Shown: positions 1 to 61,046 of the stretch, one piece after another | Layout: the number at the start of each line of letters is the position of its first letter | Numbering within the stretch: the stretch's first letter is position 1 | IMG/VR virus record: IMGVR_UViG_3300036401_000291 | Span: 1-61,046 of that record | Length of the DNA: 61,046 nt | Source: a virus | Strand: one strand, 5' to 3' | The notes under the pieces: model-generated | Told to the model about the DNA's origin: nothing | The model's database searches: none | The model's input: the letters and a program-made list of their open reading frames with translations, nothing else | Translations under genes and position numbers: made by a program

Positions 1-148
1 CCGGGTGGGGTCCGGCCGGGGTATCAGCTCGGTGTAGGGGGCGCGGGTGTCGTCGCCGTCCGCCATCACGCCCCCTGCGTACGATGCCAGTCATGCACGC
101 GAACAGGATGCTGATCGCCGTGGCGGCGCTGGCCGCAGGGTGCGCCAG
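1..148. repeat. Terminal direct repeat, left copy
   Basis: Positions 1-122 match 60899-61020 base for base, and the next 26 bases match imperfectly because the right copy has degenerated into G and C runs. The repeat covers the 5' end of the coiled-coil membrane protein gene (minus strand) and the start of the lipoprotein gene (plus strand). It is most simply the overlap of a circular or circularly permuted genome. A physical terminal repeat is possible but cannot be told apart from assembly overlap here. Confidence 0.9.
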
Positions 149-983
149 CGCCGCCACGACCCCGGCGTCAGCCGCTGCGACGACCGCCCCGGCGCGGGCC
201 GTGTTCACGAGCCTGGCCCTGCACGACCCGTCCGTCATGCAGTCCTTCGCCTACGACCCGGCCCGCCGCGTGTGGATATTCGCCCAGCTGACCTGGGGTA
301 AGCCCGCGTCGTCCGGTGACCTGACCCTGACCCGGGTGTCCGCGTCGGGTGCCCGGCTCGGGTGGATGCACCTGGCGGGGTTCGGTCACGGCCTGTCCGT
401 CGGGGTCGACGGGTCCGGCGGCATCTGGACCGAGGTGCACGCGACGGCCGAACCAGCGCGGGGCTGGGCGCTGGCCGGGTCCTACGGCAACCAGATCGCC
501 CGGTTTACCTGGCACAACGGCGCGACGCTCACCCCGGCCAGCGTGGAGCGGTTCGGCGTCAACGCGGGCGCCCCCGAGCAGACCCCCTCAATTGACGTAG
601 CTGACGGGCTGATCGCGGTGCAGTACTGGTCGGCGGGCCTGCACGCGTTCCGGTGGGCGGTTTATGACCTGGCCGCGTTCAGGCAGCACCGGTATGCGGC
701 GCTGGCCCGGTTCACCGTCCCCGCCGCGCTCGGCGCCGGCGTGGAGCAGGGCTGGGCACTGGCCAGCCGCACCCGGGTCGGCAACTGGCAGGGCGCCGCC
801 AGTCCCGGCACCTACTCGGTCGTCTCCGCCTCGGGCGTACTGCTCGGCAGGATGAGCGGGGCGGGGTCCGGGGAGCCGGAGGGCATGACCCTGGCCGGGC
901 CGGGGAACCTGTGCACCGGGTTCGCGTCTGGCCCGGCCGGGGCACGGCGGGCGAATGTCTACTGCATAGCGAGGCCATCATGA
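84..983 (+). CDS. Secreted lipoprotein with TagC/phage-RBP-like beta-propeller
   Basis: A 299-aa protein beginning with a hydrophobic signal ending in LAAGC, a plausible lipobox, so it is probably exported and lipid-anchored. The rest carries short beta-propeller-like repeats: HDPSVMQSFAYD near residue 47 and GFGHGLSVGVDGSGGIWTEV near residue 100. These resemble the actinobacterial teichoic-acid-biosynthesis-protein-C-like propellers also found in phage receptor-binding proteins. It lies on the plus strand next to the lysis genes and overlaps the next gene by ATGA. Starts at 93 or 108 are also possible. The family is recognised from pattern only. The role, such as binding a cell-wall polymer or altering the lysogen surface, is inference. 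Confidence 0.7.
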   Translation: MPVMHANRMLIAVAALAAGCASAATTPASAAATTAPARAVFTSLALHDPSVMQSFAYDPARRVWIFAQLTWGKPASSGDLTLTRVSASGARLGWMHLAGFGHGLSVGVDGSGGIWTEVHATAEPARGWALAGSYGNQIARFTWHNGATLTPASVERFGVNAGAPEQTPSIDVADGLIAVQYWSAGLHAFRWAVYDLAAFRQHRYAALARFTVPAALGAGVEQGWALASRTRVGNWQGAASPGTYSVVSASGVLLGRMSGAGSGEPEGMTLAGPGNLCTGFASGPAGARRANVYCIARPS

Positions 984-1177
984 GCGAGGATGACTGGTCC
1001 CCGGTGATTATCACCCTGCACTGTGGCCACCAGGTCGACTGGCGCGGCCCGATGACGCCGGGGGCAAGGTTGGCGCAGGTGTGCATGGACTGCCCGGTCG
1101 ACGAGCGGGGGGTTCACCCGTGGCGGCCGGTGACCAGAATGGAGGGATACCCGTCCCGGCCGGTCACATCGGGATGA
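980..1177 (+). CDS. Small zinc-ribbon-like protein
   Basis: A 65-aa protein whose ATG overlaps the stop of the lipoprotein gene (ATGA), implying translational coupling. It contains LHCGHQVDWRG and, about 24 residues on, CMDCP, giving a CxxH...CxxC pattern expected of a small zinc ribbon. A similar SLHCGHEAR...CQGGC segment opens the cytosine methyltransferase gene at 53201. Function is unknown. Its 3' end overlaps the convergent tail gene by 14 bases. Confidence 0.6.
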   Translation: MSEDDWSPVIITLHCGHQVDWRGPMTPGARLAQVCMDCPVDERGVHPWRPVTRMEGYPSRPVTSG

Positions 1178-1712
1178 CCATCAGCCGCCGCACCGAGAAC
1201 GTCCCCGTCCCCGACGTCGACACCCTGTACTTCGCGGTGAAGGTGTTGGTCCCGGCGGTCAGGAGCGAGCCGTGGAAGAACGTCGCGCCGACGTGCTGCC
1301 CGCCGGTCGACTGCAGCTGGAGCGACCGGTTGTCATTGCTCGCATCCGTGGTGGCGCCGGAAATGTCGTAGTTCATCCACGAGGCCAGGCCGGTGGAGTG
1401 GAACATATTGCAGTAAATCGCGACGATCGCGGACGCTGACGTGGTGGCCGTGACGGTCGGCCCGGTCGTCGCCAGATCCGTGTAGGTGGTGCTGGTGGTG
1501 GTCTCCTGCGTGGCGATGTAGTCGGCGTTGACCAGCCTGGCCGCGATCGTGTTGGCCGCGGTCGAGACGAATATCTGTCCGGCTGCGGTGGCTTTGGCGG
1601 GGGCAGTCTCGTTGAGATTGCCTAAATCGCGCACGTACGTGTTGAATTGACTGGCTGTGAACACGCTACCACTCACCGCAGTCATTGGGGCACTCCATGC
1701 GATTTGGACCAC
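1164..1712 (-). CDS. Tail fibre / minor tail protein
   Basis: A 182-aa protein with a GTG start. The N-terminus reads IAWSAPMTAVSGSVFTASQFNTYVRD, continues with LNETAPAKATAAGQIFVSTAANT, and then becomes a Thr/Ser/Ala-rich beta domain. This arrangement is common among distal tail or fibre proteins of actinobacteriophages. It is the most promoter-distal structural gene of the minus-strand late region. A plus-strand HNH gene separates it from the other tail genes. The assignment rests on remembered sequence pattern and position. Confidence 0.65.
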   Translation of the reverse strand: MVQIAWSAPMTAVSGSVFTASQFNTYVRDLGNLNETAPAKATAAGQIFVSTAANTIAARLVNADYIATQETTTSTTYTDLATTGPTVTATTSASAIVAIYCNMFHSTGLASWMNYDISGATTDASNDNRSLQLQSTGGQHVGATFFHGSLLTAGTNTFTAKYRVSTSGTGTFSVRRLMVIPM

Positions 1713-1743
1713 CCCCTCTCTGGCTGTCTAGTAGAATTGCGAG

Positions 1744-2256
1744 GTGAAGACTACCAAGATATGCCCCGTCTGCGAACAGCAGTTCACGAGGATTCACACA
1801 GCTGCCAAGCCGCCGCGGTTCTGTTCCCGGGCCTGCGCCAACAAGGACCCGGGCCGCATGACCGCCGAAGTCAAGGCGAAGATCAGCCAGTCCACATCCG
1901 CCGAGCACAATCCCAACTGGCTAGGCGGGACATGGACGAGCAACGAGGGCCGGATCTTCATTCGTGTACCCAAGTCGGAACGGCACCTTCACCCCACCAT
2001 TAGGAGCGACGGCTACATTCAGCGCTACCAGTACGTATGGAACATCAATCATCCGGATGACCCCGTGCGACTGGGAGACATCATCCATCACGTGAACGAA
2101 GATCCAGCGGACGACCGGATCGAGAATCTTGAGAAGCTCACCCAGTCTGAGCATGCCCGGCATCATGGCACGGGGCGCCGCCATAGCGAAGAATCGCGTC
2201 ATCGGATGCGAGTCGCGCAGCGTGCACGTCGCGAACAGGAAGGGACAGCGCGCTAG
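1744..2256 (+). CDS. HNH endonuclease (homing type)
   Basis: A 170-aa protein from a GTG start. It has an N-terminal CPVCEQQF...FCSRAC zinc finger, then a central region with IHHVNEDPADDRIENLEKL and EHARHH. That is the HNH core, with His-His and the downstream Asn and His used for metal-dependent nicking. Orientation is opposite to the surrounding tail genes, as expected for a free-standing mobile homing endonuclease inserted between two minor tail genes. The target was not identified. Slightly lower G+C than the neighbours fits recent acquisition. Confidence 0.85.
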   Translation: MKTTKICPVCEQQFTRIHTAAKPPRFCSRACANKDPGRMTAEVKAKISQSTSAEHNPNWLGGTWTSNEGRIFIRVPKSERHLHPTIRSDGYIQRYQYVWNINHPDDPVRLGDIIHHVNEDPADDRIENLEKLTQSEHARHHGTGRRHSEESRHRMRVAQRARREQEGTAR

Positions 2257-2627
2257 CTGATCCCGTATTCGTGGTTCTCGGCCACCAGGTCGGCCACTGT
2301 CTGCCCGTGCACGACACCGGACCTCAGTGCTAGCTCGTGCCCGGACGGGAACCAGTTCCGGGTGCCCGGCACCGGCCGGACGGCCAGTACCTCCCAGATG
2401 GCGTCCGCGTCCGCGGGCCATTGCACCATGCCTTCCCAGTGGCAGTTGGCGCAGTGGATCTGCCTCTGCCGCGGTTCGAGCATCTCGGCACCGTTGCAGT
2501 AGGGCTGCCCGCAATCAGCGACCCAACGACCATGATTTATATAGGCGCGGGCGGTGCCCCCGGCCCTGGCCCCGGCAGGGACGCGCATCCGCGTCCATTC
2601 CAGCCGCCTGACGCTGCCCTCGGTCAC
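2253..2627 (-). CDS. Tail-associated zinc-ribbon protein
   Basis: A 124-aa product. The frame is open far upstream, but I start it at the GTG overlapping the stop of the preceding minor tail gene (GTGA), because the upstream part shadows that gene. Four cysteines (CGQPYC and CANC about 24 residues later) suggest one bound zinc. It sits directly after the large minor tail gene. Comparable small proteins follow tail genes in actinophages as far as I recall. Function unknown. Confidence 0.65.
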   Translation of the reverse strand: MTEGSVRRLEWTRMRVPAGARAGGTARAYINHGRWVADCGQPYCNGAEMLEPRQRQIHCANCHWEGMVQWPADADAIWEVLAVRPVPGTRNWFPSGHELALRSGVVHGQTVADLVAENHEYGIS

Positions 2628-4132
2628 GTCCCGAACTTCCCCGTGTTGAACTTGCCGTTCGTCGCCGCGTCGAACGTGAACACGTTCGCCGGGCTGGTGG
2701 CGTCGGCTTTCTCGCAGCCGAACGTGGTGGTCAGGACCCGGCCGGTGCCGGACGTGGCGTGGGAGATCTGCTCGATGAAGAAGTCGGCGTTCAGCCCGGT
2801 CTCGGTGTCGGTGATGTGGATCCGGTCGGACAGGTCGCGGGCGAGCTGCTGGGTGAGCCGCTTGTCGTTGAGGTTGGCGACGGGAATCGACACGATCGGC
2901 TGCCGCTGGGCGTACCGGGTGACGAAGATGGTCGCGACGGCGACGGTGTCCTCGACGGTGGCGTCCCCCAGGTCGATCCCGGACGGCAGGCCGCGTTTCC
3001 CGTAGGCGGTCTGCGACGCGGAGTCGGACACGCTGACCTGGACGGTGCGGGCCACGGTGACGGGGTTGGCGCGGAGCTGCAGTCCGGTGACGAGGCTCCC
3101 CGCGCCGGAGTCGGTGAACGTGATGGTCACGGCCTGCCCGGACGTGCGGGACAGGGCGGCGGTGGCCGCGCCGGTCAGCAGGGTGTAGTCGGTCCCGGCC
3201 ACGGGGGTGACCGCGTTGGTGAACGGGTCGCCGGACTGGGCGATGACGGCCACGGACGTGCCGGCGGGCACGGCGATCGTGGCGTCGGTTGACCACACCA
3301 CGCCGAGCGCCGCCTGGTTCCGCTGGTCGACGGGCACGATGATCGTGTTGACGATATCCCGCCACCCGGTGTCGTACGTCATGGGCTGGGAGAACGTGAC
3401 GGTGCTCGCGGTCTCCGTGCTGGTCCCGTTGGTGAACGTGGCCTGCACGGCGGTTGACGGGGCGTCGAGGATCCGGTGGTGCCGGTCCCGGAACACGAAG
3501 TTCGCGCTGGTGTCGACGAAGCAGATCGCGGGGGGCCCTTCGGCGGCGAGCATCCTGGCCAGCGCGGTGAGCCCGTCGCTGCCTTCTTCCCACCACCACC
3601 GGATCGTGGACGCGCCGGGGTCGATGTCGCGGGCGCCGCCGGGCCAGCCGAGCGCGTCGAGGATGTACCCGATCGCGGTCCCGGTGCGAATCGATGCGTA
3701 CAGCGGGGTGGAGAGGGGGTTGGCCTGGGCGAACCGTGCCATGAGGTCCAGGCAGGACATGGTGACGGTCCGGTCGCCCTTGTTCGGGGACACGGTGAAG
3801 TCGTCGAGGAACCCGCGGTAGATGACGGTGGTGGCGGCGTCCTGGGTGGCGGTGATCTGGACGGGTCGCCCGGGGACCAGCTGCCCGGCCAGCGGGGAGG
3901 AGGCGTTCTCCGGGGAGTACATCCGGGATGCGTTGTTCAGCTTGAACGCGGCCTCGCCGGCGCGGACGGGGGAGAACGCGCGGGCCTGGTCCCGGCCGTA
4001 GGAGATGGTCACGCCGTCGGCGGCGAGCACGTTCCCGCCGGAGATGCTGGTGACTTCTTCGCTGGCGTCGGCGAAGTCGCCGTCATTGTTCCAGTCGATG
4101 TAGAATCGGAACACCGGCCTGGAGGAGGCCAC
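2624..4132 (-). CDS. Minor tail protein
   Basis: A 502-aa protein, GTG start, one base after the tape-measure stop. The N-terminus has FYIDWNNDGDFADASEEV, an acidic loop, followed by VTISYGRDQARAFSPVRAGEAAFKLNN and NRMYSPENASSPLAG-like text typical of the minor tail protein following the tape measure in actinobacterial siphophages. The rest is a beta-rich baseplate-like region ending in ANVFTFDAATNGKFNTGKFGT-type sequence. It probably forms the tail tip with the tape measure. Function is from family pattern and gene order. Confidence 0.75.
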   Translation of the reverse strand: MASSRPVFRFYIDWNNDGDFADASEEVTSISGGNVLAADGVTISYGRDQARAFSPVRAGEAAFKLNNASRMYSPENASSPLAGQLVPGRPVQITATQDAATTVIYRGFLDDFTVSPNKGDRTVTMSCLDLMARFAQANPLSTPLYASIRTGTAIGYILDALGWPGGARDIDPGASTIRWWWEEGSDGLTALARMLAAEGPPAICFVDTSANFVFRDRHHRILDAPSTAVQATFTNGTSTETASTVTFSQPMTYDTGWRDIVNTIIVPVDQRNQAALGVVWSTDATIAVPAGTSVAVIAQSGDPFTNAVTPVAGTDYTLLTGAATAALSRTSGQAVTITFTDSGAGSLVTGLQLRANPVTVARTVQVSVSDSASQTAYGKRGLPSGIDLGDATVEDTVAVATIFVTRYAQRQPIVSIPVANLNDKRLTQQLARDLSDRIHITDTETGLNADFFIEQISHATSGTGRVLTTTFGCEKADATSPANVFTFDAATNGKFNTGKFGT

Positions 4133-4133
4133 G

Positions 4134-7100
4134 TCAGATCCGCCGCTTGCGCTTGAGGCTGTCCATCGACCGGACGAGCCAGTTCTCCAGCTCAGCCTGG
4201 GAGCCGATGACGCCGTGGTTCTGCAGCACGACCGTCCCGGCGCCGCCGCGGCCGGCGGGGATGACCTGCTCCGGGCGGCCGGTGCCGTTGTAGACGGTGG
4301 ACAGTCCGGGCATGAGCAGGCCGCCGGAGTCCAGGGTCACGACCCGGCTGTTCGACGCGAGCGACGCGAACAGCTGGCTGATCAGGTCGGCGGTGCTGTC
4401 GGTGTAGGCGCCGGTGTGCGGGATCGACCCGGGCACCCCGGGTGGCGTCACCTTCCGCGGGGCGGGCGGCGGCTTGTGCGCGGCGAGGTACGCGCTGGAA
4501 TAGCCGAGCATCTTGGAGATAGCGGCGACTTTGGCCCGGTCCCGGCCGAGCTGCGCCTTCCACCCCCGCACCGGGCCGCGCAGCGAGGGCAGGTTCCCGG
4601 CAGCGCGGATCTGCCTGTCGAGGCCGAGTTCGCTGAGTTCCAGCTGGGTGCGCCAGGCCCGCCCGGTGGCGAGTTCCCTGCGCAGGAGGGCGAGCCGCCT
4701 GGTCTCGCTGGCGGCGGCTTTCGCCCAGAACCGGTGCTGCCCGCCGGACAGGCCGGACGCCCCGGCGAGGGCCTTGGCGCGGCGGACCGCGGCGGTCATC
4801 CGGGCGATCTGCTCGTTGAGGACGACGGGGCCGTGCGCCCCGCTGCCGTGCCTGCTCTGCCACGCCTTGAGGTACGCGGCGCCCTGCCCGGCTACCCCGC
4901 CGGACGCGTATCCGGGGATCAGGCCGCCCTTGGCGTAGCCGCCGGACTGCATCATCACCGAGGCCAGCGACCGGCCCCGGTAGTCATAAATCGCATGGTG
5001 CAGCCCGGCGTAGGTGTTGGCGAGCACGTCCTCGGACACGCCGTACGCCATCGGCGCCAGGTTCCGCCACCCGGCCGGGCTGTTCGACCGGTACGTGGGG
5101 CCGATGACTTGCATGACGCCCACGCTGGGCGTGCCGGCGAACCAGTTGGAGTCGGTACGGTTCACCGCGAACGGGTTGCCGCCGCTCTCCTGCATCATGC
5201 GGTGCTCGACCGCGCCCAGGTTCCCCGCCGACTGGCCCAGCATCGCCAGCGCGGTGAGGATCTGGCTCTTCCACCGGGTCACGCCGCCGCCAGCGCCCGG
5301 AACCGACGAGCCCGCCGCGGCTGCCGCCTTGGCTGCCTTCTGCGCCGCCCGCATCGCGTTCAGGGTCGCGTCCGCGGTCGCCTGGGCGATTGCCAGCTCG
5401 GTGGCACCGTACCGGCCGACCGTCCACGGGCCGAGCCCGCTCAGCTTCCCCGGCCCGTACGACCCGGTGACACCGCCCTGCGCAAACCCGGGAATGGAGC
5501 CGCGCAGGTGATCCACTGCCCCTGAGGCCACCAGGCGGGCCGGGACGATCAGCTCACCCCGGGACGCCCGGATGAGCACGTCATCAGCGGTCGGCCCGGT
5601 GCCCCGGTTGATGAACAGCCCGGCCGCGGCAGCCCCGGCGCCGATGTTCTGCGGGCCGTGCGCCACCCCGGTTGCCGACGTCGGTCCCGACACCGACCAT
5701 CTCCCGGCCCCGGTGACGTTGATCTTGATGGTCTTGCCGTGGAGCCGGTCAAAATCAGCCTGGATCTGCCCGGTGCGCCGCGCGACATCAGCCTGGATCC
5801 CGGCCATGGAATTACCGATGCTTCTAGCCGCCTTCCTGAACGGCTCGCCCATCCCGAACGGGAGTAGGCCCATCTTGTCCAGGATGAACTTGACGCCGCG
5901 CAGCGCGGCCAGCTCGATCTGATCCCAGGCGATCCCGATCTTGTTCTTGGCGATGTCGAACAGGGCGGCAATCCCGGTCGTCATCGTGGTCCAGTGCTTG
6001 ATGATGAACAAGACAGCCAGGCCGATCGGCCCGGTGATGATGGCGACCAGCAGCGGCCAGTGCGTCTTCACCCAGTCCCAGGTGGCCATGATCACGGCGA
6101 GGACGTCGTGCCACACCTTCTGCACGAACGCCCAGATCTGCGAGTGGTACTTGATGATCAGGACGGCGACGGCGACGACGGCGGCGGCCAGCGCGACCCA
6201 CGGCAGGGCGTCCATCGCCAGGCCCCACGCCCTCGTGGCGGCCGCGGCGATCGTCTCCGCGACGGTGGCGCCCTCAGCGGCGGCGGCGAACTTGACGAGG
6301 CCCTTCCACGCGTCGGTGACCCAGGAGAACTGCTGCCCGATCTTCACCGCCATCAGCGCGTACATGGCGACTCGCACCAGGTCGGTGTTCTTGGACAGCG
6401 ACGCCATCGCCCCGGACAGGGGCAGCAGCATGTTCAGCAGCATCTTGCTGTTGGAGAACGAGGACAGGCCGAATACGGCCTTGCCGACGTTGGCCAGCAC
6501 CAGGCCGAGGTTCTTCAGGATCGCGACGGCCTGCGGGGTTTCCTCCTTGAACGTGCTCATCAACGACTGGAACCCGGTGCCCGCGGACAGGGTGGTGCCC
6601 CACTCGCGGAATTTCGCGGTGATCTTGTCGACCCCGGTCAGCATCTGCTGGCTGACCGGCATGAACGCCTTGAGTATCCCGCCGATGCCGACGACGACAT
6701 TGCCGACCGCGATGCCGATCTTCGTGATGGCCGGGCCGGTGTTCTTCGCGAGCAGGTCGGTGAACGACTTGAACCCGGACGAGTTCAGGCCGGTGTTCAG
6801 CCGGGTCATGAGCCCGGACAGCGCCGCCTCAACGGGGGGCAGGAACTTGCCGAGGACCCCGAAGTGGCTGGTCAGGATACCGATGCCCTGAGACAGGACC
6901 CCGACGACGCCGGGTGCGGCTGCGTCGGTGAATGCCTTCCACATTTTCTGGGTGTTGCCGAGCTCGATGGCGAGGGCCTTGACGGGCGGGGACAGCCCGG
7001 CGAACGCGGCTTTCTCGGCCTTCAGCGCGGCGGCGCGCTGCGCGCCGGTGGTGGCGGCGCTCATCTTGGCCTGCGCGGCGGCGTACGCGGTGGCCGCCTT

Positions 7101-7649
7101 GGACGCCTCCGCGACGACGGTCTTGGCGACGGCCCCGAACACGCCGATGCCGGCCCCGGCGGCGGCCAGCCCCGACGCCAGGCCCCCGGCCGCGACGACG
7201 ACCCCGGCCAGCGCAGGCTCCAGGACGCCGGAGGCGAGGTTGATCGCGGCGAGGCCTTTGGCGAACAGGCTGCTCTTGCTGCTCGCGGCGGTGGACGCGG
7301 CGCCGAACCCGGTGATCTCCCCGGCCAGCCCGGCGAAGCTGCCGCTGGCCCGGCCGGCGTTCTTCGCCGCGTCCTGCTCCGCGTCGGCCAGCCGCCGGAT
7401 CGCGATGTCCGCGGCGAGGGCCTTGGCGGCGGCCCGGTCCTCGGCGTCGCCGGTGAGCCGCAGCGCCTTGGCCAGGTTCGCTGATTCGGCGGCGGTGCGG
7501 TTTTCTTTTGTCCCGAGCCGATCGATAGTATCCTGAAGCACCTTCGCGCCCCGCGCGGCGGCGGCGGCGTTATCGCCGGTCTTCTTGAAGTCGCCGGCGA
7601 GTTTGTCGGAACCGCGGGACAGGAAGTCGAAGGTTATCGAGGCCGCCAC
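4134..7649 (-). CDS. Tape measure protein with lytic transglycosylase domain
   Basis: A 1171-aa protein, the longest gene, with a GTG start 28 bases after the frameshifted tail chaperone. The N-terminal third is Ala/Lys-rich helical, and hydrophobic segments cluster around residues 465-560. Residues about 788-906 form a soluble lytic transglycosylase-like domain: VEHRMMQESGGNPFAVN carries the catalytic Glu, then SVGVMQVIGPTY and SEDVLANTYAGL. The protein sets tail length, and its enzymatic domain probably opens peptidoglycan during DNA entry. The C-terminus is basic (SLKRKRRI). Confidence 0.92.
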   Translation of the reverse strand: MAASITFDFLSRGSDKLAGDFKKTGDNAAAAARGAKVLQDTIDRLGTKENRTAAESANLAKALRLTGDAEDRAAAKALAADIAIRRLADAEQDAAKNAGRASGSFAGLAGEITGFGAASTAASSKSSLFAKGLAAINLASGVLEPALAGVVVAAGGLASGLAAAGAGIGVFGAVAKTVVAEASKAATAYAAAQAKMSAATTGAQRAAALKAEKAAFAGLSPPVKALAIELGNTQKMWKAFTDAAAPGVVGVLSQGIGILTSHFGVLGKFLPPVEAALSGLMTRLNTGLNSSGFKSFTDLLAKNTGPAITKIGIAVGNVVVGIGGILKAFMPVSQQMLTGVDKITAKFREWGTTLSAGTGFQSLMSTFKEETPQAVAILKNLGLVLANVGKAVFGLSSFSNSKMLLNMLLPLSGAMASLSKNTDLVRVAMYALMAVKIGQQFSWVTDAWKGLVKFAAAAEGATVAETIAAAATRAWGLAMDALPWVALAAAVVAVAVLIIKYHSQIWAFVQKVWHDVLAVIMATWDWVKTHWPLLVAIITGPIGLAVLFIIKHWTTMTTGIAALFDIAKNKIGIAWDQIELAALRGVKFILDKMGLLPFGMGEPFRKAARSIGNSMAGIQADVARRTGQIQADFDRLHGKTIKINVTGAGRWSVSGPTSATGVAHGPQNIGAGAAAAGLFINRGTGPTADDVLIRASRGELIVPARLVASGAVDHLRGSIPGFAQGGVTGSYGPGKLSGLGPWTVGRYGATELAIAQATADATLNAMRAAQKAAKAAAAAGSSVPGAGGGVTRWKSQILTALAMLGQSAGNLGAVEHRMMQESGGNPFAVNRTDSNWFAGTPSVGVMQVIGPTYRSNSPAGWRNLAPMAYGVSEDVLANTYAGLHHAIYDYRGRSLASVMMQSGGYAKGGLIPGYASGGVAGQGAAYLKAWQSRHGSGAHGPVVLNEQIARMTAAVRRAKALAGASGLSGGQHRFWAKAAASETRRLALLRRELATGRAWRTQLELSELGLDRQIRAAGNLPSLRGPVRGWKAQLGRDRAKVAAISKMLGYSSAYLAAHKPPPAPRKVTPPGVPGSIPHTGAYTDSTADLISQLFASLASNSRVVTLDSGGLLMPGLSTVYNGTGRPEQVIPAGRGGAGTVVLQNHGVIGSQAELENWLVRSMDSLKRKRRI

Positions 7650-7677
7650 CGGTCACCCGCCTTCCGTCCGCCGCTTG

Positions 7678-7872
7678 TTAATGGCCGTCGATCATTTCCT
7701 CGGCGGCATCTATGAGTGCCTCGAAGTCAGCGACGTCCAGGAGCCCGACCTCCCAGGGTCTTACGTGGAACTCTTTCGCGAAGATCGCGAGGTAGCGGTG
7801 CCGGTCGTGCGTGTGCCAGCCGGGGCCGACGGTGGCGTAGGGTCCGGCGCGGCCGCCTCGCCCTTCTCCGCC
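7678..7872 (-). CDS. Tail assembly chaperone, -1 frameshift extension
   Basis: A second reading frame, -1 relative to the chaperone gene, is open from 7872 to the TAA at 7678. It encodes GPYATVGPGWHTHDRHRYLAIF, VRPWEVGLLDVADFEALI and DAAEEMIDGH, a sensible C-terminal half, and it lacks its own start. The slip must occur between the -1-frame stop at 7875-7873 and the end of the first ORF. The stretch gagaagggcgagg is one candidate slip site but is not canonical. This G/T-type fusion is a general feature of siphophage chaperones. Confidence 0.75.
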   Translation of the reverse strand, partial: GGEGRGGRAGPYATVGPGWHTHDRHRYLAIFAKEFHVRPWEVGLLDVADFEALIDAAEEMIDGH

Positions 7873-8084
7873 TCAGCCGCCTCGGCCATCGACGTGAGCA
7901 TCTCCATCAGGTCAAAATCGACCGTGCCGTCCAGCAGGTCTTGCAGCGGCACGTCGCGGCCGTCCCGCCGCCAGATCAGGCAGGCGAGCACGCACATCGC
8001 CCTGGCCGACCCGGCGGCCAGGTCGTCCTGCCACTCGGCGTAGCGCCGTTTGTAGACGTGCTCGACCCACAGCGCCTCGCTCAT
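7761..8084 (-). CDS. Tail assembly chaperone, upstream frame
   Basis: A 107-aa protein from the first ATG (MSEALWVEHVYKRRYAEW), between the tube/minor tail genes and the tape measure, where chaperones belong. Upstream in frame there are 19 further codons reading IKITLGGESFDYDGSK to an in-frame TAG. They look coding and follow a GGAG at about 11 bases, but contain no ATG, GTG or TTG. Translation may begin at the ATC at 8141, or the ATG may be the true start. The last ~30 codons are in the frame replaced after slippage. Confidence 0.75.
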   Translation of the reverse strand: MSEALWVEHVYKRRYAEWQDDLAAGSARAMCVLACLIWRRDGRDVPLQDLLDGTVDFDLMEMLTSMAEAAEAEKGEAAAPDPTPPSAPAGTRTTGTATSRSSRKSST

Positions 8085-8147
8085 GGGCGCCTTGGACCCG
8101 TCATAGTCAAACGATTCGCCGCCCAGGGTGATCTTGATGGCAGTCTC

Positions 8148-8612
8148 CTATCCGGCCGCTTTCGCGGCGACGTCGTGCAGCGCCCGCTCGAGCGCGTCGC
8201 GGACCGGGGTCCCGGCCGCCTCGCAGGGGCCGGTGAACCAGCCGGGCTCCATGCCGTGACCCGGGCCTTCCTGGGTGCGCCACACCTCCCGGTTGCCGAA
8301 CACGGGGTGGGTGAGCAGGCCCGCGTCGAGGCGCCTCAGTTTCCGGTTCCCGCCGCGCGACTGCGCGTACACCGACACCACGGCGTCGGCGGACGCGCCG
8401 CCGCTGCGGGCGATCGTCTTGATGTCCAGGTCCCCGGCGAGGGTCTCCGCGTACCGGTCGGGCAGGTGCGGTCTGAGCCCGGCCCGGATCTGGTCCGGGA
8501 CCTTGCCCACGGCGTCGCGCATCGCCCGGGTGAGTTCCCGGGCCAGGTCGTCCTGACCGGCGCGGCGCAGCCGGACGGCGGCCGCCTCCAGCTCGGACGC
8601 CATGTCGGCCAT
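8148..8612 (-). CDS. HK97 gp10-like / minor tail component
   Basis: A 154-aa protein that begins MADMASELEAAAVRLRRAGQ. The helical N-terminus is followed by basic and loop segments (SRGGNRKLRRLDAGLL, MEPGWFTGP). HK97 gp10-type head-tail joining proteins often have a similar helix and a C-terminal LEXAL motif. Here it lies after the tube protein and before the chaperones, which is slightly displaced from the common order. The call is tentative. Confidence 0.5.
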   Translation of the reverse strand: MADMASELEAAAVRLRRAGQDDLARELTRAMRDAVGKVPDQIRAGLRPHLPDRYAETLAGDLDIKTIARSGGASADAVVSVYAQSRGGNRKLRRLDAGLLTHPVFGNREVWRTQEGPGHGMEPGWFTGPCEAAGTPVRDALERALHDVAAKAAG

Positions 8613-8615
8613 GCG

Positions 8616-16991: not shown

Positions 16992-17441
16992 TCACGTCAG
17001 GGAGATCTGGATGCCTGCTGCGGCGGCCGCGCCGCCGACCACCTGGAACGTGTTGCCCGACCCGACGTTCACCGGCTGGGCGTTGAAGGGTCCCCAGAAT
17101 CCCCGCTGCGCCCCGTTGCCGGTCAGGTCGAACGACACCACCGCGGTCGGTGACCCGGACGACACGAATGACTGGGTGGTGAACGGCACGCCCACCACGA
17201 TCGGGGCGCCCGTCGAGGTGGACTGGCCGAGCGACGTCCACCCGCCCGCCGTGTACCCGGACGTCTGCGTGCCGATGTCCGTCCCGGCCGCGGCACCCGT
17301 GGACAGCGTCGAGTTCAGCCTGAGCTTCATGGCGGTGGTGCCCAGCGGGGTGCCGATCGCGGTGCCGTTCACCCCGGCCGCGCCGGTTGGCGTCAAATAA
17401 TTCAGGAGGGTGGCTATCAGGGTGTTGTCGAGCGCTGCCAT
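16992..17441 (-). CDS. Beta-rich structural protein
   Basis: A 149-aa protein starting MAALDNTLIATLLNYLT, with Gly/Thr/Ser-rich strands including GTPLGTTAMKLRLNSTLSTG and FVSSGSPTAVVSFDLTG. I recall this shape (a short helix, then LRL and STG repeats) from small proteins downstream of capsid genes in Streptomyces phages. Probably a virion component. Confidence 0.5.
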   Translation of the reverse strand: MAALDNTLIATLLNYLTPTGAAGVNGTAIGTPLGTTAMKLRLNSTLSTGAAAGTDIGTQTSGYTAGGWTSLGQSTSTGAPIVVGVPFTTQSFVSSGSPTAVVSFDLTGNGAQRGFWGPFNAQPVNVGSGNTFQVVGGAAAAAGIQISLT

Positions 17442-17570
17442 TTATGTCTCCTGCCCTGCGTCCGCGGACGCTTCTGTCACCGTCTGCCCGCCGGACGTGA
17501 TCACGGTGCCGTCCGGGCCGATGACCCGCCAGCCTTCGTCTTCCGGCTCGAACGCCAGGCCCTCGGTCAC
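17442..17570 (-). CDS. Small protein, paralogue of the next gene
   Basis: A 42-aa GTG-start ORF reading GWRVIGPDGTVITSGGQTV in the middle. This clearly resembles GWRVLDPDGHLVSAGGKTI in the gene just upstream on the same strand, so it is probably a tandem duplicate. Its start lies directly against the stop of that gene. Function unknown. Confidence 0.55.
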   Translation of the reverse strand: MTEGLAFEPEDEGWRVIGPDGTVITSGGQTVTEASADAGQET

Positions 17571-17771
17571 CTAGCTCACCTGCCGCAGCAGCGGAACCCG
17601 GTTGCCGTCCACGCCGAACTCGTCCGTGAACTCGTGCGTGAATGTGAGCTCCACGCGGATGATCGTCTTGCCGCCCGCGCTGACCAGGTGCCCGTCCGGG
17701 TCGAGGACCCGCCAGCCCATGTCCGGTTCCCACGGCGGCGGCACGATCTCCGCCTTGCCCAGCAGGTGCAT
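17571..17771 (-). CDS. Small conserved protein
   Basis: A 66-aa protein starting MHLLGKAEIVPPPWEPDMGWRV. A strong ribosome site (TTAGGAGG) lies just before the ATG and overlaps the end of the nuclease gene. The central GWRVLDPDGHLVSAGGKTI is shared with the following ORF. A small beta hairpin is likely. Function unknown. Confidence 0.6.
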   Translation of the reverse strand: MHLLGKAEIVPPPWEPDMGWRVLDPDGHLVSAGGKTIIRVELTFTHEFTDEFGVDGNRVPLLRQVS

Positions 17772-17780
17772 GGGTGCCTC

Positions 17781-18149
17781 CTAAATCAGCCATCGGGACG
17801 GCATGGCCGGACGCCAGCATCAGCCCCGCGAAGTCAGTCCCGTCAGGCAGGGTTACGGTCCCGTCCCAGCGGCCCCCGAATTTGTCCCAGGAATGAGAGA
17901 TGACGGTCACCATCGTCCCCGGCGGGCAGATCTGCTCCGCGTACGCCAGGGCCGCCTTCCCCGCATCTGTGGCGAGCTCGGGCGCGTTGATGCCGAACAC
18001 CCGGCAGGACAGCTGCGGCGTGCCGGCGAGGGTGTACGCGGCGGCGCGCTGCGAGAAGCCGAGATCGACGTCAATGTGGGCGGTGACGCTAAATCGCCGT
18101 CGTGCCAGTCCAGCACCTTCGCGAGGTACGGACCGTACGTCTGCGGCAT
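17781..18149 (-). pseudogene. Thermonuclease-like (SNase) gene, apparently frameshifted
   Basis: The start MPQTYGPYLAKVLDWHDGD is in one frame, and the continuation FSVTAHIDVDLGFSQ...CRVFGINAPELATDAGKAALAYAE...WDKFGGRWDGTVTLPDG is in another. Together they form a staphylococcal-nuclease-like domain. One T appears to be missing from the T-run near 18092-18095. The second frame also lacks a stop at the expected end, where a TAG lies in another frame at 17781. It is either a pseudogene or carries sequencing indels. Confidence 0.7.
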
Positions 18150-18166
18150 AGGGCATCACTCTCCCC

Positions 18167-18766
18167 TCAGTGGAAGTAGTAATCCCCGGTGACGTGCGGG
18201 ACGCGGACCCACGTGGCGCCCGCGGCCATCCACCGTTTGACGAGATCCCAGTCGATCGTCGGGATCCCCGGGTGCCACCGCCACGTCGCGACGTCGAGCA
18301 GCTCCCGGCGGTGGATGATCATGGACGTGTCGATGTAGCCCTCGGCGGGCGGGTCGGTGCCGATGATGTACTCGCCGCGGCCGTGGACTTGGGTCTTGCC
18401 GTAGGCGAAATCCGCCCCGGTCTCCTCCAGCGCGGCGACCAGCAGCCGGACGTGGGCGGGCCGCCAGGAATTGTCGTCGTCGAGATAAGCGATGTAGTCG
18501 CCTTTGGCCAGGTCGATGCCGTGGAGCCGGGCGTGATGCCCCCACTGGGCGGCCGGGTCATGCTCGGGGAGTTCCTCGATCCGGACAACAGCACCGGGCA
18601 GCAGCGGGGCAAGCTTCGGCCGCAGCGCCGGATCGGGGCCGTCGGAGACCACGATGTGCTCGATCGCGTCGTAGTCCTGCGCCGCCACCGACGGGATGCA
18701 CCTGCCGAACAGCAGGTCATGACGATCCCATGTCGGCGTGACGACGCTTACGAGCGGGTCAGCCAT
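18167..18766 (-). CDS. Family 2 glycosyltransferase (GT-A)
   Basis: A 199-aa protein from ATG 18766, 19 bases inside the end of the epimerase gene. It opens PLVSVVTPTWDRHDLLFGRCI and has HIVVSDGPDP, then AKGDYIAYLDDDNSWRPAH, carrying the DDD metal/nucleotide-sugar site of GT-A enzymes. It likely transfers a sugar from an NDP-sugar. Co-orientation with an epimerase and two methyltransferases suggests one sugar-modification pathway. Confidence 0.85.
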   Translation of the reverse strand: MADPLVSVVTPTWDRHDLLFGRCIPSVAAQDYDAIEHIVVSDGPDPALRPKLAPLLPGAVVRIEELPEHDPAAQWGHHARLHGIDLAKGDYIAYLDDDNSWRPAHVRLLVAALEETGADFAYGKTQVHGRGEYIIGTDPPAEGYIDTSMIIHRRELLDVATWRWHPGIPTIDWDLVKRWMAAGATWVRVPHVTGDYYFH

Positions 18767-19587
18767 TGCCGGTACCACTCCACTGTCTCGGGGACCAGGT
18801 AGGGCCACGGGTTCCGGCACGCGGGCGCGGTGGCGACCACCTCGGCGTCCTGCGGCTCACCCGGCCGGCCGGGTCCATCGAGCAGCCACCAGGGGGTCCG
18901 CCCCGTCGTCTCGGCGATGTCGCGGGCCACCTGCGCCACCGTGACGGGCTTCCCGCACCCGGCCTCCACGACCTGCCCGTAGGGGCCGCCGATCGCGTCG
19001 GCCAGCGCCACGGCCACGTCCGAGACATGCACCGGGTCGATCAGCTGGCCGCCGCCGCCGCACAGTTCCAGCGGCTCCCCGTTCAGCGCGCGGCACGCGA
19101 ACGTCGGGAAGAACTTGTGCACGCCCGCCGGGCCGTACGGCGGCCCGGGGAGCTGGCCCGAGCCGTACACGTGGTACGCCCGCACGACGGTGATCTTCTC
19201 GCCGAGCCACCGTTCCCGGGCCAGCCCCAGGTCTTCCGCCGCGCCCTTGGTGATGGCGTACGGGTTCGGCTGCCCCTTGTGCCCGGTGCCGATCTGCACC
19301 ACCGGCAGGCCCAGCTTCGCCGCGACGTCGTAGACGTTGAGCGCACCGAGGATGTTGACCTCGACGGCGCGGTGCTCGGAGCCGAACAGTTCCGGGGTGC
19401 CCAGGACCCCGGCCAGGTTGATGATCGCCTCAGCGTGAGACATGCGGCACGCGAACTCGATCCGGTCCGGGTTGAGCACGTCGCCGACCGGCCGGTCGTA
19501 CGCGACGCCCTCATGGCCGCGCGCCTCCAGCGCGGCGTCCATGTGCTGCCCGATAAACCCGGACGACCCGGTGACCAGGACTTTCAC
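18748..19587 (-). CDS. NAD-dependent sugar epimerase/dehydratase (extended SDR)
   Basis: A 279-aa GTG-start protein. TGSSGFIG at residues 6-13 is the dinucleotide-binding GxxGxxG, and NPYAITKG supplies Tyr110 and Lys114 of the YxxxK catalytic pair. HVSDVAVALADAI and a C-terminal substrate domain follow, as in NDP-sugar epimerases and dehydratases. It probably makes an activated sugar for the neighbouring glycosyltransferases. It overlaps the methyltransferase gene by GTGA and the glycosyltransferase by 19 bases. Confidence 0.87.
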   Translation of the reverse strand: MKVLVTGSSGFIGQHMDAALEARGHEGVAYDRPVGDVLNPDRIEFACRMSHAEAIINLAGVLGTPELFGSEHRAVEVNILGALNVYDVAAKLGLPVVQIGTGHKGQPNPYAITKGAAEDLGLARERWLGEKITVVRAYHVYGSGQLPGPPYGPAGVHKFFPTFACRALNGEPLELCGGGGQLIDPVHVSDVAVALADAIGGPYGQVVEAGCGKPVTVAQVARDIAETTGRTPWWLLDGPGRPGEPQDAEVVATAPACRNPWPYLVPETVEWYRQWLTRS

Positions 19588-20114
19588 GCGACCTCCCGGT
19601 AGATGGCCAGCGTGTCGACCAGTTCAGACGGCCCGGCCGGGAACAGCGATTCAAGCGCCCACCGCACACCCGGGCAGCAGCAGTCCTCCCCGAGGTCATG
19701 GCAGGCCAGCACCCCGCCGGAGCCCAGCACCTTGCGGGCCGCCTCCACGTCCGCACGGACCGCCGAGGCAGCGTGGTCGCCGTCGATGAACGCCAGCCCG
19801 AACGGGCCGAGCCCGTCCAGCGCGCCCGGCGAGTGCTCCCGCACGACTGTCACCCTGTCCGCGACGCCGGCCCTGTCCAGGTTCGCCGTCATCGCCCCGT
19901 GCGAGTTCAGCCACGTGTGCGGGTCCACGGCGGTGACGTGCCGCGCCCCGGCGAGGGCCATCACGCACGCTGAGAACCCGAACGCGGACCCGATCTCGAG
20001 GACGTCCTTGCCGGCGGCCAGCGCCGCCAGGGCCTGCGCCTCGTCCGGTGTCAGCGACGTGGAGACCGGCTGGGCGCCCGGTCCGGGGGCCTGGTCGCGC
20101 CACGGCAGGTGCAT
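19584..20114 (-). CDS. Class I SAM methyltransferase (Methyltransf_24-like)
   Basis: A 176-aa protein. VLEIGSAFGFSACVMALAG is the SAM-binding motif I, HVTAVDPHTW is motif II, and FGLAFIDGDHAASAVRADVE matches the O-methyltransferase-like motif with IDGDH. It overlaps the epimerase by four bases, so methylation of a sugar or small molecule is more likely than of DNA. The substrate is unknown. Confidence 0.8.
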   Translation of the reverse strand: MHLPWRDQAPGPGAQPVSTSLTPDEAQALAALAAGKDVLEIGSAFGFSACVMALAGARHVTAVDPHTWLNSHGAMTANLDRAGVADRVTVVREHSPGALDGLGPFGLAFIDGDHAASAVRADVEAARKVLGSGGVLACHDLGEDCCCPGVRWALESLFPAGPSELVDTLAIYREVA

Positions 20115-20142
20115 CCTGCGGGCCTCCTAGTACCGTGAGTGA

Positions 20143-20424
20143 GTGACCGAAGAGGACAAGAAGGCCCTGGCCGAGACGATAGCGGACGAACTGGAAGACT
20201 CCGCGTACGGCATCGCGACCGGGGTCGACCGCGAGCGCACGGCCCTGCTGGTCGCGGACTGTATCGAGCCAGTGCTGTATCAGCAGGGCTGGCTGCCGCC
20301 CGCGACTTACCACCGTCTCGCCGAATGGGCCTTCCGGACCGGGAACCTGCCCGAGCACCACGTCAACCCCGACGTCCTGACCTCGCACCTGTCCGAGCTG
20401 GCGGCCATCCTGCACGACCGCTAG
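20143..20424 (+). CDS. Small acidic plus-strand protein
   Basis: A 93-aa GTG-start protein reading VTEEDKKALAETIADELED, RTALLVADCIEPVLYQQGW and YHRLAEWAFRTGNLPEHHVNPDVL. It is mostly helical and acidic. It is inserted in opposite orientation between two minus-strand sugar genes and fits the space exactly (its stop is adjacent to the next stop). Unknown function. Confidence 0.6.
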   Translation: MTEEDKKALAETIADELEDSAYGIATGVDRERTALLVADCIEPVLYQQGWLPPATYHRLAEWAFRTGNLPEHHVNPDVLTSHLSELAAILHDR

Positions 20425-21060
20425 TCAGGGCTGGTCGCCCCACCATCCGCCGGCCGCCCACTCCTGCAAGTGGTCGGTCGGCCAGATCGGCAGCAGGGAC
20501 AGCACCCGGGGCACCTCGGTCTCCCCGATCCACCGTTCCGCCGCGTACCGGTCCGCACCGCCCGGCGGGGGCAGGCGCCGCAGGAACGCCAGGTCGGCCC
20601 ACCAGAAGTTCCCGGCGAAGAACGGCTTAGGGACCTCGAACCGGTCCGGGGTGATCCAGTGCGGCCCCGCGCAGTCGCAGCCGGTGTCCAGCCCGGTCAC
20701 GCACCGCTCCCACCAGCCCACCACCTGCTCGGTCATCCGCCGCCGCCACAGCACGCTCGACGGCGCCCGGTTGGCCGCGCCCTTGGTGTGCGCGTACAGG
20801 ACTTTCCCGTCGAGGGCGGCGAACTCGTGGAGCCTGGCCAGGGTCACCTGCTCGTACCCGGTCTCGGCGGTCACGGCGATCTGCCAGCCGGGGCCGAGCG
20901 TGGCGATGACGGCCTGGCAGTTCCCCGGGGTGCCGACGATCCCGGCGACCTTATGATCCAGCGCCACGTCCAGGCCGTATTCATCGAGGGCGGACAGGTG
21001 CTCTTCGACCGGGGCCTGCCACGCCCCGTCCGCGTACACGTGATAGAAGTGCGCCAGCAT
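20425..21060 (-). CDS. Glycosyltransferase-like protein
   Basis: A 211-aa protein starting MLAHFYHVYADGAWQ. It contains KVLYAHTKGAANRAPSSVLWRRRMTEQVV, GPHWITPDRFEVPKPFFAGNFWWADLAFLRRLP and RYAAERWIGE. I recall this pattern from uncharacterised glycosyltransferases in bacterial and phage surface-sugar clusters (PFFAGNFWWA being the strongest). ATG overlaps the preceding stop by one base (TGATG). The substrate is unknown. Confidence 0.6.
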   Translation of the reverse strand: MLAHFYHVYADGAWQAPVEEHLSALDEYGLDVALDHKVAGIVGTPGNCQAVIATLGPGWQIAVTAETGYEQVTLARLHEFAALDGKVLYAHTKGAANRAPSSVLWRRRMTEQVVGWWERCVTGLDTGCDCAGPHWITPDRFEVPKPFFAGNFWWADLAFLRRLPPPGGADRYAAERWIGETEVPRVLSLLPIWPTDHLQEWAAGGWWGDQP

Positions 21061-21605
21061 CAGCGGGGCCGCACGTGGTAGGCGCCGCCCGCATACGGAT
21101 CGGCCATCGCCACCGGCTCCAGCGCCTTGACGGCCAGGGCACCCCGGGCGGCGAGGATCAATGCCACCGGATAACTAGCCTGGCTGCCGTTAGGCCTGCC
21201 GAACCCCCGGCCAGCGCGCATCTCGTTGCCCGTGACGCTTAGCAGCGCGATGCCGTCAGATGCCTTGAGGTACCGGCCGCGCCACAAGCTGCTAGCTGCG
21301 GGAACTAGCGCCAGGCCGTCCGGGTGGGCGGTAAACCGGTCTATCCACGGCCCCGGGTTGCTGTAGGGCGGGTTCATCCACACCAGCCCGTCCCACGGCG
21401 CGGTAAGCCCATCCTCAATGACCGTCAGGTAGCGCCGGGCGGGGCAGGTGCGGAACTCAGGCGCGATCGGGGCGCTCACGTCCAGGTCGAACACGAGCCC
21501 GGCCGCGTCAAAGATCCACCGGGGCGTGTACCACTCATCGTTCGTGGCGGCCACGTCCGCCGCAGCGACGGCGAACAGCTGATCCACGATCACTACCCGA
21601 TCCAC
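21060..21605 (-). CDS. Phage DNA N-6-adenine methyltransferase (Dam-like)
   Basis: A 181-aa GTG-start protein. DEWYTPRWIFDAAGLVFDLDVSA starts at residue 23 and WMNPPYSNP at residue 77, supplying the NPPY catalytic motif. This is the short phage DNA_N6_adenine-MT family. The enzyme probably methylates adenine in phage DNA and protects it from restriction. It sits among sugar-modification genes rather than with the other DNA methyltransferases near 50-58 kb. Confidence 0.87.
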   Translation of the reverse strand: MDRVVIVDQLFAVAAADVAATNDEWYTPRWIFDAAGLVFDLDVSAPIAPEFRTCPARRYLTVIEDGLTAPWDGLVWMNPPYSNPGPWIDRFTAHPDGLALVPAASSLWRGRYLKASDGIALLSVTGNEMRAGRGFGRPNGSQASYPVALILAARGALAVKALEPVAMADPYAGGAYHVRPR

Positions 21606-22177
21606 CCAGTCCGGGGTGCCGCCGGGCGGGGCTCAACGACGGCCAGGCCCTCCGCCATCCCGACCCCGTCCCACCCGTCCGGCTTGCGGGCCAGCAGGAA
21701 CACTCCCGGCGAGTTCCAGTCCGGGTCCGGCTCCAGCCGCAGCACCTCCAGGCCGAGCGCCTCCGCGATCCCGTCCATGTGGTCCACGGTAAACCGCCAG
21801 TGGTCCTGCGGATGCGGATGGTACGGGAACCCCGGTGAACGGGTCGTCAGCAGCAGCAGCCCGCCCGGAGCCAGGACCCTGGTCATCCCGGTCATGGCGC
21901 CGCGCCAGTCCTCCGCATGCTCCAGCATTTCCGTGCAGATCACGATGTCGGCGGCGTCGTCGCCGAGCTCGGCCGGGAGCTTCTCCGCCGGGCATACCAC
22001 GTCCACGCCCGGCCCCGGCTGCACGTCGGTGCCGGTGTACGACGCCGGGCCCATCGCCTCGTAGACGCCGCGCACGGACCCGTTGTAGTCGTACGCGCCC
22101 GCCTCGACGACCCGCCGGCCCGCCACGTCCCCCGCGCCGAGCGCGCGGGACGCGAACAGGTACGCCGACGGGTGCAC
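21593..22177 (-). CDS. SAM-dependent methyltransferase (Methyltransf_11-like)
   Basis: A 194-aa GTG-start protein. VVEAGAYDYNGSVRGVYE is motif I, YTGTDVQPGPGVDVV motif II, and ADIVICTEMLEHAEDWRGAMTGMTRVLAPGGLLLLTTRS motifs IV-VI. It belongs to the sugar/small-molecule class of methyltransferases. Position between sugar genes and the adenine methylase (12-base overlap) suggests a part in glycan or nucleotide modification. Substrate unknown. Confidence 0.8.
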   Translation of the reverse strand: MHPSAYLFASRALGAGDVAGRRVVEAGAYDYNGSVRGVYEAMGPASYTGTDVQPGPGVDVVCPAEKLPAELGDDAADIVICTEMLEHAEDWRGAMTGMTRVLAPGGLLLLTTRSPGFPYHPHPQDHWRFTVDHMDGIAEALGLEVLRLEPDPDWNSPGVFLLARKPDGWDGVGMAEGLAVVEPRPAAPRTGWIG

Positions 22178-22178
22178 C

Positions 22179-22463
22179 CTACGGGCCCTGGTGGGGGATG
22201 TTCATGCTGGTCGGCCAGTCATCCGCAGCCTCCGGGGAAGCCAGCGAGAAGCCGCCCAGGCCCGCGCCCTGCGGCGAATCGGCCCACACCGCAGCCCCCG
22301 CACACCACGCATTCCCGGCCGAGGTCGCAGCGGCGACCTCGCCCGGGATCATCTCGTCGTAGGGAGCCCGGATGTCCATGATGGTGGCGGTGTCCACCTC
22401 GGCCAGCCGGATCGACGGGTCTTCCGGCCCGGCGGTCGGCGACATCGGGTTCGGCGTGGTCAT
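22179..22463 (-). CDS. Unknown structural-region protein
   Basis: A 94-aa protein starting MTTPNPMSPTAGPEDPSIRLAEVD, with APYDEMIPGEVAAATSAGNAWCAGAAVWADSPQG. Its ATG overlaps the stop of the gene before it. Pro/Ala-rich and not recognised. It lies with two other short genes in the same operon between sugar-transfer genes. Confidence 0.5.
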   Translation of the reverse strand: MTTPNPMSPTAGPEDPSIRLAEVDTATIMDIRAPYDEMIPGEVAAATSAGNAWCAGAAVWADSPQGAGLGGFSLASPEAADDWPTSMNIPHQGP

Positions 22464-22732
22464 GACCGGTACCCTCCTTGCTGCTCGGGGACCTGCTGCT
22501 GCGTGGAGTCCGCGCCGAGCGAGGACCCGTAGTTGACGCTGACCGGGTTCGGCGGCAGCGGCATCGCATCGCCGATGCTGTCACCCGCCGCCAGGGATTC
22601 CTGGCTGATCTGCACCTCACGTGCCACCGCCGCGGTCACCGCCCCGGCCGGGGTCGCGGAGACCGTGTTCGCGCTACCCGCGTCGTGGTCCGTCCCCGGC
22701 GGCGCCGACATCAGCCCGTCCGGGTCAGCCAT
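22460..22732 (-). CDS. Unknown small protein
   Basis: A 90-aa protein from ATG 22732. It has GTDHDAGSANTVSATPAGAVTAAVAREVQISQESLAAGDSI and a Gln-rich end (STQQQVPEQQGGYRS). It is probably disordered. It overlaps neighbours on both sides (8 and 4 bases), showing operon packing. Function unknown. Confidence 0.5.
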   Translation of the reverse strand: MADPDGLMSAPPGTDHDAGSANTVSATPAGAVTAAVAREVQISQESLAAGDSIGDAMPLPPNPVSVNYGSSLGADSTQQQVPEQQGGYRS

Positions 22733-22934
22733 CGGATGCCTGCGACTTCCCCCGCGCCGCGGCGACCGCCGCCTGCACCTTGGACTTCGGCGGCGGCGCG
22801 TCGTCGGACACCTTGTCGAAGATCCCCGGGAGCGCCCTGACCGCCGGGTCGTCGTCGGCGTACAGGACGCCCTTCTTGACGAAAATCTCACTGCCGGCCA
22901 CGTCGAAGAAGCCGTTCTCACGCGACAGCTGCAT
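22725..22934 (-). CDS. Unknown small protein
   Basis: A 69-aa protein reading MQLSRENGFFDVAGSEIFVKKGVLYADDDPAVRALPG then a Lys/Ala/Pro-rich tail. It starts within the 3' end of the glycosyltransferase gene (17-base overlap). A small beta domain plus basic tail suggests a structural or head-associated protein, but I do not recognise it. Confidence 0.5.
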   Translation of the reverse strand: MQLSRENGFFDVAGSEIFVKKGVLYADDDPAVRALPGIFDKVSDDAPPPKSKVQAAVAAARGKSQASDG

Positions 22935-23916
22935 ATGCCTCTATCCAATCTTGGCCGTGGCCCTGGATCGTCCACTGCGCGGCGAGTTTCTTCCCGGCCG
23001 CGCCCATCTCCGCCCGCATCGCCTCATCGTTCACCAGGGCGCGCAGGTACCGGCCCCACTCGTGATCGTGGCGCACCAGGAACCCGGTCACGCCGTGCTC
23101 CACGTACCAGCCGTAGGCGTCCCCGGCCGAGGCGACCACGGGGATGCCGAGCGCCCCGTATTCCATCGCCTTCAACTGGGACTTTTTCCTGGCGAACTCC
23201 GACGTCGGGTCCAGCGGGGCCAGGCCGATATCGAAGTCGACGCCGCGATAGTAGTCCCACACGTCCGGCGTCCACTGGGTGTGCCGCACCCGGTCTTCCG
23301 GGGCCTTCCACTCATCTATCAGCGAGTAGTTTCCCCCGACGAAATGCATGTCCACCTGCGGGTTCCTGACCAGGAACTTCGAGATCATCGGCGCTGCATA
23401 GCGGAAATCTCGCAGGTGCGACGTGCCGCCCGCCCAGCCGACCGTGACCCGCTCCCGCCGTGGCCGCTCGATTTTCAGCAGGTCCTCATGAACGCAGTTC
23501 GGCAGCACCGCCACGTTCGGGTTGTACTTCTTCACCACGTCGACGAGGGGTTCTGTGCTCACCGTCACCAGGTCGGAGATGCTGAGCAGGTACGCGGCGA
23601 TGTCCCGGCATTCCGGCATCTTGTGCCACAGCGAGCCCTCATGGTCGCTGCTGAACACGTCGTCGTCGATGTCGTAGGCCAGGGCCGTCTTACCCTGCCA
23701 GGACTCCCAGAACGCCATGCCGCGCGGCCCGGTGAGCAGCTGCCCGGCCATCACGTCGATGCCGCCCGGCTCGGTGGTCTCCGGTTCGGGGAGCCACACC
23801 ATGCCCCGGGTGGGGAGCATGACGTAATGACCTAGGCGGCGGAGCTGGGCGAGCGGCTGGTAGCAGCGGTAATAGCCGCACCCGTCATCCCCGACCGGCA
23901 GCCCGAAAACCTTCAC
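22918..23916 (-). CDS. GT4-like glycosyltransferase
   Basis: A 332-aa GTG-start protein with GT-B layout. The N-terminal GYYRCYQPLAQLRRLGHYVM and TALAYDIDDDVFSSD lead to VTVGWAGGTSHLRDF at mid-protein and SQLKAMEYGALGIPVVASAGDAYGWYVEHG. The last is the EX7E-type donor-sugar site of family 4. It probably moves a sugar onto a phage or host surface component. Part of the cargo placed between capsid and tail genes. Confidence 0.85.
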   Translation of the reverse strand: MKVFGLPVGDDGCGYYRCYQPLAQLRRLGHYVMLPTRGMVWLPEPETTEPGGIDVMAGQLLTGPRGMAFWESWQGKTALAYDIDDDVFSSDHEGSLWHKMPECRDIAAYLLSISDLVTVSTEPLVDVVKKYNPNVAVLPNCVHEDLLKIERPRRERVTVGWAGGTSHLRDFRYAAPMISKFLVRNPQVDMHFVGGNYSLIDEWKAPEDRVRHTQWTPDVWDYYRGVDFDIGLAPLDPTSEFARKKSQLKAMEYGALGIPVVASAGDAYGWYVEHGVTGFLVRHDHEWGRYLRALVNDEAMRAEMGAAGKKLAAQWTIQGHGQDWIEAYAAVA

Positions 23917-23942
23917 GAAACTCCCCGGTAGTGTGACCTGCC

Positions 23943-24275
23943 ATGAGCGAACGGTGCGCGGAATGCGACAAGCCGCTCTCCAGCCGGCCAGACAAACGCG
24001 GCACGGACGATCTTGGGCGCCCAGTGCATCTCGGGTGCGTGATGCTTTCGCAGCATCCGCAGGTGGAACTGCTGCGGGAGATCTTCGGCCTCGAACGGCA
24101 CCCCGGCAGCCAGAGGAAGGCAGCCGAGATGACCGGACATCAGATCACGGAATCGCGAACCGAGGACCGCAGGTACCGCTGGCAGTGCTCCTGCGGCATG
24201 GGCGCGACGCTCGTCACCAATCGTGCCCGCCAAACCGATATCAAGCGGCACCAGGCGATGGCCATCTATGACTAG
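23943..24275 (+). CDS. Small plus-strand double zinc-ribbon protein
   Basis: A 110-aa protein starting MSERCAECDKPLSSRPDKRG with HLGC, then RYRWQCSCGMGATLVTNRARQTDIKRHQA. CxxC pairs at the N-terminus and CxC/H at the C-terminus suggest two small zinc sites, the second like a C2H2 finger. It faces the late genes from a 26-base divergent gap. Possibly nucleic-acid binding. Function unknown. Confidence 0.6.
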   Translation: MSERCAECDKPLSSRPDKRGTDDLGRPVHLGCVMLSQHPQVELLREIFGLERHPGSQRKAAEMTGHQITESRTEDRRYRWQCSCGMGATLVTNRARQTDIKRHQAMAIYD

Positions 24276-24286
24276 CCGCACGCCCT

Positions 24287-24946
24287 TTACGTCACCTCGC
24301 CGAGCATCACCGGCTTGACATGCCCGACCCTGACGCCGGTGTGGACGTGCACCGGAACCTCCGCCAGCCGGCACCGCAGGCAGAACGTCAGGTCCTCCGC
24401 CAGCAGCGCCAGCGGCGCCTGCGTCGGCTGCTCCCGGAACCACGGCGCCGCCGCGTCGCCCACCGCCTTCGCCACCCGCTCCAGCGCGTCGCGGTGCATC
24501 AGCAGGAACCCCGTCCCCGTCCCGTCCACCCGCACCAGCCCGGCATCCGGCCACTGGCGCAGCCGGGAGAACCCCACCCGCCCCGACCCGTCCTGCCCGA
24601 ACTCGAACATCGTCGGGTACGGGGTGCCGCCGTCCTTGTCCCGCTGCAGGCAGAACGCCCCCACCACCGGCCGCGATACGGGGTCCGCGACGGCGATCAG
24701 CCGGTCCGCCGCATCCGCCGCGAACACCATGTCCGTGTCCGCCATCACCAGCCACGCCGCGTCGCTCGTGGTCAGGAACTTGTGGACGATCTGGTTCCGG
24801 GCCGTCGCGATGTTCGGGCCGGATTCCCACGCGATCACCCCGGCCAGCGGCGTGGCGGCTTCCATCGCCAGGGCCAGCAGCGACGCGGCGAACTCCGCGC
24901 GCAGCACCCCGCCGTGGCAGTAGCCGAACACGAGATGATCAGGCAC
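24287..24946 (-). CDS. GT-A glycosyltransferase-like protein
   Basis: A 219-aa protein from GTG 24946 ([19 protein letters not shown]). It has [35 protein letters not shown], containing the DTD metal site, and [21 protein letters not shown] and [12 protein letters not shown]. This pattern is recurrent in phage glycosyltransferases. It overlaps the end of the HNH gene by 8 bases, so the HNH inserted at the 5' end of this gene's operon position. Sugar and acceptor unknown. Confidence 0.75.
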
Positions 24947-25619
24947 GAGCCGCCTTCCTGCGGGCCAGCATCTCAGCCATGGCATCCGTGTGATACTCGG
25001 CGACGTACTCCATCAGGTCCGTCACCCGCTGACCGGACGGCTGCATCTTGAACCACAACTCAAGGTTCTCGATGCGGTTGTCGTCTCGGATGCCGTTGCG
25101 GTGATGGACATTCTCGCCAGCCTCAAGCGTTCGCCCGAGGTGCTCTTCCATCACGTGCACGTGCTCTAGTACGCGACGCCCGTTGCCGACGTGAATCCGG
25201 ATGTAGCCGTCCCGGTTAGGGGCGACATCACCCTTGGCCCGCATCGGCTGCCCCGGCCCGACTTCGCCAGTGCGGCGCAGCCGTTCGCGGTGCAGATGAC
25301 AGTACGGGCTGCCGTGATGACCTAGCCGGTCACAGCCGTCTGCGGCGCATGGCGCGGCTGGTGCCCGGCGACGGCCTGACTTGCGGCGTTCCGCTGGCCC
25401 TGGTTCGCCATAAGTCCGGACGCGCCAGCGGTGCATCGCGCAATAGCCCCGTGACTCTTCCGGGTTATCGCAGCCATCCACGGTGCACGACTCCCGGAGC
25501 TTCCAGGCCCGTGCCTCGGTGCTTCCCGTGCGATGCCACCGGGCGTAGTGGCGGCGGCACAAGCCACGCGCCACTACGCCCTGATTGCACCCTTCTACCT
25601 CACATACTCTTCTGTTCAC
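24939..25619 (-). CDS. HNH endonuclease with three Cys/His fingers
   Basis: A 226-aa GTG-start protein. Three tandem finger-like units ([69 protein letters not shown]) precede an HNH core with [24 protein letters not shown] and [12 protein letters not shown]. The fingers likely give DNA specificity. It starts 14 bases after the capsid gene and has lower G+C than its neighbours, suggesting a mobile endonuclease inserted behind the capsid gene. Confidence 0.85.
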
Positions 25620-25632
25620 ACATTGGAGTATA

Positions 25633-27066
25633 TTAGGTCAACAGGGTTCTGAATGCCTGTGCGGTCGAGACACCGGAAGAAACTCGCCAGTACATGAACC
25701 AACCAGATTGCCCGGTCGGTAGGTTTGCACTTGCGCCTGTTCCCGTCACCATGGGCTCATAGATCACAGAGACTCCGACGCGATCGACTATGTAGAATTG
25801 TGAAAAATCGCCGAAGACCATGGGCTTGGCCGTGGTCGTGAGGACCGAGGTCATGCTGCTGGATTCGTAGATGCCCTTCCCCAGCAACTGTTCCGGGGAA
25901 TCCTTCCCCAGGTTGGTCCAGAACGACGAGCCGCCGGCGGTGTCGAGCTGCCGGGTGCGGTTGATCTGGGCGACGTTGCAGACGAACGCCGCGTTGGGGG
26001 AGTTGCGGAACCTCGGCGGCAGGGCCGCGTGGAGGTTGTAGGTGTCGGCGATAACGTACGCGCCGGTGGTCACCGTTGTCTGGGTGACGGTCGCCGCGGT
26101 GACGATCCCCAGCGGCTGCGCCGTGCCGGTCCCGGTGGCGAATGCGGACTCTTCCAGCCGGTCCTTGGCGTCCGCCAAAAGGCGCGGGAGCTGGGACCCG
26201 AAGTCCGTATCGCTGAGGACTTCGAATGAGCCGAACACCCAGGCGGCGGCCTTGACGGGCGTGATGACGATCTGGCCGACGGTCGGGGAGTTGTCGGCCG
26301 ACGCGACGCCTTCAGCGAGCCACGCCGCAGTGACGCCCGCGGAGTTGACGCCCTGCCATGCGTTGCTCGTCGTGGTCTTGACGTTGCTGATCCGGCGGTA
26401 CGGGTTCGCGCTGGCCGCGTTGGTCAGCACGATTGTCGGGTCGAGCACGTACGGCAGCAGGTAGCCGCCGGACGCGACGCCGAGGTTCAGGGCGGCGCGG
26501 GCCGCCATGTCATCCGGGTTGCGGATGTACTGCTCGAACGCGTCGTAATACTCCGGGCTGCCCGTCTCCAGGATGTGCCGGGCGATGTTGTTGCCGGGGA
26601 AGTACCCGCCGTCGTGGACCATCCGGGTGGCCTCTTCGGCAGCGTCGTGCCCGGCCATGCCCCTCTTCGCGCCGATCTCGATGGCGTCGAGGGCACGCTC
26701 GCGGAGCTCGGACCGGGCGATGATGCCCTGCCGCGCGCGGCTCAGCGCCTCCGGGTCGAACGGTTCGGTGCGGTTGCGGACCACCAGGTCGGGGCCGCGG
26801 CCGCCGGTGAACCCGCCGGAGTTCCTGCTGGCACCGTAGGGCTCCTCCCGGTTCGCGGGGTCCTCGGCGGTCCGGGTGATGTTGCGGATCTTCTCCATCC
26901 GCTCGATCAGCGGCTTGGTCTTCGCGTCCAGCTCCTCCCACCGCTGGAGCAGCGAATCCCGCAGGTCCCCGTCGGTCTCCTCGGTGACCGTGTCGTCGTT
27001 CTCCATCCGCTGGAGCTCGTTCTTGATCCTCGCCTGCTCGTCGAGGAGTTCCTGCAAAGCGGCCAT
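25633..27066 (-). CDS. Major capsid protein (HK97 fold)
   Basis: A 477-aa protein. Residues 1-70 form a helical delta/scaffold-like region ([30 protein letters not shown]), as in HK97-type proteins whose N-terminus is removed by the protease. Capsid-core strings follow: [59 protein letters not shown] and [29 protein letters not shown]. It follows the protease and portal in standard order. Confidence 0.92.
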
Positions 27067-27089
27067 TGAGTGCCGCTCCTTTCGGGCCG

Positions 27090-28166
27090 TTACCAGACCA
27101 GCCCGGCCGCCTCCCTGCGTTCCTTGGACCGCAGCGAGTACAGCGCGTGCTGGTGATACCGGGCCGAGTGCTCATCGCCGTCACCGTCATCGGCGCGGGC
27201 GAGCGAGTCGCCGGCGGCGGGTTCCCCATCCGGGGGAAGTGCCTCTTCTTGCTCGTCCGGGTCCGGGGCGTATTCACCCGGAGTGGACATGCGGACGCCG
27301 AGGATCTCGGCGCCCGAGAACGCGGGGAACGGGGTGGGGCCGTACTCGCGGAGCGCCAGTTCCAGGCGCCGCACGGTGATCAGCCGCCCGTCCCGGCCGG
27401 GCCGGTACTTCTCGCCGCGGCGCAGCTCCGGTGAGGACCGCAGGATCCGGCCGGTGTAGGACTGGGCGGTGATCCCGCCGGAGCGGATCGCCTCCAGCAC
27501 GTCATCGGCCAGCGAAGTCTCGTTGTACCGGGTGCGGGTCAGCAGCCCGCGGGTCTCGGCGCGGACCTCTTCGGGGGTGCCGATCGGGATGCTGCCCCGG
27601 TCGCTGGGCGTGCCCATGATGGTCATGCCGTGGTTGTAGATGCACCGGAACGGGGACCGGGCCGCGCGGGAGGCATGGTCGATGGACCGGTTGAACGAGG
27701 CGGGGTCGTTCTCCTCGTTGTAGTCGCCGTGCTGGTCGTGGATCTCGGCGGGGACGTTGAACACCGCCGCGTACGCCTCAACGAGGCGCCCGGACCCGTC
27801 ACCCTGCGCGCGGGACACGATGCGGATGTCCTCCAGTTCCCAGATGCGGGAGAACACCGCCTCGACACGGGACACCGCGGCTGCCGGCCTGTCCATAACG
27901 TCCTGCTCTGCCATGTCGGCCCTTCCTGCCTTGTGTTCCGAGTGGGCCTGCTTCATGTAGCCCGGCATGACCGCCATGATGATGTTGGTGGCCAGCCCGT
28001 CGGCCGAGGCGGACGGGACGCCCGCCTTCAGCAGCAGGTCACGCAGGGTCGTCCACTTGTGGACGGCCCCGGACCACTTCGCGAACCCCGCGCCGGCGGT
28101 CCAGTACTTCCACAGCGCCGACCCGTGGCCGTACTTCAGGTCAGACGTCCGCTGCGTGTCAGGCAT
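27090..28166 (-). CDS. HK97-family prohead protease with helical N-terminal domain
   Basis: A 358-aa protein from ATG 28166, eight bases inside the portal gene. Residues ~10-75 (GSALWKYWTAGAGFAKWSGAVHKWTTLRDLLLK) match a helical segment common in actinophage head proteins. The protease domain begins near residue 115 (VEAYAAVFNVPAEI) and has RSPFRCIYNHGMTIMG with the likely catalytic His and SYTGRI with the likely Ser. It cuts capsid N-termini during head maturation. The domain fusion is not unusual. Confidence 0.87.
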   Translation of the reverse strand: MPDTQRTSDLKYGHGSALWKYWTAGAGFAKWSGAVHKWTTLRDLLLKAGVPSASADGLATNIIMAVMPGYMKQAHSEHKAGRADMAEQDVMDRPAAAVSRVEAVFSRIWELEDIRIVSRAQGDGSGRLVEAYAAVFNVPAEIHDQHGDYNEENDPASFNRSIDHASRAARSPFRCIYNHGMTIMGTPSDRGSIPIGTPEEVRAETRGLLTRTRYNETSLADDVLEAIRSGGITAQSYTGRILRSSPELRRGEKYRPGRDGRLITVRRLELALREYGPTPFPAFSGAEILGVRMSTPGEYAPDPDEQEEALPPDGEPAAGDSLARADDGDGDEHSARYHQHALYSLRSKERREAAGLVW

Positions 28167-29583
28167 GACCGTTCGCCTCCTCAAGCGCCCGCCGCGCGCT
28201 GGCCGGACGGGGCGTCGGCCTGGTGTTGTTCCCGCCGTCCCCCGGCGACGTGGACCCCACCGGCAACCTGGGCATTGCCCCCGGCGGCAGCGGCTCCGCG
28301 CTCGCGCCCGGCGACTGCTGCGGCAGAAGGTGCTGAACAGGCAGGCTGGGAGGCGGCGGCGGGACCGGCGCGGCTTTCAGCTGCGTCAGGTCCCCGCTTT
28401 CCACCGCCGCGACCGCCGACTCGTGCATGTACCCGGCCTGGACGTGCGCTAGCAGCGCCTGCGCGCGCACCAGCGCGGCCTGCGCGCGGGCCGTCTCGCC
28501 CTCCTGCAAAGCCTGGATGTCGGCCGTGTCGAACCACAGCCGGTTCCCCGCCGGGACATCCGTGATCTTCTCCAGCGCCCCGCACACGCTGCGCCACTCC
28601 GGCCGCGCCCACAGGTTCGCGAACTTCGTCATCGACTCGCCGAAACCCCGCCCGGCGCCCCGCAGCGGTTCCAGGCCCACCAGGACACCCGGCACCGCGC
28701 ACGCCGCCAGGATCCGCTCCACCCCCACCGACGACACGGCGGAGAAATCCATCTGCGACAGGCTGTTGCCGATGACGGTCGCGTCCGCGCCGGCATCCAG
28801 CACGAGGGTCTTGGCGGCGTTGTCGGTGCCGCCGTACCGGGCGTTGACCCGCTCCCGGATCTTGTCGACCGTCGCTTCCAGTAGCCGCTGCGGGTACTTG
28901 ATCAGCAAATTGGGACTGGCATTATTCTGCAAATACCGGATCTTGAACGTGGTCAGCCCGTCGTCCCCGGCGATGTCCCGGTAGATCGGCGTCAGCGGTG
29001 ACATGCCCCGGAAATCGGCCTGCGGGTCCGGTATCGGTGCCCAATGGACGCATTCGCCGGCCGGGACGAGGAACCCCTCATCCTTGCTGAACAGGGACTT
29101 CGGCGGCTCAAACCAGTACCCGACCGGACGCCGGTACCAGCCGCCGCCACCTACCGGGACACGCTCGGACACGATCGTCACCCAGTCTGGGCGCAGCCGC
29201 ACCAGCCGGTCCTCACCGGGCGGATCCCAGACGTAGCCCTGCCCGGCCATGAACGCGTCCTGCTCCATCCGGGCCAGCAGGTGCCCCGTCGTCGACTCCG
29301 GCCCGAACGGCTCCTCGAGCTTCGCCAGCGCCTGCGTGCCGAACAGGTGCCGGTCGTCCTTGGCCTGGAACTGGAACCGCGCCTCGGAAAACAGGGACAT
29401 GCGGACCAGGATCGCCGCGAAGATAATCGCGTTCGACGCGTTGGCCTGCTGCGCGTATGCGGCCAGCTGCGGCAGGACGGGTTCCCGGTCTGACCCGGCG
29501 TAGGAGGTGGTCAGGACGGCCGCGCCGCTCGCCTGGCCTTCCCAGTAGTCCCGCTTGATCAGGCGGTCCAGCAGCCGCGTCAC
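28159..29583 (-). CDS. Portal protein (HK97 family)
   Basis: A 474-aa GTG-start protein. It has NAIIFAAILVRMSLFSEARFQF, GQGYVWDPPGEDRLVRLRPDWV, VHWAPIPDPQADFRGMSPLTPI and LQNNASPNLLIKYP, a clear HK97-type portal core. The last 90 residues are Pro/Gln-rich. It forms the dodecameric DNA gate and docks the terminase. It overlaps the membrane peptide gene by GTGA and the protease by eight bases. Confidence 0.93.
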   Translation of the reverse strand: MTRLLDRLIKRDYWEGQASGAAVLTTSYAGSDREPVLPQLAAYAQQANASNAIIFAAILVRMSLFSEARFQFQAKDDRHLFGTQALAKLEEPFGPESTTGHLLARMEQDAFMAGQGYVWDPPGEDRLVRLRPDWVTIVSERVPVGGGGWYRRPVGYWFEPPKSLFSKDEGFLVPAGECVHWAPIPDPQADFRGMSPLTPIYRDIAGDDGLTTFKIRYLQNNASPNLLIKYPQRLLEATVDKIRERVNARYGGTDNAAKTLVLDAGADATVIGNSLSQMDFSAVSSVGVERILAACAVPGVLVGLEPLRGAGRGFGESMTKFANLWARPEWRSVCGALEKITDVPAGNRLWFDTADIQALQEGETARAQAALVRAQALLAHVQAGYMHESAVAAVESGDLTQLKAAPVPPPPPSLPVQHLLPQQSPGASAEPLPPGAMPRLPVGSTSPGDGGNNTRPTPRPASARRALEEANGHA

Positions 29584-29801
29584 CCGGCTCGCCTCGCGCG
29601 CTCCAGGATGCTCTCCAGCGTCGGGGGCACCTCATGCACGCCCGGCTCCCGGCGGCCGTCGTCGTCACGCAGCAGCGCGTACACGCCCACCGCGATGCTG
29701 TCCGCGACGATGGCCAGGCCGAGCGCCCACGTGCCGATCAGGGCCGCGCCGCCCAGGATCCCGGCGAGGGACAGCAGCAGCAGCACCACGGACAGCCGCA
29801 T
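29580..29801 (-). CDS. Small membrane protein between terminase and portal
   Basis: A 73-aa protein, almost all hydrophobic for its first 45 residues (VVLLLLSLAGILGGAALIGTW, LGLAIVADSIAVGVYALL), forming two transmembrane helices. A charged tail with LESILERARRAG follows. Genes of this type occur between terminase and portal in some actinophages. The function is unknown. Confidence 0.7.
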   Translation of the reverse strand: MRLSVVLLLLSLAGILGGAALIGTWALGLAIVADSIAVGVYALLRDDDGRREPGVHEVPPTLESILERARRAG

Positions 29802-29811
29802 GACGCCTCCC

Positions 29812-30318
29812 TCAGATTGCCCACACGGACGGTTGCGCCAGTTCTTCCCAGCGGAGAAAAGCCCAGCAGGCCAGCTCCGCCGCCACCAGCGGAGACTGAT
29901 CCACCGGAACGCGCCGCTCCAGCGCCTGCGCGCCCGCCAGGGGTCTTTGCTGCGCGGCCCGCACCGCCGCGGTCAGCGGCGGCTGGTCCAGGTGCGCCAG
30001 GCGGCCGTCATTCACCGCGTCGAGGAACTCGCCGTGCGCGACCGCGACGTCCGCCGTCGCGGGCTGCGTCACGAACACCCCGGCGTCGGCCAGCGGGCGC
30101 AGCAGCGTCCCCGCCTGCGACCGGGGGTCCACGACAGTGGCCACCGGGTCATGCTTCACGCCGAGCGCGGCCAGGCGGGTCACCGCGTCACGCGGATGGT
30201 CGTACCAGACGAGATCCACGACGATCCGGGAGCCGTCCTTCTCCCGGCCCGCCGCCACGACCGCGCAGCGTTTCCGGTCCTCGCTGATCTCGCACGCGAA
30301 CGCGACCTCGCCGCTCAC
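29812..30318 (-). CDS. Terminase large subunit, nuclease domain (separate gene)
   Basis: A 168-aa protein starting at the GTG that overlaps the ATPase stop (GTGA). It has GEVAFACEISEDRKRCAVV, TVVDPRSQAGTLLRPL with the metal-site Asp64, and HGEFLDAVNDGRLAHLDQPPLTAAV. This is the RNase H-like nuclease end normally fused to the terminase ATPase. Its frame differs from the ATPase by one base. So the terminase works as two chains, or a sequencing indel split it. The first motif has CEIS where homologues usually have VDVS. Confidence 0.82.
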   Translation of the reverse strand: MSGEVAFACEISEDRKRCAVVAAGREKDGSRIVVDLVWYDHPRDAVTRLAALGVKHDPVATVVDPRSQAGTLLRPLADAGVFVTQPATADVAVAHGEFLDAVNDGRLAHLDQPPLTAAVRAAQQRPLAGAQALERRVPVDQSPLVAAELACWAFLRWEELAQPSVWAI

Positions 30319-31250
30319 AGCCGCACGCCCGGGGCCGCGCACGCAGCCCACGTGTCAGCGCGGACCACCTCCCACGCCCCGCCGTCCACCGGGTAATCAC
30401 CCACCGACAGCCGCTCCCGCGCGAACGCCTCCGGGGTCAGCGCCGCCTGCTCCAGCTCGACGTAATCCGTGGTGATCCGCATCCCCAGGCCCGGGTTGGC
30501 CTGCGCCCAGCATCGCTGGTCCGCCGGATCGTAAGCATTCTCATCGACCGACCACTCGAAAAACGCCAGTGACTGGTCGCCGCCGCGCAGGCCCCGGTCG
30601 CGGACCCGGCCCAGCTGCACCGACGCCTGATCCCCGGCTGTGGAGGTGTACCAGACCTGGGGATTCGGCCTGGTGCTCAGCGTCGGCAGCATCGACGCCA
30701 TCGCGTCGTCGCTGATATTGAACGCCTCGTCCAGGATCACCAGGTCCGCCGCGAAACCACGGCCAGCCCCGGACGACCGGGCGATGAACCGCAGCCGCTT
30801 CCCGTTCCGCAGCTCGATCGACTCCGACCCGTGCGACCGGATGACCTTCGCGACCTCACGGCTGAAATCCGGGTTCGCCTCGATCAGGCCCAGGATCCGC
30901 CGGAACCCGTCCGCCGCCGTGTCGAACTTATGCGCCGAATGCAAGATCAGCTCAACGTCATCGAACAGGAACAGCGCCGCCAGTTCCAGCGCCTCCAGTA
31001 CCGCGCCCTTGCCGTTCTGCCTGGCCAGGATCAAGCCGACCTCGAACGCCGCCCACCGGCCGCCGCGCGTCGCCAGGGCCTGCCGCAGCACGTACTGCTG
31101 CCAGTCATCCAGCTTCAGCCCGGCGTGCCGGGCCAGCTCGATCGCGTCCTCACCCTGAGACCAGTCATCAGCAGGCGGGAACGACTCCAGGCGGGGCCGC
31201 TGGTCACCCAGCAGCGGCACGCGCGGCGCGGCGAGCACGGAGGTCGTCAA
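30315..31250 (-). CDS. Terminase large subunit, ATPase domain
   Basis: A 311-aa protein with a TTG start behind GGAGCGG. The Walker A variant LARQNGKG spans residues 75-82 and Walker B LVILDE residues 170-175. LKLDDWQQYVLRQAL and FIARSSGAGRGFAADL are typical of phage TerL. It drives DNA packaging. The protein ends ADTWAACAAPGVRL exactly where the nuclease domain should begin, and the nuclease is encoded next with a GTGA overlap. The gene overlaps the small terminase gene by 47 bases. Confidence 0.9.
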   Translation of the reverse strand: MTTSVLAAPRVPLLGDQRPRLESFPPADDWSQGEDAIELARHAGLKLDDWQQYVLRQALATRGGRWAAFEVGLILARQNGKGAVLEALELAALFLFDDVELILHSAHKFDTAADGFRRILGLIEANPDFSREVAKVIRSHGSESIELRNGKRLRFIARSSGAGRGFAADLVILDEAFNISDDAMASMLPTLSTRPNPQVWYTSTAGDQASVQLGRVRDRGLRGGDQSLAFFEWSVDENAYDPADQRCWAQANPGLGMRITTDYVELEQAALTPEAFARERLSVGDYPVDGGAWEVVRADTWAACAAPGVRL

Positions 31251-31506
31251 TTCCGCTCCTCGCCTTCGGTGCGCCCTTCATAAGCTCCGTCATCGTCCCC
31301 CGCAGCTCCCGGGCCGCCTGTGCCGCCGACGACAGCCGCTTATCCGCAGACGGGAACTCCGCGCCCTCGGAATCGGGCCGCGTGGCAGCGATCGAATCCA
31401 GCAGCGCGGCCAGCATCAGCGCGGACGCCGCGAGCGTGCAGCCCCGGTCAGCTGCGGGCAGGCGGCGCAGATCCTTCCGCACCGCCCGCTCCACCGCGCC
31501 GGTCAC
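31204..31506 (-). CDS. Probable terminase small subunit
   Basis: A 100-aa GTG-start protein. AVERAVRKDLRRLPAADRGCTLAASALMLAALLDS and LSSAAQAARELRGTMTEL resemble the short helical small-terminase-like proteins preceding TerL in actinophages. It probably recognises packaging-site DNA. First gene of the late operon. Confidence 0.7.
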   Translation of the reverse strand: MTGAVERAVRKDLRRLPAADRGCTLAASALMLAALLDSIAATRPDSEGAEFPSADKRLSSAAQAARELRGTMTELMKGAPKARSGIDDLRARRAARAAAG

Positions 31507-31507
31507 A

Positions 31508-31694
31508 GATGGTCACCATCCACGGTCGGCCGCCTCACGCGCGAGAGTCAGGGGGGGAAACTTTGGCTGCGGCAGTCGGCTGGGTGTTCGAATCCGCGTC
31601 GCGATTCGATGCGACGCTCGACTCGTGGCTTTGACCTGCGATGTCATGGTGACCACCCTGGATGGTCACTGATGACCGGTCGATGGTCACCGTC
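31508..31694. promoter_or_regulatory. Repeated GATGGTCACC-type sites upstream of late operon
   Basis: GATGGTCACCATC, a 13-bp palindrome with a central C, lies at 31508-31520, overlapping nothing but the terminase leader. Related copies lie at 31646-31658 (ATGGTGACCACC), 31661-31670 (GATGGTCACT) and 31682-31694 (GATGGTCACCGTC). Clustered sites in a non-coding 200-bp stretch before the terminase suggest a regulator-binding region for late transcription. No clear -35/-10 is assigned. Confidence 0.45.
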
Positions 31695-31706
31695 CCGGGA
31701 GGGTGG

Positions 31707-31835
31707 TCAGTGCCGACGGTAGTAACCCCCGGTGACGAACAGCACGATCAGGAGGACCCACACGAACAGGTCGAACACGGCCTGCGCGGTCCAGATGAAC
31801 AGGGTCCAGGTCAACGGGCCGTCCTGCTGCCGCAT
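31707..31835 (-). CDS. Single-pass membrane micro-protein
   Basis: A 42-aa ORF from ATG 31835. MRQQDGPLTWTLFIWTAQAV is followed by FDLFVWVLLIVLFVTGGYY and RRH. There is one strong transmembrane helix with a basic end. It sits upstream of the terminase genes with the late strand. Too short for standard ORF cutoffs, but codon use and topology look real. Confidence 0.6.
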   Translation of the reverse strand: MRQQDGPLTWTLFIWTAQAVFDLFVWVLLIVLFVTGGYYRRH

Positions 31836-31882
31836 CTGTCGTATGCAACCGTCCTATGCATGTGCGTGCATCATGTGCATGC

Positions 31883-32218
31883 TCACCACTGCCGCGCCTG
31901 TGCCCACGCCCTGGCCACTGTGCCGCGCTTGGCGTGCAGGATGGCCGTGGTCACGCGCTGCCCGTCTCGCCTGTTGCAGTAGCGATGTGCCAGGCCGGGC
32001 AGATAGCCGCTGCGGTCGGCTGTGTGCGGCAGGTCCAGGTAGCGGCGTGCCACGGACAGCGGCCAGTACGTCATCGGCTGGCCGCAGTGGGCGCACGGGT
32101 CGCCGGGCTTGTACGCGGCTAGCCTGCGCTTACGCTCGGCTTGATGTGGCCGTCCATACCCACGAGCGGTTGTTGACCCCTTACGCGCCCATCGACTGTA
32201 GTCCTGCCGAGTCGGCAT
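31883..32218 (-). CDS. HNH-like nuclease next to terminase
   Basis: A 111-aa protein from ATG 32218. STTARGYGRPHQAERKRRLAAY, then PCAHCGQPM, LPHTADRSGYLPGLAHRYCNRRDGQRV. This matches the small HNH-type nuclease often encoded near terminases (GRGYG...H, CxxCG, D/H-rich core, H..CN). It may help DNA packaging. The end is overlapped by 38 bases with the preceding endonuclease gene. Active-site residues look somewhat variant. Confidence 0.7.
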   Translation of the reverse strand: MPTRQDYSRWARKGSTTARGYGRPHQAERKRRLAAYKPGDPCAHCGQPMTYWPLSVARRYLDLPHTADRSGYLPGLAHRYCNRRDGQRVTTAILHAKRGTVARAWAQARQW

Positions 32219-32867
32219 TGTACTGCTCCTTTGAGCGCCTGTTCCGCCGCTGCTCAGAGAGCGTCGCCCAACGGACATTGCCCGGCTCATAGTGCCTGTC
32301 GTTGTTGGCGCGGTCCAGGGTCATGCCTGCCGAGCGCGGCCCGAGGTTGGCCTCAACCCAGGTGACGAACGCGGCTACGTCGTGCCACTCGGGATAGACG
32401 GTGATCCCGCGCCCGCCATAGTTCTTGAATGCGTGGTGGTCCGGATCCTCACAGCGGGCGATCATGCCGCACCATGTGCCGTAAAGCGGGTGCTTCGTCA
32501 ATCCGTGAGTGGTGGCGTGCGCACGGTGTTCCGCAGACCTGTTGATCTCTGCCAGTCCCTCACGGTGGTAGCAGCCGCACGATGTGGTCTCGCCCTTGAG
32601 TAGCGACTGAAGCATGGTGTTCGTCTCAGTGCCGCAGCCACACACGCATGTCACGCGCCGGGAGTTGCTTCTCGGGGCCGTTTCTTCCAGCACGGCCAGC
32701 CTGCCGAACCGCTGGCCTTTCTGGACCGTGATGCGCGGCTTGGGGTGAGGCACGTATTTCGCCTTGCGCATCTCGCGGCGGCAGGCTTTACAGAATGCCT
32801 CACGACCGTGGCGGTCGAACTCGGTTAGCGGCTTGACCTGCCCGCACTTGGTGCAGCGCTTTTCCAT
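32181..32867 (-). CDS. Homing-endonuclease-like protein with zinc fingers
   Basis: A 228-aa protein with an N-terminal CTKCGQVKPLTEF...FCKACRREM finger, a CVCGCGTE...SCGCYH metal site, and a C-terminal YGTWCGMIARCEDPDHHAFKNYGGRG with MTLDRANNDRHYEPGNVRWAT. The last string is a recurrent mark of phage intron/homing endonuclease-like proteins. It lies next to the HNH-like packaging gene. The product probably binds and cuts DNA. Confidence 0.75.
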   Translation of the reverse strand: MEKRCTKCGQVKPLTEFDRHGREAFCKACRREMRKAKYVPHPKPRITVQKGQRFGRLAVLEETAPRSNSRRVTCVCGCGTETNTMLQSLLKGETTSCGCYHREGLAEINRSAEHRAHATTHGLTKHPLYGTWCGMIARCEDPDHHAFKNYGGRGITVYPEWHDVAAFVTWVEANLGPRSAGMTLDRANNDRHYEPGNVRWATLSEQRRNRRSKEQYNADSAGLQSMGA

Positions 32868-32955
32868 ACCGTCAGTCTAGCGCCGTAGCCGCGCTGTGTG
32901 GTGGTGCCTTTGCGTGCCCACCGCTGCCAGTCCTGGCGGGTGCGCGCGACCACGG

Positions 32956-33099
32956 TCAGCCCGGCCAGCGGTGGCGTATCCACCGCCAGCTGAGGATGAT
33001 GTGCAGCCAGTAGAGGTGGCGGCGCGGGCCATGGTAGGCGGCGGCCGTGCGGAGGTAGTCAGCGAAGCGGGCCATGGTCACCTGGTGGGCTTCGGTCAC
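32956..33099 (-). CDS. Small basic protein
   Basis: A 47-aa GTG-start ORF overlapping the previous stop (GTGA). It ends MARFADYLRTAAAYHGPRRHL YWLHIILSWRWIRHRWPG (two segments quoted). It is Trp/Arg/His-rich and could be amphipathic or membrane-associated. ATG 33075 is an alternative start. Unknown. Confidence 0.5.
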   Translation of the reverse strand: MTEAHQVTMARFADYLRTAAAYHGPRRHLYWLHIILSWRWIRHRWPG

Positions 33100-33188
33100 G
33101 CCGCCCGGCCGCGGAACAGGCCGACGAGGAAGGCCAGCGCGATGATGCCCAGCTCGATGCAGATGACCCACCCTTGCAGGGTTGTCAT
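33096..33188 (-). CDS. Single-pass membrane micro-protein
   Basis: A 30-aa ORF from ATG 33188 reading MTTLQGWVICIELGIIALAF then LVGLFRGRAA. One transmembrane helix with a basic end. Its stop overlaps the start of the following basic protein (GTGA). Small but supported by topology and coupling. Confidence 0.5.
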   Translation of the reverse strand: MTTLQGWVICIELGIIALAFLVGLFRGRAA

Positions 33189-33244
33189 GGCTAAGGCTCC
33201 TCCGTCGCAGTGGGCCGTGCGGGGGATCGTGAACCTTGGCATGG

Positions 33245-33391
33245 TCAGGGCACCGGCGGCCCGTCGATGCACACGTCGGCCGTGACAACACCGTGCTCAT
33301 CGGGGCAGAGCGCGACGATGGCGCCGTTGATGGTGGTGCCGCGCCGGATGCGGACCGCGAGCAGGTCCATGTCGTAGCCGTCGTCGTCCAT
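33245..33391 (-). CDS. Small acidic protein
   Basis: A 48-aa ORF from ATG 33391 with a strong GGAGG ribosome site 5 bases upstream. Reads MDDDGYDMDLLAVRIRRGTT, INGAIVALCPDEHGVVTADVC. Acidic with one central hydrophobic strand set. Unknown function. First of a small minus-strand operon after the terminator region. Confidence 0.55.
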   Translation of the reverse strand: MDDDGYDMDLLAVRIRRGTTINGAIVALCPDEHGVVTADVCIDGPPVP

Positions 33392-33410
33392 GGTGTCCTC
33401 CGGGTAAGCG

Positions 33411-33455
33411 TCAGGCCCGGCGTCACGGGGTCTTCTGCCGTGCCGCCGGGCCTGA
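33411..33455. terminator. Inverted repeat, candidate bidirectional terminator
   Basis: TCAGGCCCGGCG (33411-33422) and CGCCGGGCCTGA (33444-33455) are perfect 12-bp inverted copies with a 21-base loop. The position, downstream of the secreted protein gene and upstream of the small operon, fits a terminator. No T tract is evident, as is common in high-G+C genomes. Confidence 0.5.
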
Positions 33456-33609
33456 CGGAAACCTGGCCCGTTGGGAGCTAGCCGCGGGCCAGCAGGGTGC
33501 GATACCAGCCCGCGGGGGGGATGCGGGCATGCGGTGTCAGGGCCAGTATCGTGCGCGGAACCGGTCTTTGCAAGGAGACGCCGGCGCGTGTCTCCTGTTA
33601 CGGGCAGCA

Positions 33610-33640
33610 GAAAGCCCCGGCGGCCGGTGCCGGGGCTTTC
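33610..33640. terminator. Strong hairpin terminator
   Basis: GAAAGCCCCGGC (33610-33621) pairs with GCCGGGGCTTTC (33629-33640) over 12 bp with a 7-base loop. The arm bases AAAG/CTTT give short A and T runs at both sides, so it could work in either direction. It lies in the 390-bp gene-free stretch 33392-33781. Confidence 0.65.
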
Positions 33641-33718
33641 CGTGTTCCCCCTAGCGGGAGCCCTCCTATGCCTGACCTTACAGGCCGGCGTTCGCTGACC
33701 ATCCGGCGTTGCGATCCT

Positions 33719-33744
33719 CGCCGGGAACTTACCAGCTCCCGGCG
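33719..33744. terminator. Hairpin downstream of the secreted protein gene
   Basis: CGCCGGGA (33719-33726) and TCCCGGCG (33737-33744) form an 8-bp stem with a 10-base loop, just 38 bases after the stop of the minus-strand secreted protein. A further CGCCGGGAG follows at 33762, able to pair alternatively. Likely a terminator or attenuator for that gene. Confidence 0.45.
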
Positions 33745-33781
33745 CTGCGCGGTCAGCTTAACGCCGGGAGCCGACATTTAC

Positions 33782-34765
33782 TCAGAGGCCCGCGTTGGCG
33801 CTCCAGCCGGTGAAGTCCGAACCGGCGGCCGACGCGCCGAACGTCGCCGGGCCGGACGGGCCATGGTCCACGGTGGACAGGCTGTTCTGCGCGGACACCT
33901 GCGCGGGGTTCGCCGCGGAGTTCGCCGCTGCGGACGCGTCGGCGTACGCTTCGGTCGCGTTCAGCAGGTCAAGGGACTGCGGCAGGCCGCCGTTCAGCGT
34001 CGCGGTCGCGTAGGAGAACCGGACGAGGATCTGGTCGGTCGCGTCGAAGAAGTCGACCGGGGACAGGGCATTGTCCGTGGCAAGCCTGTGAACGACGGGG
34101 CCGTTGGTCAGCGCGGCGGCGTCCTGGTTGGTGCCCACGGCGGCGTTGGTGAACTTGTCCGTGTTGCACGGCACGGTCGCCACCCGGACCGGCGAATTGA
34201 TTGTCAGGTCCTGGGCGTAGAACGTGATGGTGTTCTTGCCGTACCGGTGACCCCGGCACCTCTGGTGACCCCAGGAGTAGTGGCCCTTGTGCCCGTGGCG
34301 GATCTTGCAGTTGTTCCCGACGTTGATGCTCACCCACACGTCATCCGTATTCGCGATGGAGCCGAGGCCGGGGAACGTATGACGGCTGACCAGCGGGATC
34401 GCGCCGCCGACCGGGCACGGGTTCGCGACGGTGCCGACCGCAGCCAGGCCGTAGTCCACGGCGAACGTGCTGTTCAGGTTGGCGACCTCGCCGGCCTGCG
34501 CGGCGTTGCACACGCCCGCAATGGGGGCGGTGGACAGCTGCACGCCGAGAACGCCGAGCTTGACCGTGGTCGCGTACTGGTCGGGCGTGATCGTCGACTG
34601 CACGTTGGTGAACGTCTGGACGCCGGGGGCGAGCGCCCCGTATCCGGCGGTTCCGTTGGTGCTGGCGATCGGGGTGCCGGACACCGCGGCGAACGCGGCC
34701 CCTCCGGCCAGGCACAGCGCTGCGACCGCAGCCCCGGCCGTGAGCGTTACCTTGCGTCTGAACAT
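33782..34765 (-). CDS. Secreted protein with cationic His-rich segment
   Basis: A 327-aa protein. The first 27 residues (MFRRKVTLTAGAAVAALCL and AGGAAFAA) form a clear Sec signal peptide with an AFA-A cleavage site. The mature part is Asn/Thr/Ala-rich with few repeats. It has a cationic patch NCKIRHGHKGHYSWGHQ RCRGHRYGKN (two parts) flanked by cysteines. A ribosome site AAGGAGAC precedes the ATG. It is flanked by terminators, so it has its own transcript, like a lysogen-expressed moron. Function unknown. Confidence 0.75.
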   Translation of the reverse strand: MFRRKVTLTAGAAVAALCLAGGAAFAAVSGTPIASTNGTAGYGALAPGVQTFTNVQSTITPDQYATTVKLGVLGVQLSTAPIAGVCNAAQAGEVANLNSTFAVDYGLAAVGTVANPCPVGGAIPLVSRHTFPGLGSIANTDDVWVSINVGNNCKIRHGHKGHYSWGHQRCRGHRYGKNTITFYAQDLTINSPVRVATVPCNTDKFTNAAVGTNQDAAALTNGPVVHRLATDNALSPVDFFDATDQILVRFSYATATLNGGLPQSLDLLNATEAYADASAAANSAANPAQVSAQNSLSTVDHGPSGPATFGASAAGSDFTGWSANAGL

Positions 34766-34832
34766 GTGGGCAGCCGTCTCCTTGTGTCGTCAGTTGAGGA
34801 CACCTTACAGACGCGCCGTGGGGCTGCGCGGA

Positions 34833-35084
34833 TTACGGGTCCTGCTTCGTTATCCGGCAGCCGTCGAGGTACCAGCCGTGGAGAAGCTGCAGCTGGCCGA
34901 TGTCATACAGGACCTGGCCACGGCCGCCTTTGCTGCCCGGCGGCTGCCTCATCTCGCCGGTGCGCTGGATCCGGACGCCGCGGATAATCGCTATGCGGAA
35001 CCGGGCCTCAACGACGGGCATCCCCTGGCGCTCGAACTGCTCGACGGCCCACGGAATGGTCCAGCCGAGGGCGTCGTCGCTCAC
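34833..35084 (-). CDS. Unknown small protein
   Basis: An 83-aa GTG-start protein reading SDDALGWTIPWAVEQFERQG, ARFRIAIIRGVRIQRTGEM, RGQVLYDIGQLQLLHGWYLDGCRI. It overlaps the preceding micro-ORF by GTGA. Mixed alpha/beta, no motif recognised. End of the minus-strand zinc-protein operon. Confidence 0.55.
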   Translation of the reverse strand: MSDDALGWTIPWAVEQFERQGMPVVEARFRIAIIRGVRIQRTGEMRQPPGSKGGRGQVLYDIGQLQLLHGWYLDGCRITKQDP

Positions 35085-35161
35085 CTGGCGTCCCGTCCGG
35101 CGAGGATGGCGCGGAACCGGCCGGGCCGCAGCGGGGGATCACCGCACGGATCACCCCGCAC
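35081..35161 (-). CDS. Possible micro-ORF
   Basis: A 26-aa GTG-start ORF (VRGDPCGDPPLRPGRFRAIL, AGRDAR) that fills the gap between two genes and overlaps the next start by GTGA. Supported only by that coupling geometry. It may be a linker ORF that keeps ribosomes moving. Confidence 0.3.
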   Translation of the reverse strand: MRGDPCGDPPLRPGRFRAILAGRDAR

Positions 35162-35162
35162 T

Positions 35163-35381
35163 TCACGGCGGCCGTAACCCCACGTCTCGGATGCGGGGGA
35201 CGACACGGCGGCCGCCCCGGGACAGGCAGGCGACGGGATGCCGGGAGCGTTCCTCCCGGTTATGCGGACGGAGCTCGACCCACCGCCGGTCGGCGTGGTC
35301 GGCTTCGATGCCGGTGGCGCGGCCGGAGATGACCCGTTTGCAGTCCGGGCAGATGCCTTTCGCGTACTCCGCCATGGCCAT
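35163..35381 (-). CDS. Small zinc-ribbon protein
   Basis: A 72-aa protein from ATG 35381. MAMAEYAKGICPDCKRVISG, then HADRRWVELRPHNREERSRHP. The CPDC pair, GRATG and RWVELRPHN pattern recurs in small actinophage and Streptomyces proteins. Probably one zinc ion shared with His residues. Unknown role. Confidence 0.6.
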   Translation of the reverse strand: MAMAEYAKGICPDCKRVISGRATGIEADHADRRWVELRPHNREERSRHPVACLSRGGRRVVPRIRDVGLRPP

Positions 35382-35391
35382 CGCACCGCCT

Positions 35392-36009
35392 TCACCCGGC
35401 CAGGTCCGGGGCGGCCTCGGCGGCTTCCAGGTCCTGCGCGACCTCCGCGAGACTCGCCCACGCCGCGCGGCACGGCTCACCCGACGGCAGGTGACCGAAA
35501 CACCTCACGCCCGGCCCCGGCTGCCCCCGCGCGTCCTCCTGGACCCGCAGGAAGTAGCACCGGCAGTAGGGGCACGGCCGCTGCGGCACGGGGCGCCAGC
35601 GTTCCGCCTCGTCGATCGCGGCGACGGCCTGCGCCGCGCCGATCCACCGGTTCAGCATGCGGATCGTCGCGTCTTCGGCGTACTCGTCCAGCCCGGCGGC
35701 GAGGTTCGTGATCGCGGCCAGCGCGGCCACGGTGTTACCCGTGCTGCCGCCGCGGCGGGGTCCGGGGTGGCCGTTCAGCATGTAGCGCAGGACCGCCTCG
35801 AGGCGGCGGGTGCCCTCGTGGGCGTCCATCAGCGCGCGGCCGACCGGGGCGTCCCACGGCTCGGGGGTGTCGGCGGGGCGGGGGGACATGCCGACGGCGG
35901 CGTCCTGCGCGGCGGCGGGCTCGGCGACGAGGAGCTCCAGGGTGCCCATGTAGCCGGACAGCAGGTCGCATGCCTCGCGTACTAGGTCCGCCGGTGTGGC
36001 CACCCTCAC
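35392..36009 (-). CDS. Actinophage helical protein with C-terminal zinc ribbon
   Basis: A 205-aa GTG-start protein. Residues 1-130 are helical (ADLVREACDLLSGYMGTLELL, NTVAALAAITNLAAGLDEYAEDATIRM). Then RWRPVPQRPCPYCRCYFLRV and VRCFGHLPSGEPCRAAW form a C4 zinc ribbon. I recall this layout from hypothetical proteins of Streptomyces and their mobile elements. Function unknown. Confidence 0.65.
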   Translation of the reverse strand: MRVATPADLVREACDLLSGYMGTLELLVAEPAAAQDAAVGMSPRPADTPEPWDAPVGRALMDAHEGTRRLEAVLRYMLNGHPGPRRGGSTGNTVAALAAITNLAAGLDEYAEDATIRMLNRWIGAAQAVAAIDEAERWRPVPQRPCPYCRCYFLRVQEDARGQPGPGVRCFGHLPSGEPCRAAWASLAEVAQDLEAAEAAPDLAG

Positions 36010-36079
36010 CTGCCCGCATCAGGAGTTGCCCGGAGCTGTCAGGAGACCATCGTATTCACGCAGGCCACTGCGGGGCGAG

Positions 36080-36238
36080 TTAAGCGCGCGGAACGTCGGC
36101 CAGGGCGTGCCTCGCCGCTAGGTGATCTTTCATGACCGACCGGCCCGTGCTGTCGTATGAGGCCTTGAAGCCGCATCGGTCGCATACCAGCATGTTCAGG
36201 AACTTGTGCGTTCCTTCTAGCTTCTTCGGTCTAGCCAT
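36080..36238 (-). CDS. C2H2-like zinc-finger micro-protein
   Basis: A 52-aa ORF from ATG 36238. It contains LVCDRCGFKASYDSTGRSV and MKDHLAARHALAD, giving Cx2C-x-HxxxxH, a classic single zinc finger, with a basic N-terminus (MARPKKLEGTHKF). Probably binds nucleic acid. ATG overlaps the end of the upstream micro-gene. Confidence 0.6.
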   Translation of the reverse strand: MARPKKLEGTHKFLNMLVCDRCGFKASYDSTGRSVMKDHLAARHALADVPRA

Positions 36239-36347
36239 CGTTGTCCTCCGGGTTCTCCGGGTCGGCGGCCACGCCGAACTCCGCCAGCATCAGCGAGTCC
36301 GGGCGAACGGCTGCTACCCCGCTAGCCTTCCTGGCGTCGTCAGTCAT
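36231..36347 (-). CDS. Acidic micro-protein
   Basis: A 38-aa ORF from ATG 36347: MTDDARKASGVAAVRPDSLM, LAEFGVAADPENPEDNDG. Overlaps the upstream stop (ATGA) and the downstream ATG by eight bases. Its place in a coupled series supports it. Unknown. Confidence 0.45.
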   Translation of the reverse strand: MTDDARKASGVAAVRPDSLMLAEFGVAADPENPEDNDG

Positions 36348-36463
36348 CGTTTCCCTCTCGGGCATTCAGGGCAGATGCACCGGCTGGTTACAAGGTCCAT
36401 GCAGCGCGGGCAGGCGCACACGCACTCGCCGCCTTCCAGGTGGGGGCTCATGTGGTCAGCCAT
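36344..36463 (-). CDS. Cys-rich micro-protein
   Basis: A 39-aa ORF from ATG 36463. MADHMSPHLEGGECVCACPR and CMDLVTSRCICPECPRGKR hold eight cysteines in CxCxCxxC and CxCxxC groups, enough for two zinc ions. It is overlapped with both neighbours. Possibly a DNA- or protein-binding knuckle. Confidence 0.5.
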   Translation of the reverse strand: MADHMSPHLEGGECVCACPRCMDLVTSRCICPECPRGKR

Positions 36464-36716
36464 CGCTGTCCTCCTTGCGCTCAGTCCCGGTCCCGAACGC
36501 GCCGAGCATCACCACGGCGCCCCGCATCAGCCACACGGTATTCTCCGGTGTCACCGTCACGTCGAGGCCACGGGCCGCCCGCAGCATCATCACGTCGGCG
36601 GCCAGCGCATACGCGGCTTCCTCGCTGACCATGCGCCTCCTGTCCGGGGAACGCCAATGCACGGGGCACCTGGCGGCAGGCCTGCGGGGTGTGACCGAAA
36701 GGTCGGCAGTCATCAT
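36456..36716 (-). CDS. Unknown small protein
   Basis: An 86-aa protein whose ATG overlaps the upstream stop (ATGA). The C-terminal half MVSEEAAYALAADVMMLRAARGLDV, TVTPENTVWLMRGAVVMLGA is hydrophobic and helical. A shorter start at that Met is possible. Unknown function. Confidence 0.5.
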   Translation of the reverse strand: MMTADLSVTPRRPAARCPVHWRSPDRRRMVSEEAAYALAADVMMLRAARGLDVTVTPENTVWLMRGAVVMLGAFGTGTERKEDSDG

Positions 36717-37414
36717 ATCGGCGGCGCGTCAGAACCGCAGGTCGCGCAGTACCATCCGACCCCGGAATCCAGGACGGGCCGGTGATCGGGACATGCGGCG
36801 GCGGGATCCTTGTCCGGGACCGGGCCGTCGCACGGCGGGCACCGGCCGCACCCCGCGCACGCCGGGCCGTCACACCGGGGGCACGGGACAGACCGGGTAC
36901 CGCGCCTGCATCGCTTGCACCAGGCGTAGACGACGGCCTCGGCGATCGGCGCGGGCGGCGCGAGCTCGGCAGTGCCGCCGAGCCGCTCCATGGCGCCGGC
37001 CATCTCGGTCAGCAGCCACCCGGCCAGCCGGTCCTCGTCGCTGCCTCTGGCGCGTACCAGGGGACCGACCCGGAGGGCGTCGGCGATGAGGTTACGGTCG
37101 TGTTCGGTGAGGCGGCTCGCGTCGTTCACGGCGTGCTCCCTGTCCTGTCGTTTCACCGGGTACGCGAATACTGCTGCCGCATCCAGGGGGTCCACCCATG
37201 CGGGCGGCTCCGGGATGTCACGGCCGGGGAGGTGTGTCACGTGCTGCTCCCTGTCTTGCCGTTCCTGGCGCGACCACGGGTGGACGTGCGCCCCGTCGCA
37301 CTGACAGGCGGGCCGGGTGGCGTGATCCTCGGCGCAGTCGTGCGGCGGCTGATTCTCGGGAGGGTCGTCGCACCAGCACCACTGCCCGTCCGGCTGCCGG
37401 GTTGTCTCGGTCAT
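36713..37414 (-). CDS. Multi-zinc-ribbon protein
   Basis: A 233-aa protein with CWCDDPPENQPPHDC at the N-terminus. A helical middle follows (LIADALRVGPLVRARGSDEDRLAGWLLTEM), then a dense cysteine region CKRCRRGTRSVPCPRC, ACAGCGRCPPC and YCATCGS. At least three zinc sites look possible. It overlaps the transfer membrane protein by ATGA, so it is co-made with it. Function unknown. Confidence 0.6.
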   Translation of the reverse strand: MTETTRQPDGQWCWCDDPPENQPPHDCAEDHATRPACQCDGAHVHPWSRQERQDREQHVTHLPGRDIPEPPAWVDPLDAAAVFAYPVKRQDREHAVNDASRLTEHDRNLIADALRVGPLVRARGSDEDRLAGWLLTEMAGAMERLGGTAELAPPAPIAEAVVYAWCKRCRRGTRSVPCPRCDGPACAGCGRCPPCDGPVPDKDPAAACPDHRPVLDSGVGWYCATCGSDAPPI

Positions 37415-38211
37415 GTCGGGCTCCCTGTCTTGCCGTTCCTGGCGCGCTGGAATGTCCGGACGTCGATGTCGCCATCCGTCAGGGCCTCCAGTTCCCAGTT
37501 CTTCAGGCCGGGGTTGTCGCGGAGGATGACGGCGGCGCGGGCCTTCTTTGTCATGGCCGGGGCGGGCTTGGGTGCCGCTGGCTTGCGCTGCGGCCTGTCA
37601 TCCCTGCTGTCATGGTCGCTGTCACGGCGCGGGGTGACAACAGGCGCGGCGGCGGGCTGCGGATCGCTGCGGGCATCCTGCCGCTTGCGGACAAGCCACA
37701 CCGCCATCTCGTACGCCGCGACGAACGCGACCGCCGGCCACACGCTGATCTCCGGGCCGAGCCATGGCCACCGGTAGTCCGCGCCCAGGTTCATCAGGAC
37801 CGTCTGCCCGACCCCGGCGGCCAGCACCAGGTACGCGGCCCACGCGTCGCGCCTGCGGTAGCCGTGCCGTCCCGCGTACCAGATGACCAGCGACGCGGCG
37901 GTGATCAGGCACTCGACGGACAGTGGCTGCATCCCCGCCACCCAGTGAGCCTGGCCGAGGTGGACGGACAGCTCGTACTGGTGCTGCCAGGACCCGGAGA
38001 ACGCGACGACGGCGACCATGGCGGCGTTGAGTAGCGCGACGGCGATGAACGCCGTGCCGTCGCGGCGGCGGCGTTCGCGCTTGTTCAGCGGCGTTCGCGG
38101 GCGTTCGCCGCCGTTCGGCGTGTTTTCCTGCGGCAGGCGCAGCGGTGTCAGGGTGACAGGCGCGGCGTGGCCGTTCGCCTGCGGTGGCGGTGTCGTCTCC
38201 ATGGTTGTCAT
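37411..38211 (-). CDS. DUF2637/SpdB-like membrane protein
   Basis: A 266-aa protein with four likely transmembrane helices at residues ~53-73, 95-113, 124-141 and 157-174. It follows a basic leader (NKRERRRRD). The text WQHQYELSVHLGQAHWVAGMQ-PLSVECLITAASL matches the DUF2637 proteins beside FtsK-type translocases in actinomycete integrative elements and plasmids. A C-terminal KARAAVILRDNPGLKNWEL resembles a helix-turn-helix. It probably works with the FtsK-like ATPase in DNA spread or transfer. Confidence 0.8.
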   Translation of the reverse strand: MTTMETTPPPQANGHAAPVTLTPLRLPQENTPNGGERPRTPLNKRERRRRDGTAFIAVALLNAAMVAVVAFSGSWQHQYELSVHLGQAHWVAGMQPLSVECLITAASLVIWYAGRHGYRRRDAWAAYLVLAAGVGQTVLMNLGADYRWPWLGPEISVWPAVAFVAAYEMAVWLVRKRQDARSDPQPAAAPVVTPRRDSDHDSRDDRPQRKPAAPKPAPAMTKKARAAVILRDNPGLKNWELEALTDGDIDVRTFQRARNGKTGSPT

Positions 38212-38651
38212 GCTGTCCCCTGCTCTCGGTCGTCGCGGGGTAGTTGCGTGACCGTAACCTGCTGCCGCATAAGCGCGGCGAACTGGTCGTCGGTGAAGTA
38301 CATGCGGGGCGGCTCGATCGCGGCAGGCTCCGCGGCGGCGATGACTTGCGGAGACTCCGCCTCCAGGACCTCAGCGCGGACCGCGCGGCGGGGCGCCAGC
38401 AGCTCTGGGTTACGGTGACGATGCCGCAGCCACAGGAACACGTAGAACAGCGCGGCCAGCAGCAGCCCGCACACGGCGGTGATCACCACGTACACCAGGA
38501 CCGTGATACCCGCGCTGACCTGCCCGGCTACCCGGTGCCAGGCCAGCGCGAGCACCCCGAACGCGAACAGCACTGCCGCGGTACCCGCGGTCACGCCGGC
38601 TAGCGGGCTGAACCCCGCCAGCGGGCCATGATTGGCGCCATCCCTGCTCAT
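38208..38651 (-). CDS. Two-helix membrane protein
   Basis: A 147-aa protein from ATG 38651. Two transmembrane helices (VTAGTAAVLFAFGVLALAW; ITVLVYVVITAVCGLLLAAL) are followed by a cytoplasmic region ending YFTDDQFAALMRQQVTVTQ. It is ATGA-coupled to the DUF2637 gene, so likely part of the same membrane complex. No family recognised. Confidence 0.6.
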   Translation of the reverse strand: MSRDGANHGPLAGFSPLAGVTAGTAAVLFAFGVLALAWHRVAGQVSAGITVLVYVVITAVCGLLLAALFYVFLWLRHRHRNPELLAPRRAVRAEVLEAESPQVIAAAEPAAIEPPRMYFTDDQFAALMRQQVTVTQLPRDDREQGTA

Positions 38652-38956
38652 CGCCTGCTCCTTTCCCGGTCCTTCTTGCGTTTGAGGGCCGTCTCCCGGT
38701 GCCGCGGCCACAGCAGGGCAAGCGGTCTGATCCGCTCGCCTTTCCCGCCGCAGTGCCGGCAGTAATTCCACGCCTTGCCACCCGACCCGGGGCCGTGCCC
38801 GGCCTTCCCGCGGCCCTTCCGGGTGCACCACGGGCACGGGCCCAGCGGCCAGAACCGGCCGCTGACCAGCGCGAACACCACGGCGGCGGCGATGATCAGC
38901 AAGGCGGCACCCACTCTCGCTACCCTCCGCTGCTTACTACTCTGCGTGACTCCCAT
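38648..38956 (-). CDS. Membrane-anchored zinc-finger protein
   Basis: A 102-aa protein with one transmembrane helix (VGAALLIIAAAVVFALVSG), then CPWCTRKGRGKAGHG and CRHCGGKGERIR, a DnaJ-type CxxCxGxG pair. I recall this small zinc protein beside DUF2637 and FtsK genes in Streptomyces elements. Overlaps the next gene by ATGA. Confidence 0.6.
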   Translation of the reverse strand: MGVTQSSKQRRVARVGAALLIIAAAVVFALVSGRFWPLGPCPWCTRKGRGKAGHGPGSGGKAWNYCRHCGGKGERIRPLALLWPRHRETALKRKKDRERSRR

Positions 38957-38981
38957 CGGGGGGTCACCGTCAGTGAGGCGA

Positions 38982-39203
38982 TCACGTTCCGTGTCCTATC
39001 TCGTTGTCCTGAATGTCCGATTTGTCCCAGCCGGGATGGGCAGAATGGAACAGCGCGGCGTAGCCGCGCGAAAAGCATGGCGCCTTTCCTCCCTGCGGTC
39101 GGACCCTTGGGGCTATTCTGGGGGTCCCCAAAATCGCGAAATAGTCACTTTGCGTGACTGCAACGCGGAGCGTGACGGGCGGGCGGGTGGCGATGGCGGT
39201 CAC
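38982..39203 (-). CDS. Doubtful small ORF in regulatory gap
   Basis: A 73-aa ORF overlapping the HNH-like gene by ATGA. The composition (SDYFAILGTPRIAPRVRPQG, CFSRGYAALFHSAHPGW) does not look like a known fold, and it covers an operator-like inverted repeat at 39143-39159. It may be real or only the leader of the membrane-protein operon. Confidence 0.3.
   Translation of the reverse strand: MTAIATRPPVTLRVAVTQSDYFAILGTPRIAPRVRPQGGKAPCFSRGYAALFHSAHPGWDKSDIQDNEIGHGT
39143..39159. promoter_or_regulatory. Operator-like inverted repeat
   Basis: AGTCAC-tttgc-GTGACT is a perfect 6-bp inverted repeat. TGCGTGACT recurs at 38943-38951, beside the start of the zinc-finger membrane protein. A binding site for one of the phage HTH proteins is plausible, and no promoter was assigned. 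Confidence 0.4.
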
Positions 39204-39916
39204 AGCGCGTCACTCCGGCGGGTGATGGCGCGGAGGCGGAACCGCTGCGTGACCGACGGATGCTGAGCCAGCGCCTGAGCCTTCGTGCCCGCGTAGCCGC
39301 CGTATTTCACGGCCAGCTTGTGCACCCAGTCCGGCCCCGTGTACCCGAACCGCTCCGCCACCGCCATCAGGTTCGCGCCGCCGTCCAGCATGGCCGCGGC
39401 TTCCCGGCCGACCGCGCTGGTGCACGCCACGCACCGGCGGCCCTGGTTATGCACCATGTTTCCGCAGGTCACGAAGTTGCGGCACTCGAACCGGGGTTCC
39501 TGCTCATCCTTGTCCGCGGCGTTCTGCGCCTTCGTGCCCGGCCACAGGCCCTCCGGGTAGGCGTTGAACAGCGGGCCGGTCGCCGGGTTGTGCCGGGTCT
39601 CCAGGCCGTCCGGGAACCTGCCCAGCCCGCGGAACGCCGGGTGATGGGCCAGCAGGACCATCGAGTGCACGGTGACGGTGACCTGCTTGCCGTCACTGTC
39701 CCGGATGACGTTGACGGCCTCATATCCGCTGTTGAGCGTACGGGTCTTCATGATCTTCCCGTTGACCGAGATGCGGACGCGGCCCTTGTCGGACCACAGG
39801 TACCGGGACCAGTCGGGCACGGGCGCCCACTGCTCGGACCGGACGTCGACCGCGTTGCGGATCTCCATCTCGGTCTTGCCGAACCAGTACGGCTCGATAT
39901 CACTGTGCGCGGTCAT
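39200..39916 (-). CDS. NUMOD4/HNH-like DNA endonuclease with C-terminal HTH
   Basis: A 238-aa protein. The NUMOD4-like opening EQWAPVPDWSRYLWSDKGRVR with the VTVHSMVLLAHHPAFRG and LETRHNPATGPLFNAYPEGLWPGTKAQNAADK HNH core is typical of phage homing endonucleases. CRNFVTCGNMVHNQGRRCVAC adds a zinc site, and AMLDGGANLMAVAERFGY is a helix-turn-helix. It is coupled (ATGA) between transfer-type genes. It may be domesticated as a site-specific DNA-binding partner. Confidence 0.75.
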   Translation of the reverse strand: MTAHSDIEPYWFGKTEMEIRNAVDVRSEQWAPVPDWSRYLWSDKGRVRISVNGKIMKTRTLNSGYEAVNVIRDSDGKQVTVTVHSMVLLAHHPAFRGLGRFPDGLETRHNPATGPLFNAYPEGLWPGTKAQNAADKDEQEPRFECRNFVTCGNMVHNQGRRCVACTSAVGREAAAMLDGGANLMAVAERFGYTGPDWVHKLAVKYGGYAGTKAQALAQHPSVTQRFRLRAITRRSDAL

Positions 39917-41694
39917 GCTGCATCCTTCCTGCGGCGGTCACGGGCCGCGGCGAACAGGTCAGCGCGGGCATAGGTAAACGAGCCATTACCCCGTTTCCCG
40001 GTCGGCTCGAGTTCGGCGCGGCGTACCCGCCTGCTGGCGGAATCGACGCTGAGAGGGCCGAAGACGCCTTCGGCGACGGCCTCGGCGATGGTCAGGCCCA
40101 CCGTGACTTCCTCGACTGTCCCCCGGATAATGTGCTGGTCAGAGGCCCCTGGGGGCAGTGCGAGGCGCGGACGGACAGTTGCGACATCGCCGCGGCCGGG
40201 CATCCCCGGCGGGCACGCGGTGACGGTCCCGCCGACGGCGAGCTCGCGGGCCTGCTCCATGTCGACGTAGGGCACCTGGACTTCGGTGACCTCACCGGAG
40301 GCGAGCTGCTGCCACCGCCCCGGCACCCGCGACGGCGGCGGCATCGGGATATCCCCGGCCTGCATCTTCCACGAGTTCTGCGTGTACCGGGTGAGCATCC
40401 GCACGCCGATGTTCTCCCGCACGTCACCGCCGCCCAGCACGTCGGCCTTGAGCATCTGCCCGATCGGGACCAGGTGCATCTTCACGGCCCGCCCCGCGAA
40501 CGACACGGCACCCATCCCGGTGAACGCGGGGGACCGTTTCGGGTCATCCGGACCGCGGGCCTCCGCCCAGTACTGCTTCAGGGCACCGTGGGCGAGGTTC
40601 ATCTCCTCGGCGATGATCCACAGCCGGGGGCCGACGTCGCCGCGGACGTCGCCGCGGGCAGTGATGGTCCGCTCCGCGACGCCGTTACGGCGCTCCAGCT
40701 CCTCCCCGAGCCAGCACATGGCGTTATGGAGCTGCGTCACGGTCCGGCAGTAGGCCACGTTGGGGAGCAGGCCATATTCGGCATCCATGTCCTTGAACGC
40801 CCACGGATGGGAGAATCGCTTCGCGTCGAGGATGAGGCCGATGTCGCCGCGCATGAGCCGCTGCACCAGCCAGTACGCGGTCAGTTGCGACTTGCCTCCG
40901 CCCGTCCCGGAGATGACCCCGAAGTGGGGCGAGTCGAGTTCGAGGGAGACGTTGACGATGGCGTCGCGTTTCCCGGCGCCGGTGATCAGCTGGTCCGGCT
41001 TGGCGGAGGCGATGTCGGCAGCGACGTCATCCCAGGTCAGGTAGCCGGGCGGCGGCTGGGTGAGGGTGTAGGTGACACGGGGCCTGCTGGTGCCGGACAG
41101 TTTCCACGCAGGCTCGGCGGCCTCGAAGGCAAGCTTGGACGCGACGGTGCGGGCGATAGCCTCCTTGCCCTTGTCGGCGCCGGTGAATCCGGGCGGGACG
41201 CCGATGGTGACCCGGGACCGGTCCAGGGCGATCCGGACCCGGCCGGGCCGCTGGCCGAGCTCGGCGGCCAGGGCGAGCATGAGCGGCCGCCGGTAGAAGG
41301 CGTAATGCCGCCACGGAACGACGACCGCCCCCCATATGCTCACCCACGGGTGGTCGCGGTCCCAGGCGATGGCGCGGGCCCAGCGGCGGACGCCGCGGGT
41401 AATACGCCACGTCGCCCAGCCGGCAAAGGTAGCGGCGATCAGGATCAGGGAGGCGATCGTGGCGTTGCGGTGCCGGATGAGGCCATCGGCGAGACCCGTG
41501 GCCAGGAGGATAGTGCTGATCCTGATCGCGGCACGGTGCCAGCCGGGCCGCCAGTGCCACACCGAGGCGTGCGCCTTGGGGTGCAGCGCCTGGGTCGGCG
41601 GCCGGAGAAACGTCGCGTTGGTGCGGAGCCTGCCATCAAGCGGGTCGCCGATCAGGCACCGGTAGATCAGCCTCGCGGCGCTGGGCTTGCTCAT
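39913..41694 (-). CDS. FtsK/SpoIIIE-like DNA translocase ATPase
   Basis: A 593-aa protein. Two membrane helices span residues ~55-75 and 79-98. The Walker A GTGGGKS is at residues 263-269, and the Walker B region LWIIAEEM at 358-365 has the expected acidic pair. The core text FGVISGTGGGKSQLTAYWL and NIGVRMLTRYTQNSWKMQAG matches the FtsK-type proteins of actinomycete integrative elements and plasmids. The C-terminal 75 residues may form a small winged domain. It would pump double-stranded DNA between hyphal compartments. Presence in a phage genome is notable. Confidence 0.85.
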   Translation of the reverse strand: MSKPSAARLIYRCLIGDPLDGRLRTNATFLRPPTQALHPKAHASVWHWRPGWHRAAIRISTILLATGLADGLIRHRNATIASLILIAATFAGWATWRITRGVRRWARAIAWDRDHPWVSIWGAVVVPWRHYAFYRRPLMLALAAELGQRPGRVRIALDRSRVTIGVPPGFTGADKGKEAIARTVASKLAFEAAEPAWKLSGTSRPRVTYTLTQPPPGYLTWDDVAADIASAKPDQLITGAGKRDAIVNVSLELDSPHFGVISGTGGGKSQLTAYWLVQRLMRGDIGLILDAKRFSHPWAFKDMDAEYGLLPNVAYCRTVTQLHNAMCWLGEELERRNGVAERTITARGDVRGDVGPRLWIIAEEMNLAHGALKQYWAEARGPDDPKRSPAFTGMGAVSFAGRAVKMHLVPIGQMLKADVLGGGDVRENIGVRMLTRYTQNSWKMQAGDIPMPPPSRVPGRWQQLASGEVTEVQVPYVDMEQARELAVGGTVTACPPGMPGRGDVATVRPRLALPPGASDQHIIRGTVEEVTVGLTIAEAVAEGVFGPLSVDSASRRVRRAELEPTGKRGNGSFTYARADLFAAARDRRRKDAA

Positions 41695-41825
41695 GTCCTG
41701 TTCCCTGGTGATCCTTCCGTGCTGCCCCCGGCGTCTTCCGGGGACAGGTCGAACAGGCGCCTGGCGACCTCGGCGGCGGCCTCGGTGAGGTCGCGGAGCA
41801 TCACGGCCGCGTCCTGTTCCGTCAT
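41691..41825 (-). CDS. Acidic micro-protein between WhiB and FtsK
   Basis: A 44-aa ORF from ATG 41825: MTEQDAAVMLRDLTEAAAEV, ARRLFDLSPEDAGGSTEG. Coupled by ATGA to both the WhiB-family and FtsK-like genes. Helical and acidic. Its exact fit in the operon is the main support. Confidence 0.5.
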   Translation of the reverse strand: MTEQDAAVMLRDLTEAAAEVARRLFDLSPEDAGGSTEGSPGNRT

Positions 41826-42046
41826 GCCGCCGCCCGCTTCAGCAGGCGGCGTTCACGCTCGGAGAACCCGCCCCAGATACCGAACCGCACGTCGAGCTCC
41901 AGCGCGTACTCCAGGCACTCCGCGCTGACGTTGCACGCCCGGCAGACGCGCTTGGCCGCACGGGTCGAGCCGCCCTTCTCCGGAAAGAACGCCTCCGGGT
42001 CCGTCTCGGCGCAGAGCGCCTGTTCGGTCCAGTCCTGCGTGTTCAT
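41822..42046 (-). CDS. WhiB-family iron-sulfur regulator
   Basis: A 74-aa protein from ATG 42046. Cysteines at 12, 35, 38 and 44 give C-x22-C-x2-C-x5-C, the [4Fe-4S] ligand pattern. GIWGG at 56-60 is the family turn, and the end SERERRLLKRAAA is basic. WhiB proteins bind sigma-factor partners or DNA in actinobacteria and are known in phages, where they can cause superinfection exclusion. Overlaps the previous gene by ATGA. Confidence 0.93.
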   Translation of the reverse strand: MNTQDWTEQALCAETDPEAFFPEKGGSTRAAKRVCRACNVSAECLEYALELDVRFGIWGGFSERERRLLKRAAA

Positions 42047-42177
42047 GATGCGAACGGTTCCGGCGGCAGCCCGCCGGCGTACCAGGGGGAGGCTTCCTCG
42101 ATCGCCGCGCGGACCTTCGCGATGCGGACGGCGTGCGGGTCGGGGGTTTTGTCGGCCTGCTGTGCTAGCGTTTTCAT
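42043..42177 (-). CDS. First micro-gene of the WhiB-FtsK operon
   Basis: A 44-aa ORF from ATG 42177 with a strong GAAAGGA ribosome site. MKTLAQQADKTPDPHAVRIA, KVRAAIEEASPWYAGGLPPE. It stands directly behind the divergent promoter at 42270-42298. Helical, unknown function. Its stop overlaps the WhiB start (ATGA). Confidence 0.55.
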   Translation of the reverse strand: MKTLAQQADKTPDPHAVRIAKVRAAIEEASPWYAGGLPPEPFAS

Positions 42178-42213
42178 CGCATGTCCTTTCTCGGGTGATG
42201 AAGGCGCTGAGGG

Positions 42214-42236
42214 CGGCACCATGTCGGGTGGTGCCG
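42214..42236 (-). promoter_or_regulatory. Leader hairpin of WhiB-FtsK operon
   Basis: CGGCACCA (42214-42221) and TGGTGCCG (42229-42236) form a perfect 8-bp stem with a 7-base loop. It lies between the minus-strand promoter and the first gene. It could shape mRNA stability or attenuate transcription. Confidence 0.45.
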
Positions 42237-42269
42237 TCCTCGTCTTGTGTGCGGGACATCATGCCAAGC

Positions 42270-42298
42270 AATGTAACCCATGTCTAACATGGACGCAA
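42270..42298 (-). promoter_or_regulatory. Minus-strand promoter with internal operator
   Basis: On the minus strand TTGCGT (-35, 42298-42293) and TACATT (-10, 42275-42270) are 17 bases apart. The palindrome CCATGT-cta-ACATGG at 42278-42292 fills the spacer, so a bound regulator would block polymerase. It drives the WhiB/FtsK operon. The HTH-NUDIX protein encoded divergently is the obvious candidate regulator. The promoter call is by eye. Confidence 0.55.
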
Positions 42299-42326
42299 GG
42301 GACCTGCTACCTTATGCTGATGCAAC

Positions 42327-43058
42327 ATGACGGGTTACGTGAAGGGCACCACCCCGGACGGCGAGATAGCGCATATGGACGAGTCGTTCTACCGGGCCAC
42401 CGCCGCCATCAGGGCATGGCCGGACGTGGCGCAAGCCTGGGAATCAGCCAAGGCCCTCGCCAAGCTCGTCGAGCGGTGGCGCACCGAGACCGCGGACTTC
42501 CGCGACTGGCTCGCCGCCTACATGGCCGACGAGCGCGGCCTCACGCACGAGGAGCTGGCCGCGTTCATGGGCGTCACCCGGGCGGCGGTCAGCCAGCGGA
42601 TCGCACGCGCACGAGAGAAGGGTTATCCAGTGACCGAGCCAGCCACCCTGCCAGAGCAGCCCCACGTCGGGCTCGCCATCATCACGTCCGACCGGGGGGT
42701 CCTGATCGCCAAGCGGCGCGACGGCATCCCGCCCTGGACGTTCCTCGGCGGCGACATCCACGAAGGCGAATCGGCGGAGAACGCCCTCCGTCGCCGCGTC
42801 ACGGCCGAGAGCGGACTGACTGTCGAGTCGGTCCAGTTCATCGGCCGCCGCATCCACCCGAAGACCAGCCGCGTCATGGTGTACTGCCATGCCAAGGTCG
42901 CGCTGGGGCTGGGTGCAGATGAGCCGCATCTGGGCGACCCGGAGGACCTGGAAGAGGTCCGGTGGGTATCGATCGACGAGACGCGGACCCTGATGCCGGA
43001 CATGTACGGGCCGGTGCGGCAGTATCTGGACGAGCTGCAGCGCGTGCCGCAGGAATAA
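42327..43058 (+). CDS. HTH protein fused to a degenerate NUDIX domain
   Basis: A 243-aa protein. A helix-turn-helix lies at residues ~72-95 (LTHEELAAFMGVTRAAVSQ). The NUDIX fold begins near residue 112 with WTFLGGDIHEGESAENALRRRVTAESGL. In the box, Gly142, Glu148, Arg156, Glu161 and Gly163 are kept, but the catalytic-position Glu157 is Arg and Glu160 is Ala. So it is probably a nucleotide sensor rather than a hydrolase, like NrtR-type regulators. NUDIX genes accompany FtsK in actinomycete elements. ATG 42375 is an alternative start. Confidence 0.8.
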   Translation: MTGYVKGTTPDGEIAHMDESFYRATAAIRAWPDVAQAWESAKALAKLVERWRTETADFRDWLAAYMADERGLTHEELAAFMGVTRAAVSQRIARAREKGYPVTEPATLPEQPHVGLAIITSDRGVLIAKRRDGIPPWTFLGGDIHEGESAENALRRRVTAESGLTVESVQFIGRRIHPKTSRVMVYCHAKVALGLGADEPHLGDPEDLEEVRWVSIDETRTLMPDMYGPVRQYLDELQRVPQE

Positions 43059-43063
43059 TCATC

Positions 43064-43291
43064 ATGATTGCGGCCCTCGCTGCCCTCGCCGTCTTGGTGC
43101 TGCTGGCGGCTGGCGGATTCCGGTTCCAGGTCACCCGGAGACCTGACGGCCTGTCCCGGGCATGGCGGCAGCAGCATGCTGCCCGGCCTTGCATGGAGTG
43201 CGGTTACCGGGCCGGAAGGGTGCTGCACTTGTGCGGTGAGGTGGGCTGGAAGAGCGGGCGCGTGACCCGCTGGCACTGGAACCTGGGGTGA
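43064..43291 (+). CDS. Membrane-anchored zinc-ribbon protein
   Basis: A 75-aa protein: MIAALAALAVLVLLAAGGFR forms one membrane anchor, then PCMECGYRAGRVLHLCGEVGW gives a CxxC...C metal-type site. It begins 6 bases after the HTH-NUDIX stop. Unknown function. Confidence 0.55.
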   Translation: MIAALAALAVLVLLAAGGFRFQVTRRPDGLSRAWRQQHAARPCMECGYRAGRVLHLCGEVGWKSGRVTRWHWNLG

Positions 43292-43455
43292 ACCGCAGCA
43301 GGGAATGGCGCATCCTGTTTATCGTCAACGTGTTCGCCGCGGCGTTCATGACCGGTCTGCTGGGCATGGCCTGGCCGCCCTGGGTCCGGGCGTTCCTGGT
43401 CGGCTCCTCTGTCGCGCTCTGGCTGCTGGCGGTGACCGTGACAAGCCGGCCTTAG
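43288..43455 (+). CDS. Two-helix membrane protein
   Basis: A 55-aa GTG-start ORF overlapping the previous stop (GTGA). It reads WRILFIVNVFAAAFMTGLLG and VRAFLVGSSVALWLLAVTV, two transmembrane helices. Topology and coupling support it. Function unknown. Confidence 0.5.
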   Translation: MNRSREWRILFIVNVFAAAFMTGLLGMAWPPWVRAFLVGSSVALWLLAVTVTSRP

Positions 43456-43652
43456 CGCCGCGCCCGGCGCATCTTCCGCTCGCCCTCGCGGCGCTTCCGT
43501 CGCCCCGCCGGGCTGCTGCCGTGATTCATCTGCGCGGGCACCGGCTTGCGTGACGTCCGGGTCGACTGACGACGGCCGCGTTCCTCTGCGGGCAGCGACA
43601 TGTCGGCGAGCCGGTTCTTGCCCCGCCGCCCGAAACCCCTGCTGCTGGCCAT
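43452..43652 (-). CDS. Small Arg/Lys-rich protein
   Basis: A 66-aa protein from ATG 43652. It is extremely basic throughout (MASSRGFGRRGKNRLADMSL; QSTRTSRKPVPAQMNHG; RRKRREGERKMRRARR). It could condense or bind nucleic acid. It lies opposite to the surrounding plus-strand small genes. No family recognised. Confidence 0.5.
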   Translation of the reverse strand: MASSRGFGRRGKNRLADMSLPAEERGRRQSTRTSRKPVPAQMNHGSSPAGRRKRREGERKMRRARR

Positions 43653-43730
43653 GGTGTGACGGTACGCCCCGGGTTGCCGCGTGACAACCCGGTCACGGTC
43701 AGCTAGGGTCCGTGGGCGGAGGTGGTTACC

Positions 43731-43883
43731 ATGCCTGGACTCTCGAACGGGAACTCGTTCAACCTGGCGAACGGCAGCAGCTTCGCCGTCATCAGCATGC
43801 CGCTGGAAGGTGCCCTCGCCCTGGGACCGTCGCTGCGCCTGTTCGACACCAGCCCGTTCCGGGGCCGCTGCAATGGGCTGTGA
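43731..43883 (+). CDS. Small unknown protein before the DUF397 gene
   Basis: A 50-aa ORF behind a strong GGAGGTGG site. MPGLSNGNSFNLANGSSFAV and ISMPLEGALALGPSLRLFDT have the look of a small secreted or structural peptide, though no signal is seen. It overlaps the DUF397 gene by 11 bases. Unknown. Confidence 0.5.
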   Translation: MPGLSNGNSFNLANGSSFAVISMPLEGALALGPSLRLFDTSPFRGRCNGL

Positions 43884-44052
43884 CGGCCGCGCCTGGCGCA
43901 AGTCCTCGCACAGCAACAGCAAGGAATGCGCCGAGGTCGGCCAGGACGGCACGGACGTGTGCATGCGGGACTCGCAGGACCCGGACGGGCCGATCCTGGT
44001 GTTCGGCCCGGTCGCGTGGGTGGCGCTCCTGGAAGGGCTCCGGTCCGCCTGA
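43873..44052 (+). CDS. DUF397-family protein
   Basis: A 59-aa protein. WRKSSHSNSKECAEVGQDG, VCMRDSQDPDGPILVFGPVAW and a short end match the DUF397 pattern (W-x-KSS-x-S, C-E-V, RDS, F). Such proteins are abundant in Streptomyces, usually next to an XRE-type regulator (Scr1/DUF5753 partner). Here the nearest candidate is the repressor-like gene at 45424. Probably regulatory. Confidence 0.85.
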   Translation: MGCDGRAWRKSSHSNSKECAEVGQDGTDVCMRDSQDPDGPILVFGPVAWVALLEGLRSA

Positions 44053-44171
44053 CCAGTGCACATTGCACTGCCGGTTGCAGCCAGTTTCCATACGGGCGAG
44101 TATTGTCATCAGGCGGGCCGGCGGGTTACCGTGCCAGTGAGCGCCCACCCCGCAACGCAAGGGAGCCCGAC

Positions 44172-44297
44172 ATGAAGCGCATCATCGCCGCCGTCCTCAT
44201 CGCCCTCGGCCTGGCCGCCGGGGCAGCCGCCGCCGGCGCCTCCGGCGGCACGTCCGCGCCCGTGGCCGCCGGGTCCTCCAGCTTCTACCACACCTAG
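44172..44297 (+). CDS. Small secreted peptide
   Basis: A 41-aa ORF reading MKRIIAAVLIALGLAAGAAA then AGASGGTSAPVAAGSSSFYHT. A basic start, hydrophobic core and small residues form a signal peptide, with a short Gly/Ser-rich remainder. Function unknown, and it may be processed on export. Confidence 0.5.
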   Translation: MKRIIAAVLIALGLAAGAAAAGASGGTSAPVAAGSSSFYHT

Positions 44298-44301
44298 GCC
44301 G

Positions 44302-44427
44302 GTGACTTTCTACCCGCCAGACGGCGAAAGCGCCCCCCAGGCCGACGGTGAATCCTGGGCCGGCTACGCCGGGGCCGTATACGACGCCGCGGTAGCGCGC
44401 CTCGGCGCGGAGGGCGCCGCCCCCTGA
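44302..44427 (+). CDS. Small acidic protein
   Basis: A 41-aa GTG-start ORF reading TFYPPDGESAPQADGESWAG and YAGAVYDAAVARLGAEGAAP. It has a helical C-terminal half. It follows the secreted peptide closely. Unknown. The gap 44428-44735 after it holds the tRNA-like gene and no other gene that I see. Confidence 0.4.
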   Translation: MTFYPPDGESAPQADGESWAGYAGAVYDAAVARLGAEGAAP

Positions 44428-44539
44428 ACGTGCGCGGCGGGACCGGGCCATAGGCAGCAGCCACTCACACACGACACTGAGTGCGCACCCGCATTGGGGT
44501 CGCTGCCCGGGGACATCTCCCGGTCCCGTCGCGCCGCAC

Positions 44540-44612
44540 GCGCTGGTAGCTCAGCAGGACAGAGCGGCTGCACCTGAGCAGCAGGTCCGGGGTCCGAATC
44601 CTCGCCAGCGCA
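44540..44612 (+). tRNA. tRNA-like gene with a 6-nt anticodon loop
   Basis: GCGCTGG (44540-44546) pairs with CCAGCGC (44605-44611). The D arm GCTC...GAGC, an anticodon stem GCTGC/GCAGC, and a T arm CGGGG-TCCGAAT-CCTCG are all present. The anticodon loop reads ACCTGA, only six bases, and lacks the usual T33. If one base is missing, CTG (Gln) would be the anticodon. The T loop has TCCGAAT instead of TTCGAAT. It may be a decayed or indel-affected tRNA, and no CCA is encoded. Confidence 0.65.
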
Positions 44613-44735
44613 CGACCGCCGGCCGCCCGGATACCACTACGACACAGTGATGTTTCCCTTCCCGTGGCGGCCGGCGGTCATGCCCGTACCCGGAACCGCT
44701 TGCCGTCCGTCTCCCGGTTACGTACCGTGGCGCGC

Positions 44736-44906
44736 ATGGAGGGGACGCCGCTGCTGCCCGGGTCGCTCGACGCATTCGCCGGCGATCACCCCGGGGTGAC
44801 CCTGGATCTGCGTGCCTGGGTGCAGGACGGCCGCGGCGGCACCTGGCTGCACGGCAGCACGGAGGCGGAGCTGCTCGCCGAGCTGACCGCCGCGCTGGGC
44901 GGCTAG
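44736..44906 (+). CDS. Small unknown protein
   Basis: A 56-aa protein: MEGTPLLPGSLDAFAGDHPG, VTLDLRAWVQDGRGGTWLHG, STEAELLAELTAALGG. A beta-then-helix layout. It overlaps the convergent gene by four bases. Not recognised. Confidence 0.45.
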   Translation: MEGTPLLPGSLDAFAGDHPGVTLDLRAWVQDGRGGTWLHGSTEAELLAELTAALGG

Positions 44907-45208
44907 TCGACCACCCGCAGGCGGTACCGCTGCGCCCTGCACGCCTTGACGCCCTCGTCGAACGCCTGCTGGCGGACGGCTTCCAGGAGCGCCTCGCTGA
45001 CCGTCCACTGGCGGCCCGTCTCGCACGCCCGCTCCAGGCCGGCCAGGCACAGCCGGGCCATCTCCAGCGCGGCGCCGTCATCCGGGCGGCTGGCCAGGAT
45101 AGCGACCTGCTTGGCGCACGTCTCCGCCCAGAGGGCCAGGTCGCGCACGTCCGCCTGCGGACGCTCGGGTCTCGGCCCGTCCGCGCCGCCGTACGCGGGT
45201 TCAGCCAT
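44903..45208 (-). CDS. Helical protein of unknown function
   Basis: A 101-aa protein from ATG 45208 behind a GGAGGGGA site. It reads ADVRDLALWAETCAKQVAIL, GAALEMARLCLAGLERACETG, and a basic C-terminus RAQRYRLRVVD. An in-frame extension to ATG 45424 would add 72 residues (CTCVSHITEQRVMV inside), overlapping the repressor stop. I prefer the shorter form because the extension holds promoter-like TTGCGG...TATTAC and lower G+C. Confidence 0.55.
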   Translation of the reverse strand: MAEPAYGGADGPRPERPQADVRDLALWAETCAKQVAILASRPDDGAALEMARLCLAGLERACETGRQWTVSEALLEAVRQQAFDEGVKACRAQRYRLRVVD

Positions 45209-45423
45209 GGTTATTTCCCCTCCCGGATTCCGGGCGGACTGGCGGGGTCCAGGCCGGTCCGCCTTGCGGCTGGCGTCCTCACGATGCGGAACCATGACCC
45301 TCTGCTCCGTAATATGCGAAACGCACGTGCACCGCAACCCGTTACTCAGGTTGTATTCGATAACCACGGCAGGCGCACGGGCAAACGCCGCATAAGCCGC
45401 CGGCCTGCGACGTAACTGCGACA

Positions 45424-46041
45424 TCAGGCGCCGGCGGTGCCGGAATTCGGGGGAGCGTGCCGGGCCGCGGCGCGGCGGCGCAGGTCCGCGATGACCCATA
45501 CCCGGTCGCCGATGTCGAGGAGGTTGACCACGTTCCACGCCTTCGCGTCGTCGGGGCAGTCCGGGAACATCTGCTCGCCCGCCGGGTCGGTGACGCGCCG
45601 GGGCAGGTCGAGGTACCGGTTCCAGACGGGCACGGCGTACGGGTAGTCAGCGTCGGTGCGGTCCTGGTCGAACGGCGAGGGCGGCAGGTCGCGTGACTCG
45701 GCGGCCGCGAACTGCCTCACGGGGGCGATCCTGGCGCGGGCCAGCGTGTCCGTCTCGCCGTGCAGGAACGCCAGGACCGACTCGTGCGTGATGCCGTACG
45801 CCTTCTCGGCGGCCTCCAGCGACCATTTCGTGTACGTGCCCGGCCGGTAGTTGTTCTCCAGCTCCTGGATGAGCTTGGTGTTCACGTTGCCCTCGCCGGT
45901 GAGCGGCAGCCGCTCGGCGGCGAACCGGGACCGGGCCTTGTAGCCGAGCTCGTCCTCACGCCAGTCCTGGAGGGCCTTGCCGAACTGCGCCCACCTCTCA
46001 TCCGGGACGCCGGTCACGGCCCGCTGCGCCTTAGATGGCAT
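45424..46041 (-). CDS. Repressor-like HTH protein
   Basis: A 205-aa protein, ATG behind GGGGAA. Residues ~15-95 read WAQFGKALQDWREDELGYKAR, GNVNTKLIQELENNYRPGTY and WSLEAAEKAYGITHESVLAFL, a helix-turn-helix of the XRE type found in actinobacterial regulators. The rest is an unrecognised domain with LPPSPFDQDRTDADYPYAVP, which may sense or dimerise. It faces a Cro-like gene across 212 bp with several inverted repeats, so it is the best candidate for the lysogeny repressor. Confidence 0.75.
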   Translation of the reverse strand: MPSKAQRAVTGVPDERWAQFGKALQDWREDELGYKARSRFAAERLPLTGEGNVNTKLIQELENNYRPGTYTKWSLEAAEKAYGITHESVLAFLHGETDTLARARIAPVRQFAAAESRDLPPSPFDQDRTDADYPYAVPVWNRYLDLPRRVTDPAGEQMFPDCPDDAKAWNVVNLLDIGDRVWVIADLRRRAAARHAPPNSGTAGA

Positions 46042-46102
46042 CGCAGATTCCCCTTTACGCCCGGGATTCCCGCCCCGTTTATCCGACTCTGACTCACTGG
46101 CA

Positions 46103-46120
46103 GGTTGCCGTCAAGCAACC
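46103..46120. promoter_or_regulatory. Operator-like inverted repeat near the repressor
   Basis: GGTTGC (46103-46108) and GCAACC (46115-46120) form a perfect inverted repeat with a 6-base spacer. On the minus strand the spacer starts with TTGACG, a candidate -35 of the repressor promoter. A second short repeat CTCAC/GTGAG lies at 46120-46135. Likely regulatory. Confidence 0.45.
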
Positions 46121-46193
46121 TCACCCTACCGTGAGCAGAGCGAGAAAGCGCAGCACATGACGGGTACGACTTGAAAAAGCCTTGACTCCGCGT

Positions 46194-46206
46194 GTCGTCA
46201 GACGAC
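46194..46206. promoter_or_regulatory. Palindromic operator GTCGTC-A-GACGAC
   Basis: A perfect 13-bp palindrome centred 19 bases before the -35 of the Cro-like promoter. The placement suits repressor or activator binding in the switch region. Confidence 0.5.
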
Positions 46207-46218
46207 TTTACGTACCAC

Positions 46219-46247
46219 TTGACACGGCCGCGCGTAGCTCTTACTGT
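46219..46247 (+). promoter_or_regulatory. Strong leaderless promoter for the Cro-like gene
   Basis: TTGACA (46219-46224), a 17-base spacer and TACTGT (46242-46247). The predicted start site falls on or beside the A of the ATG at 46254, so the mRNA is likely leaderless, as is common in actinobacteria. This explains why no ribosome site is present. Confidence 0.75.
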
Positions 46248-46253
46248 CTCCAC

Positions 46254-46511
46254 ATGCCTCCAGTTGAGACGGCCATACCCGACGGGCCGAAAATCCGGCA
46301 GCTCATCAGGGCGAACGGCTACAGCGTGTCGGGCTTCGGCCGGGCGATCGGCCGCCACCCGCAGACCATCTCGGACGTCGTGCGCGGCCGTCAGGCGGCC
46401 GTCAGCCTCCCGCTGCTGTTCCAGATCGCCCGGGGGCTCCACGTGAAGCCGCAGGCGATCAGCGACTACATCGAGGACGGCAGCGACACGGAGACGAAGA
46501 TCCCCGCCTAG
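46254..46511 (+). CDS. Cro-like XRE-family HTH protein
   Basis: An 85-aa protein. The helix-turn-helix lies around residues 20-60: KIRQLIRANGYSVSGFGRAI, GRHPQTISDVVRGRQAAVSL and LLFQIARGLHVKPQAISDYI. It starts at ATG 46254 with no ribosome site but a perfectly placed promoter. Divergent from the repressor-like gene and followed by a terminator. It fits a Cro- or excise-type early regulator. Confidence 0.85.
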   Translation: MPPVETAIPDGPKIRQLIRANGYSVSGFGRAIGRHPQTISDVVRGRQAAVSLPLLFQIARGLHVKPQAISDYIEDGSDTETKIPA

Positions 46512-46521
46512 ACGCGAAAAA

Positions 46522-46543
46522 GCCCCCCGCGTGAACGGGGGGC
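46522..46543 (+). terminator. Terminator after the Cro-like gene
   Basis: GCCCCCCG (46522-46529), loop CGTGAA, CGGGGGGC (46536-46543), preceded by an A run. It lies 11 bases after the stop. It would end or thin transcription before the long early operon, so antitermination is possible. Confidence 0.65.
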
Positions 46544-46592
46544 CGGACCACCAGGTCCAAGCATAACAAAACCAGCGAAAGGACCACCGACA

Positions 46593-46796
46593 GTGACGCA
46601 CTGGAAGACCACGTTCGACCCGGACGACGGCGAGCCGATCGGCGCGCTGTGCTACTGCGACATCGGCGAAGACCATGACGGCAACGGGAACCTGATGTTC
46701 CCGGAGCCGGACGCGTCACCCCGCGAGACGCAAGAGACTCGCGAGGGCATCACCGGCATGCACTGGGACAACCTCGGATCCGGGGGTGCGGCGTGA
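46593..46796 (+). CDS. Small acidic early protein
   Basis: A 67-aa GTG-start protein behind GAAAGGA. HWKTTFDPDDGEPIGALCYC and DIGEDHDGNGNLMFPEPDAS have a CxC and acidic loops. It is the first gene after the terminator. Overlaps the next gene by GTGA. Unknown. Confidence 0.55.
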   Translation: MTHWKTTFDPDDGEPIGALCYCDIGEDHDGNGNLMFPEPDASPRETQETREGITGMHWDNLGSGGAA

Positions 46797-47053
46797 ACGA
46801 CGGGACCCGGCTACTGACCTACGACGAGGCCGTGGCGCTCCTGCCCGACCGCCCCAGCATCCACACCCTGTTCGACGGCGGGTTCGCCCTCATCAGCGAG
46901 GACTGGGACCGGCCCCGGGTCCTGGCGCTCCTGGCGGCCACCCGGCGCCGCGAGGCCACCCCCGGCCCGGACGGCCCGCAGCGTCACGACCTGGCCGCCT
47001 ACATGCCCGTCACCGGCCACCACGTGTACATCGAGACGAGGCCAGCCGCATGA
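46793..47053 (+). CDS. Small early protein
   Basis: An 86-aa GTG-start protein. MNDGTRLLTYDEAVALLPDR and SIHTLFDGGFALISEDWDRP match a short conserved protein I recall from actinophage early regions. Coupled on both ends by ATGA/GTGA. Function unknown. Confidence 0.6.
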   Translation: MNDGTRLLTYDEAVALLPDRPSIHTLFDGGFALISEDWDRPRVLALLAATRRREATPGPDGPQRHDLAAYMPVTGHHVYIETRPAA

Positions 47054-47640
47054 AGCTCCCGCGCCGGCGCAGCAGCCGCCAGTGGGGCCGCGCCCCCCGC
47101 ACCACCCTCACCCTGGTCGGCGACTACCCCGACACCGACCGCAACATCACCGAGGCGATGATGGCCATCCCGCCCGCACCATGGCACGGCACCACCATCC
47201 CCCTCGCGGCCCTGCGCGGCCAGCCGCACTACGCGCCTGCACCCGTCACCGCCCCGCCCCGCACCCACCAGGCCGCCTACGGCGAATGGACCGGGACCAT
47301 GACCGTCAACGACACCCCCGCCAGCGCCGCCGACCACATGGATGCCCGGTGCCGCGCCGCCCGCACCTTCATCGACCTCAAGCATGCCTACCTCGAACAA
47401 AAAGGCATGGGCTACCGCATCGACGACGCCGACCAGGTACTGCAGCGCGGCGAGGAACTCCCCCCCGGGTCGGTCATCGCCGAAACCCACCGCGAGGCCG
47501 TCACCCACCTGGTCGGCGACTGGGGCGAATGGGCCCCGGCCGGGGGCTGGAACCACGGCTGGGCCCGCGGCCTGCCCTGGTACCGGCCCGAAGACGGCGA
47601 CGACGGCCTGCCGCTGCACCCGCCGGGAGCGGCATCATGA
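47050..47640 (+). CDS. Early protein of unknown function
   Basis: A 196-aa protein from ATG 47050. The basic N-terminus (MKLPRRRSSRQWGRAPR) is followed by DADQVLQRGEELPPGSVIAE, THREAVTHLVGDWGEWAPAG and WYRPEDGDDG. No motif recognised. Member of the tightly coupled early operon. Confidence 0.5.
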   Translation: MKLPRRRSSRQWGRAPRTTLTLVGDYPDTDRNITEAMMAIPPAPWHGTTIPLAALRGQPHYAPAPVTAPPRTHQAAYGEWTGTMTVNDTPASAADHMDARCRAARTFIDLKHAYLEQKGMGYRIDDADQVLQRGEELPPGSVIAETHREAVTHLVGDWGEWAPAGGWNHGWARGLPWYRPEDGDDGLPLHPPGAAS

Positions 47641-47828
47641 CCGGCCAGCGAATCCAGTGGGACGCCGGCACGCTCATCACGGTGATCGGGGAAGCGATCA
47701 GGAAAGCGGACTTCCAGGCAACGGAAGCCGCCATCAGGATCCTGGCCACCACCGACCCGCAGCGCGCACAGGACGTCCTGGACACGATCCAGGCCGGGCT
47801 GGCCATCGCCGAAGCGGGTGCGCGGTGA
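47637..47828 (+). CDS. Small helical early protein
   Basis: A 63-aa protein starting MTGQRIQWDAGTLITVIGEA, with AAIRILATTDPQRAQDVLDT. ATGA coupling at the start and GTGA at the end. Probably helical and dimeric. Unknown. Confidence 0.5.
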   Translation: MTGQRIQWDAGTLITVIGEAIRKADFQATEAAIRILATTDPQRAQDVLDTIQAGLAIAEAGAR

Positions 47829-48097
47829 GCAGCTTCTGCCAGGCGATGACCCACGCTGGCACCCCGGTGACCGTGTACGCGCACGGCAAGGCCGCGCTGG
47901 CCATCATGCGGAAAACCGACGAGGCCCTCATCTGCACGCAGGACACGGGTCACGACCAGGGCCACGCGGCATGCGACGGCCGGGGGCACATCCTGGCCCG
48001 GTGGCCACGATCACCCGTCGAACGGTACTGGCAGCCCGGCGACTGCGACGGCTGCGACCACGAGCACAAGGTGACCCGGTTATGTGGCCCGACATGA
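47825..48097 (+). CDS. Cys/His-rich early protein
   Basis: A 90-aa GTG-start protein with ICTQDTGHDQGHAACDGRGH and CDGCDHEHKVTRLC, two clusters suggesting zinc binding. It overlaps the next gene by 16 bases. Function unknown. Confidence 0.5.
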   Translation: MSSFCQAMTHAGTPVTVYAHGKAALAIMRKTDEALICTQDTGHDQGHAACDGRGHILARWPRSPVERYWQPGDCDGCDHEHKVTRLCGPT

Positions 48098-48294
48098 TGA
48101 CGCCCTGGGCACCCGCCCCCGCCGACCCCCTCCGCCTCACCATCCTCGGCGCCTGCACCTGCGCCGCCCTCACCAGCCGCGAAGCCGGAGACGACGACCT
48201 CGCCGCCCGGTTCGAGGACGCCTACGCGCAAGTCGCCACCGGCAGCGCCGCCTGGTGCGACCTCGCCGTGAAACTCATCTCGGAGATGAACTGA
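48082..48294 (+). CDS. Small early protein
   Basis: A 70-aa protein from ATG 48082: LRLTILGACTCAALTSREAG and FEDAYAQVATGSAAWCDLAV. Helical. Its stop overlaps the ERF gene start by one base (TGATG). Unknown. Confidence 0.45.
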   Translation: MWPDMMTPWAPAPADPLRLTILGACTCAALTSREAGDDDLAARFEDAYAQVATGSAAWCDLAVKLISEMN

Positions 48295-49382
48295 TGACCG
48301 CCGAAGCTGAAGTGACCATCTCCGGAACCGGCACGCCCAGGCTGAACAAGGCACTATCCCAGCTCCAGGGCGAACTACCCCAGATCAAGAAAACCAAGAC
48401 CGCCAAGATCAAATATCAGAACAAGGACACGGGGGAGTGGAGCTCCCACGAATACTCCTACGCCGACCTCGGCGATGTCGTTGAAGACGTCGGCCCGCTA
48501 CTGGCCAAGCACGGGCTCGCGTTCCACTGTGGCCCGAGCGTCAACCCCGCCGACCGCCGCGAGATGCTCCTGCACTGGGCGCTGCTCCACGAATCCGGCG
48601 AGGAGAAGACCGGCGAATGGCCGCTCGGCCCGGTCAACCAGAAACCGCAGGCCCTAGGCTCCGCGATCACCTACGGCCGCCGGTACTGCTTCACCGCCGC
48701 GACCAACATTGTCCTGGAGGACGACGACGACGGGCAGCGTGCCCAGCAGGACCACGGCAGCCGCCAGTCCGCCGGTGACGCGTGGGAGAAGTCCACCCCT
48801 GCACCGCCGCGGCGCGCCCAGGGAGGTGCGCCGCAGGAAGACCGCTCCTGGGCCGAGGATGCACGGCAGCGCGCGAAGGCCGTCAAGACCGACGCCGAAG
48901 CCACGAAACTGATCCGCGAAACAGCCGCCGCCCTCATCGACGGCCGCTGCACCCCCAAGCAGCGCGACCACATCCAGAACACCATCGGGGTGACGCTGAA
49001 GAACCTCCGCGAAAACGCCACCCCGGTCGAGGTGGAAGACCTCGCCCGGCAGGCGGGACAGCAGGCGGGCGCACCCCCTTCGGGCGAGGACGCAAAACAG
49101 GAAGACGTGCCCGGGTCGGTCAGCCGCGCCCAGCTCACCAAGCTCCACGCCGTGCTCACCGGGCTCGGATTCGGCGGTGAGGACCGCGAGCAGAAACTCA
49201 TCATCGCCGAGGTCATCACCGGCCACGACCCGCTAACCGGGCCCGAAGAAGGCCGCACCAGCAAGAACCTGTCCCTCAATGAGGCCCGCAAGCTCATTGA
49301 CACCCTTGACGGGTTCGCCGACCGCGACGCCCTCATCGCGCACATGGCCGAACGCAAGCAGACAGGTGACAGCGATGGGTGA
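48294..49382 (+). CDS. ERF-family single-strand annealing protein
   Basis: A 362-aa protein. Residues ~15-150 form the ERF domain: LNKALSQLQGELPQIKKTKT, YADLGDVVEDVGPLLAKHGL, MLLHWALLHESGEEKTGEWP and QALGSAITYGRRYCFTAATN. ERF proteins pair complementary single strands in recombination and phage genome circularisation. The C-terminal half has helical repeats, including two segments like short helix-hairpin units. It fits with circular or concatemeric replication. Confidence 0.88.
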   Translation: MTAEAEVTISGTGTPRLNKALSQLQGELPQIKKTKTAKIKYQNKDTGEWSSHEYSYADLGDVVEDVGPLLAKHGLAFHCGPSVNPADRREMLLHWALLHESGEEKTGEWPLGPVNQKPQALGSAITYGRRYCFTAATNIVLEDDDDGQRAQQDHGSRQSAGDAWEKSTPAPPRRAQGGAPQEDRSWAEDARQRAKAVKTDAEATKLIRETAAALIDGRCTPKQRDHIQNTIGVTLKNLRENATPVEVEDLARQAGQQAGAPPSGEDAKQEDVPGSVSRAQLTKLHAVLTGLGFGGEDREQKLIIAEVITGHDPLTGPEEGRTSKNLSLNEARKLIDTLDGFADRDALIAHMAERKQTGDSDG

Positions 49383-49656
49383 GTCGCACACCAAAGGCGC
49401 GCTAGTGCACCGGCCCGTCACCCCGGAAACCGGCAACGGCCAATCCGCCATGGCCAGGGTCAGTTACGGGCGCCCCTTCAAGCCGTACGTCTACGGCGGC
49501 GGCGAGAAAGAGCCACCCGCCGTCACCGCCGCCCGCGAACGGCACCAGCAGATCACCGCCGCGATCGAACGCAGGAACGCGGCACTGGAAGCCGAGGAGA
49601 TCATGCCGGACACCGGCCCCGGCCACGAGTGGTACCGGGAGCTGGCCGATGACTGA
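49375..49656 (+). CDS. Unknown early protein
   Basis: A 93-aa protein: MGESHTKGALVHRPVTPETG, SYGRPFKPYVYGGGEKEPPA, RERHQQITAAIERRNAALEA. It ends GHEWYRELADD. A helical acidic C-terminus, no motif recognised. Overlaps both neighbours by eight bases. Confidence 0.5.
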   Translation: MGESHTKGALVHRPVTPETGNGQSAMARVSYGRPFKPYVYGGGEKEPPAVTAARERHQQITAAIERRNAALEAEEIMPDTGPGHEWYRELADD

Positions 49657-49831
49657 GGTCGGGCGCGTCACCGACGGGCAGGGCAACGTCGTCATCATCG
49701 GCGCCGACGGCGAGCGGGTGACGCTGCAGACCGACGGTGGCGCCGTGCATCTGACCGCCGACCTGGCCGAGGAGTTCGGTCAGGTGTGGCTCCACGCGTG
49801 CTGGCGGGCCGCGGGGATCGGTGCGTCGTGA
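49649..49831 (+). CDS. Small beta-rich early protein
   Basis: A 60-aa protein. VTDGQGNVVIIGADGERVTL and QTDGGAVHLTADLAEEFGQV suggest a beta hairpin fold. A similar GWRV.GPDG..I..GG logic is seen at 17442-17771, though not clearly homologous. GTGA overlap follows. Confidence 0.5.
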   Translation: MTEVGRVTDGQGNVVIIGADGERVTLQTDGGAVHLTADLAEEFGQVWLHACWRAAGIGAS

Positions 49832-50070
49832 CCGGCGAGCTCATCGCCTGCGGTCTCATTATCGCCGGGTGCTACGCCTATGCCTGGGCCGTCCTGGCCG
49901 GCCACGAGCAGCCCGTCCGCTACGCCATCACCCGGGCACGGTGGGCGTGGGCTTGCCGCAAGCCGCCCGCCCGCGCCGAGGGCAAACTGAGCCGCGCCGA
50001 CTACCTCACGTTCACCGGCCTCGTCGAGACCTGGCGGCAGTCAGATGCGCCGGAGAGGACCAGGACGTGA
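49828..50070 (+). CDS. Small membrane protein
   Basis: An 80-aa GTG-start protein. LIACGLIIAGCYAYAWAVLA forms one membrane helix, followed by basic residues (ITRARWAWACRKPPARAEG). Coupled in the early operon. Unknown function. Confidence 0.55.
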   Translation: MTGELIACGLIIAGCYAYAWAVLAGHEQPVRYAITRARWAWACRKPPARAEGKLSRADYLTFTGLVETWRQSDAPERTRT

Positions 50071-50216
50071 CCACCCAGATTCCCGCCCCGGCTGCTCCCG
50101 ATCTCCCGATCCCGCGGCCGGGGCGGGGCGGACTCCCGGCCGGGGCCAGCTTCCGCCTGGCCCCGGCTGGGCTCCACGACCAGTTAACGCACGACGCGCT
50201 TGCATGCCGCGGGTAA
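50067..50216 (+). CDS. Pro-rich micro-protein
   Basis: A 49-aa GTG-start ORF: TTQIPAPAAPDLPIPRPGRG, GASFRLAPAGLHDQLTHDAL. Probably disordered. Its stop lies nine bases before a tRNA-like element. Weak support beyond the GTGA overlap. Confidence 0.4.
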   Translation: MTTQIPAPAAPDLPIPRPGRGGLPAGASFRLAPAGLHDQLTHDALACRG

Positions 50217-50225
50217 CGCATGCCA

Positions 50226-50269
50226 CCTGGCGAAGGGGACGGAAGCCGGTTCGACACCGGCCGCCAGGA
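50226..50269 (+). ncRNA. tRNA-like mini-element (acceptor stem plus T arm)
   Basis: CCTGGCG (50226-50232) pairs perfectly with CGCCAGG (50262-50268). Between them, 12 unpaired bases are followed by GCCGG-TTCGACA-CCGGC, a perfect 5-bp T arm with a near-canonical loop. A discriminator-like A ends it. There is no D arm or anticodon arm. This is what a minimal acceptor/T-arm minihelix looks like. It could be a relic attachment site, a processing signal, or a cis element before the adenine methylase gene. Confidence 0.45.
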
Positions 50270-50270
50270 C

Positions 50271-51320
50271 GTGACAGAACCGAGTACCGATCTCGCGCTT
50301 CCTGAGCCCGAGTCGGTCACCCTCACTCAGGTGCGAACCGATCTCGTGCCGCTAGTTCAGGCTGCGCGGGAACGGATCCGGGAGAGCGGCGATATCGGTG
50401 CTGCACGGGAACTGACGCGGCGGCTGGAGGCGTTCCGCCGCTACCTCACCGACCGCCAGGGACGGGACTTGGTAGCGGGCGAGGCGCGGCGTACCGAGTT
50501 GCTCATCGGCCAGCTGCTCGGACCGGGCGAGCGCGGAAGCTACGGGCGCGGACGACCGATAGATTCCCAAGCGGGGGAATCTATCCCGAAGAACGATCGG
50601 CACCGGTTCCGGCTGCTTGCCGAACACGCCGACGCGGTAGAAGAGGCGCTGAACGCCGGCGTCGTCTCTCGTAAGGCCCTGCTGGAGCGGATCCAGTACA
50701 AGCCCGGCGTACCCGTCCCGCTCGCCGAAGGGCTCTGCTCGACGCTGGTCGCCGACCCGCCCTGGCGGTACGGCAACACCGCCACCCGGGCCAACGCCCA
50801 CGGCCACTACGACGGAACGCTGAATATCGCCCAGCTCTGCGGCGAGGAACTCATGCCCGACGGCACGAACCTCGTCAAGGAAGTGGTGCGCCCGAAATCC
50901 GCGTCCCCAGGTCACCTCTACCTGTGGACAACCGCCGGCCACCTGCCCGACGCATTCAGCGTCATGGCCGCCTGGGGCTACACCTACAAGACCTACATCG
51001 TCTGGGTGAAGAAGAAGCCCGACGGCCGCCCGCAGATGGGCATGGGCAACTACTTCCGCGTCTCCACCGAGCTCATCCTGTTCGGCGTCCGCGGCGACCT
51101 GCGCACCAGGGACCGCGGAATCCTCAACTGGCTCGAGGCACCGCGCGGCCAGCACTCAGCCAAGCCGCAGGTCTTCCACGACCTAGTGATGAAGGCCAGT
51201 CCCGGCCCCTACCTCGAGTTGTTCGCGCGCTGCGGCGCGGGCGCGGGCACGCAGCTGCCCGGTGTCTGCCAGTGCTCGCGATGCCGCCTCGGCTGGGAAG
51301 TCTGGGGGAACCAGACGTGA
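50271..51320 (+). CDS. MT-A70-type DNA adenine methyltransferase with ParB-like N-terminus
   Basis: A 349-aa protein from GTG 50271; ATG 50220 in frame would read through the tRNA-like element. Residues ~15-130 are helical with HTH-like text (LVAGEARRTELLIGQLLGPG, VVSRKALLERIQYKP). The catalytic ADPPWRY is at residue ~161, then HLYLWTTAGHLPDAFSVMAAW, and QHSAKPQVFHDLVMKASPGPYLELFAR. The DPPW motif is that of N6-adenine methylases of the MT-A70 class. Probable DNA protection. It overlaps the next gene by GTGA. Confidence 0.85.
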   Translation: MTEPSTDLALPEPESVTLTQVRTDLVPLVQAARERIRESGDIGAARELTRRLEAFRRYLTDRQGRDLVAGEARRTELLIGQLLGPGERGSYGRGRPIDSQAGESIPKNDRHRFRLLAEHADAVEEALNAGVVSRKALLERIQYKPGVPVPLAEGLCSTLVADPPWRYGNTATRANAHGHYDGTLNIAQLCGEELMPDGTNLVKEVVRPKSASPGHLYLWTTAGHLPDAFSVMAAWGYTYKTYIVWVKKKPDGRPQMGMGNYFRVSTELILFGVRGDLRTRDRGILNWLEAPRGQHSAKPQVFHDLVMKASPGPYLELFARCGAGAGTQLPGVCQCSRCRLGWEVWGNQT

Positions 51321-51664
51321 ATGAAGAACGCAGGTTCCAGGCAGGCGAGGCCTACCGCATCCCGCCCATGGAATACCGGATCGTCAACGGCAAGAAGGGT
51401 CCCGGCGACCTGCGGCTCGACTGGCGTTATAGCGACGACGAAGGCCGAATCTCGCCATGGCGCCCAGTCGAACTCGACCACGTAGCTCTCATCGTCGACG
51501 TCATTGCCGACAACGAGAACTATCTCTACCCGCCGCCGGCGGCCGGGGGTGCCTATGTAGTCAGGTTTGTCAGAACCGCATTCAAGGAAGGCTGGCGCAA
51601 GGCACGTCACGATCTGCATCTTCAGCGGATGCAGAAGGATCTGCGCCAGTGCGGGACGGGGTGA
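51317..51664 (+). CDS. Unknown early protein
   Basis: A 115-aa GTG-start protein: YRIPPMEYRIVNGKKGPGDL, LDWRYSDDEGRISPWRPVEL, NENYLYPPPAAGGAYVVRFV. Mixed alpha/beta with a basic helical tail. Not recognised. It ends five bases before the replication-initiator-like gene. Confidence 0.55.
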   Translation: MNEERRFQAGEAYRIPPMEYRIVNGKKGPGDLRLDWRYSDDEGRISPWRPVELDHVALIVDVIADNENYLYPPPAAGGAYVVRFVRTAFKEGWRKARHDLHLQRMQKDLRQCGTG

Positions 51665-51668
51665 AGGG

Positions 51669-52256
51669 GTGCCCCGCTTCCAGATGGACGACTCTCTATA
51701 TGACGACCCGGCGGTCATCCGGGCCGGCACGGCAGCATTCGGGCTCTACGCACGGTGCGGTGACTACGTGGCGCGGCAGCTACTTGACGGGTTCGTCCCG
51801 ACGGAGCTCGCCACCCAGTACGGCACGCCCGAGTGGACAGGAAAGCTGCTTGATGTCGGCCTCTGGGAGACCGTCCCGGGTGGTTTCAACATGCCGCGTT
51901 ACCTTGTGGATAACCCGAGCCGCGAGAAGGTGCTCGCGGACCGGGAAGCGAAGTCTCAGCGCCAGCAACGATGGCTGGAAAAGCATCGTAACGGCAGCTC
52001 AAACGGGAGACGCGTCTCTAGACCGTCTAATAGACCGTCTTCTGAGCCGTCTCAAGTCGCGTCAGGAGACGTTGCCCTTCCCCCTTCCCTTACGGGAAGG
52101 AAGGGGGCGAGCGCCCGCGTTCCGCGGGGCGCGGACGCTCGCCCCCCGCCGCCGCTGCCCGTAGCAGCGCACTCGTTCAAACCCGACGGCCGCACCGACA
52201 CCTGCGAAGCGTGCGGCCTGGCCGAAAGCCACCGCGTGCACACGGAGACGCTATGA
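51669..52256 (+). CDS. Replication-initiator-like (DnaD-type winged helix) protein
   Basis: A 195-aa GTG-start protein. FQMDDSLYDDPAVIRAGTAA, FGLYARCGDYVARQLLDGFV and KLLDVGLWETVPGGFNMPRY match the N-terminal winged helix of phage replication proteins. Helical basic text and a Pro-rich linker follow, then a C-terminal CEACGLAESHRVHTE zinc-like end. It may open origin DNA and load a host helicase. No origin repeats were clearly seen, though the linker DNA has GTCTCxxGACC-type runs at 52015-52070. Confidence 0.7.
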   Translation: MPRFQMDDSLYDDPAVIRAGTAAFGLYARCGDYVARQLLDGFVPTELATQYGTPEWTGKLLDVGLWETVPGGFNMPRYLVDNPSREKVLADREAKSQRQQRWLEKHRNGSSNGRRVSRPSNRPSSEPSQVASGDVALPPSLTGRKGASARVPRGADARPPPPLPVAAHSFKPDGRTDTCEACGLAESHRVHTETL

Positions 52257-52567
52257 AGACAACCAAGCCGCCGCCCGACATCCGCGCGGCTCCCGACGAG
52301 CTGCTCGCCCTGGCCCGGGCCGTCCGACCCGCCTGGGACCACGACATCCTCGCCGCCGCCATCCTCGCCGCGAAGAACTCCGGGTGGACGTGGGACCGCA
52401 CCCTGGCCGAGACGGTCCGCCTGCTGCGGGACCCGGACGGTTCGCCGTGGGACCTGAAGCGGGCCGCGGCGGACCCGTTCGCCCGGGCGGTGGTGCCGCC
52501 GGGAACGGAGAAGCGGGGCGCGGCGATGGCCCGGCAGCTGCTCGGCTACGAGGGCGGTGCTGCGTGA
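52253..52567 (+). CDS. Small early protein, possible replication partner
   Basis: A 104-aa protein coupled to the initiator gene by ATGA. PDELLALARAVRPAWDHDIL, AAAILAAKNSGWTWDRTLAE, TVRLLRDPDGSPWDLKRAAA. The W-rich helical fold recurs in actinophage early operons, downstream of replication genes, as I remember. Function unknown. Confidence 0.6.
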   Translation: MKTTKPPPDIRAAPDELLALARAVRPAWDHDILAAAILAAKNSGWTWDRTLAETVRLLRDPDGSPWDLKRAAADPFARAVVPPGTEKRGAAMARQLLGYEGGAA

Positions 52568-52746
52568 TGGCCGACGACCTGCTGAACGGCCGGCCAGCCG
52601 AAGACTGGGAGCTCGCCGCGGTCGCCTACGGCCGCGAGTGCGAGCTCAGGCGGGACCGGGAGCAGCTCGCGGGCCTGCTCGCCGAGTACCCGCGGGAGGC
52701 GCCGCCGGTGCCGCGTCCGGTGACCGACCTGGCGCAGCTCCGGTGA
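52567..52746 (+). CDS. Small early protein
   Basis: A 59-aa protein overlapping the previous stop (TGATG). LLNGRPAEDWELAAVAYGRE, CELRRDREQLAGLLAEYPRE. Helical, charged. Unknown. Confidence 0.5.
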   Translation: MADDLLNGRPAEDWELAAVAYGRECELRRDREQLAGLLAEYPREAPPVPRPVTDLAQLR

Positions 52747-52940
52747 GCGGCGTCCCGGGCATGCCGCTGCCCGGCTGGGCACCCGAGCTCAGGCCGTGCG
52801 GCACCCTGGCGGCGTACCGGCGGCACCTGCGCCGCGGCGAGCCTGTTGACGAGTCGTGCCGCCAGGCCGTCGTGCGGGACTGGGAGGACCGGGGCGCCCT
52901 GCGCAGGCGCGAGGCGGGGGAGCGGTCCGATGCAGCCTGA
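52743..52940 (+). CDS. Conserved actinophage small protein
   Basis: A 65-aa GTG-start protein. PCGTLAAYRRHLRRGEPVDE and SCRQAVVRDWEDRGALRRRE match a small helical protein that is widespread in Streptomyces phages and elements (CGT-AAY-RH-RRGEP). DNA binding is possible. Its stop lies inside the ATGCAGCCTGA start of the next gene. Confidence 0.65.
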   Translation: MSGVPGMPLPGWAPELRPCGTLAAYRRHLRRGEPVDESCRQAVVRDWEDRGALRRREAGERSDAA

Positions 52941-53211
52941 CCCGGGCGCCGTATGCGAGGCAAACATCGGCCTGTACCTCGGCGGCACGGTGAGCGTCGA
53001 GGCGTCCCTCGCCGGGTCGTGGGGATGCCCGGAGCCCGCGACTGTGACCCTGCGCGCGGGGTGTGTCCACGAGCACGTCCGGGAGAAGCGCTTTTGCGCG
53101 CACCACGGCCAGACCCAGCCGACTGACGGCGTGTGGCTGTGCCTGCCCTGCGCTGAGCTGGGTCACGATTGCCCGGTCCGCCCTGAGATCGTGGCTGACA
53201 ATGCAGCCTGA
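52930..53211 (+). CDS. Cys/His-rich early protein
   Basis: A 93-aa protein from ATG 52930, 11 bases inside the previous gene. CVHEHVREKRFCAHHGQTQP and CLPCAELGHDCPVRPE supply many potential zinc ligands. It begins MQPDPGA, nearly the same as the next gene's MQPDPAA, showing a local duplication of the start region. Unknown role. Confidence 0.6.
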   Translation: MQPDPGAVCEANIGLYLGGTVSVEASLAGSWGCPEPATVTLRAGCVHEHVREKRFCAHHGQTQPTDGVWLCLPCAELGHDCPVRPEIVADNAA

Positions 53212-54178
53212 TCCGGCCGCCCGGTGGGTGTCGTCGCTGCACTGCGGTCACGAGGCGCGGACGCGGGGCCGCCCCCGGCGCGGGCAGTGGGTCACGTGCC
53301 AGGGCGGGTGCCAGGGTCAGCGGCGGGTTGACGCGGTGGCGGCCGCCGTGAACGTCCTGTCCCTGTTCACCGGCATCGGCGGCCTGGACCTGGGCCTGGA
53401 GCGGGCCGGGATGACCGTGGTGGGACAGGTGGAGATCGATCCGTGGTGCCGTCGGGTACTCGCGAAGCACTGGCCGGAGGTGCCCAGGCATGACGACGTG
53501 CGAACCTGCGTGGAGTGGTGGGGAGACAGGCGAGCCCCTGACCTTGTTTGCGGCGGATTCCCTTGCCAGCCATTCTCAAGCGCGGGACTGCGGCGCGGCG
53601 TTGCCGATGACCGCTGGCTCTGGCCCGCGTTCGCGGATACCATTCGCCATCTGCGACCCCGCTACGTCTTCATGGAGAACGTTCCAGGGCTCCTTGCTGC
53701 CGGAATGGGACACGTACTCGGAGACCTGGCCGCGATCGGGTATGACGCGGAATGGGACTGCATACCGGCTTCGGCCATCGGTGCCCCTCACCAGCGGGAC
53801 CGCATCTGGATCGTGGCCTACCCCCAAGGCGTCAGTGAACCGCAACTCGCGGAAGGCGCTGACGCTGGCGGGGCACAAGTCGTCGATCGCGCTGGAGCAG
53901 GCCGTGGAGCTGGCGATGGGAGTACTCCCCAAGGAGTTCGAGAGCTGGGACGAGGTGCCACCAGCGGGCCGGAAGCTGTGGCCGACTCCTACCGCGAGCC
54001 GATGGTCTGGACTTCAGTCACACGGAGCGAACGCGATCCTTGGCCCGCTGAACCCGGAGTGGATCGAATGGCTCATGGGATACCCGGCCGGGTGGACCGA
54101 CTGCGGGGACTAGGCAACGCCGTCGTCCCGCAAGTCGCCGAGCACATCGGCCGGATGATCATGGACGCGGCCGCGTGA
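53201..54178 (+). CDS. C5-cytosine DNA methyltransferase with N-terminal zinc ribbon
   Basis: A 325-aa protein from ATG 53201, 11 bases inside the previous gene. Residues ~12-45 (SLHCGHEARTRGRPRRGQW, VTCQGGC) are a zinc-ribbon-like leader fused to the enzyme. Motif I FTGIGGLDLGL lies at 56-66, the catalytic PCQ at 121-123, ENV at 159-161, QRDRIW at 198-203, and RLRGLGNAVVPQ near 303. All C5-methylase landmarks are present. GTG 53348 is an alternative start without the ribbon. The second half is overlapped by another frame with its own recognisable protein. Confidence 0.9.
   Translation: MQPDPAARWVSSLHCGHEARTRGRPRRGQWVTCQGGCQGQRRVDAVAAAVNVLSLFTGIGGLDLGLERAGMTVVGQVEIDPWCRRVLAKHWPEVPRHDDVRTCVEWWGDRRAPDLVCGGFPCQPFSSAGLRRGVADDRWLWPAFADTIRHLRPRYVFMENVPGLLAAGMGHVLGDLAAIGYDAEWDCIPASAIGAPHQRDRIWIVAYPQGVSEPQLAEGADAGGAQVVDRAGAGRGAGDGSTPQGVRELGRGATSGPEAVADSYREPMVWTSVTRSERDPWPAEPGVDRMAHGIPGRVDRLRGLGNAVVPQVAEHIGRMIMDAAA
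53490..54113 (+). CDS. Overprinted ORF (WPTP-type phage protein) inside the methyltransferase
   Basis: A 207-aa frame wholly inside the cytosine methyltransferase gene. It reads LTLFAADSLASHSQARDCG, SSWRTFQGSLLPEWDTYSET, WPRSGMTRNGTAYRLRPSVP, GSWPTPKASVNRNS and LNPEWIEWLMGYPAGWTD. I recall these as recurrent motifs of an uncharacterised protein family in phages and environmental genomes. Here ADSLASHSQ is the other-frame reading of the catalytic GGFPCQPFS region. It is either truly translated or a systematic shadow that databases have annotated repeatedly. Confidence 0.5.
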   Translation: MTTCEPAWSGGETGEPLTLFAADSLASHSQARDCGAALPMTAGSGPRSRIPFAICDPATSSWRTFQGSLLPEWDTYSETWPRSGMTRNGTAYRLRPSVPLTSGTASGSWPTPKASVNRNSRKALTLAGHKSSIALEQAVELAMGVLPKEFESWDEVPPAGRKLWPTPTASRWSGLQSHGANAILGPLNPEWIEWLMGYPAGWTDCGD

Positions 54179-54249
54179 CCGGGGCCGCGGGCGCGGTCCC
54201 GGTGGTGCTGGTGCAAGACCCGCTGCCCGGCCTGGAGGCGGTGACGTGA
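54175..54249 (+). CDS. Micro-ORF, copy 1 of repeated peptide
   Basis: A 24-aa GTG-start ORF ending VPVVLVQDPLPGLEAVT. It couples with the methyltransferase stop (GTGA) and with the next gene (GTGA). The last 17 residues are repeated exactly at 55052-55105 because the DNA is a 58-bp repeat. The peptide may be real or may only mediate coupling. Confidence 0.45.
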   Translation: MTGAAGAVPVVLVQDPLPGLEAVT

Positions 54250-54253
54250 CCGC
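54196..54253 (+). repeat. 58-bp direct repeat, copy 1
   Basis: Identical over 58 bases to 55052-55109. It spans the end of the micro-ORF, the stop/start overlap and the first codons of the following gene. The two copies bracket the PP-loop gene. Confidence 0.9.
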
Positions 54254-55049
54254 CCTGCGCGCGTTCAGCTACGGCGGCGGCTGGCAGTCCAACGCCGCCC
54301 TCGTCCTCGCCGCCGAACGCAAGATCGACTACCGGCGTTTCGTGTTCTGCAACGTCGGCGACGACTCCGAGAACCCCGGCACCCTCGCCTACATCCGCGA
54401 CCACGCCCGCCCCTACGCCGCCGCGCACGGCCTGGAGCTCACCGAGCTGCATAAGACCCGGCGCAACGGCGACCCGGACACCATCCTGCAGTGGGTCCGG
54501 CGCCAGGAGCGGTCCATCCCGATCCCCGTCCGCATGGCCAACGGCGCACCCGGCAACCGGTCCTGCACGGACATCTTCAAGATCAAGCTGGTCGCCGCGT
54601 GGGCGCGCAAGCAGGGTGCCACCCCGGAGAACCCCGCGGTCATCGGGATCGGGTTCACCATGGACGAGATCGGCCGCGTCAGCGGCCGTCCCCCCGAACC
54701 CGGCACCGTCAAGGACTACCCGCTCCTGACCCTGCGGCTGCGACGGCAGGACATCCCGGACATCCTGGAGCGCGCGGGACTGCCGGTGCCGCCGAAATCC
54801 GCCTGCTGGTTCTGCTCGCAGAAGCGGCTGTCGCAGTGGCAGACCATGCGGGAGGAGCAGCCGGAGCTATTCGACGCGGCCTGCGACCTTGAGCGCGAAT
54901 GCCAGGACAAGCGGGCGGGACTCGGGAAGGACCCCGTGTATTTCACCTACCTGGGGATGCCGCTGACCAAGGCCATCGCCGAGGGCACCCAGGCGCTGTT
55001 CGCCAGTGATGACGACGGCTCGTGCGAGTCGGGATACTGCTTCACATGA
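54246..55049 (+). CDS. PP-loop / PAPS-reductase-family protein
   Basis: A 267-aa GTG-start protein. FSYGGGWQSNAALVLAAE carries the PP-loop (SYGGGxQS) that binds ATP, FCNVGDDSENPGTLAYIRDH follows, and NRSCTDIFKIKLVAAWARKQ gives a likely cysteine. CWFCSQKR and the terminal CESGYCF add more cysteines. The family adenylates or reduces sulfur compounds, and DndC-like members act in DNA phosphorothioation. Neither dnd partners nor a reductase partner is visible. Lying between DNA methyltransferases, a nucleic-acid-modification role is a reasonable inference. Confidence 0.8.
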   Translation: MTALRAFSYGGGWQSNAALVLAAERKIDYRRFVFCNVGDDSENPGTLAYIRDHARPYAAAHGLELTELHKTRRNGDPDTILQWVRRQERSIPIPVRMANGAPGNRSCTDIFKIKLVAAWARKQGATPENPAVIGIGFTMDEIGRVSGRPPEPGTVKDYPLLTLRLRRQDIPDILERAGLPVPPKSACWFCSQKRLSQWQTMREEQPELFDAACDLERECQDKRAGLGKDPVYFTYLGMPLTKAIAEGTQALFASDDDGSCESGYCFT

Positions 55050-55105
55050 ACGTCCCGGTGGTGCTGGTGCAAGACCCGCTGCCCGGCCTGGAGGCGGTGA
55101 CGTGA
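55046..55105 (+). CDS. Micro-ORF, copy 2 of repeated peptide
   Basis: A 19-aa ATG-start ORF, MNVPVVLVQDPLPGLEAVT. It overlaps the PP-loop stop (ATGA) and the HNH start (GTGA). Except for its first two residues it equals the end of the first copy. The QDPLPGL core distantly resembles a sliding-clamp-binding motif, which is only a guess. Confidence 0.45.
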   Translation: MNVPVVLVQDPLPGLEAVT

Positions 55106-55109
55106 CCGC
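55052..55109 (+). repeat. 58-bp direct repeat, copy 2
   Basis: Identical to 54196-54253. Recombination between the copies would remove the PP-loop gene exactly and keep a coupled micro-ORF in front of the HNH gene. Confidence 0.9.
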
Positions 55110-55590
55110 TGTCGTGCTCCGCGGTGACGCCCGCCGCCTGCCCCTGCCGCCGCACCGCTACAGGTCGATCCTGGCGCGGCTGCTCATCACCGGCTCTGGG
55201 TGCTGGGAATGGACCGGAGCCCGGGACCCTCGCGGTTACGGACGCGTTGGCTATGGCCCCCGGAATGCTGGCACCGGCCTCGTGCACCGCATCGTCTATC
55301 AGCAGGTCAATGGATTCATTGAGGATGACCTCGAGCTAGACCATCTGTGCAGGAACACGGCGTGTGCAAACCCGGCCCACCTTGAGCCCGTGACACATCA
55401 GGAGAACGTGCGGCGCGGCGAAGGGCCGGCACTGCTCGTCGCAAGGAACGCTGCCGTTGACCGCTGCCCCCAAGATCATCTCTACGACGAGGAGAACACC
55501 TACATCCCGCCCGGAAAGCGCGGCCGTGAGTGCCGTATCTGCCGCAATGAGGCGGCTCGTAAGTGGCGCGAAGCGAGGCGGCAGGGATGA
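55102..55590 (+). CDS. HNH endonuclease with a captured methyltransferase N-terminus
   Basis: A 162-aa GTG-start protein. The first 16 residues, VTAVVLRGDARRLPLP, match MTAIVIRGDAAHLPLP at the start of the downstream adenine/cytosine-N4 methylase. The HNH domain begins right after: GCWEWTGARDPRGYGRVGYG, HRIVYQQVNGF, ELDHLCRNTACANPAHLEPV with the D80-H81/N90/H93 core, and C-terminal zinc-like CRICRNEA. So a homing endonuclease took over the expression signals and first codons of a methylase copy. It is coupled to the intact methylase by ATGA. Confidence 0.88.
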   Translation: MTAVVLRGDARRLPLPPHRYRSILARLLITGSGCWEWTGARDPRGYGRVGYGPRNAGTGLVHRIVYQQVNGFIEDDLELDHLCRNTACANPAHLEPVTHQENVRRGEGPALLVARNAAVDRCPQDHLYDEENTYIPPGKRGRECRICRNEAARKWREARRQG

Positions 55591-57152
55591 CAGCCATCGT
55601 GATACGCGGGGATGCCGCGCACCTGCCGCTGCCGGACGAGAGCGTGGATTTGGTGGTGTGCTCGCCTCCATATTTCGGACTTCGCGCGTACGTCGATGCC
55701 GGCGAGGTCTATGAAGGGCAGATCGGGAGCGAGGCGACACCTCGCGAATGGCTTGATGCGCTCCTGGCCTGCACACGTGACTGGGTGCGGGTGCTGAAGC
55801 CGTCCGGGTCGATCTTCGTCAACCTCGGCGACAAGTATGCAGGCGCGCCGAGCGGGCCCCGCACGTCACCCATGCCGCATCCCAACAGCCCGCGCATGGG
55901 CGTGGGCAACGTCGCTTCATGGGGCGGCGAACGGCGCCTTTATCATGCGGAGACGCCACCTAAGTCACTGATCGGCCTGCCGTGGCGGTACGCCCTCGCG
56001 TGCATGGATGACCTCGGCCTGATCCTGCGCCGCGACATAATTTGGAGCAAGCCCAATGGCCTTCCGGAAAGCGTGACGGACCGGTGCCGGTCGTCGCACG
56101 AGTACCTGTTTCATTTCACGCGCCAGCCGAGGTATTACGCGGCGGTAGACGAGATCCGCGAACCGCACGCGATCGCGACTCTCGGCAGGAACGGCTACAG
56201 GCGAGGCCGGAGCCAGAACGGGGGCGGCAGCGCGGAAAGCATGGCGGGATTCGACTACGGACGGCGCGACGACCTCGGCGACATGACTAGCAACCCGCTG
56301 GGGAAGCTGCCCGGGTCGGTGTGGGACATCCCGCCACTCGCACCCCTCCGCGCCATCCTCAAAGACGTCGCACGCGGTGTCATGACCCCCGAAGACGCCG
56401 AACGGGAACTGGCACCGGACCCGTGGGCTGCCACTGTCTGGCCCATCCCGTCGCAGCCTCTGACTGTCCCGGCGGCGCTCGGCGTGGATCATTTCGCGGC
56501 GTTCCCGATGGAGCTGCCGCGGCGGTGCGTGCTGGGGTGGTCTCCGCCGGGTGTGTGTACCGCCTGCGGCGAAGGCCGCCGCCCGGTCAGCACCATCGAG
56601 CACGTCAGGCATTACGCAGGCGGCAGCAAGGGGCGCGCGCCGGGAGTCAACAGCGGGAAGCCCGGCTCGTTCGACGATCCGAGGGTTCCGCGCACGAACC
56701 CGCTGTACACCATCACCGGCTATGCGTGCGCCTGCACCCCGTACACCGACCACCCCGGCACCGGCGACCCCAGCGGCCCCTACGGGCGGCACGCTGCTGC
56801 CGTGGATGCTGGCACCTATGAGAACGTGGGCTCCGGCTGGGGCGGCAAGGGCGGACTTGGTGACCGGCCGCGGGTTGGCCCGTGGCGCGAGTACCACCTC
56901 GAGGACTGGGCACCGCCACCGACTCGCCCGGCTCTCGTCTTGGATCCATTTGGGGGGACGGGCACCACTGCCCTCGTAGCCGCCGCGTACGGCCGCACCG
57001 GGATCAGCGTCGACATGTCCGGCGATTACTCCCGCCTCGCCCGCTGGAGGACTACGGACCCGGCTGAGCGCGCTAAGGCGATGATGGTGGCCAAGCCGCC
57101 GCCGGTGCCGGACGGCCAGGTGTCGCTGTTCGATGACTGGGAGGCGGTGTGA
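55587..57152 (+). CDS. N4-cytosine/N6-adenine DNA methyltransferase (beta-class)
   Basis: A 521-aa protein. The catalytic VVCSPPYFGLRAY lies at residues 23-35, then VLKPSGSIFVNLGDKYAG, and the SAM-binding DPFGGTGTTALVAAAYGRTG at ~453. This motif order is beta-class. Central CTACGEGRRP and CACTPYT may hold zinc. The end GQVSLFDDWEAV matches the sliding-clamp-binding pattern QxSLF, which could couple methylation to replication. It is long for this class owing to a target-recognition insert. It probably modifies phage DNA. Confidence 0.9.
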   Translation: MTAIVIRGDAAHLPLPDESVDLVVCSPPYFGLRAYVDAGEVYEGQIGSEATPREWLDALLACTRDWVRVLKPSGSIFVNLGDKYAGAPSGPRTSPMPHPNSPRMGVGNVASWGGERRLYHAETPPKSLIGLPWRYALACMDDLGLILRRDIIWSKPNGLPESVTDRCRSSHEYLFHFTRQPRYYAAVDEIREPHAIATLGRNGYRRGRSQNGGGSAESMAGFDYGRRDDLGDMTSNPLGKLPGSVWDIPPLAPLRAILKDVARGVMTPEDAERELAPDPWAATVWPIPSQPLTVPAALGVDHFAAFPMELPRRCVLGWSPPGVCTACGEGRRPVSTIEHVRHYAGGSKGRAPGVNSGKPGSFDDPRVPRTNPLYTITGYACACTPYTDHPGTGDPSGPYGRHAAAVDAGTYENVGSGWGGKGGLGDRPRVGPWREYHLEDWAPPPTRPALVLDPFGGTGTTALVAAAYGRTGISVDMSGDYSRLARWRTTDPAERAKAMMVAKPPPVPDGQVSLFDDWEAV

Positions 57153-57304
57153 GCTTCATTCACGGGGATATTGTCCTGAGTAGGGAAACGGTCCACGGTG
57201 TGTCTGCGGCATGTTTCCCCAGGTCGCGTGAACTGAATCCTTCAAGTGGTGACGAACAGTGGGTACTAACGGTAAAAATTGACGTTTGCTTAACGTCTGA
57301 TTGA
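57149..57304 (+). CDS. Possible small protein in a low-G+C control region
   Basis: A 51-aa GTG-start ORF (SFIHGDIVLSRETVHGVSAA, CFPRSRELNPSSGDEQWVLT) coupled to the methylase by GTGA. The DNA is much lower in G+C than its surroundings and includes an inverted repeat at 57281-57297. It may therefore be a promoter region that happens to stay open. I am unsure whether it is translated. Confidence 0.35.
   Translation: MSFIHGDIVLSRETVHGVSAACFPRSRELNPSSGDEQWVLTVKIDVCLTSD
57281..57297. promoter_or_regulatory. Operator-like inverted repeat before the second cytosine methylase
   Basis: GACGTT-tgctt-AACGTC, a perfect 6-bp inverted repeat inside an A/T-rich stretch, 18 bases before the ATG at 57315. 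A TTGACG overlaps its left arm. A regulated promoter is plausible, but no convincing -10 was placed. Confidence 0.45.
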
Positions 57305-57314
57305 GAGGCGGCAC

Positions 57315-57956
57315 ATGGCGCGACCGAGGCTGCTCGATCTGTTCTGCGGGGCGGGCGGCTGCTCGGTCGGCTACCACCGGGCCGGGTTCGACGTGACCGG
57401 CGTGGATATCAGCCCGCAGCCGCGGTACCCGTTCGAGTTCGTCCAGGCCGACGCGATGACGTTCCCGCTGGACGGCTTCAACGCGATCCACGCCTCGCCG
57501 CCGTGCCACGACCACACGCCGCTAGCGGCATTGTCCGGCACCGATGACACCGGCTGGATGCTCCCCGACACCCGCAAGAGGCTGACGGCGTGGGGTGGCC
57601 CGTGGATCATCGAGAACGTCGAGGGCGCCCCGATGCGGCCCGACCTCAAGCTCTGCGGCTGCATGTTCAAGCTGCGCGTTGACCGGGTGCGCTGGTTCGA
57701 GCTAAGCGACCACTTCGGCTTGGTCATGGCGATCGAGCACCGCAAGCACAAGACCAGGACCGCCACGAAGAACCGCCGCGCGCTCTGGGAGCAGGGCTGG
57801 AACGTGTCCATCACCGGAGACGTCGGAACCTATCTCGGCCCCGAGGCGATGGGCATCGACTGGATGACCGGCAACGAGCTGTCACAGGCGATCCCGCCCG
57901 CGTACACGGAGTACATCGGGAGTCAGCTTCTGGAGACGCTGGAGACCACGGCGTGA
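57315..57956 (+). CDS. Compact C5-cytosine-methyltransferase-like protein
   Basis: A 213-aa protein. LLDLFCGAGGCSVGYHRAGF is motif I (DLFCGAGG at 8-15), IHASPPCHDHTPLAAL at residue ~58 holds the catalytic Pro-Cys, and WIIENVEGAPM at ~98 is the ENV motif. NELSQAIPPAYTEYIG near the end matches the final motif. The PPC is followed by H rather than Q, as in a subfamily of short phage enzymes. It could methylate cytosine or make another C5 modification. Preceded by its own control region. Confidence 0.85.
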   Translation: MARPRLLDLFCGAGGCSVGYHRAGFDVTGVDISPQPRYPFEFVQADAMTFPLDGFNAIHASPPCHDHTPLAALSGTDDTGWMLPDTRKRLTAWGGPWIIENVEGAPMRPDLKLCGCMFKLRVDRVRWFELSDHFGLVMAIEHRKHKTRTATKNRRALWEQGWNVSITGDVGTYLGPEAMGIDWMTGNELSQAIPPAYTEYIGSQLLETLETTA

Positions 57957-57972
57957 CCGCTAGCCTTGCCTC

Positions 57973-58233
57973 ATGCGTCCCGCCGACCTCGCCGAGGCTG
58001 CCCGCGTCCGCGCTGACCTGAAGTCGGGGCGGGCCCGCCAGGCCCGTATCGACGCGGGGGTGTCCGGTGCGGAGGTGGCGCGGGAGCTGCAGCGCCGCGG
58101 TCACGGCGTCACTCCGCAGGCGGTGTTCTACTGGGAGACGCGCGTGAACACGCCGACGGTGGAGCATGCCCTGGCGTACGGCCGGGTGCTGGCCGCGCTG
58201 GCGAAGCGGGCGGCCGTAGAGGAGGCATCATGA
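57973..58233 (+). CDS. HTH-domain protein
   Basis: An 86-aa protein. RARQARIDAGVSGAEVAREL, QRRGHGVTPQAVFYWETRVN and TPTVEHALAYGRVLAALAKR form an XRE-like helix-turn-helix with a rearranged middle. Its ATG follows the methylase stop by 16 bases. It probably regulates phage genes. ATGA-coupled to the next gene. Confidence 0.75.
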   Translation: MRPADLAEAARVRADLKSGRARQARIDAGVSGAEVARELQRRGHGVTPQAVFYWETRVNTPTVEHALAYGRVLAALAKRAAVEEAS

Positions 58234-58466
58234 CCGATCAGACCGCCCCTCCCGCACTGATTCCCCAGGCGGCCGAGGCGCTGGAAGCCACCGTCAGGCT
58301 GACCGGCCTGTCCCGCACCGACGTGACCAACCGGGCGCTGCAGTTCTATGAGTTCGTCGAGTCTGAGCGTGCCGCCGGGTCTGATTTCTTTGTCCGCCGC
58401 CGTGACGGGACGATGCTGCTGGTGGTGATCGGCGACGCTGGCGTCACCGCTGCCGAGGTGCCGTGA
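58230..58466 (+). CDS. Small ribbon-helix-helix-like protein
   Basis: A 78-aa protein. LEATVRLTGLSRTDVTNRAL and QFYEFVESERAAGSDFFVRR match the short RHH-like transcription-factor pattern common in actinobacteria (VRLTGLSRTDVTNRALQ). The partner of the preceding HTH gene. Ends right before a terminator. Confidence 0.7.
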   Translation: MTDQTAPPALIPQAAEALEATVRLTGLSRTDVTNRALQFYEFVESERAAGSDFFVRRRDGTMLLVVIGDAGVTAAEVP

Positions 58467-58476
58467 ACGCAAAACA

Positions 58477-58510
58477 CGCCCGGCCTGCCCCCGAGAGGGC
58501 GAGCCGGGCG
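58477..58510. terminator. Convergent terminator between early and lysis genes
   Basis: CGCCCGGC (58477-58484) and GCCGGGCG (58503-58510) form an 8-bp stem. An inner GCCC/GGGC stem gives a compound hairpin. It separates the plus-strand early operon from the minus-strand endolysin and can serve both. Confidence 0.6.
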
Positions 58511-58544
58511 GTTGCGCGTGCTGAACGCGGGTCTCAGCTTGCAG

Positions 58545-59426
58545 TCAGTCCACCCACAGGCGGATGCCTTTCGGCAGCGGCGTGTCCACGGGCTTGGTGC
58601 CGGAGTGGATGGCGTTGAGGTAGGCGGCGAGGGCGTCGCCGAACGTCCCGAACCGGACCGCGGTCATCCGCAGCAGCGTCGACGGCGGCACGCCGAGCTT
58701 GGCGGCCAGGCCGGCTAGTGAGAGCTGCCCGGCGGTCGTGTATTCGCCGTGCCAGCGGTCATCCGGCCGGGCGGGCCTGGCCGGGGCCTTCCATCCCATG
58801 GCGGCCAGCCCGGCCAGCGGCCCGTGGTACAGCGACGTGTCGGTCCGTCCGCACCCCGCCCACGCGGTGATGTGCGATCCCGTCTTCCCGTCGGTCGACT
58901 GCCACAGCGTGTGACCCAGCCTCGGCTCGGCCGCGGAGTACGCGGCGACCCAGGTCCGCCGCGGCGAGGAGAAGATCGGGGTGAGGCCGTGATCCGCCGC
59001 GAAGGACGCGCCCGCGTAGAGCCAGGACCGTTCCGGCAGCGGCCGGGAGTCCAGCTTGTAGAACCGGTCCACGAACCCGAGCCATGCTTCCGCGCGGCCG
59101 CGCTGGTTCCCGGCGCCTTCTTCCAGGTCGGCGATGAACACGGTGCCGGGGGCGACCGCGGACGGGGGGCCGATCCACGAGCAGAACTGGGCGGCCTGCG
59201 CGGCGGCGTCCTGGCTGCCGACGAGGTAGTGGTACAGGCCGATGAACGAGTACTTGTTCGCTTTCAGGGCGGTGTAGTTGGCCGCGAACATGTGGTCGAG
59301 GTGGTGGGTGCCGTATCCGACGCGGCAGATGCCCGCGCCGCCGTTCTGCTTCTTGATCCCGGCCCAGTCGGGTGCGGACGCTCCTGTCTGGAACTCGCTG
59401 ACGTCGGGGAGTAGCGTGTCGGTCAT
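58545..59426 (-). CDS. Endolysin, GH25-like with C-terminal LysM-like domain
   Basis: A 293-aa protein. LPDVSEFQ (Asp8), GICRVGYGTHHLDHMFAANY, FIGLYHYLVGSQDAAAQAAQ and FIADLEEG (Asp100, Glu102) outline a GH25 muramidase fold. The C-terminal ~70 residues (LSLAGLAAKLGVPPSTLLRM) look like LysM cell-wall binding. It has a TTAGGAG site. It cuts host peptidoglycan for release and is accompanied by a holin upstream on the same strand. Confidence 0.85.
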   Translation of the reverse strand: MTDTLLPDVSEFQTGASAPDWAGIKKQNGGAGICRVGYGTHHLDHMFAANYTALKANKYSFIGLYHYLVGSQDAAAQAAQFCSWIGPPSAVAPGTVFIADLEEGAGNQRGRAEAWLGFVDRFYKLDSRPLPERSWLYAGASFAADHGLTPIFSSPRRTWVAAYSAAEPRLGHTLWQSTDGKTGSHITAWAGCGRTDTSLYHGPLAGLAAMGWKAPARPARPDDRWHGEYTTAGQLSLAGLAAKLGVPPSTLLRMTAVRFGTFGDALAAYLNAIHSGTKPVDTPLPKGIRLWVD

Positions 59427-59676
59427 CCGGGGCTCCTAACGGCTGCCTGCGGGTTCCGGGGCCGGCGGTGATGATGCCCCGGGCGCGGGCCAGGGCGACG
59501 GCCTCACGGCGGGACGACACGCCGAGCTTGCGGTAAATGGCGTAGGTGTGGGTCTTGACCGTGTTGGTGCTGATGTGGACCCGCCCGCCGATCTCGCGGG
59601 GGGTCAGCCAGGTTTGCAGGAGGTCCAGGACATCGTGTTCGCGGGGGGTCAGGGCGGGCCCGGCGCGGCGGGTCAC
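58759..59676 (-). CDS. LuxR/GerE-type HTH gene overlapping the endolysin
   Basis: The first ~75 codons from GTG 59676 encode LTPREHDVLDLLQTWLTPRE, HISTNTVKTHTYAIYRKLGV and SRREAVALARARGI, a clear LuxR-type helix-turn-helix. The frame then continues without a stop for about 230 codons across the endolysin gene, where it looks like an other-frame shadow. So either the protein is a long overlapping one, or a stop near 59435 is masked by an indel. A TAG lies in another frame there. No receiver domain. Confidence 0.6.
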   Translation of the reverse strand: MTRRAGPALTPREHDVLDLLQTWLTPREIGGRVHISTNTVKTHTYAIYRKLGVSSRREAVALARARGIITAGPGTRRQPLGAPDDRHATPRRQRVPDRSVRTRLGRDQEAERRRGHLPRRIRHPPPRPHVRGQLHRPESEQVLVHRPVPLPRRQPGRRRAGRPVLLVDRPPVRGRPRHRVHRRPGRRRREPARPRGSMARVRGPVLQAGLPAAAGTVLALRGRVLRGGSRPHPDLLLAAADLGRRVLRGRAEAGSHAVAVDRREDGIAHHRVGGVRTDRHVAVPRAAGRAGRHGMEGPGQARPAG

Positions 59677-60020
59677 TCCGGGGCGGCGGGAGGCACTACG
59701 GGTGGAGCGTGCAACTCCGGAACCGACGGCGGCGGCGCCGTCACGGACGGCGGGGGCGGGGGCAGGTCGGACACGACGGTACCCCCGGCGCTGTACCCGC
59801 CGCGCTCGGGAGGTATCAGGGTCTTCTCAGCCCGCGGCGTGCTGGCGGGCGCCGGGGCCTGGTTGGGGGCGCCGTACACGCCGAGGCTGGTGGCGGCCAG
59901 GATCGCGAACGACACCCACGGGTTGCCGGTGCCCCACACCTGGATGGCCAGGGTGAGGGCGGCGCCGGTGACGGCGACGACGAGCTTACGATGGGCGGCA
60001 ACCCACGCCTCGGCGGCCAC
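59673..60020 (-). CDS. Holin
   Basis: A 115-aa GTG-start protein. KLVVAVTGAALTLAIQVWGT and PWVSFAILAATSLGVYGAPN form two membrane helices in the pattern I know from Streptomyces phage holins. A Pro-rich tail (PPPPPSVTAPPPSVPE) follows. It lies upstream of the endolysin on the same strand. It probably forms the lysis hole. Overlaps the LuxR-type gene by GTGA. Confidence 0.8.
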   Translation of the reverse strand: MAAEAWVAAHRKLVVAVTGAALTLAIQVWGTGNPWVSFAILAATSLGVYGAPNQAPAPASTPRAEKTLIPPERGGYSAGGTVVSDLPPPPPSVTAPPPSVPELHAPPVVPPAAPE

Positions 60021-60028
60021 GGTCCCCC

Positions 60029-60967
60029 CTAGGGTTTCACGATGAGCAAGACGAACGAGATGACCGCAGCGAGGGTCGCGATGGCCGCGAAGATCGTGCT
60101 CAGGCCGGCCCGCTGGTCGGTGCGCTGCCCGGCGGCGCCGACCCCGGCCGATTCCATCCGCACAACGCGATCTTTGATGTCGCTGACGGTGGATGTCAGG
60201 GATTCCAGCCCGGTCCGGGCGGTGGCCTGGTTCGCCGCGATCGCCTCTTTCGTGGTGGACTCGGACTTGCTGATGGCGAGGGTATTGCTGTCGTTCTGCG
60301 CGGCCACGGCCTTCTCCTGCGCGGCCAGCGCGGCGGCCAGGGCCAGGGCGTTAGACGCGAACAGGGCGTCGACCGCGGCAAACTTCTCCTGGGTGACGTC
60401 CCCGACACGGCGGATCTCCCCCATCATCACCTCGCGGCCGGAGTCGACGGCCCGGTCGATGTCAGTGGGGAACTTCTCCACGCTGCCGGCGAGGACGCGG
60501 GTGGCGATGTCCATGGCGCCGAGCCGCTGCTCGAGGGTGTCGCGGAGCGCGCCGATCCGGGATTCGATGTACTCGCGTTCGGATGCCAGCGCGGCGGTGA
60601 CGCTGGCTGCGGCGTCGGTGCGGGATTTGTCCAGGTCCCCGAGCCGCTGCTCGACGAGTTCCCGGTTGGCCCGGTCGCGGTGTTCCATCTCGGCGCGGAA
60701 GTCGGTCAGCGCGTCGGTGAACCGGCGGACCAGGTCCTCGGTCCGTTCCCAGAGCTTGGCCCGGTCCTGGGTGTCCGCGCCGGACCGGGCGTCGAGGAGC
60801 TCGCGGAGCGCGGCGAGGTCCTTGTCGTGGAGTTCGCGGAGCGCCTGGAGTTCGCGGCGGAAGATGTCGGTGGCGCGGGCGACGGCCTCGGTGGTCAGCC
60901 GGGTGGGGTCCGGCCGGGGTATCAGCTCGGTGTAGGGGGCGCGGGTGTCGTCGCCGTCCGCCATCAC
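60029..60967 (-). CDS. Coiled-coil protein with C-terminal membrane anchor
   Basis: A 312-aa protein. Long helices (RRELQALRELHDKDLAALRE, EQRLGDLDKSRTDAAASVTA, SEREYIESRIGALRDTLEQR) form coiled coils. The end ATLAAVISFVLLIVKP is one membrane anchor. Similar proteins precede holins in actinophage lysis cassettes and may organise lysis. ATG 60964 is an alternative start. The first 23 codons fall in the terminal repeat. Confidence 0.7.
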   Translation of the reverse strand: MMADGDDTRAPYTELIPRPDPTRLTTEAVARATDIFRRELQALRELHDKDLAALRELLDARSGADTQDRAKLWERTEDLVRRFTDALTDFRAEMEHRDRANRELVEQRLGDLDKSRTDAAASVTAALASEREYIESRIGALRDTLEQRLGAMDIATRVLAGSVEKFPTDIDRAVDSGREVMMGEIRRVGDVTQEKFAAVDALFASNALALAAALAAQEKAVAAQNDSNTLAISKSESTTKEAIAANQATARTGLESLTSTVSDIKDRVVRMESAGVGAAGQRTDQRAGLSTIFAAIATLAAVISFVLLIVKP

Positions 60968-61046
60968 GCCCCCTGCGTACGATGCCAGTCATGCACGCGA
61001 ACAGGATGCTGATCGCCGTGGCGGGGGGGGCCGCCGGGGGGGCCCC
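60899..61046. repeat. Terminal direct repeat, right copy
   Basis: Copies positions 1-148. The first 122 bases are exact and the last 26 differ mostly by replacement with G or C, which looks like low-quality bases at a contig end rather than divergence. Confidence 0.9.

What the first reader, a model, noticed from the sequence alone, without database searches (positions are those of the whole stretch)
18167..24946. Sugar-modification island inside the structural operon
Four glycosyltransferase-type genes, an epimerase, two SAM methyltransferases and a DNA adenine methylase lie between capsid and fibre genes on the same transcript. A fifth glycosyltransferase lies among the tail genes at 9054. 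Timing and position point to glycosylated capsid, fibre or DNA.
Basis: partly seen in the sequence, partly recalled or inferred. Interest (0 to 1): 0.6.

Follow-up and report, generated by a model that had tools for sequence, protein, structure and literature searches.

The report
Phage island for sugar-coating virions
An uncultured phage, probably of an actinobacterium, carries a set of sugar-transferring and sugar-modifying enzymes beside its shell and tail genes, most likely to coat its own particles with modified sugars, a known phage habit seen here in an unusually modular form.

Summary
Between the major capsid gene (25633-27066, -) and unassigned structural genes lie four glycosyltransferases (GTs; one by fold only), an NAD-dependent sugar epimerase, two SAM methyltransferases and a Dam-type adenine methylase. 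A fifth GT (9054-10268) adjoins the major tail gene. Two qualifications: "same transcript" is only inferred, since a conserved gene (20143-20424, +) lies antisense inside the island; and the Dam gene occurs in no relative, so it is probably an unrelated passenger.

Best reading: the phage glycosylates its own virion proteins, the capsid with GT 22918-23916 and the tail tube with GT 9054-10268, while methyltransferases and epimerase tailor the sugar. That capsid GT follows the capsid gene in all 14 capsid-matched loci (11 lineages) with at least 2 kb downstream. One lineage fuses it to the methyltransferase. The tail GT adjoins the major tail gene in all eight relatives that carry it. The methyltransferase-epimerase-GT cassette also occurs in the tail slot of two relatives. 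Nothing needed for DNA-base glycosylation was found.

Virion glycosylation by phage GTs is established (mycobacteriophages Che8, Corndog, Myrna). No island protein is detectably homologous to the three Che8 GTs. New variant of a known kind; acceptors and sugars untested.

The parts
25633..27066 (-). Major capsid protein (HK97-type), proposed acceptor
   Evidence: PHROG 10 major head protein 1.6e-42
24939..25619 (-). Free-standing HNH endonuclease between capsid gene and island
   Evidence: Pfam HNH_3 5e-11
24287..24946 (-). GT-A glycosyltransferase g35 (alternative ATG start at 24985)
   Evidence: PHROG 34859 1e-20; invariant D70xD72, E184D185, H209; AF2 fold nearest LH3, GlfT2, COLGALT1, GalNAc-T
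22918..23916 (-). GT-B glycosyltransferase g33, conserved capsid-slot enzyme
   Evidence: Pfam Glyco_trans_1_4 6e-10; downstream of the capsid gene in 14/14 loci
22725..22934 (-). Small conserved ORF g32, unknown function
   Evidence: 51-61% in relatives, syntenic
22460..22732 (-). Small conserved ORF g31, unknown function
   Evidence: 55-73% in relatives, syntenic
22179..22463 (-). Small conserved ORF g30, unknown function
   Evidence: 44-66% in relatives, syntenic
21593..22177 (-). SAM methyltransferase g29, core partner of g33
   Evidence: Pfam Methyltransf_11 2e-9; fused to the g33-type GT in L017/L018/L020
21060..21605 (-). Dam-type DNA adenine methylase g28, probably an unrelated passenger
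   Evidence: Pfam Dam 5e-12; no homologue in any related locus
20425..21060 (-). GT-A-fold protein g27, family without Pfam entry
   Evidence: No Pfam or PHROG hit; AF2 pLDDT 90; Foldseek GtrB, IspD, GlmU, dolichyl-P-mannose synthase
20143..20424 (+). Antisense conserved ORF g26 inside the island
   Evidence: 71% identity at the same place in G018, dN/dS 0.43
19584..20114 (-). SAM methyltransferase g25 (Methyltransf_24)
   Evidence: Pfam 8e-20; PDB hits are O-methyltransferases
18748..19587 (-). NAD-dependent nucleotide-sugar epimerase/dehydratase g24
   Evidence: Pfam Epimerase 8.5e-27; PDB MoeE5, UDP-glucose 4-epimerase
18167..18820 (-). GT2 glycosyltransferase g23
   Evidence: Pfam Glycos_transf_2 2e-17; DDD motif in translation
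9054..10268 (-). Tail-slot glycosyltransferase g11 (alternative GTG start at 10427)
   Evidence: Pfam Glyco_trans_1_2 9e-14; next to the major tail gene in all eight relatives that have it
8616..9038 (-). Major tail protein, proposed acceptor of g11
   Evidence: PHROG 10528 major tail protein 1.5e-11

Best explanation
The island and the outlying GT form a two-site virion-glycosylation system. The conserved GT g33 (22918-23916) acts in the capsid slot on the major capsid protein or on a protein bound to it, and GT g11 (9054-10268) acts on the major tail (tube) protein. g35, g27 and g23 add or extend sugars, or offer alternative acceptor specificities. Methyltransferases g29 and g25 cap or tailor the sugar, and epimerase g24 makes or alters the nucleotide-sugar donor from host pools. 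The outer part of the set is exchanged between phages, so the particle surface differs among close relatives. Shown here: enzyme families, gene order, conservation, GT-methyltransferase fusion, and movement of the cassette. Inferred: enzymatic activity, acceptors, sugar identity, and the benefit (particle protection, adsorption, or surface variation).
For: (1) Capsid-matched loci, found without reference to GTs: 14 of 14 with at least 2 kb downstream carry a g33-type GT 0.3-2.1 kb after the capsid gene, down to 52% capsid identity; 11 are non-redundant. (2) Cultured phages with a roughly 33% identical capsid protein (RavenCo17, prophiGD02-2, REQ1, Brujita) show no annotated GT there. (3) In L017/L018/L020 the g29-type methyltransferase and g33-type GT are one 524-aa ORF just after the capsid gene. 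(4) g11 adjoins the major tail gene in all eight relatives that have it. (5) The g25-g24-g23 cassette lies in the capsid slot in the window but directly before the tail gene pair that holds the tail GT in L140 and L141, with the epimerase at 90-91% against 68-71% for the tail protein. (6) Relatives fill the slot with other sugar enzymes: DegT sugar aminotransferase, GNAT and GT2 in G018; aminotransferase, GNAT, methyltransferase and GT in G011; a methyltransferase matching PDB macrolide-sugar O-methyltransferase entries (3ssm, 8ia9) in G003. (7) No membrane-spanning segment in island proteins (maximum 19-residue hydropathy 1.65), which argues against a surface-polysaccharide machine. (8) Established precedent, capsid and tail-tube glycosylation by phage GTs: PMC12363180 and PMC11600133, both citing Freeman 2023.
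Against: No biochemical or virion data exist. The g33-type GT was not seen in L136 (capsid protein 61%) within about 2.5 kb, although a g35-type GT is there. The tail GT is absent from some relatives that carry the capsid-slot GT (G009, G016, G022). Position next to a structural gene does not prove that its product is the acceptor. g27 lacks a DxD motif among its conserved residues.
Confidence: 0.7

Rival explanations
1. The enzymes glycosylate or hypermodify the phage DNA, with Dam and the GTs protecting the genome from restriction.
For: A Dam-type methylase lies inside the island, and further DNA methylases lie elsewhere in the contig: MT-A70 at 50346-51320 and N6/N4 methylase at 55587-57152.
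Against: No TET/JBP and no thymidylate-synthase-family enzyme to create a sugar-accepting base. Dam is in no relative while the GTs are. The sugar genes sit in the late structural block, not with the DNA-metabolism genes.
Confidence: 0.06
2. The enzymes modify the host cell-surface glycan during infection (superinfection exclusion or receptor masking).
For: Phage-borne GTs of this kind exist (discussed in PMC10955285); two large relatives encode an integrase and are probably temperate.
Against: Late-block position; fixed adjacency to capsid and tail genes; no membrane anchor, flippase-like or polyprenyl-linked enzyme in the island; no tyrosine integrase found in the window itself.
Confidence: 0.12
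3. The acceptors are accessory surface proteins encoded between the island and the tail genes (12198-17771: g15-g22), such as head appendages or fibres, not the capsid or tail tube.
For: These Ser/Thr-rich proteins (15-26% S+T) lie directly downstream of the island and vary between relatives; a collagen-like ORF lies inside the G003 island; the g35 model resembles protein- and collagen-modifying GTs.
Against: The g33-type GT follows the capsid gene across relatives although the accessory set changes; fold resemblance of GT-A enzymes does not fix the acceptor.
Confidence: 0.3

Closest known systems
Mycobacteriophage virion glycosylation (Che8, Corndog, Myrna; Freeman et al. 2023, as summarised in PMC12363180)
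   Same: Phage-encoded GTs that glycosylate capsid and tail-tube proteins. Che8 gp108-gp110 are three adjacent GT-annotated genes, gp108 being a GT2 fused to a Methyltransf_24 domain, followed two genes on by an HNH gene.
   Different: No island protein is detectably homologous to Che8 gp108, gp109 or gp110. The Che8 genes lie at the right genome end, whereas here they lie in the structural block at two sites. An epimerase is added. Corndog and Myrna GTs could not be compared (Corndog records not held, Myrna not tried).
Cluster O mycobacteriophages (PMC11600133)
   Same: Three tandem GTs downstream of an O-methyltransferase gene, reported to act on capsid and tail-tube proteins.
   Different: Sequences not compared here; one tandem set described rather than a capsid slot and a tail slot.
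Streptomyces phages Zuko and KimJongPhill (Zukovirus), gp4-gp6 of KimJongPhill
   Same: gp6 is a homologue of g33 (32-33% identity; phmmer 3e-47); gp4 (annotated UDP-glucose dehydrogenase) and gp5 (annotated methyltransferase) adjoin it.
   Different: Placed before the terminase rather than after the capsid gene; function untested there too.
Microbacterium phage Magritte gp5-gp8
   Same: gp5, an epimerase-family relative of g24 (36.5%), with two annotated GTs and an HNH gene near the terminase.
   Different: Different gene order, no methyltransferase annotated, and a 133-kb phage.

Membership tests
Phage virion glycosylation (Che8/Corndog type) | Sugar covalently attached to capsid and/or tail-tube protein | not testable with these tools
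   Needs mass spectrometry of virions or co-expressed proteins
Phage virion glycosylation (Che8/Corndog type) | Phage-encoded GTs, clustered, with an accompanying methyltransferase | tested here: met
   GTs and SAM methyltransferases in one cluster; methyltransferase-GT fusion in a relative and in Che8 gp108
Phage virion glycosylation (Che8/Corndog type) | Sequence homology of the GTs to the proven capsid GT Che8 gp110 | tested here: not met
   phmmer and hhalign find no similarity; Corndog records not held
Glycosylated hypermodified phage DNA (T4-like or TET-linked) | Enzyme making a sugar-accepting base (hydroxymethylase or TET) | tested here: not met
   PF12851 and PF00303 absent from the contig
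Host-surface glycan conversion (Gtr-type) | Membrane-bound flippase and polyprenyl-phosphate GT | tested here: not met
   No transmembrane-grade segment in island proteins; no such Pfam family
GT-A glycosyltransferase (g35) | DxD motif, acidic base pair and metal-binding His on a GT-A fold | tested here: met
GT-A glycosyltransferase (g27) | GT-A fold with DxD | tested here: inconclusive
   Fold met; DxD not among invariant residues

The most novel reading that the evidence does not exclude
A two-slot, modular virion-glycan system: one fixed GT per structural acceptor (g33 for the capsid, g11 for the tail tube) and a mobile set of sugar-tailoring genes that moves between slots and phages, so that closely related phages present different sugar coats, comparable to serotype variation.
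Probability: 0.35. Interest if true: 0.65.

Novelty: new variant of a known kind. Interest (0 to 1): 0.48.

Why it matters
Capsid and tail glycosylation has been shown in only a few cultured mycobacteriophages. This lineage of uncultured phages ties one GT family to the capsid gene and another to the tail gene over large evolutionary distances, which makes acceptor specificity directly testable by co-expressing each GT with its neighbour. The swapping of sugar-tailoring genes suggests that the particle's sugar coat is under diversifying pressure in the environment, where mammalian antibodies are unlikely to be the cause; that would bear on why phages glycosylate virions at all.

Tried and rejected
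DNA glycosylation: searched for TET/JBP and thymidylate-synthase homologues, none. Homology to the proven Che8 GTs: none. Corndog records NC_004685 and AY129335 are not held, and the Freeman 2023 paper is not held; its content is taken from papers citing it. DNA-level relatives in cultured phages: none. Cultured relatives of g11 and g32: none. GTDB capsid relatives are only 31-39% identical and gave no host; one actinomycete MAG (L155) has a g32-like and a g35-like gene between capsid and adaptor-position genes. Collagen-like acceptors: found in relatives L005 and L130 but not in the window. N-glycosylation sequons and Ser/Thr content do not single out an acceptor.

Full report
WHAT WAS CHECKED. 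The window is a whole 61,046-bp IMG/VR virus record, 70% G+C, with no near DNA relative of the island region among 50,697 phage records. Its capsid protein resembles those of Gordonia, Mycobacterium and Rhodococcus phages at 32-34%, so an actinobacterial host is likely but not shown. A codon-based gene model and family searches give this order in the late block on the minus strand: terminase in two pieces, portal, protease, capsid protein, HNH, GT g35, GT g33, three small ORFs, methyltransferase g29, Dam g28, GT-fold g27, methyltransferase g25, epimerase g24, GT g23, a frameshifted nuclease-like ORF, unassigned proteins g22-g15, head-tail adaptor g14, a g12 protein at the tail-terminator position, GT g11, major tail protein g10, tape measure.

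THE WEAKER GENE CALLS. g35 and g27 have no Pfam match. g35 has a PHROG glycosyltransferase match, invariant DxD, ED and H, and an AlphaFold2 model (pLDDT 85 for the best of five models, two of which were acceptable) whose nearest solved folds are LH3, GlfT2, COLGALT1 and polypeptide GalNAc-transferases. g27 folds confidently (pLDDT 90) as a GT-A-type protein (GtrB, IspD, GlmU, DPM synthase) but has no invariant DxD, so its catalytic role is inferred.

THE CORE IS TIED TO THE CAPSID GENE. Relatives were collected with the capsid protein alone. Every locus with at least 2 kb beyond the capsid gene, 14 of 14 and 11 after removing duplicates, has a g33-type GT 0.3-2.1 kb downstream, down to capsid identities of 52%. 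Methyltransferase g29 is nearby in most, and in L017/L018/L020 it is fused to the GT in one 524-aa protein. In the compact relative G013 the slot is little more than the GT, a g32-like ORF and the methyltransferase. One exception: L136, where about 2.5 kb show a g35-type but no g33-type GT. Cultured phages with distant versions of this capsid protein have no annotated GT there.

THE TAIL GT IS TIED TO THE TAIL GENE. g11 homologues lie immediately before a g10-type major tail gene in G004, G011, G013, G018, G019, G020, L140 and L141 (also for L015, which lies in G013). They are absent from G009, G016 and G022, which still have the capsid-slot GT. No cultured phage in the collection has a detectable g11.

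THE OUTER GENES ARE EXCHANGED. The methyltransferase-epimerase-GT cassette g25-g24-g23 lies in the capsid slot in the window. In L140 and L141 it lies between a terminator-like gene and the tail gene pair that holds g11. In G019 it lies between a terminator-like gene (by eye the same type as in L140) and the g21-type and accessory structural genes. The epimerase is 90-91% identical to L140/L141 (dS about 0.24), whereas the tail protein is 68-71%, which points to recent exchange. Other relatives carry different sugar genes in the slot: a DegT aminotransferase, GNAT and GT2 in G018; a similar set in G011; and in G003 a methyltransferase matching PDB macrolide-sugar O-methyltransferase entries (3ssm, 8ia9; identification of 3ssm as MycE is from memory). 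The Dam gene is in none of them, so it is probably a separate passenger.

MECHANISM. The economical reading is protein glycosylation of the virion with tailored sugars. The steps from donor sugar (epimerase) through transfer (GTs) to capping (methyltransferases) are inferred from families. The choice of acceptors (capsid for g33, tail tube for g11) is inferred from position. Accessory structural proteins remain a serious alternative acceptor. DNA glycosylation has no precursor enzyme in the contig. A host-surface role lacks the membrane components. The record may be incomplete, so absences are tentative.

AGAINST WHAT IS KNOWN. Phage GTs that glycosylate capsid and tail-tube proteins are established for Che8, Corndog and Myrna (PMC12363180), and cluster O phages have three GTs with an O-methyltransferase (PMC11600133). 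Che8 gp108 is itself a GT2 fused to a Methyltransf_24 domain. None of the island proteins is detectably homologous to Che8 gp108-gp110, so this is functional resemblance, not family membership. The new element is the pairing of separate GT families with capsid and tail genes and the exchange of tailoring genes between the two sites.

LIMITS. No expression, virion or sugar data; hosts unknown; all close relatives are metagenomic contigs, several of them fragments. Co-transcription was not shown, and one conserved antisense ORF (20143-20424) argues for caution.

Noticed in passing
L006 11355-11625; L007 6983-7247; L008 8010-8279 and 8359-8626; L021 10621-10910; L023 1801-2066 and 2835-3098: Capsid genes of relatives are interrupted at about residues 205-212, 431 and 457 by related 250-290 bp group I introns (one scores 41.6 bits, E 7e-8, against RF00028, below the 50-bit gathering cut-off). 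The window's capsid gene has none, but a free-standing HNH gene lies 14 bp downstream.
   Followed up: partly
window 29812-31250: Large terminase split into ATPase (30315-31250) and nuclease (29812-30318) ORFs; also split in relatives, with a DNA-methylase-like ORF between the halves in L007 and L009. The ATPase halves are only about 30% identical to those of L004/L006/L021 while the nuclease halves are 72-74%.
   Followed up: partly
window 17800-18159: Thermonuclease-like ORF that appears frameshifted near 18.1 kb; L007 (8049-8408) has an intact-looking homologue. Assembly error or pseudogene not resolved.
   Followed up: no
window 20143-20424 (+): Conserved antisense gene inside a minus-strand late block, 71% identical at the same place in G018.
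   Followed up: partly
L140 6657-8583; L141 2777-4701; G004 7840-10048: Two g10-type major tail protein genes flank the tail GT in these relatives; the window has one.
   Followed up: no
window 57315-59426: Relatives G004 and G018 encode a tyrosine integrase near the lysin gene; the window has none detectable.
   Followed up: partly
window 9497-9668 approximately (within 9054-10268): The window's tail GT has about 57 extra residues (201-257, Ser/Glu-rich) that most homologues lack.
   Followed up: no
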